A model generated the notes under the pieces. The model was given only the letters and a program-made list of their open reading frames with translations. It searched no databases and had not been told where the DNA came from. A program made the translations under genes and the position numbers. Shown here piece after piece: positions 1 to 64,000 of a stretch of 64,000 nt of DNA; positions within the stretch are counted from its first letter, which is position 1; every line of letters begins with the position of its first letter. Source of the stretch: Rudanella lutea DSM 19387. GTDB lineage: Bacteria > Bacteroidota > Bacteroidia > Cytophagales > Spirosomataceae. The DNA is taken from assembly GCF_000383955.1 (NCBI RefSeq), contig NZ_KB913013.1, positions 5,875,844-5,939,843 on the forward strand, given 5' to 3'.

Positions 1-1
1 G

Positions 2-979
2 CTGGGTCCGCTGCGGCTGCCCGCCACCCCTGAAGGCGGCCCTACGTTTGCCACCTACCGCGCCTTCGATCAGGCGCGCCAGACCCTGCGACCAGGAAGG
101 GCGGGCGAAGCCGACGAGGTGACCGACGCGCTCTCGAATCGCTTCCGCGAAACCGAGTTCATGCTCAACCTCAAAGCCGACTACGCCCTGGGACGCCAGG
201 GTCGATGGCGGCTGATGGGCGGCTACGAAATCCAGCACCTGAGCTACCGCACCTTCGAGGGGCTGAACGCCCCGGCCCTTGACCCGGCCACGGGACAGAC
301 GCTCACCGCGCCCAACGGGACATCGCTGCTCCGGCGCGATTTTGAGCAGGGACGCATCACGGGCTTGAATGGGGGCTGGGTGTCCATTCTCCAGACGGCC
401 CTGATCTACGATACGCGCGACTTCGACCCCGATCCTACGCGGGGGGCCTATTTCGAGGTGGCCAACGAGTTTTCCAACCCCGTCATCGGCTCGCAATTTA
501 ACTTCAACAAGCTGTTCGTGCAGGGACGCTTCTTCCGGCAGCTTCCCCTGGGGCCGCGCACGGTGCTGGCCGGGCGCGTGGGCATCGGCAACATCTTCGG
601 AGCCAACGCGCCGTTCTTCGAGTTTCAGGACCAGTGGAGCCCGGAGGGCAGCATCAACGCGCTGGGTGGTCGGCAGTCGCTGCGGGGCTACCGCGCCAAC
701 CGCTTTCTGGCCCGCTCGCTGTGGTTTGCCAACTGGGAGGTACGCGCCCGCCTGGCCGAAGCGAGCTGGGGCAAACAGCGGTTTGCCCTGGCCGTGGCTC
801 CGTTCTTTGATGTGGGTACGGTGCGTGACCGCTGGCAGGAGCTGAGCTTCGACCGGTTGCGCACCAGCTATGGCATGGGCCTGCGCATCGCCTGGAACCA
901 ATCGACCATCCTGTCGCTCGACTACGGTCTCTCGCGCGAGGACCGGCTGCTGTTCTTCGGCATCGGCCAGGCGTTTTGA
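2..979 (+). CDS. Omp85/BamA-TamA family outer-membrane beta-barrel protein, 3' part
   Basis: The frame is open from base 2, so the gene starts upstream of the window. About 325 C-terminal residues are visible. They carry alternating beta-strand patterns, the Omp85-type LYDTRD-like strand (IYDTRDFDPDPTRG), the loop segment GGRQSLRGYRANRF that matches the conserved (V/I)RGY(R) lid motif of this family, and a final strand ending in an aromatic residue (GIGQAF). Family role: insertion or translocation of proteins in the outer membrane. The POTRA part is not seen. A GTG at 119 could be mistaken for a start but is internal. High GC, like the surrounding core-type genes, and ends just before the Tn3 transposon. 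Confidence 0.8.
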   Translation: MGPLRLPATPEGGPTFATYRAFDQARQTLRPGRAGEADEVTDALSNRFRETEFMLNLKADYALGRQGRWRLMGGYEIQHLSYRTFEGLNAPALDPATGQTLTAPNGTSLLRRDFEQGRITGLNGGWVSILQTALIYDTRDFDPDPTRGAYFEVANEFSNPVIGSQFNFNKLFVQGRFFRQLPLGPRTVLAGRVGIGNIFGANAPFFEFQDQWSPEGSINALGGRQSLRGYRANRFLARSLWFANWEVRARLAEASWGKQRFALAVAPFFDVGTVRDRWQELSFDRLRTSYGMGLRIAWNQSTILSLDYGLSREDRLLFFGIGQAF

Positions 980-1023
980 GGGCTTATCAGGGTAGGCCCT
1001 CATCACTCAGGGCAAGAGATTGG

Positions 1024-1075
1024 AAAGGCTTGTCATGGTCGAGAGACCCAAAGGGGTTGGCTACGACAAGCCTTT
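1024..1075 (-). terminator. possible hairpin at the 3' end of the resolvase gene
   Basis: Two perfect 11-base arms (1024-1034 and 1065-1075) flank a 30-base loop. The right arm contains the last codons of the resolvase. It could end its transcript or be part of the transposon end. There is no clear T-run, so this is weak. Confidence 0.3.
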
Positions 1076-1630
1076 ATCAATACGTTTTCGATACCGCTTT
1101 ACGCTGGACGTACTAATGCCCGTCAGACTGACCGTTTCGGCCACTGACAACCCGCGTTCCAACGCTTTCTTAACCTTGGCAAACTTTTCGGCATCCAGTC
1201 CTTTCGGTCGGCCAATGTGCTTACCCTTGGCTTTAGCCAGCATCTGACCGGCCCGCGTCTTTTCCAGAATACTTTCCCGATCATACTCGGCCAGTGCTGC
1301 GAAAATTTGCAGCACCAGTTTACCCGCCGGCGTACTGCTGTCCACACCCAGATCCAGGGCTTTGAAGTGAATACCCTGCCGGGCAAACTCGCCCAGCAAA
1401 CTAATCAGATGATCCCGGCTCCGACCCAGTCGAAAGAACCGCGCCACCATCACCGTGTCGCCGGGGCGTAGCTGGGCCAGCAGAGCGTCCAAAGCCGGTC
1501 GGCTGGTGCTCACGCCTGTAATTTTATCCTGGACGATCTCATCGCAACCCGCCCGCCCCAGCGCATCGAGTTGCGTGTCTACGTTCTGATCCAGGGTGGA
1601 AACCCGGGCGTAGCCAAAAATCTTGTTCAT
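1061..1630 (-). CDS. tnpR: serine resolvase of a Tn3-family transposon
   Basis: 189 residues, the usual length for a small serine recombinase. The N-terminal catalytic domain begins with the diagnostic GYARVSTLDQ, in which S11 is the nucleophile and R9 a catalytic arginine. FFRLGRS and the E-helix segment (FAALAEYDRESILEKTRAG) follow. The C-terminal ~45 residues form a helix-turn-helix (LSVAETVSLTGISTSSVKRY). Function: resolves transposition cointegrates at a res site, here expected in the gap before tnpA. Divergent from tnpA. Looks intact. Confidence 0.93.
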   Translation of the reverse strand: MNKIFGYARVSTLDQNVDTQLDALGRAGCDEIVQDKITGVSTSRPALDALLAQLRPGDTVMVARFFRLGRSRDHLISLLGEFARQGIHFKALDLGVDSSTPAGKLVLQIFAALAEYDRESILEKTRAGQMLAKAKGKHIGRPKGLDAEKFAKVKKALERGLSVAETVSLTGISTSSVKRYRKRIDKGLS

Positions 1631-1790
1631 TAAGTGTCAAAAAGTTAGTATCATAAACGCGAAAGCCGCTTTCTTTCAGGACCTACTTTCTGAACCCTGC
1701 TTTAAGTAGCCGTGCAGCGGGAGCGGGGGGAGCTAAGGAAGGGTTCGGAAAGGTATGACTTGTTGGCCCCTAAACCCTGCGACCTGACCC
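1631..1790. promoter_or_regulatory. intergenic region between tnpR and tnpA, probable res site and promoters
   Basis: A 160-base gap between divergent tnpR and tnpA. In Tn3-type elements this interval holds both promoters and the resolvase-binding subsites. I did not resolve individual subsites, so this is assigned from position only. Confidence 0.4.
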
Positions 1791-4700
1791 ATGGCCCGTC
1801 GTGACTATCTCTCTGCCGAGGAACGGACGCGTTTCGACGCTCCCCCACCACTCAACAGTAGCCAACGGCTGATTCTGCTCGACTTACCCCACTGGGCCGA
1901 AACGTACCTGGCGGCCATTCATACGCCCACAGCCAAAGTTGGCTTTGTGCTGCAATTAGGTTATTTTCGGGTGGTGACGCGATTCTTCGTACCGGACCGA
2001 TTCACCCAAGCCGATATCGACTGGGTATGCGGGCAGCTACTCATTCCGCGCCATCAGGTCAATCTGGCGGCCTACGGCGTCAGTCGTACCCTATATCGCC
2101 ATCGGACGACGATTCTGGCGCAGTTAGGCTATCAGCCCTTCGACGAGCAGCACCGACAGGAGCTGGGACGGGAAGCCCAACTGCTCACCCACCTGCAAAC
2201 CCGGCCCGCTCAGATGCTGGATGCGTTAGTCGATTATCTGCGTCAGCAGCGCATCGAGACACCCTCCTATAGTCTGCTGCGCGACATCATCACCCAGGCA
2301 CTCGATGCCTTTGACGGGCACCTCCAGACCATCATTCAACAGCACCTGACCGCTGCGGATCAAGCCATGCTCGACGGGCTGGTGGACAACTCACCCCCCG
2401 CGCCCGAAGGCAAGGGTCGCTACCCGCTCACGGACCTTAAACAAATCAGCCAGTCGATGCAACCCAAAGCCATCGCTGAGCGAGTCGCCCTGTTCAACCG
2501 GTTGAAGACGTTGTTCATACCCCTGGCCCCGTTGATCGCCCGGCTGGATTTGACCGACGATACGATCCGCTATTATGCCCAGTACGTCCTCGATAACCGG
2601 AGCGTGCGCCTGGCCGAACGGGTGCATGAACGCTATTTGCGGTTGATGGCCTTCATTACCCACCAGTACCTTTCAGTGGGCGACGCGCTGATCCTGACGC
2701 TGCACAAAGCGGTTTCGGGTGTCCTCACTGATTGTGACGACCGCATGAAAGAGGAATACTATCAGAGCCGCCAGGCTACGGCCAGCCTTGTTGGTCAGGT
2801 CAGCCGTCGGGCTGACGTGCATATTGATGCCTTGACCGAGATCGAGCAAACCATTGACAAGACCGACTGGACCAGCGACGAGAAGGTGGGCTATATTCGC
2901 CAGATTCTGGAGCGCAAGCGACTCACTTCATCCCAGTTGCTGACCGATAAGCAGCGGGTGGCCGACCTGAAAACGATTAATCAGCCCATCGATGAACGGA
3001 CCGACTATTACCAGGCCCTGGAGAAAGCGTCCTTTCGCCTGCAACTGCGGGTAACGGCCATCGTGCAGGTGCTGCAATTCGATGCTGAAAGTTCACATCC
3101 CCACCTGATCGAAGCCATTACGTATTACCAGCAGCAGCGGGGTGAACTGACCGCATCGGCTAAGCCACCGCTGGCCTTTCTGGATATGGCCCAGCGGCAG
3201 CATGTGTTTACCGAGAAAGGTAAGCTGCGCGTATCGCTCTACAAGATACTGCTCTTCCGGGCCATCCGGGATGGCCTGCGCGATGGTACCCTGACAGTGT
3301 TGTCGTCTTACGAGTATCGCTCGGTCGATGAATACCAGATTCCCCGATCCCAGTGGAGAGCCTACCGGGAAGAGTATCTGCGCCGGGCGGGTCTGCTGGC
3401 CTTTAGCCAACCAGCCCCCACGCTAATGGCCTTGGGTGAGCGAGTCAACGGTCAGTTCGAGCAGACCAACGGACGACTCGATACCAATGAGCAGGTCTTT
3501 TACGACGCACACGGGGGCTGGCACCTTCACCGCTACCGGGCTGATGAAAGCGAAACTCAGCAGGCCACTCGTCAGCTATACCCCGTCAGCCGGGTCATCA
3601 CCCTGCGCGAGGTCTTGTTACAGATTGAGCAGTTAACCGGTTTTCTGGGCAAGTTTCAACACCAGGGCTTCCCGCACAAACCGACTCGGCCGGATGTTCG
3701 ACTGCTGCTGGCGGCCATCATTGGCTACGGCGAAAACATCGGTATCCGCAAGATGGCACTGATTTCCAAAGACATCTCCGTCCACACCCTCGAAACGGTA
3801 GCGACCCAGTACTTTTCACCCGAGAAGGTGCTGGAAGCCAACGATTGTATCGTGGCTCATAGCAATGCCCTACCGCTGACGGATCTGTTTCGCCGAAAAG
3901 AAGGCTTTGTCATGACGGGCAGCGACGGACAGAAATACGATGTCTCGGTGCCGTCGCTACGAGCCTCGGCCTCCTACAAGTATTTTGGCAACGGGGAGGG
4001 CGTTTGCGTGTATTCAGGACTGGACGAAGCCGGTCAACTGTTGTACACGGTTGTCATTAACGCAGCCGAGCGGGAATCAGGCTATGTGCTGGATGTTGTG
4101 TTGCACAATCCGGTGCTGCAAACTGAGGCCCACGCGACGGACATGCACGGCTTCTCCGAAATCAACTTTGCGGTGATGGGCTTGCTAGGCATTGATTTTC
4201 GCCCGCGCTTCGTGCAGCCGCATCGCCAGCAGCTCTACAGCTTAGACGCCGTGGGGACGTTCAAATCGAAGGGCTACAAAATCGTGCCGTCTTCGCGTGT
4301 GGATTACGAGCATCTGGTCGCCTACTGGGATGATATTCTGCGCTTCGTGGCCTCCCAAAAGTTAGGCTACGTGCGCCCCTCCACCCTACTGAAACGACTG
4401 AACTCGTATGCCAAGCAGCATCCGCTTCACAAGGCGCTGCGCGATCTGGGGCGACTCTACAAAACCGATCTGATTCTACGTGTAGTGGATGATGCCGGGT
4501 TGCGGGCCAGCATTGAAGGCATGCTCAGCAAAGTGGAGCACAGTAACAAGTTCAGCAACGCCGTTACGCTGGGGAACAATGGCTCCTTTGACTGGCCAAC
4601 GCAGGCTGACCGGGATACGGCCAGTGGTTGCCGCATGCTGATTATGAATGCCATTAATTTCTACAACCTGCTGTATCTGTCCGAAAAGCTGCGGGTGAGT

Positions 4701-4892
4701 AAAACCACCGCCGAACGAGAGGAACTGCTAACGACCATTCTCCAGTCGTCCACGCACACGTGGCACCACATTAATCTGGCGGGTGAATACGATTTCTCGG
4801 ATGGAACGATGCCACCGTCGCCCTTCGACCTGAAGATGTTGATGGACTTGCCCCTGGCCCGCCCGCGTAGCCACAACCAAGTGCTCAAGTGA
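1791..4892 (+). CDS. tnpA: Tn3-family transposase TnpA
   Basis: 1033 residues, full length for Tn3 transposases. The N-terminal DUF4158-type DNA-binding region starts YLSAEERTRFDAPP. The C-terminal DDE catalytic domain shows the first acidic residue in TGSDGQKYD (D712) and the second in ATDMHGFSEINFAVMGLLG (D784). The protein ends with the family-typical HHINLAGEYDFS. Function: replicative transposition between inverted repeats. Divergent from the resolvase. After its TGA, the same frame continues without another stop into the next gene. GC matches the resolvase but not the following gene. Confidence 0.95.
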   Translation: MARRDYLSAEERTRFDAPPPLNSSQRLILLDLPHWAETYLAAIHTPTAKVGFVLQLGYFRVVTRFFVPDRFTQADIDWVCGQLLIPRHQVNLAAYGVSRTLYRHRTTILAQLGYQPFDEQHRQELGREAQLLTHLQTRPAQMLDALVDYLRQQRIETPSYSLLRDIITQALDAFDGHLQTIIQQHLTAADQAMLDGLVDNSPPAPEGKGRYPLTDLKQISQSMQPKAIAERVALFNRLKTLFIPLAPLIARLDLTDDTIRYYAQYVLDNRSVRLAERVHERYLRLMAFITHQYLSVGDALILTLHKAVSGVLTDCDDRMKEEYYQSRQATASLVGQVSRRADVHIDALTEIEQTIDKTDWTSDEKVGYIRQILERKRLTSSQLLTDKQRVADLKTINQPIDERTDYYQALEKASFRLQLRVTAIVQVLQFDAESSHPHLIEAITYYQQQRGELTASAKPPLAFLDMAQRQHVFTEKGKLRVSLYKILLFRAIRDGLRDGTLTVLSSYEYRSVDEYQIPRSQWRAYREEYLRRAGLLAFSQPAPTLMALGERVNGQFEQTNGRLDTNEQVFYDAHGGWHLHRYRADESETQQATRQLYPVSRVITLREVLLQIEQLTGFLGKFQHQGFPHKPTRPDVRLLLAAIIGYGENIGIRKMALISKDISVHTLETVATQYFSPEKVLEANDCIVAHSNALPLTDLFRRKEGFVMTGSDGQKYDVSVPSLRASASYKYFGNGEGVCVYSGLDEAGQLLYTVVINAAERESGYVLDVVLHNPVLQTEAHATDMHGFSEINFAVMGLLGIDFRPRFVQPHRQQLYSLDAVGTFKSKGYKIVPSSRVDYEHLVAYWDDILRFVASQKLGYVRPSTLLKRLNSYAKQHPLHKALRDLGRLYKTDLILRVVDDAGLRASIEGMLSKVEHSNKFSNAVTLGNNGSFDWPTQADRDTASGCRMLIMNAINFYNLLYLSEKLRVSKTTAEREELLTTILQSSTHTWHHINLAGEYDFSDGTMPPSPFDLKMLMDLPLARPRSHNQVLK

Positions 4893-4898
4893 CGGATT

Positions 4899-5840
4899 TT
4901 GTACGAAACGGCAGAACTACCCGACGGAGAGGCTATCAGAGAATCCAAACATCGGCAAGATCTTGTTCTTAAATGTCTGTATAGGGAGCCTTATAGGATT
5001 GGTCAAGAGGTAGCCTATCGGTGGAAGGAACGGATGGTTGACCTACATGACCTGACGTTTGATAATGCTACTTACAAAGTGTTTTTCTTCGATGTAGAGG
5101 GAGCGGTAAAAGCTATCAAACAAGAAATCGACGAGGAAGAGCGTACGGAAACGCAGCGACAACGTGATTTAGCGGCACGGCAACAAACGTATGAGCAACG
5201 CCAACAAGCCTATGAAGAACAGCTGGAAGAAGGGGTTTCCCTTGCCCGCTTGTCAGTTCATCAAACGCTCAATGAAATTGATGCTTATCCTGAACGACGT
5301 AGTCCTTTGTTGCGTGAATTTGCTGTATTCTCACATGAAACTGAGCGGAATTTATTCGACCTGTTTGGGCAAGAGCAGGGCTATCAACTAACAGACTTAG
5401 ACAAAAGCTTTTTAAGGTTAGCCTTTGAGCAGGAACGGGCAAACCGCTCTCATCTGGAGCGGAATGATCTACTGACTTGCCTATGCTTGGTAACTTGTTT
5501 GACAAAATTGAAAACCTCCCAAAAAGCTCATCGCCTGAAGAAGGTACAAGGTCCTGTTCTGGCTCTATTATCCATTAAACTGAATTGCGTGGTTGGGCAA
5601 AAATTTAGTAAATTGATACAAGTGGCTCATACTGTTTTCCCTGGTAAAGAGACGTATTCGCACTTGTTCTTACAGGCACTTGAACACTGGCCCAACACAG
5701 CTTTAATTCAACAGGATGCCCATTCAGGTGGTAAACTGGCTAAGAAGATTGCTGCATTTAAGCAAAAAAACATTCAGCCTGATCACAGCTATGACGACGT
5801 TTTTAAGATCCTGTTTCCTGAGCTATTTGATTTAAAGTGA
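4899..5840 (+). CDS. unrecognised protein with coiled coil, possible transposon passenger
   Basis: 313 codons. The only start near the 5' end is TTG at 4899. The first in-frame ATG is about 45 codons later, and translation from there is possible. It follows tnpA by two codons in the same reading frame, so a single TGA separates them. Residues ~72-115 are a charged, Gln/Glu/Arg-rich heptad-like coiled coil (EERTETQRQRDLAARQQTYE). The rest is mainly helical by composition and has no motif I recognise. It is clearly lower in GC than tnpA, which points to a different origin. A strong hairpin follows at 5867. Confidence 0.6.
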   Translation: MYETAELPDGEAIRESKHRQDLVLKCLYREPYRIGQEVAYRWKERMVDLHDLTFDNATYKVFFFDVEGAVKAIKQEIDEEERTETQRQRDLAARQQTYEQRQQAYEEQLEEGVSLARLSVHQTLNEIDAYPERRSPLLREFAVFSHETERNLFDLFGQEQGYQLTDLDKSFLRLAFEQERANRSHLERNDLLTCLCLVTCLTKLKTSQKAHRLKKVQGPVLALLSIKLNCVVGQKFSKLIQVAHTVFPGKETYSHLFLQALEHWPNTALIQQDAHSGGKLAKKIAAFKQKNIQPDHSYDDVFKILFPELFDLK

Positions 5841-5866
5841 TGATTTTGTCAATACGTTCTTGTCAA

Positions 5867-5905
5867 TCAAAATCCGTCTCAACTCACCGTAAAGACGGAT
5901 TTTGA
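5867..5905. terminator. bidirectional hairpin terminator
   Basis: Perfect 13-base arms (5867-5879 and 5893-5905) with a 13-base loop, ending in a TTTT run on the plus strand and an equivalent T-run on the minus strand. It lies between convergent genes (4899-5840 and the AbiE toxin gene) and probably serves both. Confidence 0.75.
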
Positions 5906-5926
5906 TGAAAAGTCTTTTCTACACTA

Positions 5927-6766
5927 CTACTCCCCCATCCCCCTCCGCAACTGCCGTAGCAGATTCAGCGCGTAGCTGACCGACCAGCGACTATCACGAA
6001 CCAGTAATTCAGCGACGGGACTTTGCTCACCTAAACTGATTTGCTGATCAATGATCTGGTCGATACGTTGGTGGAGTGCATTGGAGAGGGCAACGATGGG
6101 AGCCATCTGACGACCTAGCACTCGCGCGGCCGTTAGGGTGATGTCGAACTCGTCGTCGCTGAATAGATCGTTGTGATTTTCGTAGATGTCGTCTTCGGTA
6201 ATGTCAAAATAATGCCGCAGAATTGCGCCGATGTCAAGGATGTCTTTCGAGCGGTGTTCGGGTCGGTCGTCATAGGCAATGAATTTAAGTAGCACGATGC
6301 CGGCCAGCGTACAGACCAGAAACGGCTGATTGTCTATTTCGACAGATTCGGTGCCTGCTTCGTACACTTCCTGAAATCCATCCACGCGAATAGTCGTCAG
6401 GCCCTGCCCCGCTACACTGACTGACTGCTCCATCGACAAGGCTCCAAACGGCAGCAAATCCACAGGCCGCCCGTCCTCGAAGACGAGCGTATAGACGTTG
6501 TCGCGCCGGGCAATAAACCGCCCCGTACCGATCAGGCGGTCGCGCAGGTGCCCGTATTGTTCTTCATTCGCCAGCAATACAGCCAGGTCGAGGTCGCGGG
6601 TGACGCGGCCCGGCTCAATGTCGTGTAGGGCCGTTAGCCAGATGTCGCGGGCAATGGCTCCAATCAGGTAGAAATCGACACCCAGTGTAACCAGCTCGCT
6701 TTCCAGCACGGCAAACAGTTCGCCGAGGTTGCCTTGTCGAAGTTGCTCAAAAGTGATTCTATGCAT
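5927..6766 (-). CDS. AbiEii-like nucleotidyltransferase toxin of a type IV toxin-antitoxin system
   Basis: 279 residues from the ATG at 6766. A longer frame starts at 6823, but the shorter start overlaps the antitoxin stop by 8 bases (ATGCATAG), the usual coupling. The minimal nucleotidyltransferase motif is visible as IGAIARDIWL followed by TRDLDLAVLL (the metal-binding DxD). Known role of the family: nucleotide transfer to cellular RNA targets, giving reversible growth arrest or abortive phage infection. The upstream partner is the HTH antitoxin-like protein. The C-terminal third is helical and not diagnostic. Confidence 0.8.
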   Translation of the reverse strand: MHRITFEQLRQGNLGELFAVLESELVTLGVDFYLIGAIARDIWLTALHDIEPGRVTRDLDLAVLLANEEQYGHLRDRLIGTGRFIARRDNVYTLVFEDGRPVDLLPFGALSMEQSVSVAGQGLTTIRVDGFQEVYEAGTESVEIDNQPFLVCTLAGIVLLKFIAYDDRPEHRSKDILDIGAILRHYFDITEDDIYENHNDLFSDDEFDITLTAARVLGRQMAPIVALSNALHQRIDQIIDQQISLGEQSPVAELLVRDSRWSVSYALNLLRQLRRGMGE

Positions 6767-7781
6767 TAGCAATATGGTCTTGATAAATGCGCCGGGCGAT
6801 GTCGGTTGTGCGTGGGTCGTCAATGGATAGTAAGTCGGCGTAGGCTAACAAGGGCGGTACGGTAGGTACGTTAGACGTGTCAGCAAAGTCTTTCCAGAAT
6901 ACCTGATTAACCTCCACCGGCCCATCGGGGTCGGGCAGTAGTTTATACGTTTTAAGCAAACCCGCCTTATCCTCATTGGTGTAAAGCGTCAACGTAGCCG
7001 GGCGCAGCTCGTTCGTGAGGGCATCCGCAGCAGGCTCCCCACTCCAATACGTACCGGGTTGTAACGCTACCTGTCGCCAGTCGGCAGGGGAGAGGTTTTT
7101 AGGTAGTCGAAAGCAGCCCATAATCAGGCTCGGTTTGAGGGCCGCAGCATACCGGCCGGCCCACTGTTCGCGTAACTTATCGAGCTTAATTAGTTTCTTT
7201 CGTTTATTATCTACCGAGATGACGTAGCCCGACTTCTTGAGGTAGTCGATGGTGTGTTGTGCTGTGCCGACCGAAACGCCAGCCTGTTCCGCCAGTTCCC
7301 GTACGCTTAGGTTGATAGCGTCGGGCAGTATAAGTAGGGAGAACAGGACCCGCAGGCCACTTTTACCGAAGGGTTGTTTCGCTACGGCCGGGGCTGGAGC
7401 CAGCTTACGCCCCTGCACAATGAGCAGCATACTACCAACGTGTATGTAACAGTTACCGGCCCCGTCGAGGTAATTTTGTTGGGTTTGCCGCAGCGTTTGT
7501 TTGAGCGAATCAGGTATCTGTTCGGCCAGCAGCAACGTGTTGGGTTTGCCCAACTGTCTTAATTCATCTACATGATGAGCCATTGCCCGCTGCCTGATCT
7601 GAGTAGGCAGGCGAATGGTGTTGTTCCCGGTATCGATAACCACAAAGCCATCAAGTCCGGTAGTAGCCGTGTTTTCCCACAAAACTTTCAAGCCAGTGGC
7701 ATCACGCAATCCCTCGACTGCCTGATCAGCAATACGGTCAAACTTGTTCAAAATTTTAAATAGTTCATTTTTATTGAACAA
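6759..7781 (-). CDS. AbiEi-like HTH antitoxin/repressor of a type IV toxin-antitoxin system
   Basis: 340 residues. The start is TTG at 7781: the frame has a stop shortly upstream and no nearby ATG. Residues ~150-200 form a winged helix-turn-helix (LSVRELAEQAGVSVGTAQHT, then YLKKSGYVISVD). The C-terminal part (WAGRYAAALKPSLIMGCFRL onward, with GTYWSGEPAADALTNELRPA) matches the AbiEi antitoxin C-terminal domain. Known role: represses its own operon and counteracts the NTase toxin. Repeated TTGAACA words surround its start and are likely its binding sites. Confidence 0.8.
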   Translation of the reverse strand: MFNKNELFKILNKFDRIADQAVEGLRDATGLKVLWENTATTGLDGFVVIDTGNNTIRLPTQIRQRAMAHHVDELRQLGKPNTLLLAEQIPDSLKQTLRQTQQNYLDGAGNCYIHVGSMLLIVQGRKLAPAPAVAKQPFGKSGLRVLFSLLILPDAINLSVRELAEQAGVSVGTAQHTIDYLKKSGYVISVDNKRKKLIKLDKLREQWAGRYAAALKPSLIMGCFRLPKNLSPADWRQVALQPGTYWSGEPAADALTNELRPATLTLYTNEDKAGLLKTYKLLPDPDGPVEVNQVFWKDFADTSNVPTVPPLLAYADLLSIDDPRTTDIARRIYQDHIANA

Positions 7782-7797
7782 TCAAATATATTGAACA
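7745..7797. promoter_or_regulatory. repeated TTGAACA boxes at the antitoxin start, probable operator
   Basis: ATTGAACA occurs at 7773-7780 and 7790-7797 (17-base spacing). Inverted or related copies TGTTCA (7745-7750) and GTTCAT (7763-7768) lie just inside the gene. Spaced repeats at the start of an AbiEi-type repressor gene are consistent with autoregulation. Binding is inferred. Confidence 0.45.
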
Positions 7798-7833
7798 TTT
7801 TTATCAAGAGCAAGTACGTAGACTCCTTAGGTG

Positions 7834-8940
7834 CTAAAAGGACGATTTGAGAGTAAGCAGACGCCGGCAAATTAAAGTTAAGGTATCGCTGTCGCGGTTT
7901 ATCAGAAGGAGCATACTCTTGCCAGTTACTTTATCAATTAATATACCTTGTTTATAAGCCTTGACCTGAATTATTGAATCGATCTTGATAGACGTAGTTT
8001 TATTTGGGCTTTCGAAGATAAGTCTCTTGTTAGTAACGTAGAGAGATCCGCTGCTAATCAGTTTGATGATGTCAAACGTGTCCTGATGGTTGTGAAGGAC
8101 ATTCGATGTTAAATCGACAACATCAAGCGTTTTACGATGTTCAAAGTGGTCGGTGTAGTTCGTTCGGCGAACGGTTACGCGTTCCTCAAACCATTGCACA
8201 TCGCTGGCCTGATAATGGCACACTTCCAACTTTTGAAGGGTGATAGCTACCTCGATTACGGGTAAGTCTGAATTTTCAATAGCCCAATAGCGCATGTACC
8301 TTTCCATGTGACGTCGGGTATTGGCACTAAGCTTGGTACCCAAATTCTTACTTACGGTCAGAATTTTATGTTCCTCTTCGGGAGAGATACGGGCGTTGAA
8401 TGAATATTTTTGAGCAAGCTTATTTAAATGATCTTGGCATACTTCCTTATAGATACTGTCAGTCAGATCGACAGGAATAGGAATAAGCTGTTGTAATGCC
8501 GACAGAGCCACTTTATCGGTCTCAGATATATGCCCATCTTTAATAGCGTCTTCTGCCCGCTGCTTATAGGCTAATTTGCCAATTTGAGCATGTAACATCT
8601 CGACCGTTGAGGGCGGTAAGTTAAATAATGTTCGTAAATGCTCGAGATCGGACAACCCATCTGTTCCCAACTGTTTATCAGACAGTTTATAATTAAGATG
8701 GACAGCGTAAAATTCTTCCAGATTTAGCATGAACCGGCTTAGTGGAAAGCCATATCGTTGCTCAATATCTGTTAAATCATGCCGGGTGATCGTTCTGATT
8801 GGGCGGTTGGCCAGGAGGTTGTTAACTTCAATAATAGCATTTTCCTCAGGGTGCTGCCGGAGTAGGCGTTGCATCAAACTCAGCGACCTCAAGGGTCTTG
8901 TCTCAAAGGCCGTTGACATCGTATTTTCTATAGGTTTCAT
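7834..8940 (-). CDS. unrecognised protein with C-terminal PH-like domain
   Basis: 368 residues from ATG 8940 (MKPIENTM). The frame is open to 9027, but that start would lie deep in the upstream gene, whereas 8940 gives a 38-base overlap. The first ~290 residues are helical and charged with no motif I know. The C-terminal ~80 residues (ISSGSLYVTNKRLIFES, then IKIDSIIQVKAYKQGILIDK) have the strand pattern of bacterial PH/GRAM-like domains, which bind lipids or partners. It is overlapped by and probably co-transcribed with 8903-9850. Function unknown. Confidence 0.6.
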   Translation of the reverse strand: MKPIENTMSTAFETRPLRSLSLMQRLLRQHPEENAIIEVNNLLANRPIRTITRHDLTDIEQRYGFPLSRFMLNLEEFYAVHLNYKLSDKQLGTDGLSDLEHLRTLFNLPPSTVEMLHAQIGKLAYKQRAEDAIKDGHISETDKVALSALQQLIPIPVDLTDSIYKEVCQDHLNKLAQKYSFNARISPEEEHKILTVSKNLGTKLSANTRRHMERYMRYWAIENSDLPVIEVAITLQKLEVCHYQASDVQWFEERVTVRRTNYTDHFEHRKTLDVVDLTSNVLHNHQDTFDIIKLISSGSLYVTNKRLIFESPNKTTSIKIDSIIQVKAYKQGILIDKVTGKSMLLLINRDSDTLTLICRRLLTLKSSF

Positions 8941-9850
8941 AAATTGGCTTATTCCAGTTGCATACGCCCCCGTGATGAGAACAGGCACCTCTGCCTTTAG
9001 CATTCGAGGGACTGTAGCTGCCATCACAGCAAACGGTTTGGTAGTAAAGTAGTTTACGGACTAACGGGTTGAGCTTGTCGTAGAGCTTGGTTGCCTGACG
9101 ATGACCGGCTTCGGATGCCTGACGGAATCCGGCAATGGCTTCTGTTTTCCGGCCTACTTGCTGATAGCAAAGTGCCTGTTGATACAACTGTTCACCATTC
9201 AGCGAACTAGTTCTGGACAGTTCATCGTAGTGTTGAAGTGCCAGTTTATACTGTTTCGTTCGCACGTAGCTATTTGCAAGTCCTTCGTGTAGCCGGTGTT
9301 GCGTGTCTGTTTCGTCAGTTGAGACAAATCGACCGGATTGGTTGTAAAAATAGATTGCCTTAGCGTAAGCACCTTTTTCTAAGAGATTATCGGCCTTAGA
9401 CAGGTACGTTCGTACACTATCAAGGCGCTGAACTTCTCTTCGTTTTGCTTCAACTTCTGCTTTTTGTTCAGCAAGAGCGGCTATCCTTTTGTCTTCCTCC
9501 GCCTGCTTAATACGGTCTCGATATTGAAAGCCGTTCCCAATCAGGATGAAGGACATTATCCCAAGTGTGCATAGTTTTAGAGTTGGAACGAACCGGAATT
9601 TTAGTAACCTTTCGAGCCGATTTTTCCCCCAGCTTGAAGCAAAAAAAGCAAAGAGCAAAAACGACAAACTGAATCCTACATGATAGCTGAAAACAGTAAT
9701 AGCGGCCAGTATTGATAGGAGGGATAAGACATTCCACAATAGATCACCTGTATTTTCAGCCTTTTTCGGCGTCGTTTCAATCGATTCTTTAAAGTAGTCG
9801 GGAAGAACCAGATGCTCTTTAGGGATCAATTTGGGTACATACTTTTTCAT
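8903..9850 (-). CDS. membrane protein with coiled coil, TPR-like repeats and DUF3761-like C-terminus
   Basis: 315 residues from ATG 9850 (MKKYVPKL). An extended frame to 9943 has no better start. Hydrophobic segments at ~37-75 (LLSILAAITVF, LSFLLFAFFA) and ~92-110 (LGIMSFILIG) anchor it. A charged coiled coil (AEQKAEVEAKRREVQRLDSV) comes next, followed by TPR-like helices (~150-265; AYAKAIYFYNQSGRF, QYKLALQHYDEL). The end has CDGSYSPS...GACSHHGGV, the signature of DUF3761, a small Cys/His-rich module. The tail may be extracytoplasmic, but topology is uncertain. Combination unusual; role unknown. Confidence 0.6.
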   Translation of the reverse strand: MKKYVPKLIPKEHLVLPDYFKESIETTPKKAENTGDLLWNVLSLLSILAAITVFSYHVGFSLSFLLFAFFASSWGKNRLERLLKFRFVPTLKLCTLGIMSFILIGNGFQYRDRIKQAEEDKRIAALAEQKAEVEAKRREVQRLDSVRTYLSKADNLLEKGAYAKAIYFYNQSGRFVSTDETDTQHRLHEGLANSYVRTKQYKLALQHYDELSRTSSLNGEQLYQQALCYQQVGRKTEAIAGFRQASEAGHRQATKLYDKLNPLVRKLLYYQTVCCDGSYSPSNAKGRGACSHHGGVCNWNKPIYETYRKYDVNGL

Positions 9851-10054
9851 GAGGATCAAGAAAAATGGTTTGTGTATATTAAGCCGATGGAATTGTAAAT
9901 ATATCAAATAGACATGCATTTTAACCTTAAAAGGAACTCTCATAAAGGCGATGGCCGCAACAGATGATTAGCTCCGGATGATAGATAATTTGGGTGAAAA
10001 ACCGAGAAACGTCTCTCAAAAGCGGTAAATTTGAGTTTTAAATTGATAGAGTAA

Positions 10055-10276
10055 ATGGAGAATAATCAACCAGAAAAATTAGGGCCGCACGTCGAGGTAA
10101 CACCAGAAGGGCTGGTAGTGGATTTTGACGCCATCCGCAACGAAACCATTGAACGGTACGGCTTTGCCGAGAAGCCCGCCGACGAACCCTGGATTATTGG
10201 CAAGGTGACCCGGGAAGACTTCACGCTGATGAAAGAAGAGGAGGCTGAAGCAGACAGAAAAGAGGAGAAGCAGTAA
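10055..10276 (+). CDS. small acidic protein upstream of the NTase-TOPRIM gene
   Basis: 73 residues ending in a highly charged tail (KEEEAEADRKEEKQ). No recognised domain. It is the first gene of a plus-strand operon and lies 15 bases before the NTase-TOPRIM fusion. Its size, acidity and position would suit an antitoxin-like or accessory partner of the downstream nucleotidyltransferase domain, but that is inference only. Confidence 0.6.
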   Translation: MENNQPEKLGPHVEVTPEGLVVDFDAIRNETIERYGFAEKPADEPWIIGKVTREDFTLMKEEEAEADRKEEKQ

Positions 10277-10291
10277 TAGGAAGTGTAACAA

Positions 10292-12208
10292 ATGACCCGC
10301 GATCAGGAGGAGTTTTTGCAGGTGCTCAATCGGCACCAGGTGGAGTATGTTGTCATCGGGGGAAAGGCAGTCCAATCATACGGTAGTACCCGCAAGGCCG
10401 ACGACATTGATGTATGGATCAACCCATCGGCCGAAAATGCCAATAAGATGGTATCGTCGGTGAAGGAGTTTCTCGGAGCCAACATGCACCCCCGCGATTT
10501 TACCGACGATAAAATCGTGTATTTCGGGCGAAACCCGTACCGAATCGATATTCACAAGGACGTACCGGGTCTGGGTCAGTTTGCCGACCATTACCCAAAC
10601 CGTGTGCCAGCCCGCACCAAAGACGGTACCGATTACAGCGTCGTATCCCCTCATGATTTGGTGGCCAGTAAGAAAGCCGCTGGCCGGCCCAAAGACTTGC
10701 AGGACATAACGTATATAGAGGAGCGGGTTATGGGGATTACCCGGCAACCCGAACGCACCCGAAGTACTGATAAACCTGCTTATGAAGCCCAGCGGGGCAC
10801 CGCCCGCAAAGTGGACTTCGATGAGTTCAAGCAGCGCATCAACCTGGTCGAGTACGCAATGGATCAGGGCTACATCAAAGACCGGCAACGGAGCGGAGGT
10901 AATTCGGTAACGCTCTACAAAGACGATGCCCGAGGCCGGGACAAAATTGTTGTGTACCCGAATCAGCGGAGCGGCATAGACATCTACTTTAATCCTAACG
11001 ACGGAGCCGATAAGGGAACGGTAGTACAGTTTCAGCACCGGCGTGGTACGGGCGAGTGGAAAGACACTATTGAAAGCCTGCAACGCTATATCGGTCAGGT
11101 GCCCGAGCAGCAACGCCCGGCGCGACCCGCCCCACCTCCCGATAATCAACAGATACCTACTCGTGAACAGGCCGTCGTGCGGAGCTTCGACTTGAAACCG
11201 CTGACCGACGATACGTACCTGCGTGGCCGTGGGCTGTCGCCCGCTACGGTAAACGCACCGGAGTTTGAAAATACAGTTTTCAATCGTTCTTACTTTGACC
11301 GGAGCCGGGGTAAGCAGTACACGAACACCGTGTTTCCAATTAAAAATGAACAGGGAACGATCGCCATCATTGTGCGGAACGACGGCTTAAAAATGGTCGA
11401 GGGGCCGCGTGGAGATGGGGTATGGATTTCCAATCCAAAGGTGATAGGTTCCGATGGTCGTCTGGATCGGTTAGTGATTGCTGAAAATCCCATCGACGCG
11501 ATGAGCTTTCACCAATTGAAACCACCGGTAGAAGGGGAAAAAAGGTTGTACATCGGCACAGCGGGCAACCTGTCTTCGGGTGCGCCCGATACGGTGCAGA
11601 AGTTGATTGACCGCTACCAGCCGAAGCAGATCGTGATGGCGAATGATAATGACAATGGCGGTTTTCGGACGAATATCAACCTGGTTGGTCGGTTGCGGTA
11701 TCCGGGCATCGAGGAGAGCAACAACATTCAGGCGCAGTTGGCTATGCCGACGCCCAGCCAGTTACGGCTAACGGTATCGGTCAGCTACCCGGATCAGGCG
11801 ACGGGTAAGCAACAGGTGCAGCAGCTAACGGAACGGTTTTCGGCGGCATTGAATAAGAACGACCCCCGCGTGGATTCGCCGGAGGACGAGCCGACAGCAC
11901 GTATTAATGTGAGGGGCTGGCAAGGTAGCCGCACCGAGTTCGAGATTTCGATGCCCAACACCCGGCAAAACTTGGTACGTACCCAAAACGAGTTGGTAGC
12001 CGCCAAGGGGCTGAACGAGGTGGTGGCGTTGAAGTTGCCGGTACACAAGGATTTCACCGAAGACCTCCAGCGAAACGAGAAGCTGACGCTACCAGCCTTA
12101 CCCGGTGAAGCGAAGCAGCAGATGGTGCAATCGGCAGAAGGTCCGAAGATGATGCCGAAGTTTGACCTGCCAAGTTTTGCCAATGAATCAACTGGAATGA
12201 AACGATGA
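10292..12208 (+). CDS. nucleotidyltransferase domain fused to a TOPRIM primase-like protein
   Basis: 638 residues. Residues 1-145 form an AbiEii/DUF6036-like nucleotidyltransferase: VVIGGKAVQSYGS, then DDIDVWI with the DxD at D38/D40. Residues ~165-265 resemble the DNA-binding N-domain of mobile-element primases (FKQRINLVEYAMDQGYI), but without the usual zinc-finger cysteines. Residues ~300-480 hold a TOPRIM core with E398 (VIAENPIDAMSF) and the DxD-type NDNDNGG (D452/D454). The C-terminal ~150 residues are unassigned. TOPRIM proteins of this type are common on conjugative elements. The N-terminal fusion is unusual. Its stop overlaps the next start (ATGA). Confidence 0.75.
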   Translation: MTRDQEEFLQVLNRHQVEYVVIGGKAVQSYGSTRKADDIDVWINPSAENANKMVSSVKEFLGANMHPRDFTDDKIVYFGRNPYRIDIHKDVPGLGQFADHYPNRVPARTKDGTDYSVVSPHDLVASKKAAGRPKDLQDITYIEERVMGITRQPERTRSTDKPAYEAQRGTARKVDFDEFKQRINLVEYAMDQGYIKDRQRSGGNSVTLYKDDARGRDKIVVYPNQRSGIDIYFNPNDGADKGTVVQFQHRRGTGEWKDTIESLQRYIGQVPEQQRPARPAPPPDNQQIPTREQAVVRSFDLKPLTDDTYLRGRGLSPATVNAPEFENTVFNRSYFDRSRGKQYTNTVFPIKNEQGTIAIIVRNDGLKMVEGPRGDGVWISNPKVIGSDGRLDRLVIAENPIDAMSFHQLKPPVEGEKRLYIGTAGNLSSGAPDTVQKLIDRYQPKQIVMANDNDNGGFRTNINLVGRLRYPGIEESNNIQAQLAMPTPSQLRLTVSVSYPDQATGKQQVQQLTERFSAALNKNDPRVDSPEDEPTARINVRGWQGSRTEFEISMPNTRQNLVRTQNELVAAKGLNEVVALKLPVHKDFTEDLQRNEKLTLPALPGEAKQQMVQSAEGPKMMPKFDLPSFANESTGMKR

Positions 12209-12378
12209 GCAACGGTATCGAGATGCTATCCTACCCAGATATTACACAAGCATCGGGAGTAGAAACAGGCTGGTTTGGAACAGGCCCAAATGACTTAAAT
12301 TTATTGCCTTTCGTGCTCGTTTTGGCGTTTTTGTTTGTTCTATATGGAGGAATTAAACAGTATCTGAAACGCATTTAA
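12205..12378 (+). CDS. 57-residue single-span membrane protein
   Basis: A short frame (57 residues) starting MSNGIEMLSYPDITQ. Its ATG overlaps the TGA of the TOPRIM gene (ATGA), and its TAA overlaps the ATG of the exonuclease gene (TAATG). That double stop-start coupling is the main evidence it is real. One strong hydrophobic stretch (LLPFVLVLAFLFVLYGGI) is followed by a basic tail (KQYLKRI), suggesting a single membrane span with a cytoplasmic C-terminus. No family recognised. Confidence 0.65.
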   Translation: MSNGIEMLSYPDITQASGVETGWFGTGPNDLNLLPFVLVLAFLFVLYGGIKQYLKRI

Positions 12379-12953
12379 TGACCTACCTAATCATCGACAC
12401 AGAGACCAACGGCCTGCCGCAATCCTATCATTTGCCCGTTACTGACCTGACCAACTGGCCACGACTTATTTCGGTTGCCTGGGGGCTGTATGATGAGCAG
12501 GGCAAAGAGTTAGGCCGACAGTATGCAGTGGTGAAACCAGATGGATACCGATGGAACAAGGTAGCCCAGCAGGTTCATCGTATCACGCCGGAAGAAGCCG
12601 AAATAAAAGGGCAGCCGTTGGTCGATGTGTTGAACCAGCTACGGCCGGCACTGGAACGGGCTGATGCCTGGGTAGGGCATAATATCGACCTCGACTACGG
12701 TGTTATCGGAGCGGAGTTTATACGAGCCAATGAAGCGAAGCCCGGTCGGGTAGGTGAGTTTCCGGCCCGACCGGTTATCTGCACGATGGATGCCAGCGCA
12801 AAAGTGACGCCTAACCGGGAGCCGGTAAAACTGGAAGAGTTGTACAGGCTGCTAACGGGCAAGCGTATGATGGGGATGCACGACGCGACCGCCGACATGC
12901 TGGCCACCGCCCGTTGTTTTTTTGAGTTGAAGCGTAGAAGCATTTTTGTCTGA
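12378..12953 (+). CDS. DEDDh-type 3'-5' exonuclease (DnaQ/RNase T-like)
   Basis: 191 residues, one exonuclease domain. Exo I motif: IIDTETNG with the D-E pair. Exo [20 protein letters not shown]. Exo [20 protein letters not shown], with H and D in the DEDDh arrangement. The family removes nucleotides from 3' ends of DNA or RNA in repair, proofreading or RNA processing. As a stand-alone enzyme in a mobile-element operon with a TOPRIM protein, a DNA-processing role is likely but not shown. Its stop overlaps the next ATG (TGATG). Confidence 0.88.
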
Positions 12954-13480
12954 TGTTAGATAACAGACCAGCCGAAGAGCATTTTGCCCTGTTGTTCCCC
13001 GGTAAGCCAATTCCGAGCTGGGCTTATGAGACGATTCGCTATTTCGATTATCACGCCTACAACACAGGTGAGGAGAACGTCGAGACGGTTCGGCTTGAAC
13101 AGGTTGTCGGAACCGACCACGAGAGCTATGGCAATAAGCTAACCTGGCTGCAAATGCTGACCTATGCCAAAAAGCGCAGCAATTTTAGGACTGACCGAAT
13201 GCCCGGTCTGCTGGCCACCGATCCGTCACGTCTTCAATTGGCCCGAATTGACGGAACCCAGGACTATTATCTTGTAGGTGAGGGGAATCACCGACTATCC
13301 GCTTATAAGCTTTCAGGCATGGAGACAATCAATTGTGCTGTATGCGTCGCCTATGCCAGGCAAAAGCCTGTAGAACCGGTTTACAATGAACCAGAACAAC
13401 GTCATGAAAAAAATACAACGTCTTTTTCTGCCTGGCTTGCTCATTGGCGCAATGTCCTGTCAGCCAAACGCTTCCGTTGA
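12953..13480 (+). CDS. ParB/sulfiredoxin-fold-like protein
   Basis: 175 residues. The central part resembles the ParB N-terminal/Srx fold: a substrate strand ([20 protein letters not shown]), in which GEGNHR corresponds to the GxxR box that binds nucleotide in ParB-like CTPases/ATPases, followed by [14 protein letters not shown]. There is no HTH DNA-binding domain, so it is not a partition ParB as such. It is translationally coupled to the exonuclease gene and overlaps the lipoprotein start. Substrate unknown. Confidence 0.6.
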
Positions 13481-13880
13481 ACCGACTTTCCCGCCAACGA
13501 AAGCATACTACTCATTTCGGGTCTTCAAACCCACCGACCTAAACCAGCCGCGTAACGAAGTCAGCTTCGACACCCTGACGTACCGCGCTGAGGACGGAAC
13601 CACCCGCATTCTGACGAACCGGACCATCTACTTTACCAACGAATACGACACGACCATATACGCCAACGTACCCGCCGACCGGGTGCTGGAAGGCTACTTA
13701 TCGTCGAGCAAAGCGAAGAGCGTGATTATCGAAGTGGGCCTGATCGACAAGACTGGTGCAAAACGCCGACAGGATTATCAATCGACGGAAGCGACGAACC
13801 AGAGCTCAACGGCACCTTTACCCGTCCGGCTGAGAGTGCGGAAGGAGGTGGCGTTGGGGGATTTGAGATCAATTAATTAA
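13404..13880 (+). CDS. small lipoprotein
   Basis: 158 residues from ATG 13404 (MKKIQRLF), preferred over ATG 13386 because it gives a compact lipoprotein signal: a KK start, the hydrophobic stretch [11 protein letters not shown] and a cysteine in the lipobox-like AMSC. The mature part is beta-rich and soluble with no known domain. It would be a periplasmic or outer-membrane lipoprotein. It overlaps the upstream ParB-like gene by 77 bases and its 3' end overlaps the convergent kinase gene by 12 bases. Confidence 0.65.
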
Positions 13881-14396
13881 ACCCAATACCTCTACAATTT
13901 GGTCGATCATTTCATTGGTAGTCAAGACAGTGGATAGAACAATATCAGCTTCTTGTTTTAATTGAGCTTTTACATCATGTTCAGTCGAGTGATTGTCTAT
14001 CGTTAGAACTTGTTCAGATGAATAACGTGACTGTAGCCGCTCAATTCGGGTACGTTCATCTACCTCAATGTGTATGTGAATAAATTTAAACGGATTTACT
14101 AATCTTTTAATGATGTTCAGCACACTTATATGGCGTACTCCATCAATAATAAGATTGCCATTAGAGCGCCATACGACTTGGCTAAGGACACTGGCACAAA
14201 ACTGCTCAGCATCATTGTCAAGTAACCGTTCACCAATATTCTGCAAGTTTTCGCGGGTTGGCTCAATATGATGTTCTATTGCATATGAACGAACATAATC
14301 CCCAAAACTAATTCGAGGCCAATCTAACCGGGTTGCTAATGCGGTTGTTAACGTGGTTTTACCGCTGCCTATTTTGCCTGAGAAAGCTATAGTCAT
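13869..14396 (-). CDS. P-loop nucleotide/nucleoside kinase-like protein (operon gene 7)
   Basis: 175 residues. The Walker A motif is FSGKIGSGKTTL (7-15), followed by SFGDYVRSYAIEHHI. A DG(V)R motif, LIIDGVRH, sits in the position of the Walker B/substrate region, and a lid-like DERTRIERLQSRY comes later. The pattern is that of small kinases acting on (deoxy)nucleotides or dephospho-CoA. Last gene of a seven-gene minus-strand operon, 4 bases after the ASCH gene. With a methyltransferase and a radical SAM enzyme nearby, phosphorylation of a modified nucleotide is conceivable. Substrate unknown. Confidence 0.7.
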   Translation of the reverse strand: MTIAFSGKIGSGKTTLTTALATRLDWPRISFGDYVRSYAIEHHIEPTRENLQNIGERLLDNDAEQFCASVLSQVVWRSNGNLIIDGVRHISVLNIIKRLVNPFKFIHIHIEVDERTRIERLQSRYSSEQVLTIDNHSTEHDVKAQLKQEADIVLSTVLTTNEMIDQIVEVLGLIN

Positions 14397-14400
14397 GGTT

Positions 14401-14934
14401 TTAGTCTAAGACAACCCACCCTCTACGGTCTCGTTTATCAATATAAATGACTGAATCGAAGCAGGTAATTTCATCAATGGCCATCAATGTCGCATACTGA
14501 GCTTCTTTCTTATGATGCCAAAAATCGGACCCTTCTAAGCACAAGGCCGAAGCAAATGTTTGCTGCACCTGTTCAAAGACCACTGGAGTTAACTGGTATG
14601 ACCAAACGTGTGTGATGTGACAAAGTCCAATCACTGGACCACCGGACCGTTTTAGCAATAAAATGTCTCCCGACTGCACCTTACCAAACGGAGCCGATTG
14701 ATTAACTGAAAACCTTGACTCCACAGTCTTCTTTCCTTCAAGAATATATTGCAAAAAAGGCTCAACGAAGATGCCCAAGTGGAAACGAACCGTTGAGTCA
14801 TTAGTTAACTGCTCAAACTTATTTAACCAAAAGCTACTATGATTAAAGGAGTTTTGTAGTAATTCAATCAGTGCGTCTCGAAGAGAATCATTATGGTGAT
14901 ACGATATAAAAATAGAGTCTGTGTGACGTGTCAT
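14401..14934 (-). CDS. ASCH-domain protein (operon gene 6)
   Basis: 177 residues. Residues ~45-175 carry an ASCH (PUA-like) fold: VEPFLQYILEGKKTVESRFS, then PFGKVQSGDILLLKRSGGPV and IGLCHI. ASCH domains bind RNA or modified nucleobases, and some hydrolyse N4-acetylcytidine or read modified DNA. The N-terminal ~45 residues are an extra helical segment. The start codon overlaps the stop of the methyltransferase gene (ATGA). Within this operon it is a candidate reader or handler of whatever the methyltransferase and radical SAM enzyme make. Confidence 0.8.
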   Translation of the reverse strand: MTRHTDSIFISYHHNDSLRDALIELLQNSFNHSSFWLNKFEQLTNDSTVRFHLGIFVEPFLQYILEGKKTVESRFSVNQSAPFGKVQSGDILLLKRSGGPVIGLCHITHVWSYQLTPVVFEQVQQTFASALCLEGSDFWHHKKEAQYATLMAIDEITCFDSVIYIDKRDRRGWVVLD

Positions 14935-16157
14935 TCTACAAAAAGGTCAAGTGCCATCAGTAGCGCAACGATTTTATGTTTCTCAGTTTGAGTAAGCGTC
15001 TGCGTACTAAAAATTAGCTTGGACGTTTCTGACAAAGAATGCCCGGATTGAAGATAATGTAAAAATGGACTTACTTTTTGAGATGCAATGGCTGTAAAAG
15101 CTATATTATCCGATGTCCAAATAGTTATGCGATTTCGCTCAGTAGCCCGACGAGACACAGAATGAAAATACTTTCCTTCCGCCTGGGTTGGCCAATAGTC
15201 AAAGTATCCTGCCTCTAAAGCCTTTCGCACTTGTATCTTTTTGTTACCAATCCGGTATTCAGTCCAAGCGTCTTGGTCCAAAAGTAAAGGATGTTGCGGA
15301 GCTATCAAAGTATCGGCCATCTTCCGAAAAATCCACAAGTCCCCTAAACGCCAAATGTCAAGATGTACGTCGTTAGTTGCCAGTGCCTGCCGTTCAAACG
15401 CGGGTGTCTGGTACGCTAACAACCTGGGTATTTTTTTTACGAGTTCAAACCCACGTTGAGCAGCCATTAAACCGATAGCTCGTCGGTCTGACGAAGCAGA
15501 AGGCCGAGTTAGGGCAGGTAAAACGCTAAGCCAGCATTCACCACCTGTAGCTAAGAGTTCAGCTCCCCTATCCAAATAGGCTTCGTAGTAGTCGAGATAC
15601 CAAGGGGGGTCAGCAATGACTAATTCGTAAGTCGGTCGACTATCATGTAATGGATATAACAGATCCTGCTGAATGACCGAAGCAGCGTATCCGTTTTTAT
15701 GAAAATCCTGTACGAGAGACAGGCTACGTTCGTAGAGGACCGTTTTTATACCATGCTCGATTAAAGCAGGTAGTAGGGTTTTGACACCAAATAGAGCAAC
15801 AGATTGATTCGAGGCAGAATAACGCTTAACGCGTCTTGCCAAACTATTGATTGTATGGTGGGTAAAGCGCCAATCAAAATCATTAGGATGCTCATCTGGT
15901 AAGAAAGCAGTGCTTTCTGCCAATTGCGGATGTGGGGAAAGGGTGGATAAATTACCTACAGCATTGGTTACATAAGGGATATTGGCCTTATTAAGCGCTC
16001 GCTCAATATCAATCGGGAACGCTCCTAAACTTTCTCGAATGTAATCAGCTAAAGATAGCTGCTTCCCCAAAGAACGCCGGTGCACTTTTTGCAACCGGCG
16101 TATAAGTCGTTTTTGGTAAGAAACATCAGATGTCTCCTGTATGCCTGTCAAGACCAT
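14931..16157 (-). CDS. DPPW-motif SAM-dependent methyltransferase-like protein (operon gene 5)
   Basis: 408 residues. A helical N-terminal ~110 residues precede a Rossmann methyltransferase core with SVALFGVKTLLPAL (SAM-binding loop), an acidic strand end (TVLYERS) and the catalytic LVIADPPW at 183-186, the signature of amino-group methylation of adenine or a related base (MT-A70/N6-adenine type). The C-terminal ~150 residues contain an HTH-like stretch. No restriction endonuclease is adjacent. The start overlaps the radical SAM gene by 10 bases. Target (DNA, RNA or free nucleotide) unknown. Confidence 0.72.
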   Translation of the reverse strand: MVLTGIQETSDVSYQKRLIRRLQKVHRRSLGKQLSLADYIRESLGAFPIDIERALNKANIPYVTNAVGNLSTLSPHPQLAESTAFLPDEHPNDFDWRFTHHTINSLARRVKRYSASNQSVALFGVKTLLPALIEHGIKTVLYERSLSLVQDFHKNGYAASVIQQDLLYPLHDSRPTYELVIADPPWYLDYYEAYLDRGAELLATGGECWLSVLPALTRPSASSDRRAIGLMAAQRGFELVKKIPRLLAYQTPAFERQALATNDVHLDIWRLGDLWIFRKMADTLIAPQHPLLLDQDAWTEYRIGNKKIQVRKALEAGYFDYWPTQAEGKYFHSVSRRATERNRITIWTSDNIAFTAIASQKVSPFLHYLQSGHSLSETSKLIFSTQTLTQTEKHKIVALLMALDLFVE

Positions 16158-17152
16158 ATCCTATGCTCAAATACACGTTTAGAGCGTTCTTCGGATGTGA
16201 ATCGTTTTTGCAATTCATCATTCCACACAGCCACGGCCTCTTGCTGAATCTTAATTGCTTGATGGTGGGAGTCATTCATCCGTAGTGAGGTTGGCGTAAA
16301 TTCTTTAATCGGCAGTGGAATGGTCCGCAGAAGAAAGTTGGGGTGAATTCGCTCCTGAATTTGATCCATGAAGTCAACCATTTTGTCTCGTAAGCCATCC
16401 GCTGTCTGTGCCGTTAAGGTCACGTAGCCGTACATATCAATTCGGCTTTCAATTAGCCGTTTCATGATTACGAATTGGTAGTCGAATAAAGCCGAAACCG
16501 CGTTCGTGTTGAAAGAGAAAGAAGCTGGGTCAAAACCTTTGAAGCAGCCAACTCGTCCGTAGAGCGTGGAATCAGCCAGCCGATTAACTTCTTCTTTTGT
16601 TAAATTACTCCATAGGTAGTCATTGCTCAGGTTATCGTCAGACCATACGTACACCTCCCCTTTTAATCCCCTTCGCCGGATGGCATCAATGATCCAAAGT
16701 GTCCATTCAGGAACCAAATCAGGCTGACCACCGGATAAATCGATAATGGGTAAGGGCTGCTCCTCAGCTTGGTATAAGTCTAAGAGTTCGTCAGCAGTCA
16801 AGTAGGCAGCGTGTTTGAGGTTACCACTTAACAAATTATAATCGACAAAACAGTACCAGCACCGCCAGCTACAGACTGCATTCTGAAATACTTGAACGCG
16901 TACCAGATTTTCAAAAGGCAGTTGCAGTGCATGATGCGCCGGATCGATTGGCAAAGGGTTTTCAGGAAATCCAGGCGATGACTCTCTATGGAAATGATGA
17001 ATTCGGCCAAAACCTGAGCAGTTATAAGGCAACGTCAAATCCTTACTTTGAGTACTACCAGGAAACTGAGTGATCAACACCTGTTGTCTTTCCTGGATGA
17101 TACCTTTTCTGCGTAACTGTTCAGAATGTTCTTCCGTATTGATGAGAGCCAT
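16148..17152 (-). CDS. radical SAM enzyme (operon gene 4)
   Basis: 334 residues. The radical SAM cluster motif is CSWRCWYC (C94, C98, C101; CX3CX2C), followed by a GGQP-like SAM-binding segment (IIDLSGGQPDLVPEW) and a TIM-barrel-like remainder. An N-terminal extension has NCSGFGRIHHFHRE, possibly a second metal- or substrate-binding site. No SPASM-type cysteine cluster is seen at the C-terminus. Radical SAM enzymes perform difficult C-H chemistry on RNA, peptides or cofactors. It sits between the DUF4186 protein (7-base gap) and the methyltransferase (10-base overlap), so they are surely co-translated. Substrate unknown. Confidence 0.85.
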   Translation of the reverse strand: MALINTEEHSEQLRRKGIIQERQQVLITQFPGSTQSKDLTLPYNCSGFGRIHHFHRESSPGFPENPLPIDPAHHALQLPFENLVRVQVFQNAVCSWRCWYCFVDYNLLSGNLKHAAYLTADELLDLYQAEEQPLPIIDLSGGQPDLVPEWTLWIIDAIRRRGLKGEVYVWSDDNLSNDYLWSNLTKEEVNRLADSTLYGRVGCFKGFDPASFSFNTNAVSALFDYQFVIMKRLIESRIDMYGYVTLTAQTADGLRDKMVDFMDQIQERIHPNFLLRTIPLPIKEFTPTSLRMNDSHHQAIKIQQEAVAVWNDELQKRFTSEERSKRVFEHRIWS

Positions 17153-17159
17153 TGGTATA

Positions 17160-17753
17160 TCAGCTAAGGGGGAGTACTAATTGAGTGCCTACTGGCGGAT
17201 TGTCAAAAAGCCGAATATCGATGTAGTGCATTACTAATCCAGTTAAATACTGAAGTTCGCTGTCTGTCAGGTCGCGATCATAAGGAATATTGTGCCAGTA
17301 ACGAATGCATTTCCGACAACAGGTTGCGGTAGCATGTTGGGCGCAGTATATGATGTTTTTGGGGGTCATTGGGGTTTGCCTTCCATCCCAAATCGATTCT
17401 CTGCCAGAACAACTCACTGACCGTTGAAGCCGTTTATAGACAGCTTCTTCCATTTTTACACGCCCCGTCTGAAATTTCTTCCAACTAACCTTCAAATCCA
17501 ATTGAATTGTCCAGAAAACATGCCGAACGTACTCTTTTCGTAAAGCCGCAAAGAGCGTATCGACATCATCAAGATCACGGCTATAAATCCGATTCCAATC
17601 CACTATATCAGCATCACAAGCCTGGCATTTACCTCCTTGGTAATCTTCTACTTTGACCTTCCCCTTTTTGGGCCGGAAACAATGTAAGCCTTCATCACAC
17701 TTGGTGCTGGTGCAGGTGACTTTAGGTAATACTATTTGATCGTCATTAGCCAT
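17160..17753 (-). CDS. zinc-ribbon plus DUF4186-like protein (operon gene 3)
   Basis: 197 residues. The N-terminus has several CxxC/CxxxxC pairs (CTSTKCDEGLHC, GKCQACDAD), suggesting a zinc ribbon. The C-terminal half matches the DUF4186 pattern: DGRQTPMTPKNIIYCAQHATATCCRKC, then WHNIPYDRDLTDSE. In that family the QHATATCCRxC and WHxI motifs are nearly invariant and suggest a metal site. The biochemical role of DUF4186 is unknown. Here it is fused to an extra zinc ribbon and placed directly before the radical SAM gene, so it may act with that enzyme. Confidence 0.72.
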   Translation of the reverse strand: MANDDQIVLPKVTCTSTKCDEGLHCFRPKKGKVKVEDYQGGKCQACDADIVDWNRIYSRDLDDVDTLFAALRKEYVRHVFWTIQLDLKVSWKKFQTGRVKMEEAVYKRLQRSVSCSGRESIWDGRQTPMTPKNIIYCAQHATATCCRKCIRYWHNIPYDRDLTDSELQYLTGLVMHYIDIRLFDNPPVGTQLVLPLS

Positions 17754-17770
17754 GTGGACTTTATATCGAT

Positions 17771-19048
17771 TTAGCTAAGCGCACTTTCTAACATATCTTT
17801 TTCCTGCACAGTCAGTGCATTCAAGCGAATGTACTCATTTAGAACGTTTTTTGCGATAATCCGAGGATTTGTATTAGTAGACTGAAGACTTACGGCTGTA
17901 CTCCACCAATTGCGGCCTTGCTGAACTTTCAACAGGTATGCCAAATAATTAGCCAAAGCCCCTGGATCAACGTCCTCTTGTCTGGCTATTTCGATAACCT
18001 TCGCTTTTAGCACCTGTTCGCGACCACCTGCGGCATTTACTACTTTTATGGCTAATTCTCCTCCCCTGCCGTCCAACACGACATCATTCGCGAATTGATT
18101 AGCGGCTTTCTCTTCGTCAGAAAGATTCATTTCTGGTGAAAATAGAGCAGATGATTCAACAACTTCACGTGTTGTTTCTTCTAAATAATCGGATGCATGC
18201 TTAACCTCATGCAGTAGATCGAAGAGCCATCGAATCGCCGACATTGTGTTCTGCTTAAGCACTATCACATTACGATTATTAAATCGAAAACAGGCTCCGT
18301 GGAAATTGACGGAATCAGATAACGGTAGAACCGGTATACCCAGTGACCAAACATACCTTAATGTGTTTTCGAAAGTAAGCGATTCGTACAAGGATATCAC
18401 TTGTAGCCGAAATTCGCGATAGTCAGTCGGAATCGGCTGCACTGGTAGATAAGCACTTGCTTTAAGAACAATAGCAGCCAACGACTTTGCGTAAAGCGTG
18501 TATGCTGCAATATTGGCTAAATCTGTGTTTACAGGTTTCTTATAGCGAGTATTGATAGACTGATACGCAGGTACAGGCAGTGGTTGCGAACTAACTATAT
18601 CTTCAATGGGGATGGCAAAGATTCGAGTCAACCGGTCCAAAAGTTGTTTTATTGCGGTCTGGTACGACTCGTGCTTTGAATCGAAGTCACTTAATACGTT
18701 TCCTGCCCATTGAGGTACTAATCGCTGCTTGACAAATTTTTCGGTGAAGCCAGCTTGTTTAAGTTTGGTTAATAAAGTCTGCCACTTAATAGTCAGATCG
18801 TGTTCAGGTTGAGGTGCAAAATCCCAACTTCTAATGCTATTGATTCGACCTTGAGCAAGGATAGTGGCAGCGTTCGGCAGATCGTCAGGAACGGGTGTGT
18901 TGGATGTCAAAGCTCGCTGACGAAGTGCTTCAATGCCTTCTTCAGTCTCAGGGAAAATGAATCCGTGCTGCTGGAGCGACCGATGGAACATTTGCTCGAA
19001 AGCATCGGAATCCGACTCGTGAGAATCATTGAGCGGGTTATTGTTCAT
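17771..19048 (-). CDS. ImmA/IrrE-family metallo-endopeptidase (operon gene 2)
   Basis: 425 residues from ATG 19048. A start at 19096 is possible, but 19048 gives only an 11-base overlap with the sigma-factor gene. The zinc-binding HEVKH (H280, E281, H284) sits in LLHEVKHASDYLE, and a downstream acidic helix (SDEEKAANQFANDVV) supplies the third ligand region typical of the family. ImmA/IrrE proteases cleave specific repressors in response to stress or mobile-element signals. Following a sigma-factor gene here, it may control that factor or its partner. The N-terminal ~200 residues are not assigned. Confidence 0.82.
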   Translation of the reverse strand: MNNNPLNDSHESDSDAFEQMFHRSLQQHGFIFPETEEGIEALRQRALTSNTPVPDDLPNAATILAQGRINSIRSWDFAPQPEHDLTIKWQTLLTKLKQAGFTEKFVKQRLVPQWAGNVLSDFDSKHESYQTAIKQLLDRLTRIFAIPIEDIVSSQPLPVPAYQSINTRYKKPVNTDLANIAAYTLYAKSLAAIVLKASAYLPVQPIPTDYREFRLQVISLYESLTFENTLRYVWSLGIPVLPLSDSVNFHGACFRFNNRNVIVLKQNTMSAIRWLFDLLHEVKHASDYLEETTREVVESSALFSPEMNLSDEEKAANQFANDVVLDGRGGELAIKVVNAAGGREQVLKAKVIEIARQEDVDPGALANYLAYLLKVQQGRNWWSTAVSLQSTNTNPRIIAKNVLNEYIRLNALTVQEKDMLESALS

Positions 19049-19712
19049 CGTGCTTATGAGATAAAGTTTGCTTTGTTTGGTCAAAATGCTTGTCAAGGTA
19101 CGCCTTTATAGTTCGTTTGCTTCGCCGAATGATCTGACGTATATTATCATTGTTTGTATTATACCGAGCGGCTAACTCATTTAAGACCTTATCCGGTAAG
19201 TTAAGAGCTTGGCTTCCCTTACCCGGTTCGTAGTACTGCCAGTAGGTACGAATGATATGTTGATCTCGTTCACTAAGCTGTTCGATGGCCGTGCGGGTTA
19301 ATTCTTCACTAAAAGTTGTTGACGACTCAATACCGTTATCGAAGGTCTCGGGTAGTTCATCCTCAAACAGCGAATCGGGAGGATAGTAACCATTAATTAA
19401 TAACAGTTTATATTCCCGTCTGGCAATTGTCAGAATCCAATTCTGGACTTTCTGAATCTTTACCTCTGCTGAAGCGTTCACGTCCATTTGAAACGAGCCA
19501 CTGTACATAAATACGTTCAAGAACGTGTTATTGAGAACAGTCCACTTAAGCTCGTCATCATACCCATTACCATAGCAAACGCTGGTTAATGCACGCCATA
19601 GAAAGTCTTTATGGCGATTGTAAAAGATTGCGAACGCCTGCTGTCGGCTACGTTCATCATGTTGGTGGGATATGAGTCTAAGTAGCTCAAGGTCCGATAC
19701 GCTGTTAGTCAT
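19038..19712 (-). CDS. sigma-70 family (ECF-like) sigma factor (operon gene 1)
   Basis: 224 residues. Region 2 is recognisable by AFAIFYNRHKDFLWRALTSV and a later VQNWILTIARREYK. Region 4 has LSERDQHIIRTYWQYY, then LAARYNTNNDNIRQIIRRSKRTIKAYL, the helix-turn-helix for the -35 element. It is the first gene of the seven-gene operon, so it may direct RNA polymerase to this operon's promoter or to others. Its start is 38 bases from a 28-bp-stem hairpin. No anti-sigma gene is adjacent; the next gene is the metallo-protease. Confidence 0.8.
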   Translation of the reverse strand: MTNSVSDLELLRLISHQHDERSRQQAFAIFYNRHKDFLWRALTSVCYGNGYDDELKWTVLNNTFLNVFMYSGSFQMDVNASAEVKIQKVQNWILTIARREYKLLLINGYYPPDSLFEDELPETFDNGIESSTTFSEELTRTAIEQLSERDQHIIRTYWQYYEPGKGSQALNLPDKVLNELAARYNTNNDNIRQIIRRSKRTIKAYLDKHFDQTKQTLSHKHDEQ

Positions 19713-19749
19713 ATAGACGATTCGTTATTCACATTTGAGCGGGGGGTGT

Positions 19750-19812
19750 TTTACATATAGAAGTACGAACCGTGACACCTCTCTTGTCACGGTTCGTACT
19801 TCTATATGTAAA
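19750..19812. repeat. perfect 28-bp-stem hairpin between divergent genes
   Basis: Arms 19750-19777 and 19785-19812 are exact reverse complements with a 7-base loop. It lies 38 bases upstream of the sigma-factor start (minus) and 12 bases upstream of the DUF2188 gene start (plus), so it would be in the 5' leader of either transcript. It is too long and exact for a common operator dyad. It may be an insulator/terminator, an RNA structure in the leader, or a target-site relic. Confidence 0.85.
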
Positions 19813-19823
19813 CGCTTCTAAAA

Positions 19824-20048
19824 ATGGCAAAAACTAACGTACACATCGTACCCCGTGGTGATCAGTGGGCGGTTCAACGGGCAAACGGGCAACGGGCTAC
19901 ACGCCTGGTCGACACCCAACAGGATGCTATTGATGTCGGTCGCGACATTGCGCGTCATCAGCAGGTCGAGTTGATAATTCATGGCCGGGACGGTCAGATT
20001 AATCGACGCGACTCCTATGGACACGACCCTTACCCTCCCAAAGGCTAA
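19824..20048 (+). CDS. DUF2188-family small protein
   Basis: 74 residues matching the DUF2188 layout end to end: NVHIVPRGDQWAVQRANGQR, a T-Q-xx-A-I segment (VDTQQDAIDVGRDIA), ELIIHGRDGQI and the closing SYGHDPYPPKG. The family is common in bacteria and has no established function. The start is 12 bases after a long perfect hairpin. It probably shares a transcript with the small membrane protein downstream, which ends at the 20270 terminator. Confidence 0.85.
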   Translation: MAKTNVHIVPRGDQWAVQRANGQRATRLVDTQQDAIDVGRDIARHQQVELIIHGRDGQINRRDSYGHDPYPPKG

Positions 20049-20101
20049 CCGTACAGCCACCTGCGGTTAAGAAGGTGGCATACTAAATTTAAGTCAATAA
20101 A

Positions 20102-20260
20102 ATGAACAATTCTGTTGCTAATGCTTCTGTTGATGGCGTCCATTTAAGAATGCTGAACGCGGTAACATTTGATGCTCGTGGACAAAACGGGCAGTTACTA
20201 ACCTTAGCTGTTGTGATCTGCCTATTGATTGTATCAATCGCCATGGCACGCAGCTTTTAA
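20102..20260 (+). CDS. 52-residue single-span membrane protein
   Basis: A short frame starting MNNSVANASVDG with one hydrophobic segment near the C-terminus (LLTLAVVICLLIVSIAMA), giving a C-tail-anchored topology. It sits between the DUF2188 gene and a clear terminator, with no other reading frame using that space. No family recognised. Confidence 0.5.
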   Translation: MNNSVANASVDGVHLRMLNAVTFDARGQNGQLLTLAVVICLLIVSIAMARSF

Positions 20261-20269
20261 TTTATGGCC

Positions 20270-20291
20270 GGGGTAGCACTACTGCTACCCC
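20270..20291 (+). terminator. rho-independent terminator
   Basis: A 9-bp GC-rich stem (20270-20278 with 20283-20291, loop 4), followed by a run of Ts at 20301-20307. It ends the small-gene transcript and sets apart the CBASS-like operon, which starts right after. Confidence 0.75.
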
Positions 20292-20318
20292 ATGCTCCAC
20301 TTTTTTTCTCATTTAATA

Positions 20319-21089
20319 ATGCCAATATCTGAGTTTATTTTTTCAACTGGCTCCAGTATAGCGGTAAATATTCTGTCGAACCGTTTAGACGCTTTTCTCT
20401 CCGACCGACTTCCGACTAGGCAACGGTGGGCCTTATGGCGAGCTTCATTACTGGCAAGTCCTAATCAATACTTTCGGGTTTCTATCGCTTATCTGTACCG
20501 CATCTATTTAGATGGTGAATATTTACTAATTAAAGGGCATCGAATCGATCAGTATCAACCAGTGGGAGGTGTGCGAAAGGTGTATTCTTCAGCGAAAATT
20601 CTGTCTGAATTGGGTATACTCGACGACGATTGTCTGAAGATAGATGACGTGAGCCGACAGGATTTACGCGTTCGCGTACCAGCTCGTAAGCTATTAAAAT
20701 TCTTAAACTGGTACGAAAGCCGCGAAGACCGTGAGGTTGACCAGCAGCGTGAGTTTGTCGAAGAACTAATCAAACCTGGCTTTTTACCCGCCAATCTTTT
20801 TACCCCAGTAACAACTCAGTACCGGTACACGGTCCCAACCTTCCACTTCTCGCCCCATTTTCAGTGCCAAGAATTGCTTTATCATGAAGTGTTTGACGTG
20901 AAGCTAAGTCCCCAGCAAGAACAGGCAATGAAACACTTAAGGGACACGCCTTCCGATCAATACGTTTGGGTTGATGAAGGGAGTATCTTAATGCTGGGGC
21001 ATGACAAACGTTTGAAGCGGAAGCCATTCCAAATAGGTGAACACGCTCGTCTGCTGATTAGTAAAGATCACAAACTATTTAACCAATAA
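20319..21089 (+). CDS. SMODS-associated NUDIX-like protein (CBASS-type effector candidate)
   Basis: 256 residues from ATG 20319. An earlier ATG at 20292 abuts the upstream terminator stem and is unlikely. The segment YFRVSIAYLYRIYLDGEYLLIKGHRIDQYQPVGG resembles the NUDIX-like domain linked to SMODS nucleotidyltransferases. The catalytic Nudix box is not seen. The N-terminus has a weakly hydrophobic stretch (PISEFIFSTGSSIAVNIL) but no clear two-helix membrane unit. It lies 12 bases upstream of the CD-NTase gene. Known context: such proteins accompany cyclic-oligonucleotide synthases in anti-phage CBASS systems and may sense or transmit the signal. Confidence 0.6.
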   Translation: MPISEFIFSTGSSIAVNILSNRLDAFLSDRLPTRQRWALWRASLLASPNQYFRVSIAYLYRIYLDGEYLLIKGHRIDQYQPVGGVRKVYSSAKILSELGILDDDCLKIDDVSRQDLRVRVPARKLLKFLNWYESREDREVDQQREFVEELIKPGFLPANLFTPVTTQYRYTVPTFHFSPHFQCQELLYHEVFDVKLSPQQEQAMKHLRDTPSDQYVWVDEGSILMLGHDKRLKRKPFQIGEHARLLISKDHKLFNQ

Positions 21090-21101
21090 TTAACCACTGT
21101 A

Positions 21102-22739
21102 ATGACACCTACAATCCCAGTTGTTACACCGTCAGGCTCTGACTTCCAGATTAGCGATCTGGATGACCTTTTAAACCGTTTGGGTGAAAGTCTGCAATTA
21201 GATGCGACTCGCCGACGATTAGCGGAAGAACGCTACAAAACCGTCGCGGACTGGATTGAGCGTGACGAGGCATTTTTCAAGACCGCTCTTTTGAACGTGT
21301 ATGCGCAAGGCTCTTTCCGAATCAGAACCACATCCAAGCCGTATAAACGAAATGAATTCGACTTGGATTTTGTGGTCCATCTCGATTTTCTGACCGGGAA
21401 GAATTACGATCCCATGGAAGTCCTGAACCAGTTGGAAAGGCGGTTGCGCGAAAATGATACGTACAAAGGCATGATTGAGCGGAAGAACCGATGCATTCGG
21501 ATTACTTACGCCAATGATTTCCATATGGATATCATGGTAGGCTGTCAGGAGACTTACTATGAGCCTAACCGAATTATCGTGCCTGATCGTAAAACGAAGA
21601 ATTGGACGGCAAGCAACCCAATTGGTTACGGTGATTGGTTTACAGGAAGAGCACAGTTAGCTCCTAAGCGCCAAGAAATACTTCAAAAAGCCTACAATGC
21701 ACGAAATTTAGAGATTCGGGCCAGTGAGAATCTACCAGCAACGCTTCCGTATGAATTAAAGCCGCCCCTTGAACGGGCTGTCCAGATTTTCAAACGTGGT
21801 CGGGATGTGTACTTTTACGGTCAGGAAGACTTAGCAACGTCAAGTATCATCTTGACAACATTAGCTGCTGAAGCTTATAATGGTGAGTTATCCGTATTTG
21901 AGACTATTGACCGGATTATTACTCACATTGAGCAAAAGTCTCGGAATCTCTGGGGAGGTATTGAGCCTTTCGTAATTCCCAATCCGGCTAACCCTAAAGA
22001 GAACTTTAGCGAAAAGTGGTTTGAAGACCGTAAGCTTTTCGTCGCATTTTTGAAGTTCATAGCCGATCTACGAAGGACTTGGGAAGCCCTTAAAGTGGGT
22101 GCTAATCCAACCCTTCGAGAATCTCTATTGGAGAGTGCTTTCGGCGAAAATCGGATTAAGCGGCTGGTAGCTGAACAACGCAATTACCGAGATAGCTTTG
22201 AGAAAGCTAAGCGACTCACCCCGATTGCACAAGCAGCCGGATTAGGTACGCTTAATACTACGGCAACTGTGAAGCCGACTTTTGAACCAGCTCCTGTGCA
22301 AAACCAGCCCGCTCGGCGGTTCGGGGGTAAAGCATTTCCACTACATTCTACCCAGTTTTCTGCTGGAACAAATTATCTACAACAACGCTGGATTGATGAA
22401 ACATACCCCGGCGTATTTACTTGTACTGTTCGAAACGGTGTTCTTACATGCACGGGGAAGATTAAGCCAACCGACGATTGCGACGAATACCGCATTTGCA
22501 TTGAGTACGTACCGGGTGCACCTCCACAAGTCTTCATCAATAGCCACCGCATAAACCCAGGTAAGCGTATTCACATGTACAGCAACGGTGCTTTGTGCTT
22601 ACACTACCCACCGGACATCAACTGGAAGCATCATACATCAGTAGCCGCCTACACGATTCCGTGGATCGCTGAATGGATAGTATGTTACGAATTATGGAAG
22701 CTGACGGGTAAATGGGAAGGGGCAGAATTCACGCACTAA
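21102..22739 (+). CDS. CD-NTase (cyclic oligonucleotide synthase) fused to a C-terminal E2-like domain
   Basis: 545 residues. The N-terminal ~380 residues are a SMODS/CD-NTase: YAQGSFRIRT (G70-S71), EFDLDFVVHLD (D87, D89) and the third acidic residue in FHMDIMVG (D143), so the metal site looks intact. The last ~140 residues look like a ubiquitin-conjugating E2 fold: YRICIEYVPGAPPQVFI, then HMYSNGALCLHYPP with a candidate catalytic Cys at 499, and the tail WIVCYELWKLTGKWEGAEFTH typical of prokaryotic E2-like proteins in type II CBASS. There E2-like proteins are usually separate and conjugate the NTase to a partner. Product nucleotide and effector unknown. Confidence 0.75.
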   Translation: MTPTIPVVTPSGSDFQISDLDDLLNRLGESLQLDATRRRLAEERYKTVADWIERDEAFFKTALLNVYAQGSFRIRTTSKPYKRNEFDLDFVVHLDFLTGKNYDPMEVLNQLERRLRENDTYKGMIERKNRCIRITYANDFHMDIMVGCQETYYEPNRIIVPDRKTKNWTASNPIGYGDWFTGRAQLAPKRQEILQKAYNARNLEIRASENLPATLPYELKPPLERAVQIFKRGRDVYFYGQEDLATSSIILTTLAAEAYNGELSVFETIDRIITHIEQKSRNLWGGIEPFVIPNPANPKENFSEKWFEDRKLFVAFLKFIADLRRTWEALKVGANPTLRESLLESAFGENRIKRLVAEQRNYRDSFEKAKRLTPIAQAAGLGTLNTTATVKPTFEPAPVQNQPARRFGGKAFPLHSTQFSAGTNYLQQRWIDETYPGVFTCTVRNGVLTCTGKIKPTDDCDEYRICIEYVPGAPPQVFINSHRINPGKRIHMYSNGALCLHYPPDINWKHHTSVAAYTIPWIAEWIVCYELWKLTGKWEGAEFTH

Positions 22740-22762
22740 ACTGAATGCGTAATTGTAATAAC

Positions 22763-22812
22763 TCTGTTAATCAATTCTCGGGAAGGTACCTTCCCGAGAA
22801 TTGATTAACAGA
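22763..22812. repeat. 50-bp perfect palindrome after the CD-NTase gene
   Basis: 22763-22787 is the exact reverse complement of 22788-22812, with no spacer, centred on GGTACC. It starts 23 bases after the CD-NTase stop and ends 53 bases before the HNH gene. It probably acts as a transcript terminator, although there is no classic T-run. As DNA it could extrude a cruciform. Confidence 0.85.
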
Positions 22813-22865
22813 CAGTAGTCATTGAATAGACAGCATGTCTTTTACTCTAACCATAAATGTGAATT

Positions 22866-23687
22866 ATGAGATGTATCTTTTGTAAGCAAGAATCCTCCGG
22901 CTCTAAAAGCGTTGAGCATATTGTTCCTGAATCGCTTGGAAATAAGTCGTACGTTTTACCTGCGGGCATCGTGTGTGATAAATGCAATCAATATTTCGCT
23001 TTAAAAATTGAAAAAATTCTTCTTGAGCAGGAGTTCTTTAAAAACTTTAGACATCGAAATAAGATAGAGTCTAAGCGCGGAAGAATACCTAAGGGCAAGG
23101 TGATAGTACCGGAAACGTTATACGAAGCTGATGTTCTACTTACAAAACAACAACCTGCAATAGTTTTGCTAAACTCAGAGTCATTTGAGTTAGTGTCTAC
23201 TGGAAAGGTTGATCACTTAATTATTCCATATGTACCAAAACCTGAAAAAAATAATCAGCACATTGCTCGATTCTTAGGTAAGGTGACATTGGAATCGTTT
23301 GCACAACGTCTATTGGTTAATGAAGAGTGGTTAGAACAGTGGATCAACGATAATCAATTTGATTTGCTAAGAAATTACGTCAGATATAATCTCGGCGTAA
23401 CTAAATGGAACTATAATGTTCGTCAAATTTATGCTGAGGATGAAAAGTTCTTTTACCCGGATGGGAGCTACGTGGACATGGTATTCGAATCTGATTTTTT
23501 ATACACGCGTCATGGTGAGCTGTATTTTACATTGGCTTTAAAAGGTTATGAATTTACAATTAATGTTGGAGGGCCTAATTTGGATGGTTATGTAGATTGG
23601 CTTAAGGAGAACGACAATGATTCTCCATTGTATAGAAGCAAAAATTTCGCTAAACACGTACCTCAACCAATAAGAATGAAGACATGA
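22866..23687 (+). CDS. HNH-endonuclease-like protein
   Basis: 273 residues. The N-terminal ~45 residues have a zinc-HNH layout: C3xxC6 (CIFC), VEHIVPESLGN with the catalytic-type H18, and VCDKCNQYF with C37xxC40 and N41. The following ~230 residues are unassigned, lower in GC and probably the target-recognition part. It is isolated between a 50-bp palindrome and a terminator hairpin, so it has its own transcript. Defence-island position beside the CBASS-like pair suggests DNA cleavage in anti-phage defence; this is inference. Confidence 0.7.
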   Translation: MRCIFCKQESSGSKSVEHIVPESLGNKSYVLPAGIVCDKCNQYFALKIEKILLEQEFFKNFRHRNKIESKRGRIPKGKVIVPETLYEADVLLTKQQPAIVLLNSESFELVSTGKVDHLIIPYVPKPEKNNQHIARFLGKVTLESFAQRLLVNEEWLEQWINDNQFDLLRNYVRYNLGVTKWNYNVRQIYAEDEKFFYPDGSYVDMVFESDFLYTRHGELYFTLALKGYEFTINVGGPNLDGYVDWLKENDNDSPLYRSKNFAKHVPQPIRMKT

Positions 23688-23689
23688 CT

Positions 23690-23746
23690 TGTAAGTAGGC
23701 TATTGTTATGTGCGTATTCGACATACCTAACAATAGCCTACTTACA
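23690..23746. terminator. hairpin terminator between convergent HNH gene and tra operon
   Basis: Perfect 19-base arms (23690-23708 and 23728-23746) with a 19-base loop that itself can pair ATGT with ACAT. It starts three bases after the HNH stop and lies 19 bases from the 3' end of the convergent tra operon. Confidence 0.7.
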
Positions 23747-23764
23747 CAGTAAAACAGAGTCGCC

Positions 23765-24460
23765 TCACCGACTATACGTCAACCCCAACCGCCACTGATC
23801 TTTCTCATACACCAGCGGCTGATACCGTCTTTCTTCGCGAACCGTCGCACCGCTCTCATTGTCGAAGCGGACGTTAAGCTCAACGATGACCGAGTCGGGC
23901 GTGATCTCGCGCAGGCTCACCGATTCGGCTGCGGTGACGGTGCCGCCCCGGGTGGCTGTTTGCATCGAGAGGGGTAGCAGCCCCGGTAACTGACGTACCT
24001 GCTGCCGGAAGGCCCGCGATAGATACGGTTGCAGGTTCGCGCTGTTGTTGCGGGCGTACTGATTGGCCACGTAGTAGGCTTCTTCGGCCATGCGTTTGGC
24101 CTTCCAGTTTTTACCCTGATAAAACGTTTTGAACAGCACAATCACGGCCAGTACCGCCAGCAAGCCGCCGATGATCTGCAATGGATATTTTCCGATAAGT
24201 GTTGTTGCTTTTTCCGATAACTGCTGCGCTGGTGTTAGTGTATCGTTATGTCGGTCCGTCTTGCCCTGATCGGGCGAGGGACGTTGGTCGGCATTGACTG
24301 GCCGGGCTGCTTTTGGGCGTTCGGCCTTCGCGGTATCCGCTTCCGAAGGGCGTTTGCTGGCCTGTCCGTTGCTTTTCACTTTGTGGACCGACGCGCTTCC
24401 GTTTGGGCTTTGGGGCGGAAGCTGCCCGTTCAACGATCCGCCATTCTGGTTGTCTTTCAT
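23765..24460 (-). CDS. single-span membrane protein at the end of the conjugation operon
   Basis: 231 residues. A disordered Pro/Ser/Asn/Lys-rich cytoplasmic N-terminus (~1-85) is followed by one transmembrane helix (LQIIGGLLAVLAVIVLFKTFY) and a ~120-residue extracytoplasmic domain ending in YQPLVYEKDQWRLGLTY, which has the strand pattern of small NTF2/VirB8-like periplasmic domains. Last gene of the tra operon, one base after the TrbJ-like gene. Probably a mating-pair-formation component; no family name is certain. Confidence 0.6.
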   Translation of the reverse strand: MKDNQNGGSLNGQLPPQSPNGSASVHKVKSNGQASKRPSEADTAKAERPKAARPVNADQRPSPDQGKTDRHNDTLTPAQQLSEKATTLIGKYPLQIIGGLLAVLAVIVLFKTFYQGKNWKAKRMAEEAYYVANQYARNNSANLQPYLSRAFRQQVRQLPGLLPLSMQTATRGGTVTAAESVSLREITPDSVIVELNVRFDNESGATVREERRYQPLVYEKDQWRLGLTYSR

Positions 24461-24461
24461 G

Positions 24462-25688
24462 TTACAGTGAGAGGTCTAAATACCGGTACGATTCCTGCAT
24501 GTACGACCGCGCCCGCTTCATCTCCAATACTTGTTGCAGGGGCGTCTTCTCCAACGCTTCTTCCATCAGCTTATCGCCCTTCTGCCGGTACTCTACCGAT
24601 TGCGAAGCCATGTCCATAGCCGCTTTTTGTAAAGAAGCCCGTTCGCCCGTAGTCAGGTGCAGGCCACGCGGGGCGTTTGCATCGGCGAAATAACCCATGT
24701 CGGGTGTTGGCGATGCGCCCAGGTTTACAGTAGCAAAAGGGCCTTCGAGTCCCGACAGAAAGCTTTGTGCTTCGCTGTTGATTTCGTTGACCATCTGTTG
24801 AAACTGTCCCTTTAGCTCTTCGGAAAGTTGGTTAAGCAAGTTGGCAGGGCTACCCATCGACAATAGGTCGAGGCCCATGCCCAAATTGGTCGGATCGCTT
24901 AACAGTTGATCAATGCTCGTACCCGACATGCGTTGTAGCACATTACGCTGCATACGTCGGGCGAGATCGAGGGCTACGCCATTGCGCTCATCGTTTAGGG
25001 CGTTGTTCAGCGTCACCGACTGTGCGTAGAGTTCGTCAGACAGTTTGTAGTACAGCAGCGATTGCACGATTTTCTTTTTCTGGGCTGCCGTTTGAAACTG
25101 CAACAGGTGTTGCGCTTCTTCGCCCCGTGCCGCGCCGAGATCGGTCAGGTTGGCGGGTTGACGCACATCCAGCCCCGACCGACCAAAGAACATATCGTAA
25201 ATCTGCCCCCCATTGTCTGCCGCCAGCGGGTAATTACGGGCCGCGCCATCGGCAATCTGCCGTTCCAACTGTCGCAGGAACTGAGCGGGTACGTGGCCAC
25301 TCAGGTATTGGTTTACTTCCTGCTGAATCTGATTGAACACAACCAGATCGTTGAACCGAATCGTACCATCAGCCGAGCGAATGGCTCTTAGTTCGCCGGT
25401 CGAGCGCATCAGTTCTTCGATGCTCCGGGCAATTTCCAGTTGCGCCTGGGTGTAGAGTTCCGTCGCCTGACCACTCTCTTCAATTCGGGCCAGCTTCGCC
25501 AACTCCTTTTTATTCTTGTCGAGGATTTTTTTCAACTCGATCAGCCGTGCTTTGCCGTATTTGTCTCCGCTTTTAAGTCCCAGCAAGGACAACGCAGCAT
25601 CGACCAGCAGAGCTTCTACCTGACTACTACCGGGAGTTGGCACAATGACTAAACCGGCCAACAGGCATAAAATGAGTGTCTTTTTCAT
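24462..25688 (-). CDS. exported coiled-coil conjugation protein (TrbJ/VirB5-like)
   Basis: 408 residues. The signal peptide MKKTLILCLLAGLVIVPTPGSS probably ends near SSQ. The mature protein is almost wholly helical and rich in Gln, Glu and Leu (LIELKKILDKNKKELAKLAR, then AQLEIARSIEELMRSTGELR), in the style of TrbJ/VirB5 minor pilus or periplasmic components. Its start overlaps the traM stop by 4 bases (ATGA). The functional assignment rests on operon position and fold type, not on a specific motif. Confidence 0.6.
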   Translation of the reverse strand: MKKTLILCLLAGLVIVPTPGSSQVEALLVDAALSLLGLKSGDKYGKARLIELKKILDKNKKELAKLARIEESGQATELYTQAQLEIARSIEELMRSTGELRAIRSADGTIRFNDLVVFNQIQQEVNQYLSGHVPAQFLRQLERQIADGAARNYPLAADNGGQIYDMFFGRSGLDVRQPANLTDLGAARGEEAQHLLQFQTAAQKKKIVQSLLYYKLSDELYAQSVTLNNALNDERNGVALDLARRMQRNVLQRMSGTSIDQLLSDPTNLGMGLDLLSMGSPANLLNQLSEELKGQFQQMVNEINSEAQSFLSGLEGPFATVNLGASPTPDMGYFADANAPRGLHLTTGERASLQKAAMDMASQSVEYRQKGDKLMEEALEKTPLQQVLEMKRARSYMQESYRYLDLSL

Positions 25689-27013
25689 TTATGAGGTACG
25701 AAAAATACTTTGAAACCATCCTGTAAATTCAGCTTCTGCCGCACCTCCCGACGTCGGCCTGTTGTGGCGGCATTGGCCAGCCCAGCCCCCAGCGAGGCTA
25801 TCGCGTTACCGGCAATGGCCGACCGGGTCGCCTGATTAATGCCGTACCCCGCCGACCATGCGGCCTGGGTTGCGGCCTGACTGATCGCGCTGCCCGACGC
25901 CTGATCGACCTGTTGTTTAGCGGGTTTGTCGGATTGCAGGGCCAGCCCTTCGTTCATGTCCATGTCGAGGGTTCGCAGACGCACCGGTACGGCTTCGCCC
26001 GTTGGGAGCCGGAGGGTTGTGATGTTGAATACAGCCCGGTTTCCGCCCACCTGTGCAAAGCCGACCAGAATCGATCCTTTCGGCGCGAATCGGTCTTTGA
26101 TCTTGGCGTCGGCCAGGGTACGGAACATGACCCGCGTTCCGTTCATGATGGTCTGATCGCCACTCACCACGCCCGGTATTGGCTCATTCTCCTCGACCGG
26201 ACTGCGTTCAGTCTCCAGCGAAGCCAGTGATGGAGGAGGTAACGTCCGAGCATCGGCATATGCGTTGCTGTTCTGCCCTTCGGCCTTTACGGTGTTGAAG
26301 CCAGCCCGGAGCAGCACGTCGTCACGGTTAGGGTTGGCATGATATGGGTCGCCGTAGGTTGAGCTGCGGCCACTGTATGTTGAGCCGGAACCATACGATT
26401 CGGATTGATACCGCCGTGGTTGCGAAGCCGAGCCACCCGCCAACGCCGGGGAACGGTACGTCGTGCGTTGCGAACTCAGTTGCCTTGACCGGGCTATTTC
26501 GTTCTGAACGCCCGGATTCAGGCGGGACGTACCCAGCCGGGCCGAGTCCTTTGCTGCATTGAGCCGGTTGGCTTCCTGCCGCTTGAGGGTCAGACCGTAG
26601 ATGCTGTTGACGTTGCCGTAATCCATCGTCCGCATCTGTTCCTCATCGGCGTAGTCGGTTGGCTGCTGCTTGCGGTTGCTTTCCCGTTCGGCTACGTCGA
26701 TGGGTTCGGCGGGGACAGGAGCACGGAAAGCATTGTTTGCAAAACTCATTTTCCAAAGAAACCAGCCGATACCAAGCATGGCCAGCAGGCCGAGACTCAG
26801 CACGATCAGAGTACGTTTTCGTTTGGCTGACGCTTCAGTATTGCCCGGCTGGGATCGGTTATCCTCTTCGGCCAGCTCGTCGTCCTCGTCTTCTTCGTCC
26901 TGAAACTCCTCTTCGGTCAACTCGTCGGATGGTGAATCGTCTGTGGAGGGTGTCGCTCCGGGTTTACCGAAGACATTGTCGTCGAGGTGGGCATCTTTAT
27001 CGTTTCGGTTCAT
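25685..27013 (-). CDS. traM: conjugative transposon protein TraM (VirB10-like)
   Basis: 442 residues. An acidic cytoplasmic N-terminus (EEEFQDEEDEDDELAEEDNR), one transmembrane helix (TLIVLSLGLLAMLGIGWFLW, ~70-88), a long low-complexity Ser/Tyr/Arg linker, then the C-terminal TraM domain: IPGVVSGDQTIMNGTRVMFR, APKGSILVGFAQVGGNRAVF and VPVRLRTLDMDMNEGLAL. TraM spans the envelope as the scaffold of the Bacteroidetes-type T4SS. It overlaps traN by 17 bases. In CTnDOT-like elements traM precedes traN, but here traN is first. Confidence 0.85.
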   Translation of the reverse strand: MNRNDKDAHLDDNVFGKPGATPSTDDSPSDELTEEEFQDEEDEDDELAEEDNRSQPGNTEASAKRKRTLIVLSLGLLAMLGIGWFLWKMSFANNAFRAPVPAEPIDVAERESNRKQQPTDYADEEQMRTMDYGNVNSIYGLTLKRQEANRLNAAKDSARLGTSRLNPGVQNEIARSRQLSSQRTTYRSPALAGGSASQPRRYQSESYGSGSTYSGRSSTYGDPYHANPNRDDVLLRAGFNTVKAEGQNSNAYADARTLPPPSLASLETERSPVEENEPIPGVVSGDQTIMNGTRVMFRTLADAKIKDRFAPKGSILVGFAQVGGNRAVFNITTLRLPTGEAVPVRLRTLDMDMNEGLALQSDKPAKQQVDQASGSAISQAATQAAWSAGYGINQATRSAIAGNAIASLGAGLANAATTGRRREVRQKLNLQDGFKVFFVPHK

Positions 27014-28031
27014 GGCGCAGGAAGGAAATCAGTGATTGGGTTTCAAAAAAGCGACCTTTCAGCAGGGGTTTTCGGGGCCGGGCGTAGAGCACTTCGCGCA
27101 TCGGCAGCGTCATGGTTACGTTGCGGGTGCCGGTCTTCTCGCGTAGGTTGATGACGAAGCTGCTGCGGCTTTGTGGAGCAAACTGAGGCAGGGCAAACCG
27201 AAGACTGACAGTCTGACCCGCTTCTATCCGTTCTGGTGCCGTTTCGGCAAGTGGTTCCATTGGGTACGTTTCCCCGTCCAGATAAGCCCCTTTGCGCTTT
27301 TTGGCCTGGTGCTGATACCAGAAACTAACCTGATCGAGCAGAAACGGCATAGCCGTTTTGTTGCCGACCGTCAGTTGCAGGTACGTATTGGTTGTGTCGT
27401 GTACGAGGTGGGTCAGGCGCACCGAAATCCCGCTGTTTCGCTCAGTAGCGTGGTGCGTGGCCGGGCCACTCAGCAACGAATCCATACGAATCTGTAGCAG
27501 CGATTTAGCCGCCCGAACTACGTCCTTCGTCGTCGTTGGTCGTTCTTCCTCTATACTCCGTACACCGGCCAGCGGATTGAGCGAAGCCAGCAGCGGACCA
27601 GCATAAGCCGCCGTCGTTGTAGAGGCAACGGGAGCTGAAAGAACCCCGCGCCCGGCAGCAACCGCCGTTTCAGTGTTTGGCAGACGGTCGGCCGGTTTAC
27701 CGACCGGGTTGAGGAGTTTGCTCACCTCGACAAAGGCCGGTGGAGTTTTACCCGAAACAGCTAAGTAGCCGAGGTACGTCGCGTTGTCGGTACGGACGAA
27801 AATAGGCGTCTTGCGGGCCGTTGTTAGTCGGGGGCGCACAAAAACGATGTTGCCCGATTCGATCTTGATCAGATACTCCGGGCTGATGTCCACCAGCGAC
27901 ACTTTACCTGGGAAAATCAGGTACGTGGTCGTGAGCCGATTGACCCGGATTGTATCGGGCAGATACGTCTGTGCATGACCGAGCCGAGATAGACCGAGGG
28001 CCAGCAGAAGTGGGATAAAGAGCTTTTTCAT
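26997..28031 (-). CDS. traN: conjugative transposon protein TraN (VirB9-like)
   Basis: 344 residues from ATG 28031 (MKKLFIPLLLALGLSRLGHAQ, a signal peptide); the frame extends to 28124 without a better start. The N-terminal domain shows the TraN/DUF4138 pattern: RLTTTYLIFPGKVSLVDIS, an IVFVRPRL strand and TPIFVRTDNATYLGYLAV. The C-terminal half has a second beta domain (ISVRLTHLVHDTTNTYLQL, then YARPRKPLL). It is the outer-envelope ring component of the mating channel. Spacing to traK is 52 bases, the largest gap in this operon. Confidence 0.82.
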   Translation of the reverse strand: MKKLFIPLLLALGLSRLGHAQTYLPDTIRVNRLTTTYLIFPGKVSLVDISPEYLIKIESGNIVFVRPRLTTARKTPIFVRTDNATYLGYLAVSGKTPPAFVEVSKLLNPVGKPADRLPNTETAVAAGRGVLSAPVASTTTAAYAGPLLASLNPLAGVRSIEEERPTTTKDVVRAAKSLLQIRMDSLLSGPATHHATERNSGISVRLTHLVHDTTNTYLQLTVGNKTAMPFLLDQVSFWYQHQAKKRKGAYLDGETYPMEPLAETAPERIEAGQTVSLRFALPQFAPQSRSSFVINLREKTGTRNVTMTLPMREVLYARPRKPLLKGRFFETQSLISFLRHEPKR

Positions 28032-28083
28032 GGAAATCCGCCAGTGCGGTTGATTTGTTGTTTTTGGAAATAGAGCCGATGAC

Positions 28084-28716
28084 TTATCGGGTTGCCACAG
28101 GCCGGGAGCCATCAGGCAAGGCACGTCGGTACTCGATGAAGCTGAACCCGTCGATCAGCAGCCCGTAGGGATTAATGTCCGAGCGGATTTGGCGGGAGAG
28201 CGTAAAACGGGCAGCTACCGGCTGTACGGCAATCTGGTTGTCATACACCACCTCCTGCGCTCCCCACACGACACCCTGATACGGCTCGACACTCATATCG
28301 ACTGTTACCGAGTCGCAGGTCCAGTTTGTGTGCGAGTTGTAGCGGTGATAGTTTTCCAGTACCTTACCCCGCTTGAAGGTCTCGTAGATGGCTCGGCCGT
28401 CGTTGTGGTCGATCAGCTTCATGCCGTGGTTGACCCGTTCGCGGAACGTACTGGCATCGTGCTGAAACATCAGATCCATAAACGAGCGAACCAGGTTCCG
28501 GGCTTCATACTGTGTAGGTTGTACGCGCCCGGCCGCAAGGGCCGAGGTTGTACCGTTGTCAGTGGCCACATACACCCGTTCGGCGTTCTGGCTGCTTTCG
28601 CTCACGTAGGCGTACAGCCAGGCGATATTGCTCAGGGCCAAAGCTATCACCAGACTCAGGCAGATGGTTTTGAGCGATTTGATTAACGTACTGACGTTAT
28701 TGGCTTGTTGAATCAT
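28084..28716 (-). CDS. traK: conjugative transposon protein TraK (VirB8-like)
   Basis: 210 residues. A short cytoplasmic N-terminus (MIQQANNVSTLIKSLKTICL), a single transmembrane helix (LSLVIALALSNIAWLYAYV, ~21-39), then a periplasmic domain with the TraK-type YEARNLVRSFMDLMFQHDAS, WTCDSVTVDMS and a final YRRALPDGSRPV. Length and order match the Bacteroides TraK family, which is the VirB8-type assembly factor of the channel. Three bases after traJ. Confidence 0.87.
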   Translation of the reverse strand: MIQQANNVSTLIKSLKTICLSLVIALALSNIAWLYAYVSESSQNAERVYVATDNGTTSALAAGRVQPTQYEARNLVRSFMDLMFQHDASTFRERVNHGMKLIDHNDGRAIYETFKRGKVLENYHRYNSHTNWTCDSVTVDMSVEPYQGVVWGAQEVVYDNQIAVQPVAARFTLSRQIRSDINPYGLLIDGFSFIEYRRALPDGSRPVATR

Positions 28717-28719
28717 GGT

Positions 28720-29874
28720 TTATACGATGTCGTAGTCGTCGTAGCGGTCGTCGTCGGCCCGGCGTTGCCCTTCGGCCAGTGAGAGCGCGTCGTAATTTGG
28801 TTGTGGCTCCGGTTGACGGCCCATGCGTGCTTCGTAGCTTTCTTCGCGTTCGGCCCGCGACGTACTCGTGCTGTTATCTTTCGTGGCTTTACTCGTCGTG
28901 TCGGTCGTGGTGTTACTGCCCGACCGGGAACGGCTGCTACCGCCCGAACTGCTGCGGCTCATCGACTGCGTGGTACGGGCTGCTTCGCCCGGTAAGTTGG
29001 CCCCTTTGTTAGCCGCCCAGCTTGCCAGACCTCCCGCCGAGGTGATGCCCCCGATAAAGGCGTTGGTCAGGAAGGGAGTAGCCAGGTACGCGCCCATGAC
29101 GCAGTAATGCACGACAACGAGGTTGAAAATGGCTCCGAAACGCTCTTCCAGCGTGGCGTTGTTCATCATGTTGTCGATGTGGGTATCGACCAGATTGTCC
29201 ACGTAGAAATTCACCATATTGTCGAGAACACCGATGGTCATGGCCCAGAATTTGGCGTGTAGCAGATTTCGGAACCAATAGGCCATTGCGCCCTGAAAAC
29301 CCGGAATCATCGAGATCAGAATGGCAATCGGGCCGGTAATGCCCAGAAACACGACGACAAGCACCTGCATCTTGGCCACGAAGGCCCGCACCAGCAGCGT
29401 CAGCCCCTCGGCTACCAGCCTGACCAGTTTCAGGATAATCATCTCAACCGCGTTGTTCATCATGCCCAGCACGATTTCGAGGTCTTTCTTCATCTGGTCA
29501 GTGTCCCAACTCAGGTCGAAGTCTTTCCAGAGGTTGGCATTAGCGGTCGTGAAGGCACCATCCACTTTGGCGGTCATCGCCTTTAGCGACGCTAGTACTT
29601 CCTGCGGGTCTTTCGGGGAAAATAACCCCGCTACGTAGTCGATCATACCCCCGGCAATCCAGAGCAGATCGCTGTAGAGTGTTAGAACAATAGTCAGAAT
29701 AATGGCCCGCACGACGGGCGTGTAGTCGGTCGTTAAATCTGACGAGACAAGGAATGTTCGACCCACTGCCCAGATGAAATTTATCACCATAAGCGCAGCA
29801 GCCAGCCCCAGTACCTTCGTGCGGATCAGATCGCCATTGTTGGCCATCAAAAAGCCAAACGAGGTTTCATTCAT
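28720..29874 (-). CDS. traJ: conjugative transposon protein TraJ (VirB6-like)
   Basis: 384 residues, polytopic: hydrophobic segments include LGLAAALMVINFIWAVG, AIILTIVLTLYSDLLWIAGG, LVVVFLGITGPIAILISMIPG and LVVVHYCVMGAYLATPFL. The region around GFQGAMAYWFRNLLHAKFWAM is typical of the TraJ family. The C-terminal ~90 residues are a Ser/Thr/Arg-rich disordered tail. It forms the inner-membrane part of the T4SS. It follows traG by 13 bases. Confidence 0.87.
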   Translation of the reverse strand: MNETSFGFLMANNGDLIRTKVLGLAAALMVINFIWAVGRTFLVSSDLTTDYTPVVRAIILTIVLTLYSDLLWIAGGMIDYVAGLFSPKDPQEVLASLKAMTAKVDGAFTTANANLWKDFDLSWDTDQMKKDLEIVLGMMNNAVEMIILKLVRLVAEGLTLLVRAFVAKMQVLVVVFLGITGPIAILISMIPGFQGAMAYWFRNLLHAKFWAMTIGVLDNMVNFYVDNLVDTHIDNMMNNATLEERFGAIFNLVVVHYCVMGAYLATPFLTNAFIGGITSAGGLASWAANKGANLPGEAARTTQSMSRSSSGGSSRSRSGSNTTTDTTSKATKDNSTSTSRAEREESYEARMGRQPEPQPNYDALSLAEGQRRADDDRYDDYDIV

Positions 29875-29887
29875 ACAATACGGTTGG

Positions 29888-32344
29888 TTAAATCAGACCC
29901 TCTGCTTTGTCTTCATTGAATTGCCGCACCGCAAAGGCGATGTTGCCGCCATAGGACTTTGTCAGATCGCGCAGGTGTTCCCGCTCGGCGGGCTTCGACG
30001 TGAGCAGTGGATAAATGTTCGGAGCCGCTTCGAGCCGGAAGATTTTACCGTATTCGCCCTGCCGGATAAAGATTTCGCGCCAGCTTTTTGCCACCCGAAT
30101 CGAGCGCATTTTGTCCAGCTCGTGTTTGGTGAAACCCAGCACGGCGGCCACACGGTCAAGCTGCTTCGTGTCCTGATGGTTCAGGATGATTTTGGTATCG
30201 GCATTGGCCACGATCACTGGCCCAACTGCCGAATCTTCAATCTCTTTTACCCCCTGTGTGATGATGCACATCGAGCCGTTATTCTTCCGAATCGTCCGGT
30301 ACATCATCTCGACAAAATCACCCATCCCCTCCGACAGCATCGACCAGGCTTCATCCATGTAGAGGTATTTCACATCTTTCGGATAACGCCGGATCACGTC
30401 GAGCGAGAGTTCGGTAATCAGCATCGTGACGACCGCTTTCAGTAGCTCGTTGTCCTTAATACGCGCCATGTCGAAGCAGACAAGCGGAAACGCGCTGATG
30501 TCTTCGTTATCCGTCGCGTCCAGTACGTCGCGGTAGTGGCCCACCACGAAGGGTTCCAGACAGGTAAAGAACTCGGCGAAATCGAACGCCTTGTTCCAGC
30601 GGGTCAGTTCTTCCGTGCCTTCGTTGTCTTTCAGGTACTGGTACAGAAAGTCGTATAATCCAACCAGACTCGGCACCGGTGTCGGTGGGTTGTCGGCATC
30701 ACGATCAATCTGAGCGTTATACCATTGGTAGTACATCGGAATCAGGCGTACCAGTACCGACCGTTCCGCCTGACGCACGGGGCGTTTGTAGCCCTTCCAG
30801 ATGATCGCCAATAAGGTCGAGAGAAAGTTGATCTTGTCGCCATCGGGTACGTAGTGGCCGACACCGTCGCGCTGAATGCCAAACGGATTGAACTTGATGG
30901 GTTGCTGCGGATCGTACTGATAGTAACGGCCACTCAGCGCGGTCATCAGCGACAGGTACGTTCCGCCCACGTCGATGATGATTTGCCGACGTCCCGTCTC
31001 GTACCGTTGTAGCATGAAATAGCCCATCGTGAACGACTTACCCGACCCGGTTGGCCCCACCACGACGCTGTTCTGGTTGTTCAGGTCGGTGTTGAACAGG
31101 TTCACCAACACCGGATTACCGTAGCGGTCGGCCAGCAGTTCACCCTGATTGGCCGTGCGGTAGTTCGTCGCACAGTTGAGGTAACAGGCCGCATTATCCC
31201 CCGACATCAACAGCCAGCGGTAGTTCTGGTAGCCATTGCCCGGAGCCAGCGCGAAGAACAGGTTTGTCGTGTCCATTGTCTCGACGAACACGTCGGCCCC
31301 GCCCATCGTCCGAAAAGCGGCAATACCTCGCTGAATCAGTCCTTCTCGCGCTTTGTCGTCTACATGCCAGACCAGCAGGGATAGGTTTACGCTCATCAGG
31401 CTCTTATTATCGGTTCGCAGCCCGTCGATGTAATCTTCGAGTTCAAGCATTTTGATCTTGTTCTCGTGGGTCATCAGGAAGTCTAAGTTGCGGTTGACTT
31501 TCTGTTCGAACTCCAGCTCGCCGATCACCTTTTCGGTATCTTCGATCAGGAAACTCGTTACCAGTACGTGCGGCACCTGAAGGTCTAACGCCAGGGTGCT
31601 TACAAACGGCCCCTCAACTCCGGTGCGGCCGGGCCCGGTGTTATAAATCACCGAGGGTTGCCCAATCATGGTGAGGATGTTTGCCTTTTTCTCACCAATG
31701 CCCACGAACGATACGTCAGGCTGAACCTGCCGGTTCAGGGCTGAGGGAGTACGTCCGAAATCGAGGTTGAAGTACTGGAAGTAAAGCCCTTCCAGTTCGT
31801 CGGCCGTCAGCCGTGTGAGCGTCAGTCTTCCCAGCGAAATACTTTGCGTGAACTCGTCTGCTGCCCGTTCGGCCCGCTCGACCAGCCGCTCGATGTCGGC
31901 GAACGGATCTTTCAGATTGGGCAAGCCCAGCTTAGCCCAAAGTGTATTGGCCGCGTTGGTACGGGGCTGCTTTTCTGGGCCAAACGACAGAAACAGATAA
32001 GCCGCATGGTGCAGTACGGGACGCTCCTGCATGTGCCGATGCTGTTGTTGGGTGAACGGCGCGTCAGTACGTTCCTTAACTCCCTTTGGTGTGCGGTGCC
32101 GTTCGGTGTAATATGTATCGAATCGTTGAATGACCGTACCCACTGGCAAGGTGCGCGTGGACCGGTAAAAAGCGGCCCCCAGCGCGTCAAACTCACTCCC
32201 TGTAATACTTTCCGTCTCGACGCCCTCGAACCGGTAACCCACCGCCACCCGGCCATCTTTCAGAATCGCCACGGGTCGTCCATCGGTTGTTTGCTCGATG
32301 CTAAAGACGGGGAATACTGCGTCGTAGTTTACCGACTTTGCCAC
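29888..32344 (-). CDS. traG: conjugation system ATPase TraG (VirB4 family)
   Basis: 818 residues. The N-terminal half is the TraG_N domain (AVFPVFSIEQTTDGRPVAIL; later IEDTEKVIGELEFEQKVNRN). The ATPase half has Walker A VVVGPTGSGKSFT near 435, a conserved IIIDVGGTYLSL, Walker B KYLYMDEAWSML near 665 and the sensor-like SMCIITQGVKEIEDS. It powers assembly of and transport through the mating apparatus. The start overlaps the 3' end of traF by 44 bases. Intact. Confidence 0.94.
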   Translation of the reverse strand: MAKSVNYDAVFPVFSIEQTTDGRPVAILKDGRVAVGYRFEGVETESITGSEFDALGAAFYRSTRTLPVGTVIQRFDTYYTERHRTPKGVKERTDAPFTQQQHRHMQERPVLHHAAYLFLSFGPEKQPRTNAANTLWAKLGLPNLKDPFADIERLVERAERAADEFTQSISLGRLTLTRLTADELEGLYFQYFNLDFGRTPSALNRQVQPDVSFVGIGEKKANILTMIGQPSVIYNTGPGRTGVEGPFVSTLALDLQVPHVLVTSFLIEDTEKVIGELEFEQKVNRNLDFLMTHENKIKMLELEDYIDGLRTDNKSLMSVNLSLLVWHVDDKAREGLIQRGIAAFRTMGGADVFVETMDTTNLFFALAPGNGYQNYRWLLMSGDNAACYLNCATNYRTANQGELLADRYGNPVLVNLFNTDLNNQNSVVVGPTGSGKSFTMGYFMLQRYETGRRQIIIDVGGTYLSLMTALSGRYYQYDPQQPIKFNPFGIQRDGVGHYVPDGDKINFLSTLLAIIWKGYKRPVRQAERSVLVRLIPMYYQWYNAQIDRDADNPPTPVPSLVGLYDFLYQYLKDNEGTEELTRWNKAFDFAEFFTCLEPFVVGHYRDVLDATDNEDISAFPLVCFDMARIKDNELLKAVVTMLITELSLDVIRRYPKDVKYLYMDEAWSMLSEGMGDFVEMMYRTIRKNNGSMCIITQGVKEIEDSAVGPVIVANADTKIILNHQDTKQLDRVAAVLGFTKHELDKMRSIRVAKSWREIFIRQGEYGKIFRLEAAPNIYPLLTSKPAEREHLRDLTKSYGGNIAFAVRQFNEDKAEGLI

Positions 32345-32633
32345 GTAGATTGGGTTTAACGTAAATGACTTGTTTTGGCTGGAAGAAAACCCACGACAAC
32401 AGCGAGATCAGAAATGACGGATGCTTATACCGTTCGCCCCAGCGGAGCAGTAGCCAGGAGCCGACGAGCGTGGCCAGAATGACCACGTACACGGGGCGGG
32501 GAATTGGGAGTATTGTCCGGGCCAGCGACACCACGGTCACCAGGCCGATGAGCAGACAGACATACAATCCCAATTCCTGCATCCGCATCCCCAGAATCCG
32601 CGTGGGCTTTTCCAGAGATTTTTGAACCTTCAT
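32301..32633 (-). CDS. traF: conjugative transposon protein TraF (DUF4133, VirB3-like)
   Basis: 110 residues with two hydrophobic segments (LGLYVCLLIGLVTVVSLARTI and VYVVILATLVGSWLLL), preceded by the conserved RILGMRMQELG and followed by a basic tail (YVKPNLRGKVGKLRRSIPRL). Position between traE and traG is the standard order. Overlaps traG by 44 bases and sits 2 bases after traE. Confidence 0.88.
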   Translation of the reverse strand: MKVQKSLEKPTRILGMRMQELGLYVCLLIGLVTVVSLARTILPIPRPVYVVILATLVGSWLLLRWGERYKHPSFLISLLSWVFFQPKQVIYVKPNLRGKVGKLRRSIPRL

Positions 32634-32635
32634 AC

Positions 32636-32968
32636 TTAGCGCGTCATGGTGTAACCGCCCGTCGAACCGCCCGAAGCTGACTGTACATCGTTGACGATCA
32701 GGTTGAACCCAAACCAGATGACAGCCGCCAGCACCAGAAAGATCAGGTTGCGAGGCCCCGCCCCTGAGTTGGTCAGGAACGCCGATACAGTCTTAACGAC
32801 CCCAAACACCATCAGAATGCTGAAAATGACGTTACCGATGGTAACAATCGTGTTGTAATACCCGGTTAGGGTTTGCGATACCTGACCGGCCGCACCCGGT
32901 TGAGCAAACAACTCGAACGAGCTTAGGCACAGTAAGGCCATAGTGGTAAAGATTACCGACTTTTTCAT
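32636..32968 (-). CDS. traE: conjugative transposon protein TraE (DUF4134, VirB2-like pilin)
   Basis: 110 residues. Signal peptide (MKKSVIFTTMALLCLSSFEL, cleaved near FAQ), then GAAGQVSQTLTGYYNTIVTIGN and two membrane helices (VIFSILMVFGVVKTVSAFL; NLIFLVLAAVIWFGFNLIV). This is the pilin-like component that begins the Bacteroidetes tra core. A 200-base gap upstream probably holds a promoter for the traE-onward transcript. Confidence 0.88.
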   Translation of the reverse strand: MKKSVIFTTMALLCLSSFELFAQPGAAGQVSQTLTGYYNTIVTIGNVIFSILMVFGVVKTVSAFLTNSGAGPRNLIFLVLAAVIWFGFNLIVNDVQSASGGSTGGYTMTR

Positions 32969-33174
32969 AAGTCATGTACCCGCAATAGCAGGCTTTCTTA
33001 GGTTATATAATTGGTTGATTGTTGCGCGGTAAATGCCCAGAGAAAGGGCAATAGTTTCCCTGACGTACAGGTATATACGTCTCATGGACTCTTCTAAAAT
33101 GAAGCTTTAAACCAGACTTGGTCGGAAGGTCGTTCAGTTAAAGCAATTGAGCGAAGTGAGAAGTACGATCTTTT

Positions 33175-33606
33175 TCATAGTTGACTATTACGGTTGTATA
33201 TCTCTTTGAACTGATCGGCAGCGTCTTGTAGCGAGGAAAACCGTGACTTCTTCTTTGGTTTGGTATCCACCTGCTGACTCAGTGACAGGGCTGCGCCCAG
33301 GTCTTCGCCAAAACCATCTTCAGCCGGTTCGTATTGCCTGGTATCCGAGGAAGACAAAGCTGCTGTCTCTGTTTTTGGCTTTCGGGCGGTAGTTGCATCC
33401 GATGCGTTGGCCAACTTCTGCTTCCGTAGGGAAACCTGGCGTTTTTGTTCAGCTAATAATCCTGAACGATTTACACGGAGCGGCACCTTTGCCTCTTTTC
33501 TGGTTAGTCGCTTATTACTACTATGTCGATAAAATAACAATAGTAAAAAGGCCAAAAAAAAGATTGCACCCAGCAATGCTACCTCTGAAGTCGTGTTCAG
33601 TGTCAT
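33175..33606 (-). CDS. single-span membrane protein, TraD-position conjugation gene
   Basis: 143 residues from ATG 33606 (MTLNTTSEVALLGAIFFLA); an upstream in-frame start at 33648 is less likely because 33606 puts the membrane helix at the N-terminus. One transmembrane helix (LLGAIFFLAFLLLLFYRH), then a basic, disordered cytoplasmic region ending in FSSLQDAADQFKEIYNR. It lies between the traB-like gene and traE, the position of traC/traD in related elements, but I do not recognise the family. Confidence 0.55.
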   Translation of the reverse strand: MTLNTTSEVALLGAIFFLAFLLLLFYRHSSNKRLTRKEAKVPLRVNRSGLLAEQKRQVSLRKQKLANASDATTARKPKTETAALSSSDTRQYEPAEDGFGEDLGAALSLSQQVDTKPKKKSRFSSLQDAADQFKEIYNRNSQL

Positions 33607-33670
33607 TCTGAGTGCAAATCTAAAAACTGAAACTGAAAAAAGTAACAACTATAGAGACGTTTTTCGGCTT

Positions 33671-34030
33671 TTATTTTTTCATCATTTCCATCATTGCCTT
33701 TATGCGAGGATCGTTAGCGATAGCTTCACTGGCTAACTCTCTGATTTCGATATTGTAAAAGTTGGAAGCCATCTTCAGGTACGGATGAATTGACCGACGA
33801 ACAGCAAGCTGCACAAAATCGTCGTGTTGTGTCCGTTTGCCTTTCGGTTCCGGCTCACTCACCGGATTTACAGGTGGTGTAACAATTGCTTCAACCTGAA
33901 CGGCAGGAGCAGCAGGAGCCGCTAGCTCCTGATCGGGCAGTTGAGCGGGCGCGTGAAGGGCCTCCTGCACAGCTTTTTTAGCATCTGCGTCCTGTAGCAA
34001 CGTAGAGAAAGGGCGTTTATTTTTTGCCAT
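33671..34030 (-). CDS. TraB-position small DNA-binding-like protein
   Basis: 119 residues from ATG 34030 (MAKNKRPFSTLL); a longer frame to 34375 lies inside the ParA gene and is a shadow. A Pro/Ala-rich middle (APAAPAVQVEAIVTPPVNP) precedes a C-terminal helical part (RRSIHPYLKMASNFYNIEIRE onward, ending KAMMEMMKK) that may form a ribbon-helix-helix-like or similar DNA-binding unit. It follows the ParA gene by 4 bases, as traB follows traA in Bacteroides conjugative transposons. Confidence 0.6.
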   Translation of the reverse strand: MAKNKRPFSTLLQDADAKKAVQEALHAPAQLPDQELAAPAAPAVQVEAIVTPPVNPVSEPEPKGKRTQHDDFVQLAVRRSIHPYLKMASNFYNIEIRELASEAIANDPRIKAMMEMMKK

Positions 34031-34034
34031 AACG

Positions 34035-34694
34035 TTAAGCGATCTGGTATCGCTGTTTAAACTCCTGATAGAATGAATTATAAACCTCAGCAATGCTTGC
34101 GTAGTCGGATGGGCAGTCGATGGTGCCAACCCGCATAAAGTCGGCCCGGTTGGGTAGTCCGTTGTCAAAAATGGTGATGTCGAGCATTTCGGCGTACCGG
34201 TGAATGTCGTTGTTTTCGCGCAGGTTCGGTTGCCGAAAATTCTGAACGCCGTAGATGTTGAAGTCGAAGCCCTTTTGCTTCCGAATGTCGCCCATCTTCT
34301 TGGCGGCATTAATAAACTCAAATGCCGACAGTACGTCGGAGTCGCCCAGGCGAATAGGCACCAGAATGCTGTCACAGAAGGTCAGTGCCATCACGGCTTC
34401 ATCAGGTCCGGTCATCCGGGGTAAATCAAGAAAAATTACGTCGAAGTCTTCGTAGCGTTCATCGAGTACAGTCGTTACGTCGTCGGTAGCCATCACCTCG
34501 CAGGCTTGTTCAGGTGTGCCCAGACGCTCAACTTCCCGACTCCTTAGTTTAGCGATGGTACGTTGCCCATCGGCATCCAGTACCAGCACCCGTTTCCCTT
34601 CCCGGCGGAGGCTGTTAGCCAACCAGACCGTTATCGCTGATTTTCCACTCCCTCCTTTTTGGGAGCAGACAGATATAATGCGTAAATCTTCCAT
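34035..34694 (-). CDS. traA: ParA-family ATPase (TraA of a conjugative element)
   Basis: 219 residues from ATG 34694 (MEDLRIISVCSQKGGSGKSA); the open frame to 34778 runs through a hairpin-bearing leader and is less likely. Deviant Walker A KGGSGKS, the VLVLDADGQRT switch region and Walker B FDVIFLDLPR are typical ParA. With the TraB-like gene it heads the tra operon, where such pairs act in element maintenance or transfer regulation. A hairpin at 34770-34805 and a palindrome at 34891-34912 lie upstream, facing the divergent plus-strand genes. Confidence 0.9.
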   Translation of the reverse strand: MEDLRIISVCSQKGGSGKSAITVWLANSLRREGKRVLVLDADGQRTIAKLRSREVERLGTPEQACEVMATDDVTTVLDERYEDFDVIFLDLPRMTGPDEAVMALTFCDSILVPIRLGDSDVLSAFEFINAAKKMGDIRKQKGFDFNIYGVQNFRQPNLRENNDIHRYAEMLDITIFDNGLPNRADFMRVGTIDCPSDYASIAEVYNSFYQEFKQRYQIA

Positions 34695-34769
34695 GTAGAT
34701 GCTTGTTTCTGGCGGCAAATAACATAAATATTTCAGTATTGTAGCATAGCGAGTTGAGTAAAATATCAG

Positions 34770-34805
34770 CACAATCAAACAGCACCCACGTGCTGTTTGA
34801 TTGTG
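34770..34805. repeat. 16-bp-stem hairpin upstream of traA
   Basis: Perfect arms 34770-34785 and 34790-34805 with a 4-base loop, 75 bases upstream of the traA start. It may be a leader structure of the tra transcript or a terminator insulating the divergent promoters. No T-run of note. Confidence 0.6.
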
Positions 34806-34890
34806 AGAGTAGCAATGCCCTGTTAATCAATGAAAAAGGTGAATTGAAGGGAAGAAAAAGGTAGGCTTACGCAAGAAAGCATCATTTGTG

Positions 34891-34912
34891 ATATTGTAAT
34901 ATTTTACAATAT
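34891..34912. promoter_or_regulatory. AT-rich dyad between divergent operons, probable operator
   Basis: A 9-base dyad (34891-34899 with 34904-34912, loop 4) reading ATATTGTAA / TTACAATAT, in the AT-rich gap between traA (minus) and the small plus-strand genes. It looks like a repressor-binding palindrome at a divergent promoter. The regulator is unknown. Confidence 0.45.
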
Positions 34913-34963
34913 TGGTATTTTGTCGTATATTTATAGTGTTAAACAACAGCAACCATATTCTGT

Positions 34964-35251
34964 ATGACTATCTATCTGAAGCATCACACAGCTAATTTCT
35001 TTTACGCGCTTGACCTAACTACACAGCAGGTAGAAATGTGCTGCACCGTTGCCGGACGTGAACGGGTGGAACGCTACGAAGGCAGTAGCGGGGCCTTGCA
35101 AACGGGTAACTCGCTGATTACAGAGCAGGAGTACAAAGACATCAAACAATTCGCTTTGCGTCGGTTGGGTTTAGCGAAGACAGAGTCAGAGCCAACCCGC
35201 GAATGGACACCGGTTCTCAACCGTGAAGCCGTGTTATTCTCCATCATTTAA
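34964..35251 (+). CDS. unrecognised 95-residue protein
   Basis: Soluble, no known motif; starts MTIYLKHHTANFFYALDL and reads as a compact alpha/beta protein. It is divergent from the tra operon and followed at once by a strong GC-rich hairpin, so it is a single-gene transcript. Its place beside traA suggests element backbone, possibly regulatory. Confidence 0.55.
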   Translation: MTIYLKHHTANFFYALDLTTQQVEMCCTVAGRERVERYEGSSGALQTGNSLITEQEYKDIKQFALRRLGLAKTESEPTREWTPVLNREAVLFSII

Positions 35252-35257
35252 CGAGCC

Positions 35258-35283
35258 TGGCCCCGACCGTCAGGCCGGGGCCA
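35258..35283 (+). terminator. GC-rich hairpin
   Basis: An 8-bp stem, TGGCCCCG with CGGGGCCA (35258-35265, 35276-35283), seven bases after the previous stop. No strong T-run follows, so it may be an attenuating or mRNA-stabilising structure. Confidence 0.5.
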
Positions 35284-35315
35284 CTCATACCCCACTGTTA
35301 TTACAAGCATTTTCT

Positions 35316-35969
35316 ATGACTTCCAACATTCTCAAACTAATGGAAACAGCCCGCGTACTTGACCCGACCACATTGGAACCCGTAACCGGCCTGAAAAGCT
35401 GGCAAACAATCGACCAGACCCACGGCGACGTTATCAGTCGATACAAGTATCTGGAGGGCCATCCCCGCAACTACCGTTTTGACGCTAAGGAAGGCGTATT
35501 CTCGATTAATGGTGAGAAGAAGTTAGGTCGTAGCTTGACGTTTCAACCGATTGCCTGGCGCATCTTTATTGATAGTATTCTGGGTCAACCCGCGAAGCAA
35601 TGGGCCGAACTGTTTTTTATTGACGACCAGAGATGTGTTTCCAGTATACTGTTTCACGGGTACAGTGTCGATAACATTTTTCGTCAAATCGAGCCACTAT
35701 ACTACGACGACCGCACGTTGGCCGATGTTGTACTGACTGCTACCGCCGAACGGAAAGAGAACACGAAGATTCAGCCCAAAGGGGTGTATTACATCGCGCA
35801 GTTTCGCTATGAGTTGGCCGATGCTGATCTGACCAAACAACGACAGGAGTTTGCTGCTGATAATCGCATCTTCCGACAAGAGACCCTCGCAGACACTGCC
35901 CGGTTCAAGACCTCACACCGCTACGGCTTTGCCGCTTCTGAGCCGCAGCCAATGTCCCAACTTCATTGA
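35316..35969 (+). CDS. unrecognised 217-residue protein
   Basis: Start taken at ATG 35316 (MTSNILKLMETARVLD). The frame is open from 35223, but that would run through the upstream gene end and hairpin. Soluble, mixed alpha/beta, rich in aromatic residues (IAWRIFIDSILGQPAKQWAELFF), with no motif I can name. A terminator follows. Probably backbone or anti-host cargo of the conjugative element. Confidence 0.6.
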   Translation: MTSNILKLMETARVLDPTTLEPVTGLKSWQTIDQTHGDVISRYKYLEGHPRNYRFDAKEGVFSINGEKKLGRSLTFQPIAWRIFIDSILGQPAKQWAELFFIDDQRCVSSILFHGYSVDNIFRQIEPLYYDDRTLADVVLTATAERKENTKIQPKGVYYIAQFRYELADADLTKQRQEFAADNRIFRQETLADTARFKTSHRYGFAASEPQPMSQLH

Positions 35970-35976
35970 CTCACTT

Positions 35977-36005
35977 GCAGACCGGGGCAACCCGCTCCGG
36001 TCTGC
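35977..36005 (+). terminator. rho-independent terminator
   Basis: 9-bp stem GCAGACCGG with CCGGTCTGC (35977-35985, 35997-36005) followed by TTTTTCC. It lies 8 bases after the stop of the 217-residue gene. Confidence 0.75.
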
Positions 36006-36019
36006 TTTTTCCTTCAACG

Positions 36020-36172
36020 ATGTACGCTTTTACCAAAACTGACGATAGGCTACCGTATTGCACTGCTTTCAGTCCACGTGAGATAGCCCGAATGTACTGC
36101 TTTGACGCGTGGGACGATAAAGGCAATCGCATTGTCATCATAACAGACGACCCGGGCCGCCGGTGCGGTTGA
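36020..36172 (+). CDS. small unrecognised protein (50 residues)
   Basis: Starts at ATG 36020 (MYAFTKTDDRLPYCTAFSPR), shortly after a terminator. No domain recognised. The text reads like protein (MYCFDAWDDKGNRIVIITDD), but the size leaves it uncertain. Confidence 0.4.
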   Translation: MYAFTKTDDRLPYCTAFSPREIARMYCFDAWDDKGNRIVIITDDPGRRCG

Positions 36173-36238
36173 TTTCAAATCATTTGACTACCAGCAGTAA
36201 ACAACAAGAACAGTAAACAACCGCAGTGGCGGACCACT

Positions 36239-36607
36239 ATGAAAAAGACGATTAAAGCCATTAGCATTGACCCAAAGAAACGAACGATTGATGAAATCGA
36301 AATAGAAGCCAGTTTGTCAGCGTATTACAGGCACATTGATTGCCGCACCATCGACTTTGTGTGCCGGATGCCGAATGGCGACGCGCTGATCGTTGACGAC
36401 GAGGCTTTGTTGTCGGAGCCGCAACCGCCCGCGTTCAAGTTTGCTTACTTCAGCTACCCGATTCATGGCATCGCGCTCGTAGTGGGAAACAATAACCGAG
36501 GGCGTACCGTCGAGCCAAAACTGACCCTGAAAAACGTCCAAAATCTGGTCAAGTTTTTAGGCGACATTCATACCGAACCAATTATAAACGTACTGTCGTG
36601 GGATTGA
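36239..36607 (+). CDS. unrecognised 122-residue protein
   Basis: Starts MKKTIKAISIDPKKRTIDEI, mixed alpha/beta, with a repeated-strand look (FVCRMPNGDALIVDDEALL; FAYFSYPIHGIALVVGNN). No family recognised. It is followed within 10 bases by a strong terminator, so it is independently transcribed or the last of the small-gene series. Confidence 0.6.
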   Translation: MKKTIKAISIDPKKRTIDEIEIEASLSAYYRHIDCRTIDFVCRMPNGDALIVDDEALLSEPQPPAFKFAYFSYPIHGIALVVGNNNRGRTVEPKLTLKNVQNLVKFLGDIHTEPIINVLSWD

Positions 36608-36615
36608 TTTGAAAG

Positions 36616-36644
36616 TAGCCGGGCGTTGTACCTTCGCCCGGCTA
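36616..36644 (+). terminator. rho-independent terminator
   Basis: 10-bp GC-rich stem (36616-36625 with 36635-36644, loop 9), followed by a T-rich tract (TTGCTTTTTCTTT). Very good match to an intrinsic terminator. Confidence 0.85.
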
Positions 36645-36684
36645 TTGCTTTTTCTTTCCCTTCCATTTAAATCAATACCTCTTT

Positions 36685-37317
36685 ATAATAGACAAGTACC
36701 GCCGATTTCCGCGCATCGCCAATAGCGATCTTACCGAATTGAAAAACACATCTTGGGCTTACCCCATCGTCTATCCAGCCCAGGAGTTCGGCACCCGCTT
36801 TCACGATTTCCTGCTACTTGATACAGAAACCATACCCAACGGCAAGAGAGCCACTGCTATCCGGCGTATGCTCGACGTTCTATGTAACGACCCCTTGTTT
36901 AGCCGGTTGTTGCGCTTACGCCAGTCGTAGCAGGTGCAATTCTGGGCGGATGAACGAATGGGCTTACCCTGCCAAGCCCGAATCGACCTGCCCGTACCCG
37001 ATAAGCGTATCATTGTCGATGTAAAACGACGTCACCGGCCGCCCGGCTCAGCCCGGACACAAGCCGAATTTATAACCAACTGCTATCGGTGCGAATATGA
37101 CCGGTAGGGAGCGTACTATCTTGATGGCTATTGCCGGGCCAGAGGGCAAGCCAATTTGTTCCTACTCATTGATATACAAAAGCAAAAACTCCACAACAGG
37201 TACGTTGTGGAGGTACTAGCCGACAATATATTCATGGACGGAGGCCGGCAAAAACATAGCCGACTACTACGCTCGTGGGAGGAGGTTAATTATAGGCTGA
37301 GATCTTGGGAAATTTAA
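36685..37317 (+). pseudogene. decayed PD-(D/E)XK (RecE-like) nuclease gene with two in-frame TAG codons
   Basis: One frame runs from about 36685 to TAA 37315-37317 without any frameshift but with TAG at 36928 and 37105. It reads YRRFPRIANSDLTELKN, HDFLLLDTE, then (after the first TAG) VQFWADERMGLPCQARIDL, IIVDVKRR, YRCEYDR, (second TAG) GAYYLDGYC. This is the order of the RecE-like/putative exonuclease PDDEXK family, with D-x-K in VDVKRR. The second TAG sits exactly where the family has Gln. No ATG is visible at the expected start, only ATA-ATA. A relic of a phage- or element-type DNA nuclease, or a recoded gene. Confidence 0.65.
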
Positions 37318-37382
37318 ATTGCGAGAATTTGTTATAGCTTCTGGTATATAGGCTTTTAAATGAAGCTCAAAACGGTAATCCT

Positions 37383-38180
37383 ATGAGTAAAGTATTTAGG
37401 AAGATTAAAGTCGATCCTTTGACGAGTCTCAATTCGTTGAACTTGAAAATTTCGGAAGTTAAACATATCGATCTAAATGATCTACCTCCTGACGAAGCAG
37501 AACGGCGTGTTACTGAAGCGTTTAAATTTATAAAAAAGTTCGGTGAGGCTATCGTGGCCGTTAAGACAGGAGATGAGAAGAATGAAGCTGTTATAACGAG
37601 CGTACTTAACTCATCACAGAACAAGGGGCAGATTATTTTACTTCAAGAACCTAATCCCGTTCACCTTTATTTGCAAATTGCCAATGAACATTTAGAGGCT
37701 GCGCAACCATTAAGAAATATGATTCGCAGCCGGAACAGAGTAGATAACTATTTTGGATTGTTGACCAACTACTTTGAAGAAGTATCTCAGGGTATAATTT
37801 TCTTGGTTATGACGCTGGAAGGCTTTTTTGATCAGGGTATTCAAATGGTACCTGAGGGGTATTTTTTGGATGAAGCAGGCAGTCCACTAACAAAGAATCA
37901 ACTTGAATGGATTGATTTCAACTCGAAGATTCGATACGTCATGCCTGTTATTAGTGGGTTTGACTATTACACCCAGTTTAACGAAAAGTATAATAAGATT
38001 GTTAGAATCAATGATTTGAGAAACGACCTCACACACTTAAAAGTGTCTCAAAAAAAGAATATGACTCGTTATGAGGACTTGAATAAGCGGCTGATAGATT
38101 TTAATCCACTAGAAGCGTCAGAACTTGTTTTTCACTACATAATGACTTTGTATCCAGGCTATTTTACGGAAGATGTATAG
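37383..38180 (+). CDS. protein with a HEPN-like RNxxxH motif, otherwise unrecognised
   Basis: 265 residues, mainly helical from ~100 on, lower in GC than its neighbours. The segment IVRINDLRNDLTHLK contains RNDLTH, which fits the R-N-x3-H signature of HEPN RNases, placed in a C-terminal helix after VMTLEGFFDQGIQMV, as in HEPN bundles. No partner nucleotidyltransferase is adjacent. If the fold is HEPN it would be an RNase of a toxin-antitoxin or abortive-infection type. The N-terminal ~100 residues may be a separate domain. Confidence 0.55.
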   Translation: MSKVFRKIKVDPLTSLNSLNLKISEVKHIDLNDLPPDEAERRVTEAFKFIKKFGEAIVAVKTGDEKNEAVITSVLNSSQNKGQIILLQEPNPVHLYLQIANEHLEAAQPLRNMIRSRNRVDNYFGLLTNYFEEVSQGIIFLVMTLEGFFDQGIQMVPEGYFLDEAGSPLTKNQLEWIDFNSKIRYVMPVISGFDYYTQFNEKYNKIVRINDLRNDLTHLKVSQKKNMTRYEDLNKRLIDFNPLEASELVFHYIMTLYPGYFTEDV

Positions 38181-38323
38181 TAGAGTGCATATTGATAAAA
38201 TGCCGCGCTCTGAGGTGGTCCGGTTTAGCGACACACTGAACTTGCAAGTTTTGTATAATACTCGTGCTCAAACTGTCCCTTATATCCTGTTCGAATAAGC
38301 AGGATCAAAATGTATAATAGAAT

Positions 38324-38584
38324 ATGAATACTTATTCGTCAAGGGAAATAGTACACGATCTTAAAAGCATTTGTAGTGTCGTTTGTTGCACACTTCATTT
38401 ATTAAGCGCCAATCCTACCCGAGAAGATAGAGAACAGCTACTTGACATATTGCAGCGTAACATCAAAAATCTATCTATAACTCTTCATCACATTGAGTTT
38501 TTGCCTGTCGAAGACATATGTTTTATATTTTCCCAAACGGAAACTGAAATTTCAGAATTAATTCAAATGTTAGAGGCTGTCTAA
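38324..38584 (+). CDS. small protein with histidine-kinase DHp-like helices, end altered by an IS
   Basis: 86 residues starting MNTYSSREIVHDLKSICSVV. The first helix resembles an H-box (IVHDLKS), followed by a second helix (EDREQLLDILQRNIKNLSITLH), suggesting a two-helix hairpin like a DHp/phosphotransfer module, without an ATPase domain. The last codons (EAV and stop) lie inside the IS5-family end at 38573. Without the IS and one copy of the TA target the frame would end IQMLK and TAG, so only the last residue was changed. Confidence 0.5.
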   Translation: MNTYSSREIVHDLKSICSVVCCTLHLLSANPTREDREQLLDILQRNIKNLSITLHHIEFLPVEDICFIFSQTETEISELIQMLEAV

Positions 38585-38707
38585 AAATGGGATTTAAAGT
38601 CGTTTAAGCATAATTCGGATCATCGCTATTTGAATTATGGCTTCTGAGAATTTGACCGACCGCTCGTAATCCACACTCAACAGCCGATGTTGACTCAGCC
38701 AGGTAAA

Positions 38708-38716
38708 CGTACGCTC
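38708..38716. repeat. 9-bp target duplication, left copy (IS256-family insertion)
   Basis: CGTACGCTC here is repeated exactly at 40056-40064. Removing the element and one copy restores the IS5 transposase codons (WIVERTFTW). Confidence 0.85.
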
Positions 38717-40055
38717 GAGACTGCTTTTTAAACTGTGTCAAGATTGGGTTTGAATAGAAGGGAAGAAAACAATTTCCTAATTTCCTACTCATGACTGACT
38801 CCTTCGACTACGAAGCCTTCAAAAAAGCGGCCATCAAGGGCCTTTATGATGGCAAGCCCCTTACCGGCCAGGACGGCCTGTTCGCTCCCTTACTCAAGCA
38901 CTTTTTAGAATCAGCTTTGGACGGGGAAATGGAGAACCACTTAGCCGAGTCACGCCCCCAAGCCAACCGACGCAACGGCAAAACCACCAAGACAGTTAAG
39001 AGTAGCGCAGGGCTACTGGAGCTGACCACGCCCCGTGATCGAGCGGGCAGCTATCAACCGCAACTCGTCCCCAAGCGCCAAGTGGTACTCACTGATCAGT
39101 TGGAAGCTAAAATTCTTTCGCTCTATGGGCGCGGCTGTAGCTACGCCGACATCAGTCAGCATCTCCAGGAGATGTATGGTTACTCACTCTCTGATAGTGA
39201 GCTAACCAGCATTACCGATAAGGTTTTGCCCGCCATGCGGGACTGGCAAAACCGGCCCCTGGCGAGTTTGTATGTATTGATGTGGCCGCTTCGGCGGTCC
39301 GATGGATGGCATCTATTACAAGGTTCGTCAGGACGGTAAAGTGGTCACGCGTGTGTTGTACAGCGTGATCGGGCTGACGCTATCAGGTCGTAAACAGGTA
39401 CTGGGCATTTATACAGCCGAGAGCGAATCGGCCCGCTTCTGGCTAACAGTGCTGACGGACTTAAAACAACGAGGGGTAGAAGACATTCTGATTAGTTGTG
39501 TGGATGGGCTCAAAGGCTTTGATACGGCTATCAACACGGTTTTCCCCCGCACAACGGTCCAGTTATGCATTGTGCATCAGTTACGTAATTCGTTCCGCTT
39601 TATTCCTGATAAGCATCTGAAAGAGTTTGTCAAGGCCATCAAAACCGTTTATCAGGCTCCTACTGCCGAGCAGGGCTGGGAGAATCTACAATGGATGCAA
39701 GAGCAGTGGGGCAGTAGGTACCCGCAAGCACTGGCAGGCTGGGTGAGCAACTGGTCGTTGCTATCCTCGTTTTACGATTACCCCGCCAGCCTTCGCAAGG
39801 TGGTCTATACCACCAACACGGTGGAAGCTTACCATCGCCAGCTCCGCAAGGTGACCAAGACGAAGGGAGCTTTTGCTTCTGACGTAGCTTTGCAAAAGCT
39901 GGTGTATCTGGTGATTCAGAATTTGGAAACAAAGTGGGAAACAAAAACCTACAACTGGAAGGAGGTCATCAACGACCTGACAAGTATCTTTGAAGAACGC
40001 ATCAAACCGCATCGCTTCGACTAAAGCCCGCCTGACACAGTTTAAAAATCACTCC
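38717..40055 (+). mobile_element. IS256-family insertion sequence
   Basis: 1339 bases. Left end 38717-38740 and right end 40033-40055 are imperfect inverted repeats sharing TTTTTAAACTGTGTCA. Flanked by the 9-bp direct repeat CGTACGCTC, within the 8-9 bp size known for IS256. It carries one transposase gene in two frames and lies inside an older IS5-family element. Confidence 0.88.
38791..40024 (+). pseudogene. IS256-family (mutator-type) transposase, frameshifted
   Basis: The first frame (38791-39339) encodes the N-terminal part: FAPLLKHFLESALDGEMENHL, KSSAGLLELTTPRDRAGSYQ, ILSLYGRGCSYADISQHL. The second (39302-40024) continues at MDGIYYKVRQDGKVV, with the first catalytic Asp, then SCVDGLKGFDTAINTVFP, VQLCIVHQLRNSF and YTTNTVEAYHRQLRK, with the catalytic Glu region. 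Between YVLMW and MDGI there are about 16 extra bases (39285-39301, GC-rich), which shift the frame. Without them the protein would be ~405 residues, the family norm. Confidence 0.85.
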
Positions 40056-40064
40056 CGTACGCTC
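40056..40064. repeat. 9-bp target duplication, right copy
   Basis: CGTACGCTC, identical to 38708-38716, directly after the right end of the IS256-family element. Confidence 0.85.
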
Positions 40065-40949
40065 CACAATCCACCGCTTGGGTAACACCACAAACGTTTT
40101 CAACCCAAACGGCTTTCGCACAATCTGTAACACCCACCCATACGTCTTCTTGACCACCGCTTCAAACTCCCCACCATAACCTCCATCTGCAAAGATGACC
40201 GCCAGCCAGGGAAACATAGCTTTGCGGCTCCACAGCTGTGTCAAAACAAAACCCGCTCCCTGCCGTTCGTCAATGTTGGCTCGGTAGTCCACCACCGCAG
40301 TAGTAGCCCTAGTGTATCCACCAGAATGTGGCGTTTACGACCTTTGACTGGCCGCATCAAAAACCCGTTGGCCGACCACACTAGTTGGTTTTCACACTTT
40401 GGCTATCGAGGTTAGCCACTGAGGGACTCAGCTTGCGCTTGGCCTTCTAGCGGGTTTTCGCCTGCAGGGTATCGTTCAGCTCCCGCCAGATGCCCGCTTT
40501 GCGGAATTTGGCGTAGTAATAGTAGACGCTTTTCCAGGGCGGCAGATCAGTGGGCATCAACCACCAGGGGTTCCCCCCTTTGACCACATAGAAAATGGCA
40601 TTGAGCACTTAGTGCAGTTTATGTTTTCGTTGATGGATAAGCAGTTCTTAGATAAATTGCCACAATGCCGACTGCCCGGTGGGAGTCAGTGAGGGAAGTA
40701 GGATACATTGGTCGTGTGTTGTATCGACTAACTTGCTAGCTCCTTATTTCATTCAAAATACCATTTTTAGACAGTCTCTAAAATAGTGAATTATTATCTC
40801 CACAGTTTAGCGATTACCAGATAAATAGTTCAAAGTGTTTCCGCAAACGAGTTTACTTGAGCGGATTATGAAATATATTGTAGCTTAAGTACCGTTGACA
40901 TTAAGAAACTCCACAATAGGATAAGCCGGTGAAACACCCATTGTATACT

Positions 40950-40997
40950 TAAATTATTAAGGCAAAATATATTAATATGTTTTGCCTTAATAATTTA
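40950..40997 (-). terminator. AT-rich 18-bp-stem hairpin after the PAS kinase gene
   Basis: Perfect arms 40950-40967 and 40980-40997 around a 12-base loop, containing AAGGCAAAA/TTTTGCCTT. It lies 48 bases past the kinase stop on the minus strand. Likely transcript end. Confidence 0.7.
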
Positions 40998-41044
40998 TAA
41001 CTCGTAATCCTACCAAACGTTTGGATTCTTATTCAGCCATATAG

Positions 41045-44000
41045 TTAATCATCAGATTGAGGGAGGTATACGATAAAAGTACTTCCCTTCCCTGGTTGAC
41101 TACGGGCCGTGATAAATCCTCCATGATTATCGATTACCCGTTTACAGATCGCTAATCCCATACCGCTGCCTTCATATTGTGATTTTCCTACTAAACGCTG
41201 AAACATGCCAAAGATCCGATCAAGATACTGTTCGTCAAATCCGATGCCGTTATCAGTTATAGTAAATTCGTAATAGCAGGGAGTGAGCTGGTGTGTATCC
41301 GGGCGGGAAGAGATTAAGGTAAGGTCTATTTGCTCAACAGGAATCAGTCGGCAATTCAGAACGATTTCAGGCGTCGTTCCTTCCGCAACATATTTAAGTG
41401 CATTGCCAATTAGATTAGAAAATAACTGCTGTATCTGAAAAGGATCTGCTATAATCGTAGGTAATTCCCGAACAGTTATAGATGCGTGGGTTTGCTCGAT
41501 TAGCAATTCAAAGTCACTCAAAACGGATTTAATCAACTCTGATATTGCGATAGGGCGTTTGGGTTGCTGATGAGTACTTAAGCGGGAATATGACAACAGG
41601 TCTTTTACCAACTGGGACATTCGCTTAGCAGCGTTCTGCATTCGGTAAAGCAAATCCAACCCATCTTCACTTAATACCTGCCCGAATTGTTTACTTAAGA
41701 TGTCCCCAAAGGACTGAATTTTTCGTAACGGTTCCTGCAAATCATGACTGGCTACGTAGGCAAATTGCTGGAGATATTCATTACTCCGGCGCAACTCACC
41801 ATTAACATTCATTAGTTCGGCCGTCCGTTGAGTCACTTCTTTTTCAAGCTGTTCGGCAAATGTTTTCTGGTGGTGAATATGAATGCCCGTCCCAATAAAT
41901 CCAATAAAGCTCCCTTCATGGATATTAGGAACTCCTTTAAATAGGCACCACTCATATTGACCCGTTGCGGAGTTCTTTACCCTACTCTCAAATGAGAAAG
42001 GTTGCTGATTTTTAACAGCTTCTGTAAAAGTCTCATAAACTGTAATCAGATCATCAGGATGAGTTAACCCTTCCCAGATGTACCCTGAGAACTCCTGCGG
42101 ACTTGAGAGTCCTAAATAAGTCACCATAGACCAGTTGGCATAATTTGCCCGAATTTGGCTGTCAACTAGCCATACCCAAACAGGAGAATCGTCTGACATT
42201 CGTCGGAATAAAGCCTCACTTTCCTGGAGGGCCAATTCTATTTGTTTGCGATCTGTAACATCATAATTGATTCCTACAATCTGAATAGCTTTGCCTTCCG
42301 TATTATAGTTTATAGTTGCTTCAGCAGCTAGCCACCTAATTTTATCTTCAACTTGTACACGTAGGTCGTAGGTTAGCTGCGTTTTTCTTTGGGCGATAGC
42401 TTCATCGAGCACCGTTCTAGTTCGTTCATAATCTTCTGGAACAAGGCGACCCGTCCAATCAGTAAGATTAACCAAACCAGTAACCGTATTCAGGAGCTCT
42501 TTTAGAATGCCTGTGACGTGTAGTTTATTTGTCAAAAGATTCCACTCAAAAAAACCCGCCCGCCCCACTTTCTGCGCTAGTTCAAGGCGGAGAGAGCTCT
42601 GTTTTTGATCTGTAAAGTCAGTTGACGAACCCACAAAACCATATAATTCACCAGTAGGATAAAAACTGGGGCGAACTCGTACTAAAAACCAATGATATAT
42701 CCCATCATAGCGACGCAAACGGTACTCTACGTCAAAAGCTTGCTGGTGTTGAAGCCCATTAGCGAAGGCTATTCGCGCTTGTTGGATATCATCAGGGTGC
42801 ACCCAATCCAGCTGGGAAGCCTGGTAGTATTGCTTTTCAGTTATTCCAAAATATTGCAGCACACAATTGTTCGCATATTTGGATGTCCCGTCCGGGTGTA
42901 AGGCCCAAACCATCGTTGGTGTAGCGTCTGCAACAATACGAAAACGCGCTTCGCTCTCTTCAACTAAAACATGGGCCTGCTTCGTTGCTGTAATATCTGT
43001 AGCTGTGGTGATAACTAAACGAACGCATCCAGTCTCATCTAAAAGGGGAGTGGAATGCAACATAAGCCATTTTGTGGCATTGTTATTTTTCTCCACTCGT
43101 TTAACGACTGCTTGGCTCTCTCTAGCTGTTTGGAAGGCCAGGGAGGTGCATGTCTGGTCGCTAGACAAAGGGTTATTATTCTCGTCAAAATATAAGAATT
43201 TCTGGTCTGCCATTTCTTTTAGAAATGGCAGACCAGGGCCTAATTCGTTGTACTCGCCTGTCAGTTGATGTATATTTTCGCGAGCAGCCCGATTGCTTAG
43301 TCTTATTTGTCGGGAAGCATCGAATACATATACTTCTGCCGGAATATTTTCAATGGTAAGCTCCAGTTGTTCACGAAGAGAATTGATTTCTGCTTCCGCA
43401 CGTTTACGTTCTGTCGTTTCCTCTACTACAACAGATACAGCAAAGGTATCACCCTTTCCATTTTTAAGTGGATACCAACTCTCCATCCAGTAGCGCTCCT
43501 TGTTGGGGTCCGCTTTTGTGTAACCGTTCAACTCTATGTTTAGTAACGGTTGGCCAGTCTGAAACACGTGTTGTAAAATGGTGCTAACCTGTCCTGCTAA
43601 GTCTGGAACAATATCAGTGATTGTATTTCCCAAATGCTCCTCGATAGATAATCCATTGATTTCAGCCAACCTATCGTTCGCACGAATAAACCGAAGCTCT
43701 CTGTCAACGACAGCCAAGCCGATGGGGGCATTCTGATAAATATTTTGAAGTTCGTCGAACTGCTCCTGTAATTCCTTCTCAAGTTGTTTTCGTTCGGTTA
43801 TGTCCGTAGCTACACCCAAAATTTGTATTGGAGTTCCTTGAATATCTCGTTGAAAAACCCGGGCTCGGTCATACAACCATATCCAATTACCACTCTTGTG
43901 CTGCATTCTGTATTCAGCGGACAGAACATCATTCTCCTCCTGTTCCAAGAATTGTTGGAAACGCTTATTAGCATCCGATATATCCTGAGGATGTAAGAGA

Positions 44001-45373
44001 GTAGACAAGAGGGCGTCACCCTTTGCGGAGATTTCTTCAGCTGTATATCCTAGTATGTCAGTAATTTGGTTAGATACATATGTATTGGAGCGCGTAGTTA
44101 GATCAAATATGTATGTTAGTGAAGGCGATGCTTCCAGTACACTTTGGGTGAATTTTTGTTGATTTAAAAAGGCTTGTTGAACTTCCTTTTTTTGGGAAAT
44201 ATTTTCGGATACACCTATGAGTCTAACTGCGTTACCTTCTGTATATTCTACAATTCCCTGTACCTGAAGCCAAATTGTTGACCCATTAATAGGGTGAATA
44301 ATTCTTTGTTCGTATGCGATTTTATTTACCTCTCCTTTCAATACGCGACTGAACAACTCCTGGACTTCATGACTATCTTCAGGATGATTAAATCGTTGAG
44401 CATCAATTAACGTTTTGGGTAGGTAGTCAGAAGCTATATCAAGGATGCGGGCTGTATTGTCAGACCATATAGATTGACCTGTTTGCAAATCAATCTCCCA
44501 AAAGTACATACTACCGGCTTCCATAGCGAATTGTACCCGTTTTTGGGATTGGCGTAATCGTTCTTCGGTTAATTTCTGCTCGGTAATATCGAAGTTAGTG
44601 CCTATAATGAACTTTATTTTTCCATGTTGATCAAAACAAGTACGTGAACGAGCCAGAATCCAACGTAATGAGCCATCCTTACGACGTATACGAAATTGAT
44701 ACTCATACTCGCCCGCTGACGTATTATGGCATTCAGTCAAATTCAGTATGCGAGATTTGTCTTCTTCAAACAGAAAAGAAAAAAAACTACTGAAATTTCC
44801 TCCAAATTCGGCAGGTTCTATTCCATATATATTCAACTGTTCTTGGCTCCAGGTAAGCTCGTCTTTTTCGACTTCCCAATACCATGTACCTACATTTCCG
44901 GCATTTATACTTAAAGCGAAATAATCGTTTGTTGGATTTAGAACGAACTTATTTGAATCATTAAGTTTTGGGGCTTCAACGTAGCGACTAATGGCTACAC
45001 CTTGAAGAAGTATTTGAATATCCTGACTATAAGCTGTTTGAACAGGCGTTGCCGTCCATTGAAAACATTCACGTTGACTTACACCCTCGTTATTATTATA
45101 CATTCGATACTCAGCCAGCATAGCTGGTTGGCCGCTCAGGTATGTCTCTTCGATAAGACTCAATAGTATTGTTTGACTGTCACTTGTCCATACATCTTTT
45201 ACAGTTTGCCCTGCAGTCGAACTCTTCAGGTCATAGACGTTGTCAAATATGGGATTAGTATATATCAATTTCCCAGAAGGATGACTAACTATAGCAATAG
45301 CGAGAGGTGATTTGTCGAATAATTGATTGGCAGTATAGCGCTCGTCTGATAGTGGTATCTTCTTGGCCGGCAT
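41045..45373 (-). CDS. multi-PAS sensor histidine kinase
   Basis: 1442 residues, no transmembrane helix, so a cytoplasmic sensor. About nine PAS/PAC modules run from ~10 to ~1165; PAC tails such as IIGTNFDITEQK, LIGVSENISQKKE, ILGVATDITERKQ and IVGINYDVTDRKQ repeat. A coiled linker follows, then HisKA with the phospho-acceptor H1210 in YVASHDLQEPLRKI, the N box LFSNLIGNALKYV, G1 FTITDNGIGFDE and G2 GSGMGLAICKRVI. No receiver domain is attached. PAS domains sense light, redox or small ligands; no specific cofactor residues can be named here. Two lone receiver proteins lie upstream on the same strand. Confidence 0.93.
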   Translation of the reverse strand: MPAKKIPLSDERYTANQLFDKSPLAIAIVSHPSGKLIYTNPIFDNVYDLKSSTAGQTVKDVWTSDSQTILLSLIEETYLSGQPAMLAEYRMYNNNEGVSQRECFQWTATPVQTAYSQDIQILLQGVAISRYVEAPKLNDSNKFVLNPTNDYFALSINAGNVGTWYWEVEKDELTWSQEQLNIYGIEPAEFGGNFSSFFSFLFEEDKSRILNLTECHNTSAGEYEYQFRIRRKDGSLRWILARSRTCFDQHGKIKFIIGTNFDITEQKLTEERLRQSQKRVQFAMEAGSMYFWEIDLQTGQSIWSDNTARILDIASDYLPKTLIDAQRFNHPEDSHEVQELFSRVLKGEVNKIAYEQRIIHPINGSTIWLQVQGIVEYTEGNAVRLIGVSENISQKKEVQQAFLNQQKFTQSVLEASPSLTYIFDLTTRSNTYVSNQITDILGYTAEEISAKGDALLSTLLHPQDISDANKRFQQFLEQEENDVLSAEYRMQHKSGNWIWLYDRARVFQRDIQGTPIQILGVATDITERKQLEKELQEQFDELQNIYQNAPIGLAVVDRELRFIRANDRLAEINGLSIEEHLGNTITDIVPDLAGQVSTILQHVFQTGQPLLNIELNGYTKADPNKERYWMESWYPLKNGKGDTFAVSVVVEETTERKRAEAEINSLREQLELTIENIPAEVYVFDASRQIRLSNRAARENIHQLTGEYNELGPGLPFLKEMADQKFLYFDENNNPLSSDQTCTSLAFQTARESQAVVKRVEKNNNATKWLMLHSTPLLDETGCVRLVITTATDITATKQAHVLVEESEARFRIVADATPTMVWALHPDGTSKYANNCVLQYFGITEKQYYQASQLDWVHPDDIQQARIAFANGLQHQQAFDVEYRLRRYDGIYHWFLVRVRPSFYPTGELYGFVGSSTDFTDQKQSSLRLELAQKVGRAGFFEWNLLTNKLHVTGILKELLNTVTGLVNLTDWTGRLVPEDYERTRTVLDEAIAQRKTQLTYDLRVQVEDKIRWLAAEATINYNTEGKAIQIVGINYDVTDRKQIELALQESEALFRRMSDDSPVWVWLVDSQIRANYANWSMVTYLGLSSPQEFSGYIWEGLTHPDDLITVYETFTEAVKNQQPFSFESRVKNSATGQYEWCLFKGVPNIHEGSFIGFIGTGIHIHHQKTFAEQLEKEVTQRTAELMNVNGELRRSNEYLQQFAYVASHDLQEPLRKIQSFGDILSKQFGQVLSEDGLDLLYRMQNAAKRMSQLVKDLLSYSRLSTHQQPKRPIAISELIKSVLSDFELLIEQTHASITVRELPTIIADPFQIQQLFSNLIGNALKYVAEGTTPEIVLNCRLIPVEQIDLTLISSRPDTHQLTPCYYEFTITDNGIGFDEQYLDRIFGMFQRLVGKSQYEGSGMGLAICKRVIDNHGGFITARSQPGKGSTFIVYLPQSDD

Positions 45374-46033
45374 TTTAGATAGTAACTATTTTGAAGTTAT
45401 TTACTGATTCTTAAAGGTATAGGTAAAATTAATAACGCAGTGTTTCGTAGGATAAAAGTTAAAGATTGTTCTGGTACGACTATATGTGATATGCCGAACG
45501 GCTAAGAATCTACACTTTGGCGGATGCCATATGAGCAGCACAGGCAAATTAAACACATTAACGAACCGATGGTATTTATGGCTATTGATTCGTTTTTTAA
45601 AATACATACTCATGTATATATTAATTCACAAAATCTTTCGTACACTACGACTAACAATGGCTATGCGACTGGAGTAAATTGAACGCCCTGCTATCTCGTT
45701 TGAATATCATACCGATTCTAGTAGCACCTGTTAGGATCCATCATGGTACCACTGACGAAATTAGTTATAAACCGTCCTAGCATTTACAGGTATACCCTGT
45801 AGCGGAAGAGTTATGTTGGTTCAAGTTGGCATTTGACGACAGAACAATGAGAGCGAAATACGTTGAAATTTAATAACGCCTAGTCAGTAAAATTTAAGTA
45901 CTATCGAGAAACCTAGCTTTTGAACCGTTTTTAATGATGCAACTTTTCAAAATAATTTATATTACTTGCATATAGTAAAATATGAAAACCTTAACCTTAA
46001 TTTTACCTTTAACTTTAGCTGCACTAAAAAAGT
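45374..46033. other. 660-base gene-free stretch upstream of the PAS kinase
   Basis: AT-rich. It contains only short frames with unconvincing composition (for example 45486-45677 and 45401-45613). It should hold the kinase promoter (minus) and that of the small gene at 46034 (plus). I see no clear palindrome or RNA gene. Confidence 0.5.
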
Positions 46034-46276
46034 ATGTCCCTCGACGCACGAATCATCGATGTAATACCCTGTACAGATAGAGCTACGATCGCACTCGAAA
46101 CCCGCGACCCTTTGGGAATTCCGGAGCTATTCAAAATGGAGATTCTCAACCCAACTCTACTGCCTAACGTCGGTGATCTACTTTTGGGTGACTCTGGGTC
46201 AGCCCGTATCTTCTCAGGGGGTATAGAGTACCCATATAAAAGGCAGGCCTACACAAAACTTATTCAGAACTGGTAG
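46034..46276 (+). CDS. unrecognised 80-residue protein
   Basis: Starts MSLDARIIDVIPCTDRATIA. A small, beta-rich soluble protein with no family I know. It is followed by a good hairpin terminator at 46352, supporting a real transcript. Confidence 0.55.
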   Translation: MSLDARIIDVIPCTDRATIALETRDPLGIPELFKMEILNPTLLPNVGDLLLGDSGSARIFSGGIEYPYKRQAYTKLIQNW

Positions 46277-46351
46277 TTAGCCAACGATACCAATAACCGT
46301 AAACCCCAAATAGATCCCCTCTTGACTTTTTAGGTGCACAGTCCCAAAAAG

Positions 46352-46380
46352 AAACTCACCCTTCATCGAAGGGTGAGTTT
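46352..46380 (+). terminator. hairpin terminator
   Basis: Perfect 13-bp stem (46352-46364 with 46368-46380) with a 3-base loop and terminal T-run on the plus strand, 75 bases after the 80-residue gene. Confidence 0.8.
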
Positions 46381-46703
46381 ACTAAACGCTAGTTAATATA
46401 AAAGCCAGGTATTCCAGTGATAAACGTGATAACAAATTCGGCTTAGTCGCCTAGCCCCATCCTGTCAATACCAGCCATCCTAACACAAAGCGGAAGGTTC
46501 ACGATTGATTGAGTTATTGACTATTACATTTCACAAGACTAGAACTTACTACCGCATCAAGATGGCCATAAACATGATTAAACGGCCCTTATAACACAAT
46601 GTGTACAAAAAATCCCAACTTCAAAGAGGTCGGGATTTTCCCTTTATCCATTTCCCTTAATCCTTGTATCTGTATAGATCACCTTTCAATCAGAATATTC
46701 TAA
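46381..46703. other. gene-free stretch between terminator and receiver gene
   Basis: About 320 AT-rich bases with no convincing reading frame. An imperfect dyad, AAAAATCCCAACTTC/GAGGTCGGGATTTT (46608-46638), could end the receiver gene transcript on the minus strand. Confidence 0.4.
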
Positions 46704-47141
46704 TCAAATCATCAATACTCGAATTGACAGCAGTGTTTCTTTCCAATAGTCGGTAAATAGTTTCAACGTATGCGACCACCCTTCAAATGTCTCTGGTTTT
46801 GGCAAGTAAGAGTTAACGCGTGGGTGATGAGAGGCCATTGCAGCCTGAAAGTCCTCCTGAGAGGCTAGGGCGACAATGGGCATCAATTGGGTACAAGGGT
46901 AATTCCGAACTAAGTCGATTACTAAGGGTCCGTTTAACTCAGCCTCATACTTCAAATCTAGTAGAAGTATGTCAAAAAAAGGTAGCGTGGCCTTATCCAG
47001 AATGGCTACTAATTCATCCTGGCTACTAGCTACCTCTAAAACAGAAATAGGGTCAACCGTTTGCAGAGTATTCCTTATGAGTTGTGCAGTATTACTGTCA
47101 GATTCAACCAGTAAAATACTAAGTTGTTTATCGTTGTTCAT
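46704..47141 (-). CDS. stand-alone response-regulator receiver protein
   Basis: 145 residues, one receiver domain and no output domain. LSILLVESDSNTAQLIRNTL supplies the first acidic pocket residue(s), FDILLLDLKYE the phospho-accepting Asp, and SYLPKPETFEGW the conserved Lys-Pro. Such CheY-like proteins relay phosphate between kinases or act through protein contacts. The giant PAS kinase on the same strand 1.3 kb away lacks a receiver and is a possible partner. A terminator-like hairpin lies upstream at 47201. Confidence 0.85.
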   Translation of the reverse strand: MNNDKQLSILLVESDSNTAQLIRNTLQTVDPISVLEVASSQDELVAILDKATLPFFDILLLDLKYEAELNGPLVIDLVRNYPCTQLMPIVALASQEDFQAAMASHHPRVNSYLPKPETFEGWSHTLKLFTDYWKETLLSIRVLMI

Positions 47142-47200
47142 ATATTCGCTTTCGACTTAGTTGTGAAGCATGCACCAGCAATAGGTCTAACGGTAAGCAG

Positions 47201-47230
47201 AAATCCGCCTTCAAAGGCGAAGGCGGATTT
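47201..47230. terminator. hairpin terminator between receiver genes
   Basis: Perfect 12-bp stem (47201-47212 with 47219-47230) around a 6-base loop, with T-runs on both strands. It lies downstream of the degenerate receiver gene (minus), so it separates the two receiver transcripts. Confidence 0.75.
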
Positions 47231-47400
47231 ACTCACTACTTACACTTAAAAATAACACTAATGAGATGCAAGTGTAAAACTACTGACAGACATTTGATAT
47301 TTACTCATCAGTAAGTTATAATATACAGTCCGGTGGATAACTATCTGACCTACAGTTCTATTCCACGACTTGTATAGTGCAATCACTGCTCCGGATTGAC

Positions 47401-47826
47401 TCAAGCAAGTGGGAATGAGTCAATCCTCCATATACCAGCCAAATAGTTTACCGTATTCTCCCATTCCTCTATTACTTTGGGCATTTGACGAAACACATCT
47501 CCATATTTTTGACATGGAGATGGTACGAACCGATCATTCCCTTCGTACGTGTAAGCGATAACAGGCGTCAAATGCGTTAAATCATAGGTTCTGATCAGAT
47601 TAGCTACCGGAAGCCTATCGAGTTTGCTATTCGGGATTGTATCCAGTATAAGTAGGTTTGGCGGCAGTTTAATAGCATTCTCCAGATGAGTAACTAACTC
47701 CGTTCGACTACCTACCGTATAAATTTTTATTTGAGCGTCAACTTTGTGCAATGCATCTTTGATTGCCCTAAAAGTTTCAAAGTTTTTATCAATGATTAAA
47801 AAGATCATTCGGGTATTTAAATACAT
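47401..47826 (-). CDS. degenerate receiver-like protein
   Basis: 141 residues (or 135 from a second ATG at 47808). Same size and layout as the receiver at 46704-47141: FLIIDKNFETFRAIKDALHK, then LLILDTIPNSKLDRLPVANL with a possible phospho-Asp, but the Lys of the K-P motif is replaced (VFRQMPKVIEEWEN) and the first acidic pair is reduced to one Asp. It may be phosphorylation-independent or a decaying paralogue. Confidence 0.65.
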   Translation of the reverse strand: MYLNTRMIFLIIDKNFETFRAIKDALHKVDAQIKIYTVGSRTELVTHLENAIKLPPNLLILDTIPNSKLDRLPVANLIRTYDLTHLTPVIAYTYEGNDRFVPSPCQKYGDVFRQMPKVIEEWENTVNYLAGIWRIDSFPLA

Positions 47827-47882
47827 ACATCTAATAGTTATCAGAAAGGCCGATTAAATGCTCACAATATTATTCACTAAAA

Positions 47883-47917
47883 AAGACGACAATATCACAT
47901 AAAGATATTGTCGTCTT
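47883..47917. terminator. 14-bp-stem hairpin
   Basis: Perfect arms 47883-47896 and 47904-47917, 7-base loop. It lies 56 bases upstream of the degenerate receiver gene, so it is not that gene's terminator. Confidence 0.65.
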
Positions 47918-48182
47918 ATAGATATTTCCTATTGATCTATTCGTAAATCGATTGATTGGTTACTACTCAAAAATGACGACATTAAGCATTGACAATATTT
48001 TCTTTATCCTTAATTGCATATTAAATCCATTCATCTAATTTTACACATATTCTAAGTAGTTTATCAGCAAAAGCAAGCTACCTCTTATATTACCTGCATA
48101 CCCTAACCCATATTATATCTTCTCACTACTAAGCTGATCAACTTTAATTTATCATTTTAGTAAAAGAAGTTTGTATAACTAG

Positions 48183-48206
48183 AAACCCGCTTGCTTGAGT
48201 GGGTTT
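48183..48206 (+). terminator. intrinsic terminator without an obvious gene
   Basis: 9-bp stem AAACCCGCT with AGTGGGTTT (one G-T pair), 6-base loop, followed by TTCTGCTTTT. Plus-strand orientation fits best. Confidence 0.6.
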
Positions 48207-48571
48207 TCTGCTTTTATAAATAGTATTTTTTGTCTATAGGAAATAGCTAATAATACTTAATTGTATGTTTTTTTATAATACACAATTTCCAAAGTGAATA
48301 CATTGACAATTTTGCAGGAAAAGAGTTATTAAAAGGGAAAATGAACACGTTTTATCACCTTAATCGGTTTACTAAAAGTAACAGAAAACTAAATAGTATA
48401 TAGTTTCTGATCGACTGTAACTGTATATTTGCAAAGTATTTACATGCATACCTTTCAAAGGCATGTTGTCTATTCTGTAGTCAATGTCATTTTAAGTAGC
48501 ATACATTCTTTACGACTGTCTATCTTAAGATAGCACTTGAAGGGAAATAACATTTATCAAAAGTAGCTGGC

Positions 48572-48600
48572 AAAGCCTGACGTCCTTGATGTCAGGCTTT
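48572..48600 (+). terminator. intrinsic terminator without an obvious gene
   Basis: 10-bp stem AAAGCCTGAC with GTCAGGCTTT, 9-base loop, 27 bases beyond the 3' end of the minus-strand gene at 48628. It could serve that gene or an unseen plus-strand RNA. Confidence 0.6.
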
Positions 48601-48627
48601 CTGATTAATAAACCTTTATCCCACGTA

Positions 48628-48876
48628 TTAAGTATTTCGGAGTAAAACTGGGTCTGATTCACTTTGAGTGATCCGTACAATTTCGGAACAACAAGTAGTT
48701 CTTAATGAGTCGAAAAAATACCTCTGCGCGAATAGCTGGGTCTTTGCTCGGGTCAACTCAGCTCGGTACTGCGTAATTTCATGAGAGAAATTGACTGGCT
48801 TGGACTGTCCCAACGCACGTTTTAAGTATAATTCAGAAAGACAAAGCAATAAATATACAAAGCAGGGCTTTTTCAT
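48628..48876 (-). CDS. small exported protein whose start lies inside an IS end
   Basis: 82 residues starting MKKPCFVYLLLCLSELYLKR, signal-peptide-like, then helical (EITQYRAELTRAKTQLFAQR). The ATG at 48876 is part of the ISAs1 terminal repeat (TTTTATGAAAAAG on the minus strand). Without the IS the frame continues upstream with no ATG seen, so the IS may have created this start or cut off the real 5' end. May be a remnant. Confidence 0.35.
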   Translation of the reverse strand: MKKPCFVYLLLCLSELYLKRALGQSKPVNFSHEITQYRAELTRAKTQLFAQRYFFDSLRTTCCSEIVRITQSESDPVLLRNT

Positions 48877-50099
48877 AAAACGATTAACTGGGTTTCCAAC
48901 AAGCCATTGCCCGCTCTCGACTGGCCGTGCAGTCTTCCCAGTAGGCTCGCAGGTTGCCCCTTCGATCTTCAGCACGCAGTAAGTTGATCCCAACCGTTAA
49001 CAGGCTCGATACCGTCCGAAGCCGAGCCCCATGCCCACAACGCAGCCCATCTTCGCCAGCAGTCGTATCCCGCACATGGTGATCGGCTTCAATCACCCAA
49101 TGCTCGCGAATCGCTCGACATAGGCCTGTATCCGTATGCGGCAGATTACTCACAAAATAGGCCTGCTCTTGCCTGATCTGACCGTCCTTCAAGCGCGTAG
49201 TGTGGCGTTCCACCACAATTAGCGTGCACAAACCCGCCCCTTGCCACCGCTCTTCCAGCAACCAACTCGGCAAGGGGTAGAGCCGATACGACCGCTTTTC
49301 CAGACGGCCATGAGCTTTGGTCCATTCCATGGATTGAGTGATGGCAGCCTGATTGGACCAGGCCGTAAGTTGCCCCAGCAACTGGGCCTGATTGGCTTTT
49401 GCTCCGACTAAATAACCACTCCCTCCGCCATGCAGCCAAGTCAACAACTCAGGTGTGAGGTGCAAGGCATCCAGTGTAAAACGACGACCTGCTAACGCAC
49501 TCACGGGTAGTGCTTTAAAGTAAGCAGCGACCACCTTGCGTTCCGACTCTTTGTCCCCTTCATAATAGCCCATCAACTGAGCTTGGCTATCTTCATGGCA
49601 CACTAACTGCACGATCGCCTGGCCGCGCTTTTGGCCGCCTACTGAGTCGATGCTGCCGCGTAGTTCTTTGCCATCCACACTGTACCACACCCCAGTTTGG
49701 GTTTGTGACCAGTTAAAAAACTGCGCGTTAAGCGTATTATAACAGGTATAGTCCAAGCCTGCCAGCACCCGCCGAAGTTGTGGATCAGAAATGGGCTTTC
49801 TGCTAGCTTGTCCAGTTTGCTTGACTAACCAGTCGTGTTCGCGTACCAGCCAACGGTGTAACTTACTCAGACTTAGCTGGCCTCCTGAGCGCAGTAAGGC
49901 CCACAGCAATCCAGTCAGCACAAAGGCTAAGTCATGGCGTTTGCCTCGATTGTCGCGGCTATCTGGCAGGTGATTTTGCAAAAACTGGCAGTAGCGGCTA
50001 ACTTCGTTTTTTGGGATTGGGCAATCATAGGTGAAGAATCTCTTTGGTCGGAGAAAAAACACAAAGGTCGCTCAATCCCTACTTTTATGAAAAAGCCCT
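48863..50099 (-). mobile_element. ISAs1-family insertion sequence
   Basis: The 17-base terminal repeats AGGGCTTTTTCATAAAA (48864-48880) and its exact reverse complement (50083-50099) bound one intact transposase gene. An 11-base direct repeat, AATATACAAAG, flanks it (48852-48862 and 50100-50110). The arms and repeats are identical, so the insertion looks recent. Confidence 0.88.
48884..50062 (-). CDS. ISAs1-family transposase
   Basis: 392 residues. The family N-terminal part has KRHDLAFVLTGLLWALLRSG. The catalytic region has WYSVDGKELRGS (first Asp), RRFTLDALHLTPELL (second Asp, the hallmark LDA-x-H) and REHWVIEADHHVRDTTAGED (the Glu). It ends near the left IS end. The frame is uninterrupted, so the element may be active. 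Confidence 0.93.
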   Translation of the reverse strand: MFFLRPKRFFTYDCPIPKNEVSRYCQFLQNHLPDSRDNRGKRHDLAFVLTGLLWALLRSGGQLSLSKLHRWLVREHDWLVKQTGQASRKPISDPQLRRVLAGLDYTCYNTLNAQFFNWSQTQTGVWYSVDGKELRGSIDSVGGQKRGQAIVQLVCHEDSQAQLMGYYEGDKESERKVVAAYFKALPVSALAGRRFTLDALHLTPELLTWLHGGGSGYLVGAKANQAQLLGQLTAWSNQAAITQSMEWTKAHGRLEKRSYRLYPLPSWLLEERWQGAGLCTLIVVERHTTRLKDGQIRQEQAYFVSNLPHTDTGLCRAIREHWVIEADHHVRDTTAGEDGLRCGHGARLRTVSSLLTVGINLLRAEDRRGNLRAYWEDCTASRERAMACWKPS

Positions 50100-50239
50100 A
50101 ATATACAAAGTAGGTAAACGTGACATCATGAGGAAGATTGTTTTTGTTTATGCAATATAAGCTACTACAAAGTACAATAAGAGATCAATACAAGTGGACC
50201 TGGCTCTACTTACTGTAGCTTAAAAGAAGATGATAAAGT

Positions 50240-50264
50240 GAAGGCCCGCTTATTGCGGGCCTTC
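50240..50264 (-). terminator. terminator of the giant surface-protein gene
   Basis: 10-bp GC-rich stem (50240-50249 with 50255-50264, loop 5), nine bases past the stop on the minus strand. Confidence 0.8.
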
Positions 50265-50272
50265 ATTAGTAA

Positions 50273-53200
50273 TTACTTAGCTCCTTCTTTTGTCTTCTTT
50301 ATAACTATTGGCACACATTTAGGTGCTGGACAGACACAGGTAGCTAAAACCGTAATAACGAAATCTTGCTGGCAGACCAGTTCTGTGCTCGTGGTTAGGC
50401 GAACTGTATATACACCCACCCCCAGATTGTCAGCCAGTAACCCACCTATTGGCACGTTACCCTGAGCCAGCACTCGTTCAGTATCAAACGTTGTTCCTGG
50501 CGATATTTGATATAGGAGCCCCGCTCCTATCGATGCGGATGCCAAAGAAGCCAGTTTTATCTGCCCGTTCGAGAGCGGTACATTACCCTGGCAACTCGGG
50601 GCTACAGCCAGAGCTGTAACCGGTGGAAATGGAACAGCCTCAATGACTACAGGGCAACACGACCCATCGGTACACGCACCTTGGCTACCAACTACACTAA
50701 CCCGATACTCACCCGCCTGTGTCGCCGTGAAGCTGTTCAGTGGCCCGTCGTAAACGGGTTGGTTTTCTCCTAATCGAAACCACTTGTAGCGAGAGTATCC
50801 AGCCGGAGCAGTCAGCAGGATAGCAATCGGATTATTATCACATACTAGCATGGGAACTGAGGTACAGACCGTAGCCGTTTGCGACGGAATTTTGGCGGTG
50901 TTGTATACAACCCCATCGGCAGCTACTGACGCGGTATATACAAGTGACACAGTAGTACTGGCGGGCAGCGCTGGCAGTGTCCAGACGCCCCCGGCCGGGG
51001 TACTTATGAAACTACCCCGCGAGGAGGTAGCTGAACTTGGTACAAAAACTACTCCCTGCATCACATCGGTCACACTCACTGGTTCAGAAGCGCCCAGACC
51101 TACATTAGCTAGCACCACCGTGTATGTCAGCAGATCACCAAGCCGAGCGCGGCTAGTACTTACCTGCTTCACCAATACCAGTTGCGCAGGCTGTTCCACC
51201 GCTGTTACTGTCAGACTGGCTGAACCAACACAACCAGACTGTGTGGTGCAGGTAGCCGAGTACACCTGTGATGATCTATTTGGCATAACTGTCGCAGTAT
51301 TACCGTTCAGGTTGGCGGTGTTGTCTGACCAGCGGAGTGTGCCGCCCGTGCAGCCCTGAGCGGTTAGCGTTACAGTGCTACCGGTGGTGACCGTTCCCAA
51401 AGGAGTTTGCGTCAGCGTAAGGCTGGGTAGCGGGTTAACTGTTACAGTGCCTGTCGTGCTTATGCTGGTGCTAGTGCAGATAGCAGTGTAAGTAAAAATG
51501 GCCGTCGTTGTCAGACTGGCCGCCGTACTAATCGTTAGTACATTGCCGTTAACAGAGCCTCCTCCTGCAAATAACACCGATTGAGGGCAGCCAATAGCGG
51601 TCAGGCTAACGGTTTGCCCGGCGCAGACGGTGGCCGAACCAAGCGTCAAACTGGCGCAGAGCGGAGGAGCTGTGTACCCCACCGAGGCTGACCCACATCC
51701 GGGCAGCGTAACCAGCAGGTTGTGGGCCCCGGTGCCACTGCGAAGTCCAGTCAGGGTAAACGGTGCAGAGGCTTGCCCTGTTGTAATGGCTAAGGTAGCT
51801 GAGGTGGTTCCGTCTGTCAGGGTGGCTGTACCCGCTACAGCGCTGGTCAGACTAAGGGTACCCGACAGCGCGTACTGGTTTGTAGTCGTGTTACAAACGG
51901 GGGTGTTTACTGCTACGCTGACTGCACAAGGAGCGGCCGCGCCGGTCAAACACAGATTATCGAGCTTAACGTAGAAGCTGGAACCTACTCCGTTCCCACT
52001 TACCCCGCAAACGCGCACTTGAACAGTACCGGCCGGAGCAACACCTGACAAGCTATACGGGCCACCAAAGCTGTTGGTATTCTCCAGAATATGGGTAATG
52101 GAAAAAGAGGCCGGTGTGCCAAGTACCGCACTGTTGCTGTTAAGAAATGAGAGCGTGACCCGCTGCCCGTTGAGCTGATGCACACCTGCATAGAAAGTAA
52201 GTTGGTAAGTGTTTCCCGCCGTGGCTGATACTGACTGGCAAAGCGTTCCTCCATTGTCGCCCGAAAAAGCAAAGGCGTACCCATCAGGCGCGGCAAAACC
52301 CGCATTTGGGTTGTTATCGGCTGTACCGCCCGTCCAGCCGACAGGTGGACTCTGTAGTGTCTGACCGACCGGTAGCACGGGTAGTCCCTGCTCGAACGAT
52401 GGGTTCGTAAGCAGGTTTGTTCCAACACAGGGAGTTGCGGTGCAACTCGTCGGTGACAGATACGTCAGGCTCTGGGTACCGCAGTCCGTTGTCGAGAACG
52501 AAACTGATACTACATGCCGACGTCCACCGCTGACCAGCCCCGTCAGAGTGAAGGGTAAGGTTACTTGTCCGGCTGATACGGATAGTACCGTCGCTACGGC
52601 CGGGGTGTTGGCCCCGTCATCGATAATTGTTAATGAACCGCCGGGCGTAGCTGTGAAGGTAACCGTACCCGTTACAGCGTAACGGTTGGTAGTTGGGTTA
52701 CAGGAGCCAGGCTTAGCCGTGAAGCTCAAGGCGCATGGCACATAACCAGCATCATAGGAGAAATTATTCTGGCCCGCCTGCCCCAGTGTAAAGGCAATTA
52801 CCCCCGCCGCTGTTGGGTCAGAATCAATATAGTCAGCGCTGGTGCCGGTGCCCGCATTAGGCTGGCTACTAAGAGCCAACCCACTAGCTGATGTTGGGAA
52901 ACACAGACTATAACTACCGCCATAGGTGAGGTTGACGCCGTAGTTGTAGCCGTTGCCATCGGTTCCGGCTGCATTCGTAAAGTAATATTCACCCTGCGCG
53001 TTGGTCGTTACAGTACCTATAGTTGTGCTATTTGGGCCTTTAAGAGTTATTAGCACCCCACTAATTCCTGGCTCAGCCGCGTCCTGAACCCCATTATTAT
53101 TCAAATCAGACCATACGCGATTACCGATTTGAACAGGGGCAGCATCACACAACGCTTTGATCACTCCCAAGCCATTGGCTTTGCCATAGGTAATGCCTCC

Positions 53201-55000
53201 ATCACTGTTCGAATCATATAATTGGGCGCGTCTTACGCTGGCACCTGTTGTATTGTCGAACCAGCCAAAACCACCCGTAAAGACATCGAAGGGGTCCATG
53301 ATAGAAACAATCGTCTGATTAAGTCCAGGCACAGAAAATCCACTGCCCATACCCGTTTCTTCGTGGATGGTACTGTAATTTTCACCGAAAAAGAATTCAC
53401 CTGAAGGGCTGCTGTATCCATTGCTTGTTGGGGTGCCTGGTCCCTGCCCATTATTGCTACCCACGCTGGCCAAAGGTCCCAAAGTAGCGTTTTGTTCTAA
53501 CACCCAACCGGTCCCCGTATAATTAGCCCGCAGTAAATCCCCGCCAATGTATCCATTGTATAGGGTGGGATTACTACCTGCGTCAGTTGTATTACGCTGC
53601 TCATAGCCTAACTGATGGCCACTTCGGTCGCTAAAGGCTACTATCATATCACCATCATCAGCGAAGGTGATATCCGTAAGCATAGGCTGTGGGCGCCCTA
53701 CCCGGACGGCTCCGCTCGAAATAGTGCCTCCTATATTGAGCTGATTGAATTGTGTTACCCAGGTTTCCCAATTATCCCCCAAATTACTGTCGCCAGTATG
53801 TACTTGCCCTTTTGAATAATTTAGTCGAAAGCTTAGAACAGGGATTGAAGGAATTGCGGTAGCCCCTTCGTTCATTGCATAAATATGGGCGTACAGATCG
53901 CTCGCGCTGCCTCCGTTTTCGCCTGTACAAACCATACCAATAAAGACCTTACTATCCTGAACAGTGACAGCGAACGGACGGGCCACACCACGATTACAGG
54001 CTGGATCAGGCAAGTTAATTTGAGTCAGATTGGCTCCTGACAGCGACGTTGCCGCTGGATTGCCAATTTTTAAGGCTAATAACTTCCGGTTGAATAGATC
54101 GACAGCGTAAAGAACGGTTCCATCGGTGGAAAGGGCTAAACCACCCAACCCGACTGTTCCTACGGCACTAAAGGCAAGGGGATCTGTGCTGGAGGCCGTT
54201 CCACTTACCGGTAGAGTTCGCCCTGTCAGCCGGGAAGCTCCCAGATTCAGATTGAACGGAGCACTTTCCAGGTCTACATAGAGAGAGGGCGTAGGCGCTC
54301 CTGTTGTGTTAGTCACGTAGATTCCTCCCAGTCCGGCAGGCCCCAACCCAACATGTCGTTTAAGAAAAGCGGCCGTAAATAGCTTTTTTGTCTCACGCTG
54401 GTAGGCCGCCCCCCAAACGCTTCCAATATGTCTTGCATCGGCCAGGGGTGTTGCCACAACGGCGGTTCCCTGAGCTGTGTAAGGCACATTTACAAGCACA
54501 TGCTCATCAGCTACCGTACTGTTACTGGCTAAGGGATCGCCACTAACGAAACAAGGCACGATTAGAGGAGGGGACTGCTGACAATAATCGTTTGGATAGT
54601 TTAGGCCAAAATTAACAGCTGTCGATGGGGCTTTCACAAACTGAATAGACGTTGCGCTACCTCCTGCCGCTCTACCACGAGTGGTCTCGTAATCCCCCCC
54701 TGGTAAATTGCCAAATTCAATCCGATAGGTTTGTCCGGTTGTTAAGCCTGTCAGGCTATAGCTCCCTGTCAAGCTATTGCTGTAAACGGTTGCCACCTCG
54801 GTACCGGCGGAATTGTAAGCACGAATGCTCACTCCACCAATACCAGGTTCTCCATAGCTATAGGTACCCGATGCTGGCAGGCTTGTATACAGGCCATCTG
54901 CGTTGAAATCCCGAAACACCGTGCCGGAAATCGATTGTGCCTCTGCACCCATCGAAGCCACCACTACTAATAGGAAGGCGAGAAAAAATTTATGACACAT
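50273..55000 (-). CDS. giant secreted modular surface protein (SdrD-B-like and DUF11-like domains)
   Basis: 1575 residues from ATG 55000 (MCHKFFLAFLLVVVASMGAE, signal peptide); the frame extends to 55093 without a better start. Modules in order: SdrD-B-like SISGTVFRDFNADGLYTS, a propeller-like ~450-residue stretch (LALSTDGTVLYAVDLFNRKL), a second SdrD-B-like IGNRVWSDLNNNGVQDAAEP, a lectin/CBM-like module (GTNLLTNPSFEQGLPVLPVG), Ig-like repeats, and a DUF11-type QLVLVKQVSTSRARLGDLLT. The C-terminus has PAPKCVPIVIKKTK, shared with a neighbour. Probably cell-surface adhesion. Last gene of a minus-strand array. Confidence 0.8.
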   Translation of the reverse strand: MCHKFFLAFLLVVVASMGAEAQSISGTVFRDFNADGLYTSLPASGTYSYGEPGIGGVSIRAYNSAGTEVATVYSNSLTGSYSLTGLTTGQTYRIEFGNLPGGDYETTRGRAAGGSATSIQFVKAPSTAVNFGLNYPNDYCQQSPPLIVPCFVSGDPLASNSTVADEHVLVNVPYTAQGTAVVATPLADARHIGSVWGAAYQRETKKLFTAAFLKRHVGLGPAGLGGIYVTNTTGAPTPSLYVDLESAPFNLNLGASRLTGRTLPVSGTASSTDPLAFSAVGTVGLGGLALSTDGTVLYAVDLFNRKLLALKIGNPAATSLSGANLTQINLPDPACNRGVARPFAVTVQDSKVFIGMVCTGENGGSASDLYAHIYAMNEGATAIPSIPVLSFRLNYSKGQVHTGDSNLGDNWETWVTQFNQLNIGGTISSGAVRVGRPQPMLTDITFADDGDMIVAFSDRSGHQLGYEQRNTTDAGSNPTLYNGYIGGDLLRANYTGTGWVLEQNATLGPLASVGSNNGQGPGTPTSNGYSSPSGEFFFGENYSTIHEETGMGSGFSVPGLNQTIVSIMDPFDVFTGGFGWFDNTTGASVRRAQLYDSNSDGGITYGKANGLGVIKALCDAAPVQIGNRVWSDLNNNGVQDAAEPGISGVLITLKGPNSTTIGTVTTNAQGEYYFTNAAGTDGNGYNYGVNLTYGGSYSLCFPTSASGLALSSQPNAGTGTSADYIDSDPTAAGVIAFTLGQAGQNNFSYDAGYVPCALSFTAKPGSCNPTTNRYAVTGTVTFTATPGGSLTIIDDGANTPAVATVLSVSAGQVTLPFTLTGLVSGGRRHVVSVSFSTTDCGTQSLTYLSPTSCTATPCVGTNLLTNPSFEQGLPVLPVGQTLQSPPVGWTGGTADNNPNAGFAAPDGYAFAFSGDNGGTLCQSVSATAGNTYQLTFYAGVHQLNGQRVTLSFLNSNSAVLGTPASFSITHILENTNSFGGPYSLSGVAPAGTVQVRVCGVSGNGVGSSFYVKLDNLCLTGAAAPCAVSVAVNTPVCNTTTNQYALSGTLSLTSAVAGTATLTDGTTSATLAITTGQASAPFTLTGLRSGTGAHNLLVTLPGCGSASVGYTAPPLCASLTLGSATVCAGQTVSLTAIGCPQSVLFAGGGSVNGNVLTISTAASLTTTAIFTYTAICTSTSISTTGTVTVNPLPSLTLTQTPLGTVTTGSTVTLTAQGCTGGTLRWSDNTANLNGNTATVMPNRSSQVYSATCTTQSGCVGSASLTVTAVEQPAQLVLVKQVSTSRARLGDLLTYTVVLANVGLGASEPVSVTDVMQGVVFVPSSATSSRGSFISTPAGGVWTLPALPASTTVSLVYTASVAADGVVYNTAKIPSQTATVCTSVPMLVCDNNPIAILLTAPAGYSRYKWFRLGENQPVYDGPLNSFTATQAGEYRVSVVGSQGACTDGSCCPVVIEAVPFPPVTALAVAPSCQGNVPLSNGQIKLASLASASIGAGLLYQISPGTTFDTERVLAQGNVPIGGLLADNLGVGVYTVRLTTSTELVCQQDFVITVLATCVCPAPKCVPIVIKKTKEGAK

Positions 55001-55424
55001 GATGTAATACTGTTTTTTGGGATAAGTGGAGCGGCTTCCAGTTACGAAGTACCAATGCAAGCCGTTCCAACTCATCATGTTGCCAGTTATCATAGTTCCG
55101 GTTTCGTATCATGAGTTTTTTACGGTCCAGATGTGCCGCCTTCATCACTGGGCGAATGGTCTCTTCGGGCATCGTGGTTAACTGTAGTGTAAGCGAACGA
55201 AGATTTGCAATAGCTACAGTGTTTATGTTGAGCCGTTCGCCCAATACAATCAGTTCACTGGGTCTCCAGCTTTTGGGATCTTTACGCCGTTTATGAATAA
55301 CTGTAGCGGTCGTCTTAAGCAAGTCAATAGAAGTTTGTACACTCATTGGCCTATCGGCGCAAGCCCATAGAATAGCATTACGGCTTTTCAAATAAGCCTC
55401 TAAGAGAGTTAGTACTTTGTCCAT
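54990..55424 (-). CDS. unrecognised 144-residue helical protein
   Basis: Basic, helical, no signal peptide (MDKVLTLLEAYLKSRNAILW). Repeated Lys/Arg-Trp/Leu patterns (RKDPKSWRPSELIVLGERLN; NYDNWQHDELERLALVLRNW) suggest an internal duplication of a helix-pair with xxWxxxEL. Its stop overlaps the start of the giant surface-protein gene by 11 bases, so the two are coupled. It could be a regulator of that gene. Family unknown. Confidence 0.6.
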   Translation of the reverse strand: MDKVLTLLEAYLKSRNAILWACADRPMSVQTSIDLLKTTATVIHKRRKDPKSWRPSELIVLGERLNINTVAIANLRSLTLQLTTMPEETIRPVMKAAHLDRKKLMIRNRNYDNWQHDELERLALVLRNWKPLHLSQKTVLHHVS

Positions 55425-55463
55425 ATGTTGAAGAACCTGCTTTGGGCAAGTAGGTAAAATGGG

Positions 55464-56318
55464 TTAAGGCATAATGAGCAATTTGTTGCACAGGCCGGTC
55501 CGCCCGGGTGCATTGCCCAACGATTCCGTTAACAGGTAAGCTTGTCCCGTCAGTTGGCGGGGCACCCGGATCGAATAGTTGATTAATTTGTCGGCCGATT
55601 CTTCCAGTCGTCCAAACTCAACCCCCGTAGCTGATAACAGTCTCAATCGCAGCCGTGCGCCGTCGGGGTAGCCTTTCAGTGTGACCCGAAAGCTGTCGCC
55701 CGTAATGGGGTTGGGAAATACCGTCAGAGTCGCATCCGTAGCCGTTATTTCGGAAATGGATAGGTTCGCCAGTTGGATGGTGTCCAAGACGGGACGGAAC
55801 AGCTCAATGCCCCTGTGATCCTGAAGGGTATTGCTGAAATCACCACCTCCCATACCGACCTGCGCAGAGCGGGGATCGCGCCCGTTTGCATACAGCCGAA
55901 CACCTTCTATATAGCCCCCCGGAAGGCGGAACGCAAACAGCAAAAGAGGGACATCGGCTTGCACGTCGAGGATACGGCCAATGCTGTTAACCCCGTGAAA
56001 GTCGAGACCAGGGGCCGCAGCGGGAGCAAAAACCGACGAATAATCAGTCCAGCGACCCGATCCGCCAAAGACACTCAGCGATTGATCAGCCACCGACCGG
56101 GGCACGGCCACCGTAATCTGCGATGGCCCTAAGGCAAAGCCTGTCTGGCTGAAGTTGGCCGTTGCATAGACTTCATACTGATTCTGTTCGGCGTTATAGC
56201 TCAGGTGTACGCCCAACTGCCGACCTGTTGTAGCCACCATCGGGAAGCCCGTTGGCTGGGCTCGCGTATAAAGTGGAGTGGCCAGCAGCAGCCACATAGT
56301 AAATCGGAGTGTTTTCAT
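55464..56318 (-). CDS. exported protein with type IX-secretion sorting domain
   Basis: 284 residues. Signal peptide MKTLRFTMWLLLATPLYTRA. The core ~20-170 (YNAEQNQYEVYATANFSQTG, APAAAPGLDFHGVNSIGR) is paralogous to the protein at 57483-58055. The C-terminal ~80 residues (LTVFPNPITGDSFRVTLKGY, ending TGLCNKLLIMP) match the T9SS type A sorting pattern (PNP...), which directs outer-membrane export and surface attachment. Part of a cluster of exported genes on the minus strand, with a short gap to the next. Confidence 0.8.
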   Translation of the reverse strand: MKTLRFTMWLLLATPLYTRAQPTGFPMVATTGRQLGVHLSYNAEQNQYEVYATANFSQTGFALGPSQITVAVPRSVADQSLSVFGGSGRWTDYSSVFAPAAAPGLDFHGVNSIGRILDVQADVPLLLFAFRLPGGYIEGVRLYANGRDPRSAQVGMGGGDFSNTLQDHRGIELFRPVLDTIQLANLSISEITATDATLTVFPNPITGDSFRVTLKGYPDGARLRLRLLSATGVEFGRLEESADKLINYSIRVPRQLTGQAYLLTESLGNAPGRTGLCNKLLIMP

Positions 56319-56346
56319 ATAAATTCTTGAAAGGTAGCCGAAGCCC

Positions 56347-57456
56347 TTAGCGAGTCAAGCGGCTCACGGTGATCGGAACACATTTGGGAATGCAGTCGGC
56401 ACAGAGCCGCAGAGTGAGGACATCCGACTGAGCCACACAAACGCCTGTCGGAATAGTCAGCCGGGTGCCGGGTTGCAGTGTCAGAGGTTGATTATCGGTA
56501 TATACCAGACTATAGGCACGATAGATACCGGGAGTCAGGCCTATGGTCGTAAAGGTCGATTGCTGATTCACCTGCACCAGCAACCCAGTGCTGTCTTCAA
56601 GTAGGTAGCGGGTCTGAGTGTTGGTCGTCTGAGAACCACCTGAATTTCGTAAACTAATGACTGTTCCGATTGTGTAATCGCAGTCCGTAGAGGCCGGTAC
56701 ACAAACCCTCGTCGACAAAGCATCCGACCAGGCAAGACATGAGGCCGACACTGCACTAAGTGGTTGTCCAACGGTCAGGTTCATTACCGGCCCTTCGTAA
56801 CTTAGGGCCAGTACCATGTAGGTACGGGTCCCGGCCAGTCCACTAAATGTAGGGGTTGTGTTGATCTGACGAATAACGCCTATCGAATCGGCCAATATAT
56901 ATCGCACTATACCTGTGCCTGCACCACCTGTGCTGTTGAACGTTACAGTAGGTGTTGAGTAGTCGCAGACGGACAGACTGAGGGGACACCCGTAAGCGTT
57001 GACTACCGTACCCGTGGGCGTGTCAGGGCAGCGGTCGTTAGTGTCTATTACACCATCGCCGTCTGCATCACCCGTACTCACACACACCCGAATGGGCAGA
57101 TCATTGGACCAGTTGAAGCACGAAGCGGATACCGCGCTTAACGGTTGTCCGGCGGTTAGGTTCGTTGCCTGCCCCTCGTAGCTTAGGGCCAGTGCCGTAT
57201 AGCTCTGCGAGCCGGTCAGCTCTCCGAATGTGGGTGTACTGCTTACCTGACGTATCAACCCGGCTGCATCGACAAGAACGTAGCGAACGGTGCCACCGCC
57301 TGAACCGCCCGCGCTTGTCAGGGTAACCGTTGCGGTAGTGTAGTCGCAGGGAGCCGTGGTCTGTTGCGCCAGCGTGACGCTGTTCAGCAACCCCAACAGG
57401 GCCAGCAGCAACCCCAGCAGGGCATTCCGGTGCGTTTGGGTAAAATTAAGCGTCAT
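56347..57456 (-). CDS. exported three-repeat protein with a thrombospondin-3-type motif
   Basis: 369 residues. Signal peptide LLGLLLALLGLLNSVTLAQ. Three copies of a ~95-residue module: CDYTTATVTLTSAGGSGGG, CDYSTPTVTFNSTGGAGTG and CDYTIGTVISLRNSGGSQT, each with YVL/ILxDxxGLIRQ and, in the first two, LSAVSASCxxWS. Between copies 1 and 2 there is a calcium-binding type-3 repeat (DADGDGVIDTNDRCPDTPTG). Ends CIPKCVPITVSRLTR, like the giant neighbour's tail. Surface role inferred. Confidence 0.78.
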   Translation of the reverse strand: MTLNFTQTHRNALLGLLLALLGLLNSVTLAQQTTAPCDYTTATVTLTSAGGSGGGTVRYVLVDAAGLIRQVSSTPTFGELTGSQSYTALALSYEGQATNLTAGQPLSAVSASCFNWSNDLPIRVCVSTGDADGDGVIDTNDRCPDTPTGTVVNAYGCPLSLSVCDYSTPTVTFNSTGGAGTGIVRYILADSIGVIRQINTTPTFSGLAGTRTYMVLALSYEGPVMNLTVGQPLSAVSASCLAWSDALSTRVCVPASTDCDYTIGTVISLRNSGGSQTTNTQTRYLLEDSTGLLVQVNQQSTFTTIGLTPGIYRAYSLVYTDNQPLTLQPGTRLTIPTGVCVAQSDVLTLRLCADCIPKCVPITVSRLTR

Positions 57457-57482
57457 GTTTTTGTTGCTTGATGGGATGGACC

Positions 57483-58055
57483 TTACTTACTTAGTGAGGG
57501 TGCTACCAGTACACAGTCTGTGCAAAGAGTACCTGTGTTCACATAGTTGGCCCGATACACGCTTGTGGTATTGTTAGCGGCCGCTACATACACGACATTC
57601 GTAAAGTCGCCCGGCATGGTTGAAGGGTTCGACCCAGGGTCGGAGCCGTTCACAAACAGCCGCAGCCCCGCTACACAGGCGTTGCCCGGCAGTGTAAAGC
57701 TGAACAGGAGCAGTTCCTGATTAGCCACAAGCGTAGTAGAGCGGCCGGTCGAACCAATACCATGAAAATCAAGCCCTGGAGCGGCCGCCGGGGCATATAA
57801 TTGTGAGTTGTCGTCCCAGGCGCCGGCGTTGTGGCTGGTTACGTTGAACGCCCCATTCCCTACGGAAGCAGGTGTGACAACGCTTACTTGGGCACTGCCC
57901 CACAGAAATCCGGTCTGTGAAAAGTTGGGCCGGGCATACACTTCATAGCGGCTCTGGGCCAGATTGTAGCGTAGTGTCAGGTCAATTTGTCCACTCTGGG
58001 CATAAGTACTTATACCGGCCACCAGAAGGAATGTAAGGAGAAATAGACGTTTCAT
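57483..58055 (-). CDS. exported protein, paralogue of 55464-56318
   Basis: 190 residues from ATG 58055 (MKRLFLLTFLLVAGISTYAQ, signal peptide). The core YNLAQSRYEVYARPNFSQTG, QLYAPAAAPGLDFHGIGSTGR and LLFSFTLPG matches the other paralogue segment by segment. It lacks the PNP-type sorting tail; its end is NTGTLCTDCVLVAPSLSK. Placed between the giant ORF and the three-repeat protein, which suggests one locus building a surface structure. Confidence 0.75.
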   Translation of the reverse strand: MKRLFLLTFLLVAGISTYAQSGQIDLTLRYNLAQSRYEVYARPNFSQTGFLWGSAQVSVVTPASVGNGAFNVTSHNAGAWDDNSQLYAPAAAPGLDFHGIGSTGRSTTLVANQELLLFSFTLPGNACVAGLRLFVNGSDPGSNPSTMPGDFTNVVYVAAANNTTSVYRANYVNTGTLCTDCVLVAPSLSK

Positions 58056-58139
58056 TGTGATTGACTGTGTGTCATTGTTATTGATACAAGATGATGGCTG
58101 AACGAGCGAACTGTCTTTCACCCGTTCAGCCATTACCGA

Positions 58140-61100
58140 TTAGGGCAACTGCTCCACCAAAAAGTCGTAGTTGTAGAGTGGTCCAGTATTTAGTATGTAG
58201 GTAGCCACCACGTTGCTGAAAATCCAGGTTGGGTCGTTGACCGATCCCTGGTATTTCACTTTACCGTTGAGGTCCACATCGCCCCAGAAATAGCCAAAGG
58301 CGAAGTCATAGTTGTAGGTCGGACTGCTGTTGCCGGTCTGAGCGGTGATGACTTCATTCAGCACGGTGGTCAGGTCCGAAGCTGTACCGGCATACTTTAC
58401 CTTGCCATCAGCGTTGGCATCACCGGCCCACAGAGCCTGCCGCCCGCTGACGGTCACCATTTCGTTGCCGTTGTAGTTCACTGCGCCAGGCTGGTCGTAG
58501 ATCTGAGACGATGTCATAATTGAGAAGTCGACTACCGTACCTGAACTGCTCAATGGTAGGGCCATGGCCGTCATTACGCCGAGGTGATTGCGGTGCTTCA
58601 CTGACACGTAGTACTGACTACCCGTCAGGCCCGTGAACGTAAGCGGTGAGGTACCATCAGCAGGCAACACCACGTCACCATCGCGCTGAAGCAGACCGGA
58701 GCGGGTAGCCAATATTAGTGTTGGGTTGGCTGCACTACGCAGTTCGACCAGCACCCAATCAACAATCGCGTTGGTTCCTGTCACCGACAGCACAGCCGAC
58801 GTTGTGGTTTCGCTACCACCGCCACCGCTCTGACTAAATCGCGGGCTGACCGACGCTGAGTAGGGCGAGGTGGCGGGTAAATAGCCGCCCGCCCGCAGGT
58901 CGTCGCGCATGAGTGTACCGCTGCCCACGTTGAACAACGCCCCCTGTAAGAGCATCCGCACGTTCAGCCGGACAAGGCCACCCACGGGGGCCGGTTGCAC
59001 CAGCACCGATACCGTGGCCGGGCTGCACTTGCCAGCCGAGTTACAGGCAGCATAGGTGAAGCTAACCGGCCCCACGAAGCCCGGCGCGGGCGTGAACGTA
59101 TAGCTCCCCGTTGAACTCATCACAACCGTTCCGCTCTGCGGCTGCCCTGCGGTATAGGTCAGGAGCAGGTTTTGTGGGTCGTAACTGTTGGTGGCCACCG
59201 TGCCCATCGCTGGGGTGTTCACCGGCGTAATCAGCACACCATCGGTAGCTACCGGCGAGATGGTCGTGCCTGTGGGGAGTGTGGGCTGCACGTTCACCGT
59301 CAGCAGGGCCGTGCTGCACAGGGGCGAAGTTGCTTTGTCGCACACCTGATACGGCACACTGACTATGCCGGTGAAGCCAGCCGGTGGCGTGTAGGTCACA
59401 GTACCGTCGTTGTTGACCACCGCCGTGCCCTGGGCGGGCTGACTTAGCAGCGTGGGCCGGTTCAGTTGGCCGTTGGCTGTGCCGGGGTTGTCGGGGTCAC
59501 TCACGTTGGCCAGCAGGTTCACCGTCACTGGTACGGCCTGCGTGGTTTGCGTGTTGAGGTTGCTGGCCACGGGCGCGTTGTTGGCTAGGGCCGACTGGGG
59601 CGCGGGCACGACATTCACCGTCACGCAGGCACTGTTGCTGTGACCGGCCGTATTGCTCGCCGTATAGCAGAACGAGGTGGTGCCGGTAAAGCCCGTGGGG
59701 GGCGTATAGGTGTAGCTGCCATCGGGGTTGAGTGTGGCCATTCCCACCGTGGGCGGGGTTGTCAGTGAAGCAGTCAGGGGCAGTCCGAGCGGGTCGCGGT
59801 CGTTAGTCAGCACGTTGCCCGTCACCGGCGTACCGGGGTTAGTGTTGGCAATGTCGGGCATTGTTACGGGCGGCTGGGCTACTGTCAGTGTGACGGGTCG
59901 GCTGGTGCAGCCACCCGCGTTGCAGGCTGTTACCGTCAGGGTCGTTATACCATCGGGCAGCGTTACGGGGCAGCTAAACGTACCCGAACTACTTGCAGTG
60001 GTGGTGCAAAGCGTCACCGGGCCAGGCCCCGTCAGGGTAATCTGCGCGCCCGGATTTGCTGTGCCCGTTACTGGCTGCGTGGGCGGACCAGGGGCCACCG
60101 GTGGATCAACCACCAGCGAAGGCCGCACCGGAGCTGTCGTGCTGACGCAGCTCGTTACATTACAGGCCGTCACGATCACACTCGTCAGGCTCGGTGGCAG
60201 CGGACCAGGGCAGCTAAACGTGCCCGACTGGCTGGCTGTCGTTGTACACAGGGTTTGGCCCGTGGGGTCTGTGAGCGTCAGGGCTACACCCGGCGTGGCC
60301 GTACCCGTAATAGGGCCGGTAGGCGGCACAGGATCTACGATCACAACAGGCGGTCCAATCACCGTGCGGCTGGTGGGCTGCGTCACGCAACTCGCCGAAT
60401 TGCAAGCCGTTACAGTCAGGTTCGTTTCGCCGGGGGGTAAGGTGACCGGACAGCTAAACGTACCGCTGCTGCTGGCCGTGGTGGTGCAGAGCGTAACCGG
60501 ACCAGGTCCGGTGATGGTGATCTGTGCCCCCGGATTTGCCGTACCCGTAATGGGTTGCGTGGGTGGCCCAGGACTTACAGGCGGAGCAACTGTCAGGCTG
60601 GGCAAAGGCGTTACGGTCTGGCTGGTGCAGCCCGCCAGGTTGCAGGCCGTTACAATGATGTTGGTCAGGCTCGGAGGGAGCGTAACCGGACAACTGTAGC
60701 TGCCACTGCTGCTGGCCGTGGTGGTACAGAGAGTACGTCCGCTGGGGTCGGTAATCACAATCTGCGCGTCGGGCGTAGCCGTACCCGTCGTGGGGCCGGT
60801 AGGCGGCACCGGATCAACTATGAGCGTGGGGGGCGCGACGACACTGAAACTGCTGATGGCTGTACCGCAACCAACGGAGGTACAGGCAATGGCCGTAACC
60901 GTCTGTGAGCCGGGGGTAAACGTCAGACTCGTGCAGGTAAACGTACCGGTGTTGCTGGCCGTCACGACGCAGGGGCCACCGGTGGTGCCGGGTCCACCCG
61001 TCAGTGTGACGCTGGTGCCGGGTGTAGCCGTACCCGTAATGGGCGGGTTGGTGGTCGTCACAAACGTGTTGGGTGCCGGGCCGGTGATAGCTACACTCGG

Positions 61101-64000
61101 TGGATCGACCACCGGAGCGGCCGGGCAGCGGGCACCGTCGTTATTGGCCGAAACTGGCCCCTGTGAGAACAGCGTAGCCGCCAGACCGCCTGTATGCGGG
61201 TTGGGGATGCGGAAAATCTGTCCGGTGGCATTGTTACCGAGGTACAAACTTCCATCCAGATCCATGTAGGCGGCTCCAAAACCACTATCCGTAGCCCGAA
61301 TCGCGGTGCCCGTTACAGACCCGACTACCGTGCGCGCGCCCGTCGAAGGGTTGAACCGCAACAACTGGAACGTATTGTCAACCCCGTAGAGGTTGCCATC
61401 AATCGGGCTAAAGGCCCAGTCGGCCATCAACGTAGCGGTCGTGGTTAAATTAGGAAGCAAGGCCAGATAGGTAGACGAATTGGGGTTCAAATCCACCCGG
61501 TAAATGGTTGTGCTGGTGCCATTACCGCTGAACAGGTACAGCACACCATTGGCATTCACATCGCCCACGTTGAACGCACCATTGGCGGGCAACCCGTTGA
61601 TGTTCATTACCTGTGCCGAAAAATCGCCCCCGATGCGTACCACCTGACTCGTATTGACCCGATAACCCCAGATGTAATCATCGAAGGTATTGTATCCCAA
61701 TGCGTTAAGCTGGTTGTCGGGTGCCGGGGCAATACTATTCGCTGCGGTTGAACTGACTCCGCTGGATAAGTTGACCCGCACAACGCCGGTAGAAACATTG
61801 GCCGGGTTCTGGAACAAATAAGCGTCTGTGCCGCATACAAACTGGGGCTGTGGGGTCAGCACGGGCGCACTGGGGCAACGTGCCCCGTCGTTGTTGGCCG
61901 ACGGTGATCCGGTTGAGAACAGAGTCGTTACGAGCGAACCCGAATGCGGCTGGGCAAGCCGGAAAATCTGACCCGTGGCGTTGTTGCTCAGATACAAGGC
62001 ACCCGTATTGTCCATGTAGGTCGCGCCGAAACCGCTGTCGGTCGCCCGAATCGCGGTGCCCGTTACCGCACCAACCACCGTGCGCGCGCCCGTTGCCGGG
62101 TTGAACCGCAGCAACTGGAACGTATTATCGACCGTATAGAAATTCCCGTCGACCGGGCTGACCGACCAGTCGGCAATGATCGAAGCCGTGGTCGTCAGGC
62201 TCGACAACAACGTCAGGTAGGTAGGCGAAGTCGGGCGCAGGTCGACCCGGTAAATGGTTGTGCTGCTGCCGCTGCCGCTATACAGGTACAGAATCCCGTC
62301 GAGACCCACATCGCCCACGTTGAAGCTGCCGTTTACAGGTAAACCCGCAATTGTCACGGGTTGAACACCAAACCCGGCCCCGACTCGCACAATCTGATCC
62401 GTGTTGAGTCGATATCCCCAGATAAAGTTGTCGATGGTGTTATAGCCCATCGCGTTTAAATCGGTGTTGGGGGTCGGCAACATCCCCTGAGCTACGGTGG
62501 TACTGGCACCCGATTGCAGGTTCACGCTGACGATACTGGTAGGTACACCGACGAGGTTCTGAAACAGGTACGCACTCGTGCCGCAGACATAGGAAGTCTG
62601 CTCCCAGAGCGTCACGAATGGGACACTGGCTACCGAACTACGCCCCGCTGAGTTGCCCGCTACGGCCGACACACTGTTGCGCCCCGACACAAAAGTCAGA
62701 CTCGTGCAGGTCCAGGAACCGTCGTTAGCCGCCGTAACTACACACGGCCCGCCCGTGGTGCCGGGGCTTCCCGTTACCGTCACGCTCGCGCCCGGTGTGG
62801 CCGTACCCGTAATGGGCGGGTTGAGCGAGGCTACCAGCGTATTGGGAGCCGGGCTGGTGATAGCTACCGTGGGCAGGACCGGACACACGCCAAACAGCAG
62901 CCCGTTGGACCACTGCACGCAGGCTCCGCCCACGGCCGATACCGCCGTGCCAACGCTCAGGGTGGGTAGAGGTGTCTGTGTATTGTCGAACGTGACGTGA
63001 TACACCAGATACGTAGCCGGAGCCAGACCCGACACCCCGTTACCGCCCGGTGCTGAAACGGCCTGAATCACGCCCGTCAAATCCACGGCCACGACCTGCG
63101 CCGTGGTGTTGGACCCATTCGACTGACTTACCACATTGATGCTCAGGCTACCCGTGCGGCTGTCGCACAGGGCCGTCTGGCAGGCTGTGTTGCTGGTGAT
63201 AAGGGTTGCAGACGTAGCCGAAACGTCGGCGCAGCCGGTGCCGTTGTTCACTACGGCACGGTATTGCTGGCTATTTTGCGCATTGACGAAGTTGTACGAC
63301 GCCTTACCCGCGCTGCCCGCAATGGGCTGCCACGTAGCGCCGTTGTTCGTGCTGGTTTCCCAGCGCACTACATCACCGGTTTGGCCGGTTATTGTTAAGC
63401 TGCCCACGTTGCTCTGAGTACACAGGGGCAGGTTGCCCAAATAGCTCACTAAACCGCCCACGGTAGGTGTAGCACAGGGGGTTACATTGGCACTGCCAAA
63501 GGTATAGGCCGTGTAGATGTTCGGGACTACGGCTGTAGTGGTCGTGATGCTGCCTGAGCCAGCAAGTGTTCCCGTGGCCGTGCCGCCCAGATTCACCCAT
63601 TGGGTGCCGTCCCAGCCGACAATGACTAAATTGCTCAGGGTGCCGCCCGTCAGGGTGGTGAGGTTGCTGGCCGCGTTCCAGGTAAGGGTCAAGTTGACAG
63701 CACCGGGGCCGTTAATGTCCCAATACTCCACCGGACTCACACCCGTTACACCTGCCCCCAAAGCCGCCGTACTGAACGGCCCACCCGTGGGCAACGTAGC
63801 CGACGAAGGGTTGGTGGCGAAATAAGCCGCCGAATAGGTTCCGCTGCTGGGCGGGGCCGAAATGCCAGCTGGGCGTAGCACCGCGCTATTGCCGACCGGG
63901 AAGGTGAAGGCTGTATTGCCTACTCGTTCGGCGTAGCCGTCCACATGGCTCGCATCCGAGGTGCCGTTATGCGATGCGCCCGGTTGCCAGCTAATGTTGG
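58140..64000 (-). CDS. giant modular surface protein, 5' end beyond the window
   Basis: At least 1950 residues; the frame stays open to 64000 (before the GTG at 63944 it reads GASHNGTSDASHVDGYAE), so the start lies outside. Two ~240-residue propeller-like modules share NALGYNTxDDYIWGYR, GNLYGVDNTFQLLRFNPSTG and GFGAAYMD. They are followed by about six ~68-residue Ig/Big-type modules (ITGTATPGASVTVTG, CTTTASSSGTFSCPVTLPPG), then VCBS/cadherin-like modules (GTAVVNNDGTVTYTPPAGFT) and a dockerin-like C-terminus with two GDxNxDGKVKY repeats (WAGDANADGKVKYAGTASDL; GDVDLNGKVKYQGS). Secreted adhesin or matrix protein. Confidence 0.78.
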   Translation of the reverse strand, partial: NISWQPGASHNGTSDASHVDGYAERVGNTAFTFPVGNSAVLRPAGISAPPSSGTYSAAYFATNPSSATLPTGGPFSTAALGAGVTGVSPVEYWDINGPGAVNLTLTWNAASNLTTLTGGTLSNLVIVGWDGTQWVNLGGTATGTLAGSGSITTTTAVVPNIYTAYTFGSANVTPCATPTVGGLVSYLGNLPLCTQSNVGSLTITGQTGDVVRWETSTNNGATWQPIAGSAGKASYNFVNAQNSQQYRAVVNNGTGCADVSATSATLITSNTACQTALCDSRTGSLSINVVSQSNGSNTTAQVVAVDLTGVIQAVSAPGGNGVSGLAPATYLVYHVTFDNTQTPLPTLSVGTAVSAVGGACVQWSNGLLFGVCPVLPTVAITSPAPNTLVASLNPPITGTATPGASVTVTGSPGTTGGPCVVTAANDGSWTCTSLTFVSGRNSVSAVAGNSAGRSSVASVPFVTLWEQTSYVCGTSAYLFQNLVGVPTSIVSVNLQSGASTTVAQGMLPTPNTDLNAMGYNTIDNFIWGYRLNTDQIVRVGAGFGVQPVTIAGLPVNGSFNVGDVGLDGILYLYSGSGSSTTIYRVDLRPTSPTYLTLLSSLTTTASIIADWSVSPVDGNFYTVDNTFQLLRFNPATGARTVVGAVTGTAIRATDSGFGATYMDNTGALYLSNNATGQIFRLAQPHSGSLVTTLFSTGSPSANNDGARCPSAPVLTPQPQFVCGTDAYLFQNPANVSTGVVRVNLSSGVSSTAANSIAPAPDNQLNALGYNTFDDYIWGYRVNTSQVVRIGGDFSAQVMNINGLPANGAFNVGDVNANGVLYLFSGNGTSTTIYRVDLNPNSSTYLALLPNLTTTATLMADWAFSPIDGNLYGVDNTFQLLRFNPSTGARTVVGSVTGTAIRATDSGFGAAYMDLDGSLYLGNNATGQIFRIPNPHTGGLAATLFSQGPVSANNDGARCPAAPVVDPPSVAITGPAPNTFVTTTNPPITGTATPGTSVTLTGGPGTTGGPCVVTASNTGTFTCTSLTFTPGSQTVTAIACTSVGCGTAISSFSVVAPPTLIVDPVPPTGPTTGTATPDAQIVITDPSGRTLCTTTASSSGSYSCPVTLPPSLTNIIVTACNLAGCTSQTVTPLPSLTVAPPVSPGPPTQPITGTANPGAQITITGPGPVTLCTTTASSSGTFSCPVTLPPGETNLTVTACNSASCVTQPTSRTVIGPPVVIVDPVPPTGPITGTATPGVALTLTDPTGQTLCTTTASQSGTFSCPGPLPPSLTSVIVTACNVTSCVSTTAPVRPSLVVDPPVAPGPPTQPVTGTANPGAQITLTGPGPVTLCTTTASSSGTFSCPVTLPDGITTLTVTACNAGGCTSRPVTLTVAQPPVTMPDIANTNPGTPVTGNVLTNDRDPLGLPLTASLTTPPTVGMATLNPDGSYTYTPPTGFTGTTSFCYTASNTAGHSNSACVTVNVVPAPQSALANNAPVASNLNTQTTQAVPVTVNLLANVSDPDNPGTANGQLNRPTLLSQPAQGTAVVNNDGTVTYTPPAGFTGIVSVPYQVCDKATSPLCSTALLTVNVQPTLPTGTTISPVATDGVLITPVNTPAMGTVATNSYDPQNLLLTYTAGQPQSGTVVMSSTGSYTFTPAPGFVGPVSFTYAACNSAGKCSPATVSVLVQPAPVGGLVRLNVRMLLQGALFNVGSGTLMRDDLRAGGYLPATSPYSASVSPRFSQSGGGGSETTTSAVLSVTGTNAIVDWVLVELRSAANPTLILATRSGLLQRDGDVVLPADGTSPLTFTGLTGSQYYVSVKHRNHLGVMTAMALPLSSSGTVVDFSIMTSSQIYDQPGAVNYNGNEMVTVSGRQALWAGDANADGKVKYAGTASDLTTVLNEVITAQTGNSSPTYNYDFAFGYFWGDVDLNGKVKYQGSVNDPTWIFSNVVATYILNTGPLYNYDFLVEQLP

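Follow-up and report, generated by a model that had tools for sequence, protein, structure and literature searches.

Seven minus-strand open reading frames fill positions 13869-19712 of the window, by which we mean the whole stretch of 64,000 nucleotides from Rudanella lutea DSM 19387 that was analyzed. They belong to an unnamed and apparently nucleotide-modifying gene set that is conserved across distant phyla. Our main reading, to which we assign a probability of about one half, is that this set forms a horizontally moving, self-regulated cassette of two blocks, which makes or processes a modified nucleotide and likely protects its host or the element that carries it. The features of the locus are:

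19750-19812, no strand: perfect inverted repeat with 28-nt arms and a 7-nt loop upstream of the sigma factor gene, candidate control element
19041-19712, minus strand: ECF-like sigma factor of 224 amino acids, front-end gene 1 (open reading frame; TIGR02937, Sigma70_r4)
17774-19048, minus strand: ImmA/IrrE (M78-type) metallopeptidase, front-end gene 2 (family alignments)
17163-17753, minus strand: DUF4186 protein (PF13811, 6.3e-22; conserved alignment columns)
16151-17152, minus strand: radical SAM enzyme, the signature gene of the cassette (CxxxCxxC, family alignment)
14934-16157, minus strand: DPPW class I transferase with an overall BpsA-like architecture (relatives and predicted fold)
14404-14934, minus strand: ASCH-domain protein with KTxESR (ASCH model, alignment)
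13872-14396, minus strand: P-loop nucleotide-kinase-like protein (AAA_18, 1.8e-13)

The coordinates agree with the initial annotation, which had described seven minus-strand genes with small overlaps or gaps. The sigma factor and protease genes overlap by 11 bases if the ATG at 19048, which we preferred to an alternative in-frame TTG at 19096, is taken as the start of the protease. Protease and DUF4186 genes are separated by 17 bases (the largest gap), DUF4186 and radical SAM genes by 7, and ASCH and kinase genes by 4; the transferase gene overlaps the radical SAM gene by 10 bases and the ASCH gene by 4. The accompanying statement that each gene has clear motifs was slightly overstated, because several of the window genes have weak or absent model scores. 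Judged by their profile matches, the family assignments of the DUF4186 protein (6.3e-22) and of the kinase (AAA_18, 1.8e-13) are firm. However, the sigma factor (TIGR02937, 2.6e-6; Sigma70_r4, 3.4e-4) and the radical SAM protein (24.5 bits with a cut-off of 29.5, CxxxCxxC present) stay below the cut-offs, the ASCH protein lies exactly at its cut-off (21.2 bits), and the protease and the transferase have no significant Pfam match of their own. The identity of the last two rests on aligned relatives and, for the transferase, also on the predicted fold. Any residue without variation in a family alignment is by construction also found in the window copy. These alignments comprise 77 of 82 rows for the radical SAM protein, 57 of 62 for the transferase, 57 of 68 for ASCH, 57 of 73 for the kinase, 43 of 58 for DUF6932 and 69 of 73 for DUF4186, after near copies, odd rows and rows not accepted for folding had been left out.

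When 84,980 species genomes were searched with the radical SAM protein, 84 relatives were found, of which 80 were kept; these span 14 phylum names and include one thaumarchaeal MAG (draft genome). The core consists of the XRE/M78 protease, DUF4186, the radical SAM enzyme, the DPPW transferase, the ASCH protein and the kinase, and all six genes are present in 45 of the 57 loci that have sufficient sequence on either side. The canonical order on a single strand, which had been proposed as something to look for in other genomes, was found in 36 of 57 loci, and rearrangements affect nine of the 45 loci with the full set. In these counts L017 was dropped, since it lies on the same contig as L012, and a locus was counted where 3.6 kb were available on the needed side. 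As the same six genes occur in order across distant phyla, the gene set is a conserved unit beyond chance. The homologs are thus not mostly apart from each other, which also agrees with their joint occurrence in plasmid records and in genomes of the order: radical SAM, ASCH and DUF4186 matches (each covered by at least 80%) all fall into the same seven plasmid records, and DUF4186 occurs in two of 194 genomes of the order, the same two that contain a full-length radical SAM protein among 291. In addition, single open frames were found that match two core genes (g6-g7, g5-g6 twice, g2-g7 and g3-g6). The divergence of the cassette genes is correlated in all 21 gene pairs (Mantel r 0.60-0.90, with none of 500 permutations equally high for any pair), and host kinship may be a partial cause of this. 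Among the 67 loci with enough downstream sequence, 63 have the kinase and 12 lack the transferase; DUF4186 is absent in six of 68 loci with upstream room, and therefore the pathway seems to tolerate losses.

The cassette is mobile and moves horizontally. Six of the seven cassette plasmids are predicted to be conjugative. Among seven pairs of related loci, compared with a match threshold of E 1e-20, which diverged flanks could escape, two have the cassette alone in common (82-83% DNA identity), two others show only a sharp upstream edge (L009/L008 and L012/L014), and three also share their flanks (L010/L082, L050/L056 and L039/L066). In four of the seven pairs the start of the common DNA lies 41-77 bases upstream of gene 1. 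The excerpt of a Tolypothrix genome comparison places cassette genes within an 18.4-kb insertion and describes no system there; DUF4186 also occurs in a paper on Dermacoccus.

The front-end slot is the variable part of the cassette. It is occupied by DUF6932 in most relatives and by DUF4160 in some, with a sigma factor in only three of the 71 tree rows whose front is known (the window, L021 and L024). The sigma-type front ends lie at two separate places on the radical SAM tree and thus arose twice. The sigma factor was therefore rejected as a core member, and its earlier inclusion among the genes that define the set did not hold. The window retains all core genes with the sigma factor in place of DUF6932 or DUF4160, and L021 retains only three of them. 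A DUF4160-type gene was detected in 12 loci with a home-made profile, and the one that was scanned with Pfam lies just below the cut-off. By eye only, the partner of the DUF4160-type gene resembles DUF2442. DUF6932 is not mentioned in the open-access literature that was searched.

Judged from the domain matches of the protease family (M78 in 49 and HTH_3 in 69 of 72 members), the M78 protease is normally fused to a DNA-binding HTH domain of its own. In the window protease HExxH is intact and the N-terminal XRE HTH of the relatives is missing; sigma-type front ends accompany proteases without the usual HTH. Of the 58 DUF6932-type loci, 55 carry the palindrome ACACAAC-N6-GTTGTGT at their first gene, with a maximum of two in 100 mononucleotide shuffles, which together with the remainder of the loci served as controls; the consensus was derived from the very loci in which it was counted, and L009 and L017 are left out of the operator counts. 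With up to two mismatches allowed, the full set of loci and the window together contain 69 sites, 66 of them at the first gene. None of 19 loci with DUF6932 genes outside cassettes has such a site at up to three mismatches. The DUF4160-type loci carry a different palindrome (8 of 12), and neither of the two palindromes was found in the three sigma-type loci, the window included. For the DUF6932-type loci the palindrome makes autoregulation of the cassette well supported, at least at the level of sequence, and the idea of a self-regulated set is borne out to this extent. The palindrome is probably bound by the XRE-M78 protein. As to the inverted repeat in the window, an 18-nt piece of its 28-nt arm does not occur elsewhere in the genome with up to two mismatches.

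Similar switches are known. CapH/CapP of CBASS and IrrE/DdrO each combine an XRE repressor with an M78 peptidase, and the likeness to these and to RmrA, presumably a component of RosmerTA, consists in an HTH repressor and an M78 peptidase that govern a defence-type operon. PADLOC RmrA and the peptidase core match weakly (0.002 at best). In contrast to such switches, the cassette has HTH and peptidase in one chain, its front gene is exchangeable, and its palindrome is kept across phyla.

In the enzyme block, the radical SAM family has an extra invariant cysteine (Cys203). The transferase family is matched by PF10237 (N6-adenine MTase-like) in 29 of 57 members (best 1.9e-8), with the window member not among them, and its predicted fold aligns with chains of the branched-chain polyamine synthase BpsA at TM 0.50-0.54 over 329-348 columns. 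This likeness concerns the overall fold, whereas identity is 12-15%, the cassette transferase has a DPPW motif, and the BpsA_C model has only two matches among 57 members (best E 0.0046). Besides KTxESR, the ASCH family conserves K167, D169 and W173 at its C-terminus. An excerpt of PMC6972931 describes for the YqfB-type ac4C amidohydrolase a Lys-Thr-Glu triad with the Thr nucleophile at Lys+3; as 53 of 57 ASCH proteins have Glu there and the other four Asp, such an activity was rejected. The kinase resembles adenylate-kinase/UPF0200 structures. A dCTP-deaminase-like gene is present in seven loci, in five of them between DUF4186 and the radical SAM gene, and a dGTPase-like gene adjoins five cyanobacterial cassettes. 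The kinase, together with these companions in a minority of loci, favours a nucleotide chemistry, as the initial annotation had suggested.

The DUF4186 core is common to E. coli YneG and the cassette proteins, which differ from YneG by an N-terminal Cys/His extension; the window protein has the motif HATATCCRKC. Of 41 plasmid records with DUF4186, the 13 others that were listed align only from residue 41-63 onwards. The AlphaFold model (pLDDT 90) has no Foldseek match in the PDB at E 0.001 (four matches, all E > 6) and one match below E 0.001 in a viral library, a Pithovirus protein (1.6e-5). Likewise, a sequence search of solved structures with profiles of DUF4186, the transferase, the radical SAM protein, ASCH and DUF6932 gave only weak matches (best E 0.008).

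A CBASS-type pair lies beside the cassette in the window, and defence and mobile-element families occur among the immediate cassette neighbours (first 25 families listed). As this count has no matched control, the defence neighbourhood is only suggestive: defence genes do adjoin some cassettes, and the expected co-occurrence goes no further than that. The figures are family counts rather than numbers of neighbours with a match, and come from 125 of the 136 proteins selected, each truncated to 330 amino acids and all joined in one alignment for scanning. A phage or viral origin was rejected: no radical SAM relatives were found in phages or viral contigs, one cassette ASCH protein had no match among phage or viral sequences, and the DUF4186 core alone occurs in three phage records. 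From the lack of radical SAM relatives in these sequences it follows that phages neither carry nor visibly counter the cassette.

In the proposed model, the control block would consist of the front-end gene and the M78 metallopeptidase, normally fused to XRE, with DUF4186 attached. The XRE domain would occupy an operator of its own at gene 1, keeping the operon low until a trigger (DNA damage, infection or a metabolite) causes the peptidase domain to inactivate the repressor and expression sets in. In the window type, the sigma factor would replace the repressor, and the HTH-less peptidase may act on or with it. The enzyme block, formed by the radical SAM enzyme, the DPPW amino-alkyl/methyl transferase, the ASCH protein, the kinase and sometimes a dCTP-deaminase/dUTPase-like protein, might make or process a modified nucleotide: the radical SAM enzyme would perform difficult C-H chemistry, the transferase, where present, would decorate an amino group, the kinase would raise the product towards the di- or triphosphate, and the ASCH protein would bind the modified base. 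Host or element would likely benefit by being protected against invaders, and an anti-phage role is plausible. More tentatively, and at less than even odds, the cassette may represent a new class of genetic conflict system, spanning 14 phylum names and perhaps archaea, in which a radical SAM-made nucleotide marks or poisons nucleic acids, and in which a plug-in switch keeps the M78 peptidase and swaps its DNA-binding partner (either a sigma factor or an XRE repressor accompanied by DUF6932 or DUF4160) together with the operator.

It is also conceivable, though unlikely, that the cassette works as a toxin-antitoxin (addiction) module to which a metabolic arm is attached, and is retained on plasmids for this reason. 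DUF6932 or DUF4160 would then be the toxin and XRE-M78 the antitoxin, and the enzyme block would make the antidote or the substrate of the toxin. Such a module would fit the carriage on plasmids, the overlap of the front genes with the XRE gene (a median gap of -4 where start codons were assigned by script) and the GS...DxD pattern in the DUF6932 alignment, which we take to be a nucleotidyltransferase motif, as well as the description of DUF4160/DUF2442 as the toxin-antitoxin pair dhiTA in the excerpt of PMC8198452. However, a sigma factor stands for the putative toxin in the window, L021 and L024, and the window keeps all core genes nevertheless. Modification of RNA (tRNA or rRNA) for stress or drug tolerance appears unlikely; in this case RNA would be the substrate of ASCH and the transferase, and a precursor that of the kinase. 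Radical SAM chemistry combined with methyl transfer is common in RNA modification, but genes for tRNA modification do not usually show so sparse and plasmid-borne a distribution. ASCH belongs to the PUA-like superfamily according to the excerpt of PMC7641849. Where dCTP-deaminase-like and dGTPase-like companions are present, however, these are enzymes of deoxynucleotides.

The joint occurrence of a radical SAM enzyme, a transferase and a kinase in one operon, apparently under its own control, would also be expected for a diffusible nucleoside-type antibiotic against competitors. An ABC-permease-like protein, recognized by eye, is present in L034, L040 and L051, but in these three loci only, and the core contains no transporter- or resistance-like gene; this proposal is very unlikely. 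Hardly probable at all is a divergent prokaryotic viperin that makes chain-terminating nucleotides with its kinase. The window kinase does match PADLOC VakA (1.8e-10; 29 of 57 kinase members match this model) and viperin-kinase fusion models, which may reflect the general nucleotide-kinase fold, and 52 of 77 radical SAM relatives weakly match the viperin model NF038283 (best E 2e-5). However, the window protein reaches 15.4 bits with a cut-off of 180, and membership in the viperin family was rejected, although a similar product is conceivable. Some match to NF038283 occurs in 308 of 345 Bacteroidota genomes (one above the cut-off), with below-cut-off proteins at about 65-95 bits among the matches listed; since these other proteins score higher, the likeness is one of the superfamily only. 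What the cassette shares with some prokaryotic viperins is a radical SAM enzyme next to a small nucleotide kinase, to which it adds further core genes.

The closest described arrangement may be sought in the mobile (PIN)-GNAT-EVE/ASCH/AAA_17 operons, where ASCH and a small P-loop kinase or ATPase stand beside a base-modifying enzyme. By the description in the excerpt of PMC7641849, which credits these operons to Iyer et al. 2013, they sometimes contain XRE domains and are predicted to be a toxin-antitoxin or modified-base system. The cassette differs from them by its radical SAM enzyme and DPPW transferase, and has the XRE-M78 regulator, DUF4186 and the palindrome in addition; a GNAT or EVE gene is not among the seven window genes, and none was recognized by eye in the listed neighbour clusters. 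No description of this gene set as a system was found in the excerpts of PMC10853773, PMC7641849 and PMC7159879 or in the other open-access literature searched (a scope that does not extend to Iyer et al. 2013). The set also matched none of the searchable systems, and the earlier remark that no named system has it stands within this range.

Six to seven genes that are kept together with their own switch in very distant bacteria suggest a travelling kit for defence or self-preservation. If the nucleotide reading is true, the cassette would be an unrecognized modification or immunity pathway with a very wide yet sparse distribution, and its signature radical SAM family and a DUF without a matching solved fold would belong to that pathway. 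The regulator-operator pair appears to be portable, being nearly unchanged across distant phyla and an archaeal MAG, and the replacement of the repressor by a sigma factor, which happened more than once, offers a natural experiment on the workings of the M78 switch. Concrete questions thereby open to testing concern the identity of the nucleotide product, the trigger of the peptidase and the role of DUF4186 (YneG in E. coli).

The seven open reading frames described by the initial annotation as a minus-strand operon are borne out by their coordinates: neighbouring frames overlap slightly or lie no more than 17 bases apart. The features of this region are as follows:

13869-19712, minus strand: seven-gene cassette
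13386-13880, plus strand: open reading frame overlapped by the 3' end of the kinase gene by 12 bases (13869-13880)
20292-22739, plus strand: CBASS-type pair adjoining the cassette, a 2TM-type effector plus a nucleotide cyclase that carries a fused E2-like domain (PADLOC 2.7e-249)
22866-23684, plus strand: HNH-type protein
29891-32407, minus strand: large protein resembling a conjugation-type ATPase by eye, also seen in the relative loci L018, L021, L035 and L045

CBASS-like and HNH genes beside the operon, as previously noted, are present. That clear motifs were ascribed to every gene is slightly overstated: DUF4186 and the kinase gave firm matches in family scans of the window proteins, whereas the radical SAM protein, ASCH and sigma factor matched only weakly when scanned singly. 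The protease is identified from its relatives, the transferase from relatives and predicted fold.

The cassette is a conserved unit. By tblastn, the radical SAM protein occurs on seven of 72,556 plasmid records (46-49% identity), six of them on plasmids predicted to be conjugative, and all five of these records that were examined show the same gene order. Exactly these seven also carry the ASCH protein and DUF4186 covered to at least 80%; the DUF4186 core alone was matched in 41 additional plasmid records. Within the window's own taxonomic order, full-length radical SAM is present in two of 291 genomes (four further ones show a superfamily-level match only) and DUF4186 in two of 194, the same two. 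Genome contigs, scanned with an alignment of six rows as query, yielded 84 relatives, of which 80 were kept; since the scan was seeded by two short peptide patterns, more distant relatives may be missed.

Genes were located by profile searches, which also recovered a transferase unannotated in its record (L011), and were counted where the flank sufficed: XRE/M78 in 63/68 loci, DUF4186 in 62/68, transferase in 55/67, ASCH in 60/67, kinase in 63/67 and DUF6932 in 49/68. All six core genes occur together in 45 of the 57 loci with room at both sides; 36 of these have the canonical order on a single strand and nine are rearranged (L031, L033, L034, L042, L067, L071, L073, L084, L087). Between neighbouring genes the median gap ranges from -26 to +8 bases when starts are assigned by script, and single open frames match two core genes in L022, L031, L034, L046 and L057. 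Divergence is correlated for every gene pair (r 0.60-0.90; 0/500 permutations as high), which may in part reflect host kinship and not joint transfer alone. Reduced loci also exist: L088 has the radical SAM gene without any other core gene, L021 keeps three of the six, and L038, L046, L061 and L083 have no control block nearby.

According to record titles, the 83 entries (82 tree rows plus L009) comprise Pseudomonadota (21), Bacteroidota (14), Cyanobacteriota (10), Actinomycetota (9), Chloroflexota (7), Acidobacteriota (6), Planctomycetota (4), Ignavibacteriota (3), Myxococcota and Verrucomicrobiota (2 each), Nitrososphaerota, Bdellovibrionota, Melainabacteria and Bacillota (1 each) and one without phylum; as many entries are MAGs, single placements, the archaeal one in particular, could be binning errors.

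The cassette is also mobile, as seen from seven pairs of related loci compared for common DNA. In L074/L070 and L075/L092 (82-83% DNA identity), the common DNA (7446-13255 and 7439-13078) nearly coincides with the cassette (7487-13318 and 7483-13396), and the flanks are without match. In L009/L008 (plasmids of Tolypothrix and Aulosira, 95% across the cassette) and in L012/L014 it begins 59 and 77 bases ahead of the first gene and extends beyond the kinase, while L010/L082, L050/L056 and L039/L066 have flanks in common. In Tolypothrix, several cassette genes were reported inside an 18,401-base insertion together with integrase and ExeA genes; the passage on the insertion lists its genes without recognizing a system (PMC9679502).

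In the rearranged loci L067, L073 and L085, the front gene, XRE-M78 and DUF4186 are grouped away from the radical SAM gene, and in the first two of these loci the radical SAM, transferase, ASCH and kinase genes likewise form a group (the L085 transferase gene is reversed). We therefore read the cassette as a control block, to which DUF4186 belongs, and an enzyme block. The front end is exchangeable: among 71 tree rows with known front (11 are unassigned), it is DUF6932 in 56, DUF4160-type in 12 and sigma-type in three, namely the window, L021 and L024. In the radical SAM tree, a quick search with SH-aLRT support only, the window clusters with three DUF6932-type Hymenobacter rows (96%) and L021/L024 fall inside a mostly DUF4160-type group (100%); the starred branches require the sigma-type rows to form two distinct groups. 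HTH_3 was detected in 69/72 XRE-M78 proteins, the shortfall equalling the number of sigma-type loci; the window and L021 proteins lack it when scanned singly, and the L024 protease shows no HTH by eye. Immediately upstream of the sigma gene, L021 (6000-7370) and L024 (188-1555) encode a ThiF/E1-like protein with a JAB-like N-terminus by eye.

Each of the two common front ends has its own palindrome, a candidate operator. The 20-bp ACACAAC-N6-GTTGTGT lies upstream of DUF6932 in 55/58 loci (not found in L064, L076 and L091), 53 times between -57 and -21 relative to the assigned start and twice at -78, against 0.33 loci on average and at most 2 in 100 shuffles. Across all loci and the window, 66 of 69 sites with at most two mismatches sit at a DUF6932 gene, and 19 DUF6932 loci outside cassettes have no site at up to three mismatches. 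In four of seven listed loci with DUF6932 outside cassettes (L093, L095, L098, L104), the gene is followed by a partner frame of some 315-350 aa, and the two perhaps form a module of their own; in L096 and L100 the neighbour is XRE-M78-like instead. DUF4160-type loci carry TTAACAT-N2-ATGTTAA in 8/12 (shuffled mean 0.66, maximum 2). Neither palindrome is present in sigma-type loci. About 38 bases before its sigma gene, the window instead has a perfect inverted repeat of 28 nt, and an 18-nt piece of this repeat has no second copy in the genome. The repeat is a candidate control element but may also be a terminator, a hairpin in the transcript or the end of a mobile element.

With regard to the enzymes, the radical SAM protein retains CxxxCxxC, GGxP, WSDDNLS and Cys203 over 77 rows and has no family match finer than superfamily. 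Eight BpsA chains and a predicted methyltransferase of Pyrococcus make up the nine top PDB matches of the AlphaFold model of the transferase (pLDDT 91), at TM 0.50-0.54 versus about 0.3 for general methyltransferases, although with an rmsd of 6-7 A; PF10237 is matched by 29/57 relatives and BpsA_C by 2/57. DUF4186 is predicted to be helical (pLDDT 90), with no match of this fold in PDB; a Pithovirus protein (A0A481Z275, BFVD) has a similar fold at 25% identity. ASCH conserves KTxESR, and the position of the YqfB Thr nucleophile is acidic in 57/57, so that YqfB-type hydrolysis was rejected and a binding role appears favoured. The kinase is adenylate-kinase-like.

Companion genes include a dCTP-deaminase/dUTPase-like gene in seven loci (operon-internal in five), a dGTPase-like frame in five cyanobacterial loci, at a distance of -3 to 98 bases from the kinase gene (on the opposite strand in L007), and, in the alphaproteobacterial L010, L068, L072 and L082, a DUF763-type protein whose gene immediately follows that of the kinase or overlaps it. 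The HNH-type protein, with weak IscB likeness, is found near six cassettes (the window, L036, L037, L040, L041 and L068), directly against the kinase gene in L036 and L040.

The earlier statement that no named system has this gene set stands for the PADLOC models, none of which names the core set (best, a kinase model at 1.8e-10, besides generic weak matches), and for the searched open-access literature; an earlier partial sighting in other literature is possible. The radical SAM and kinase genes recall the corresponding pair of viperins, although viperin membership of the radical SAM protein was rejected. Conservation of the unit, the palindrome, the exchange of front ends and mobility are observed, and the mechanism built on them is a proposal. 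CapH/CapP and IrrE/DdrO are M78 switches, and by analogy to them the XRE protein would bind the palindrome and the M78 domain would relieve repression by repressor cleavage. The enzymes thereby induced would make or process a modified nucleotide, and the cassette may serve in defence.
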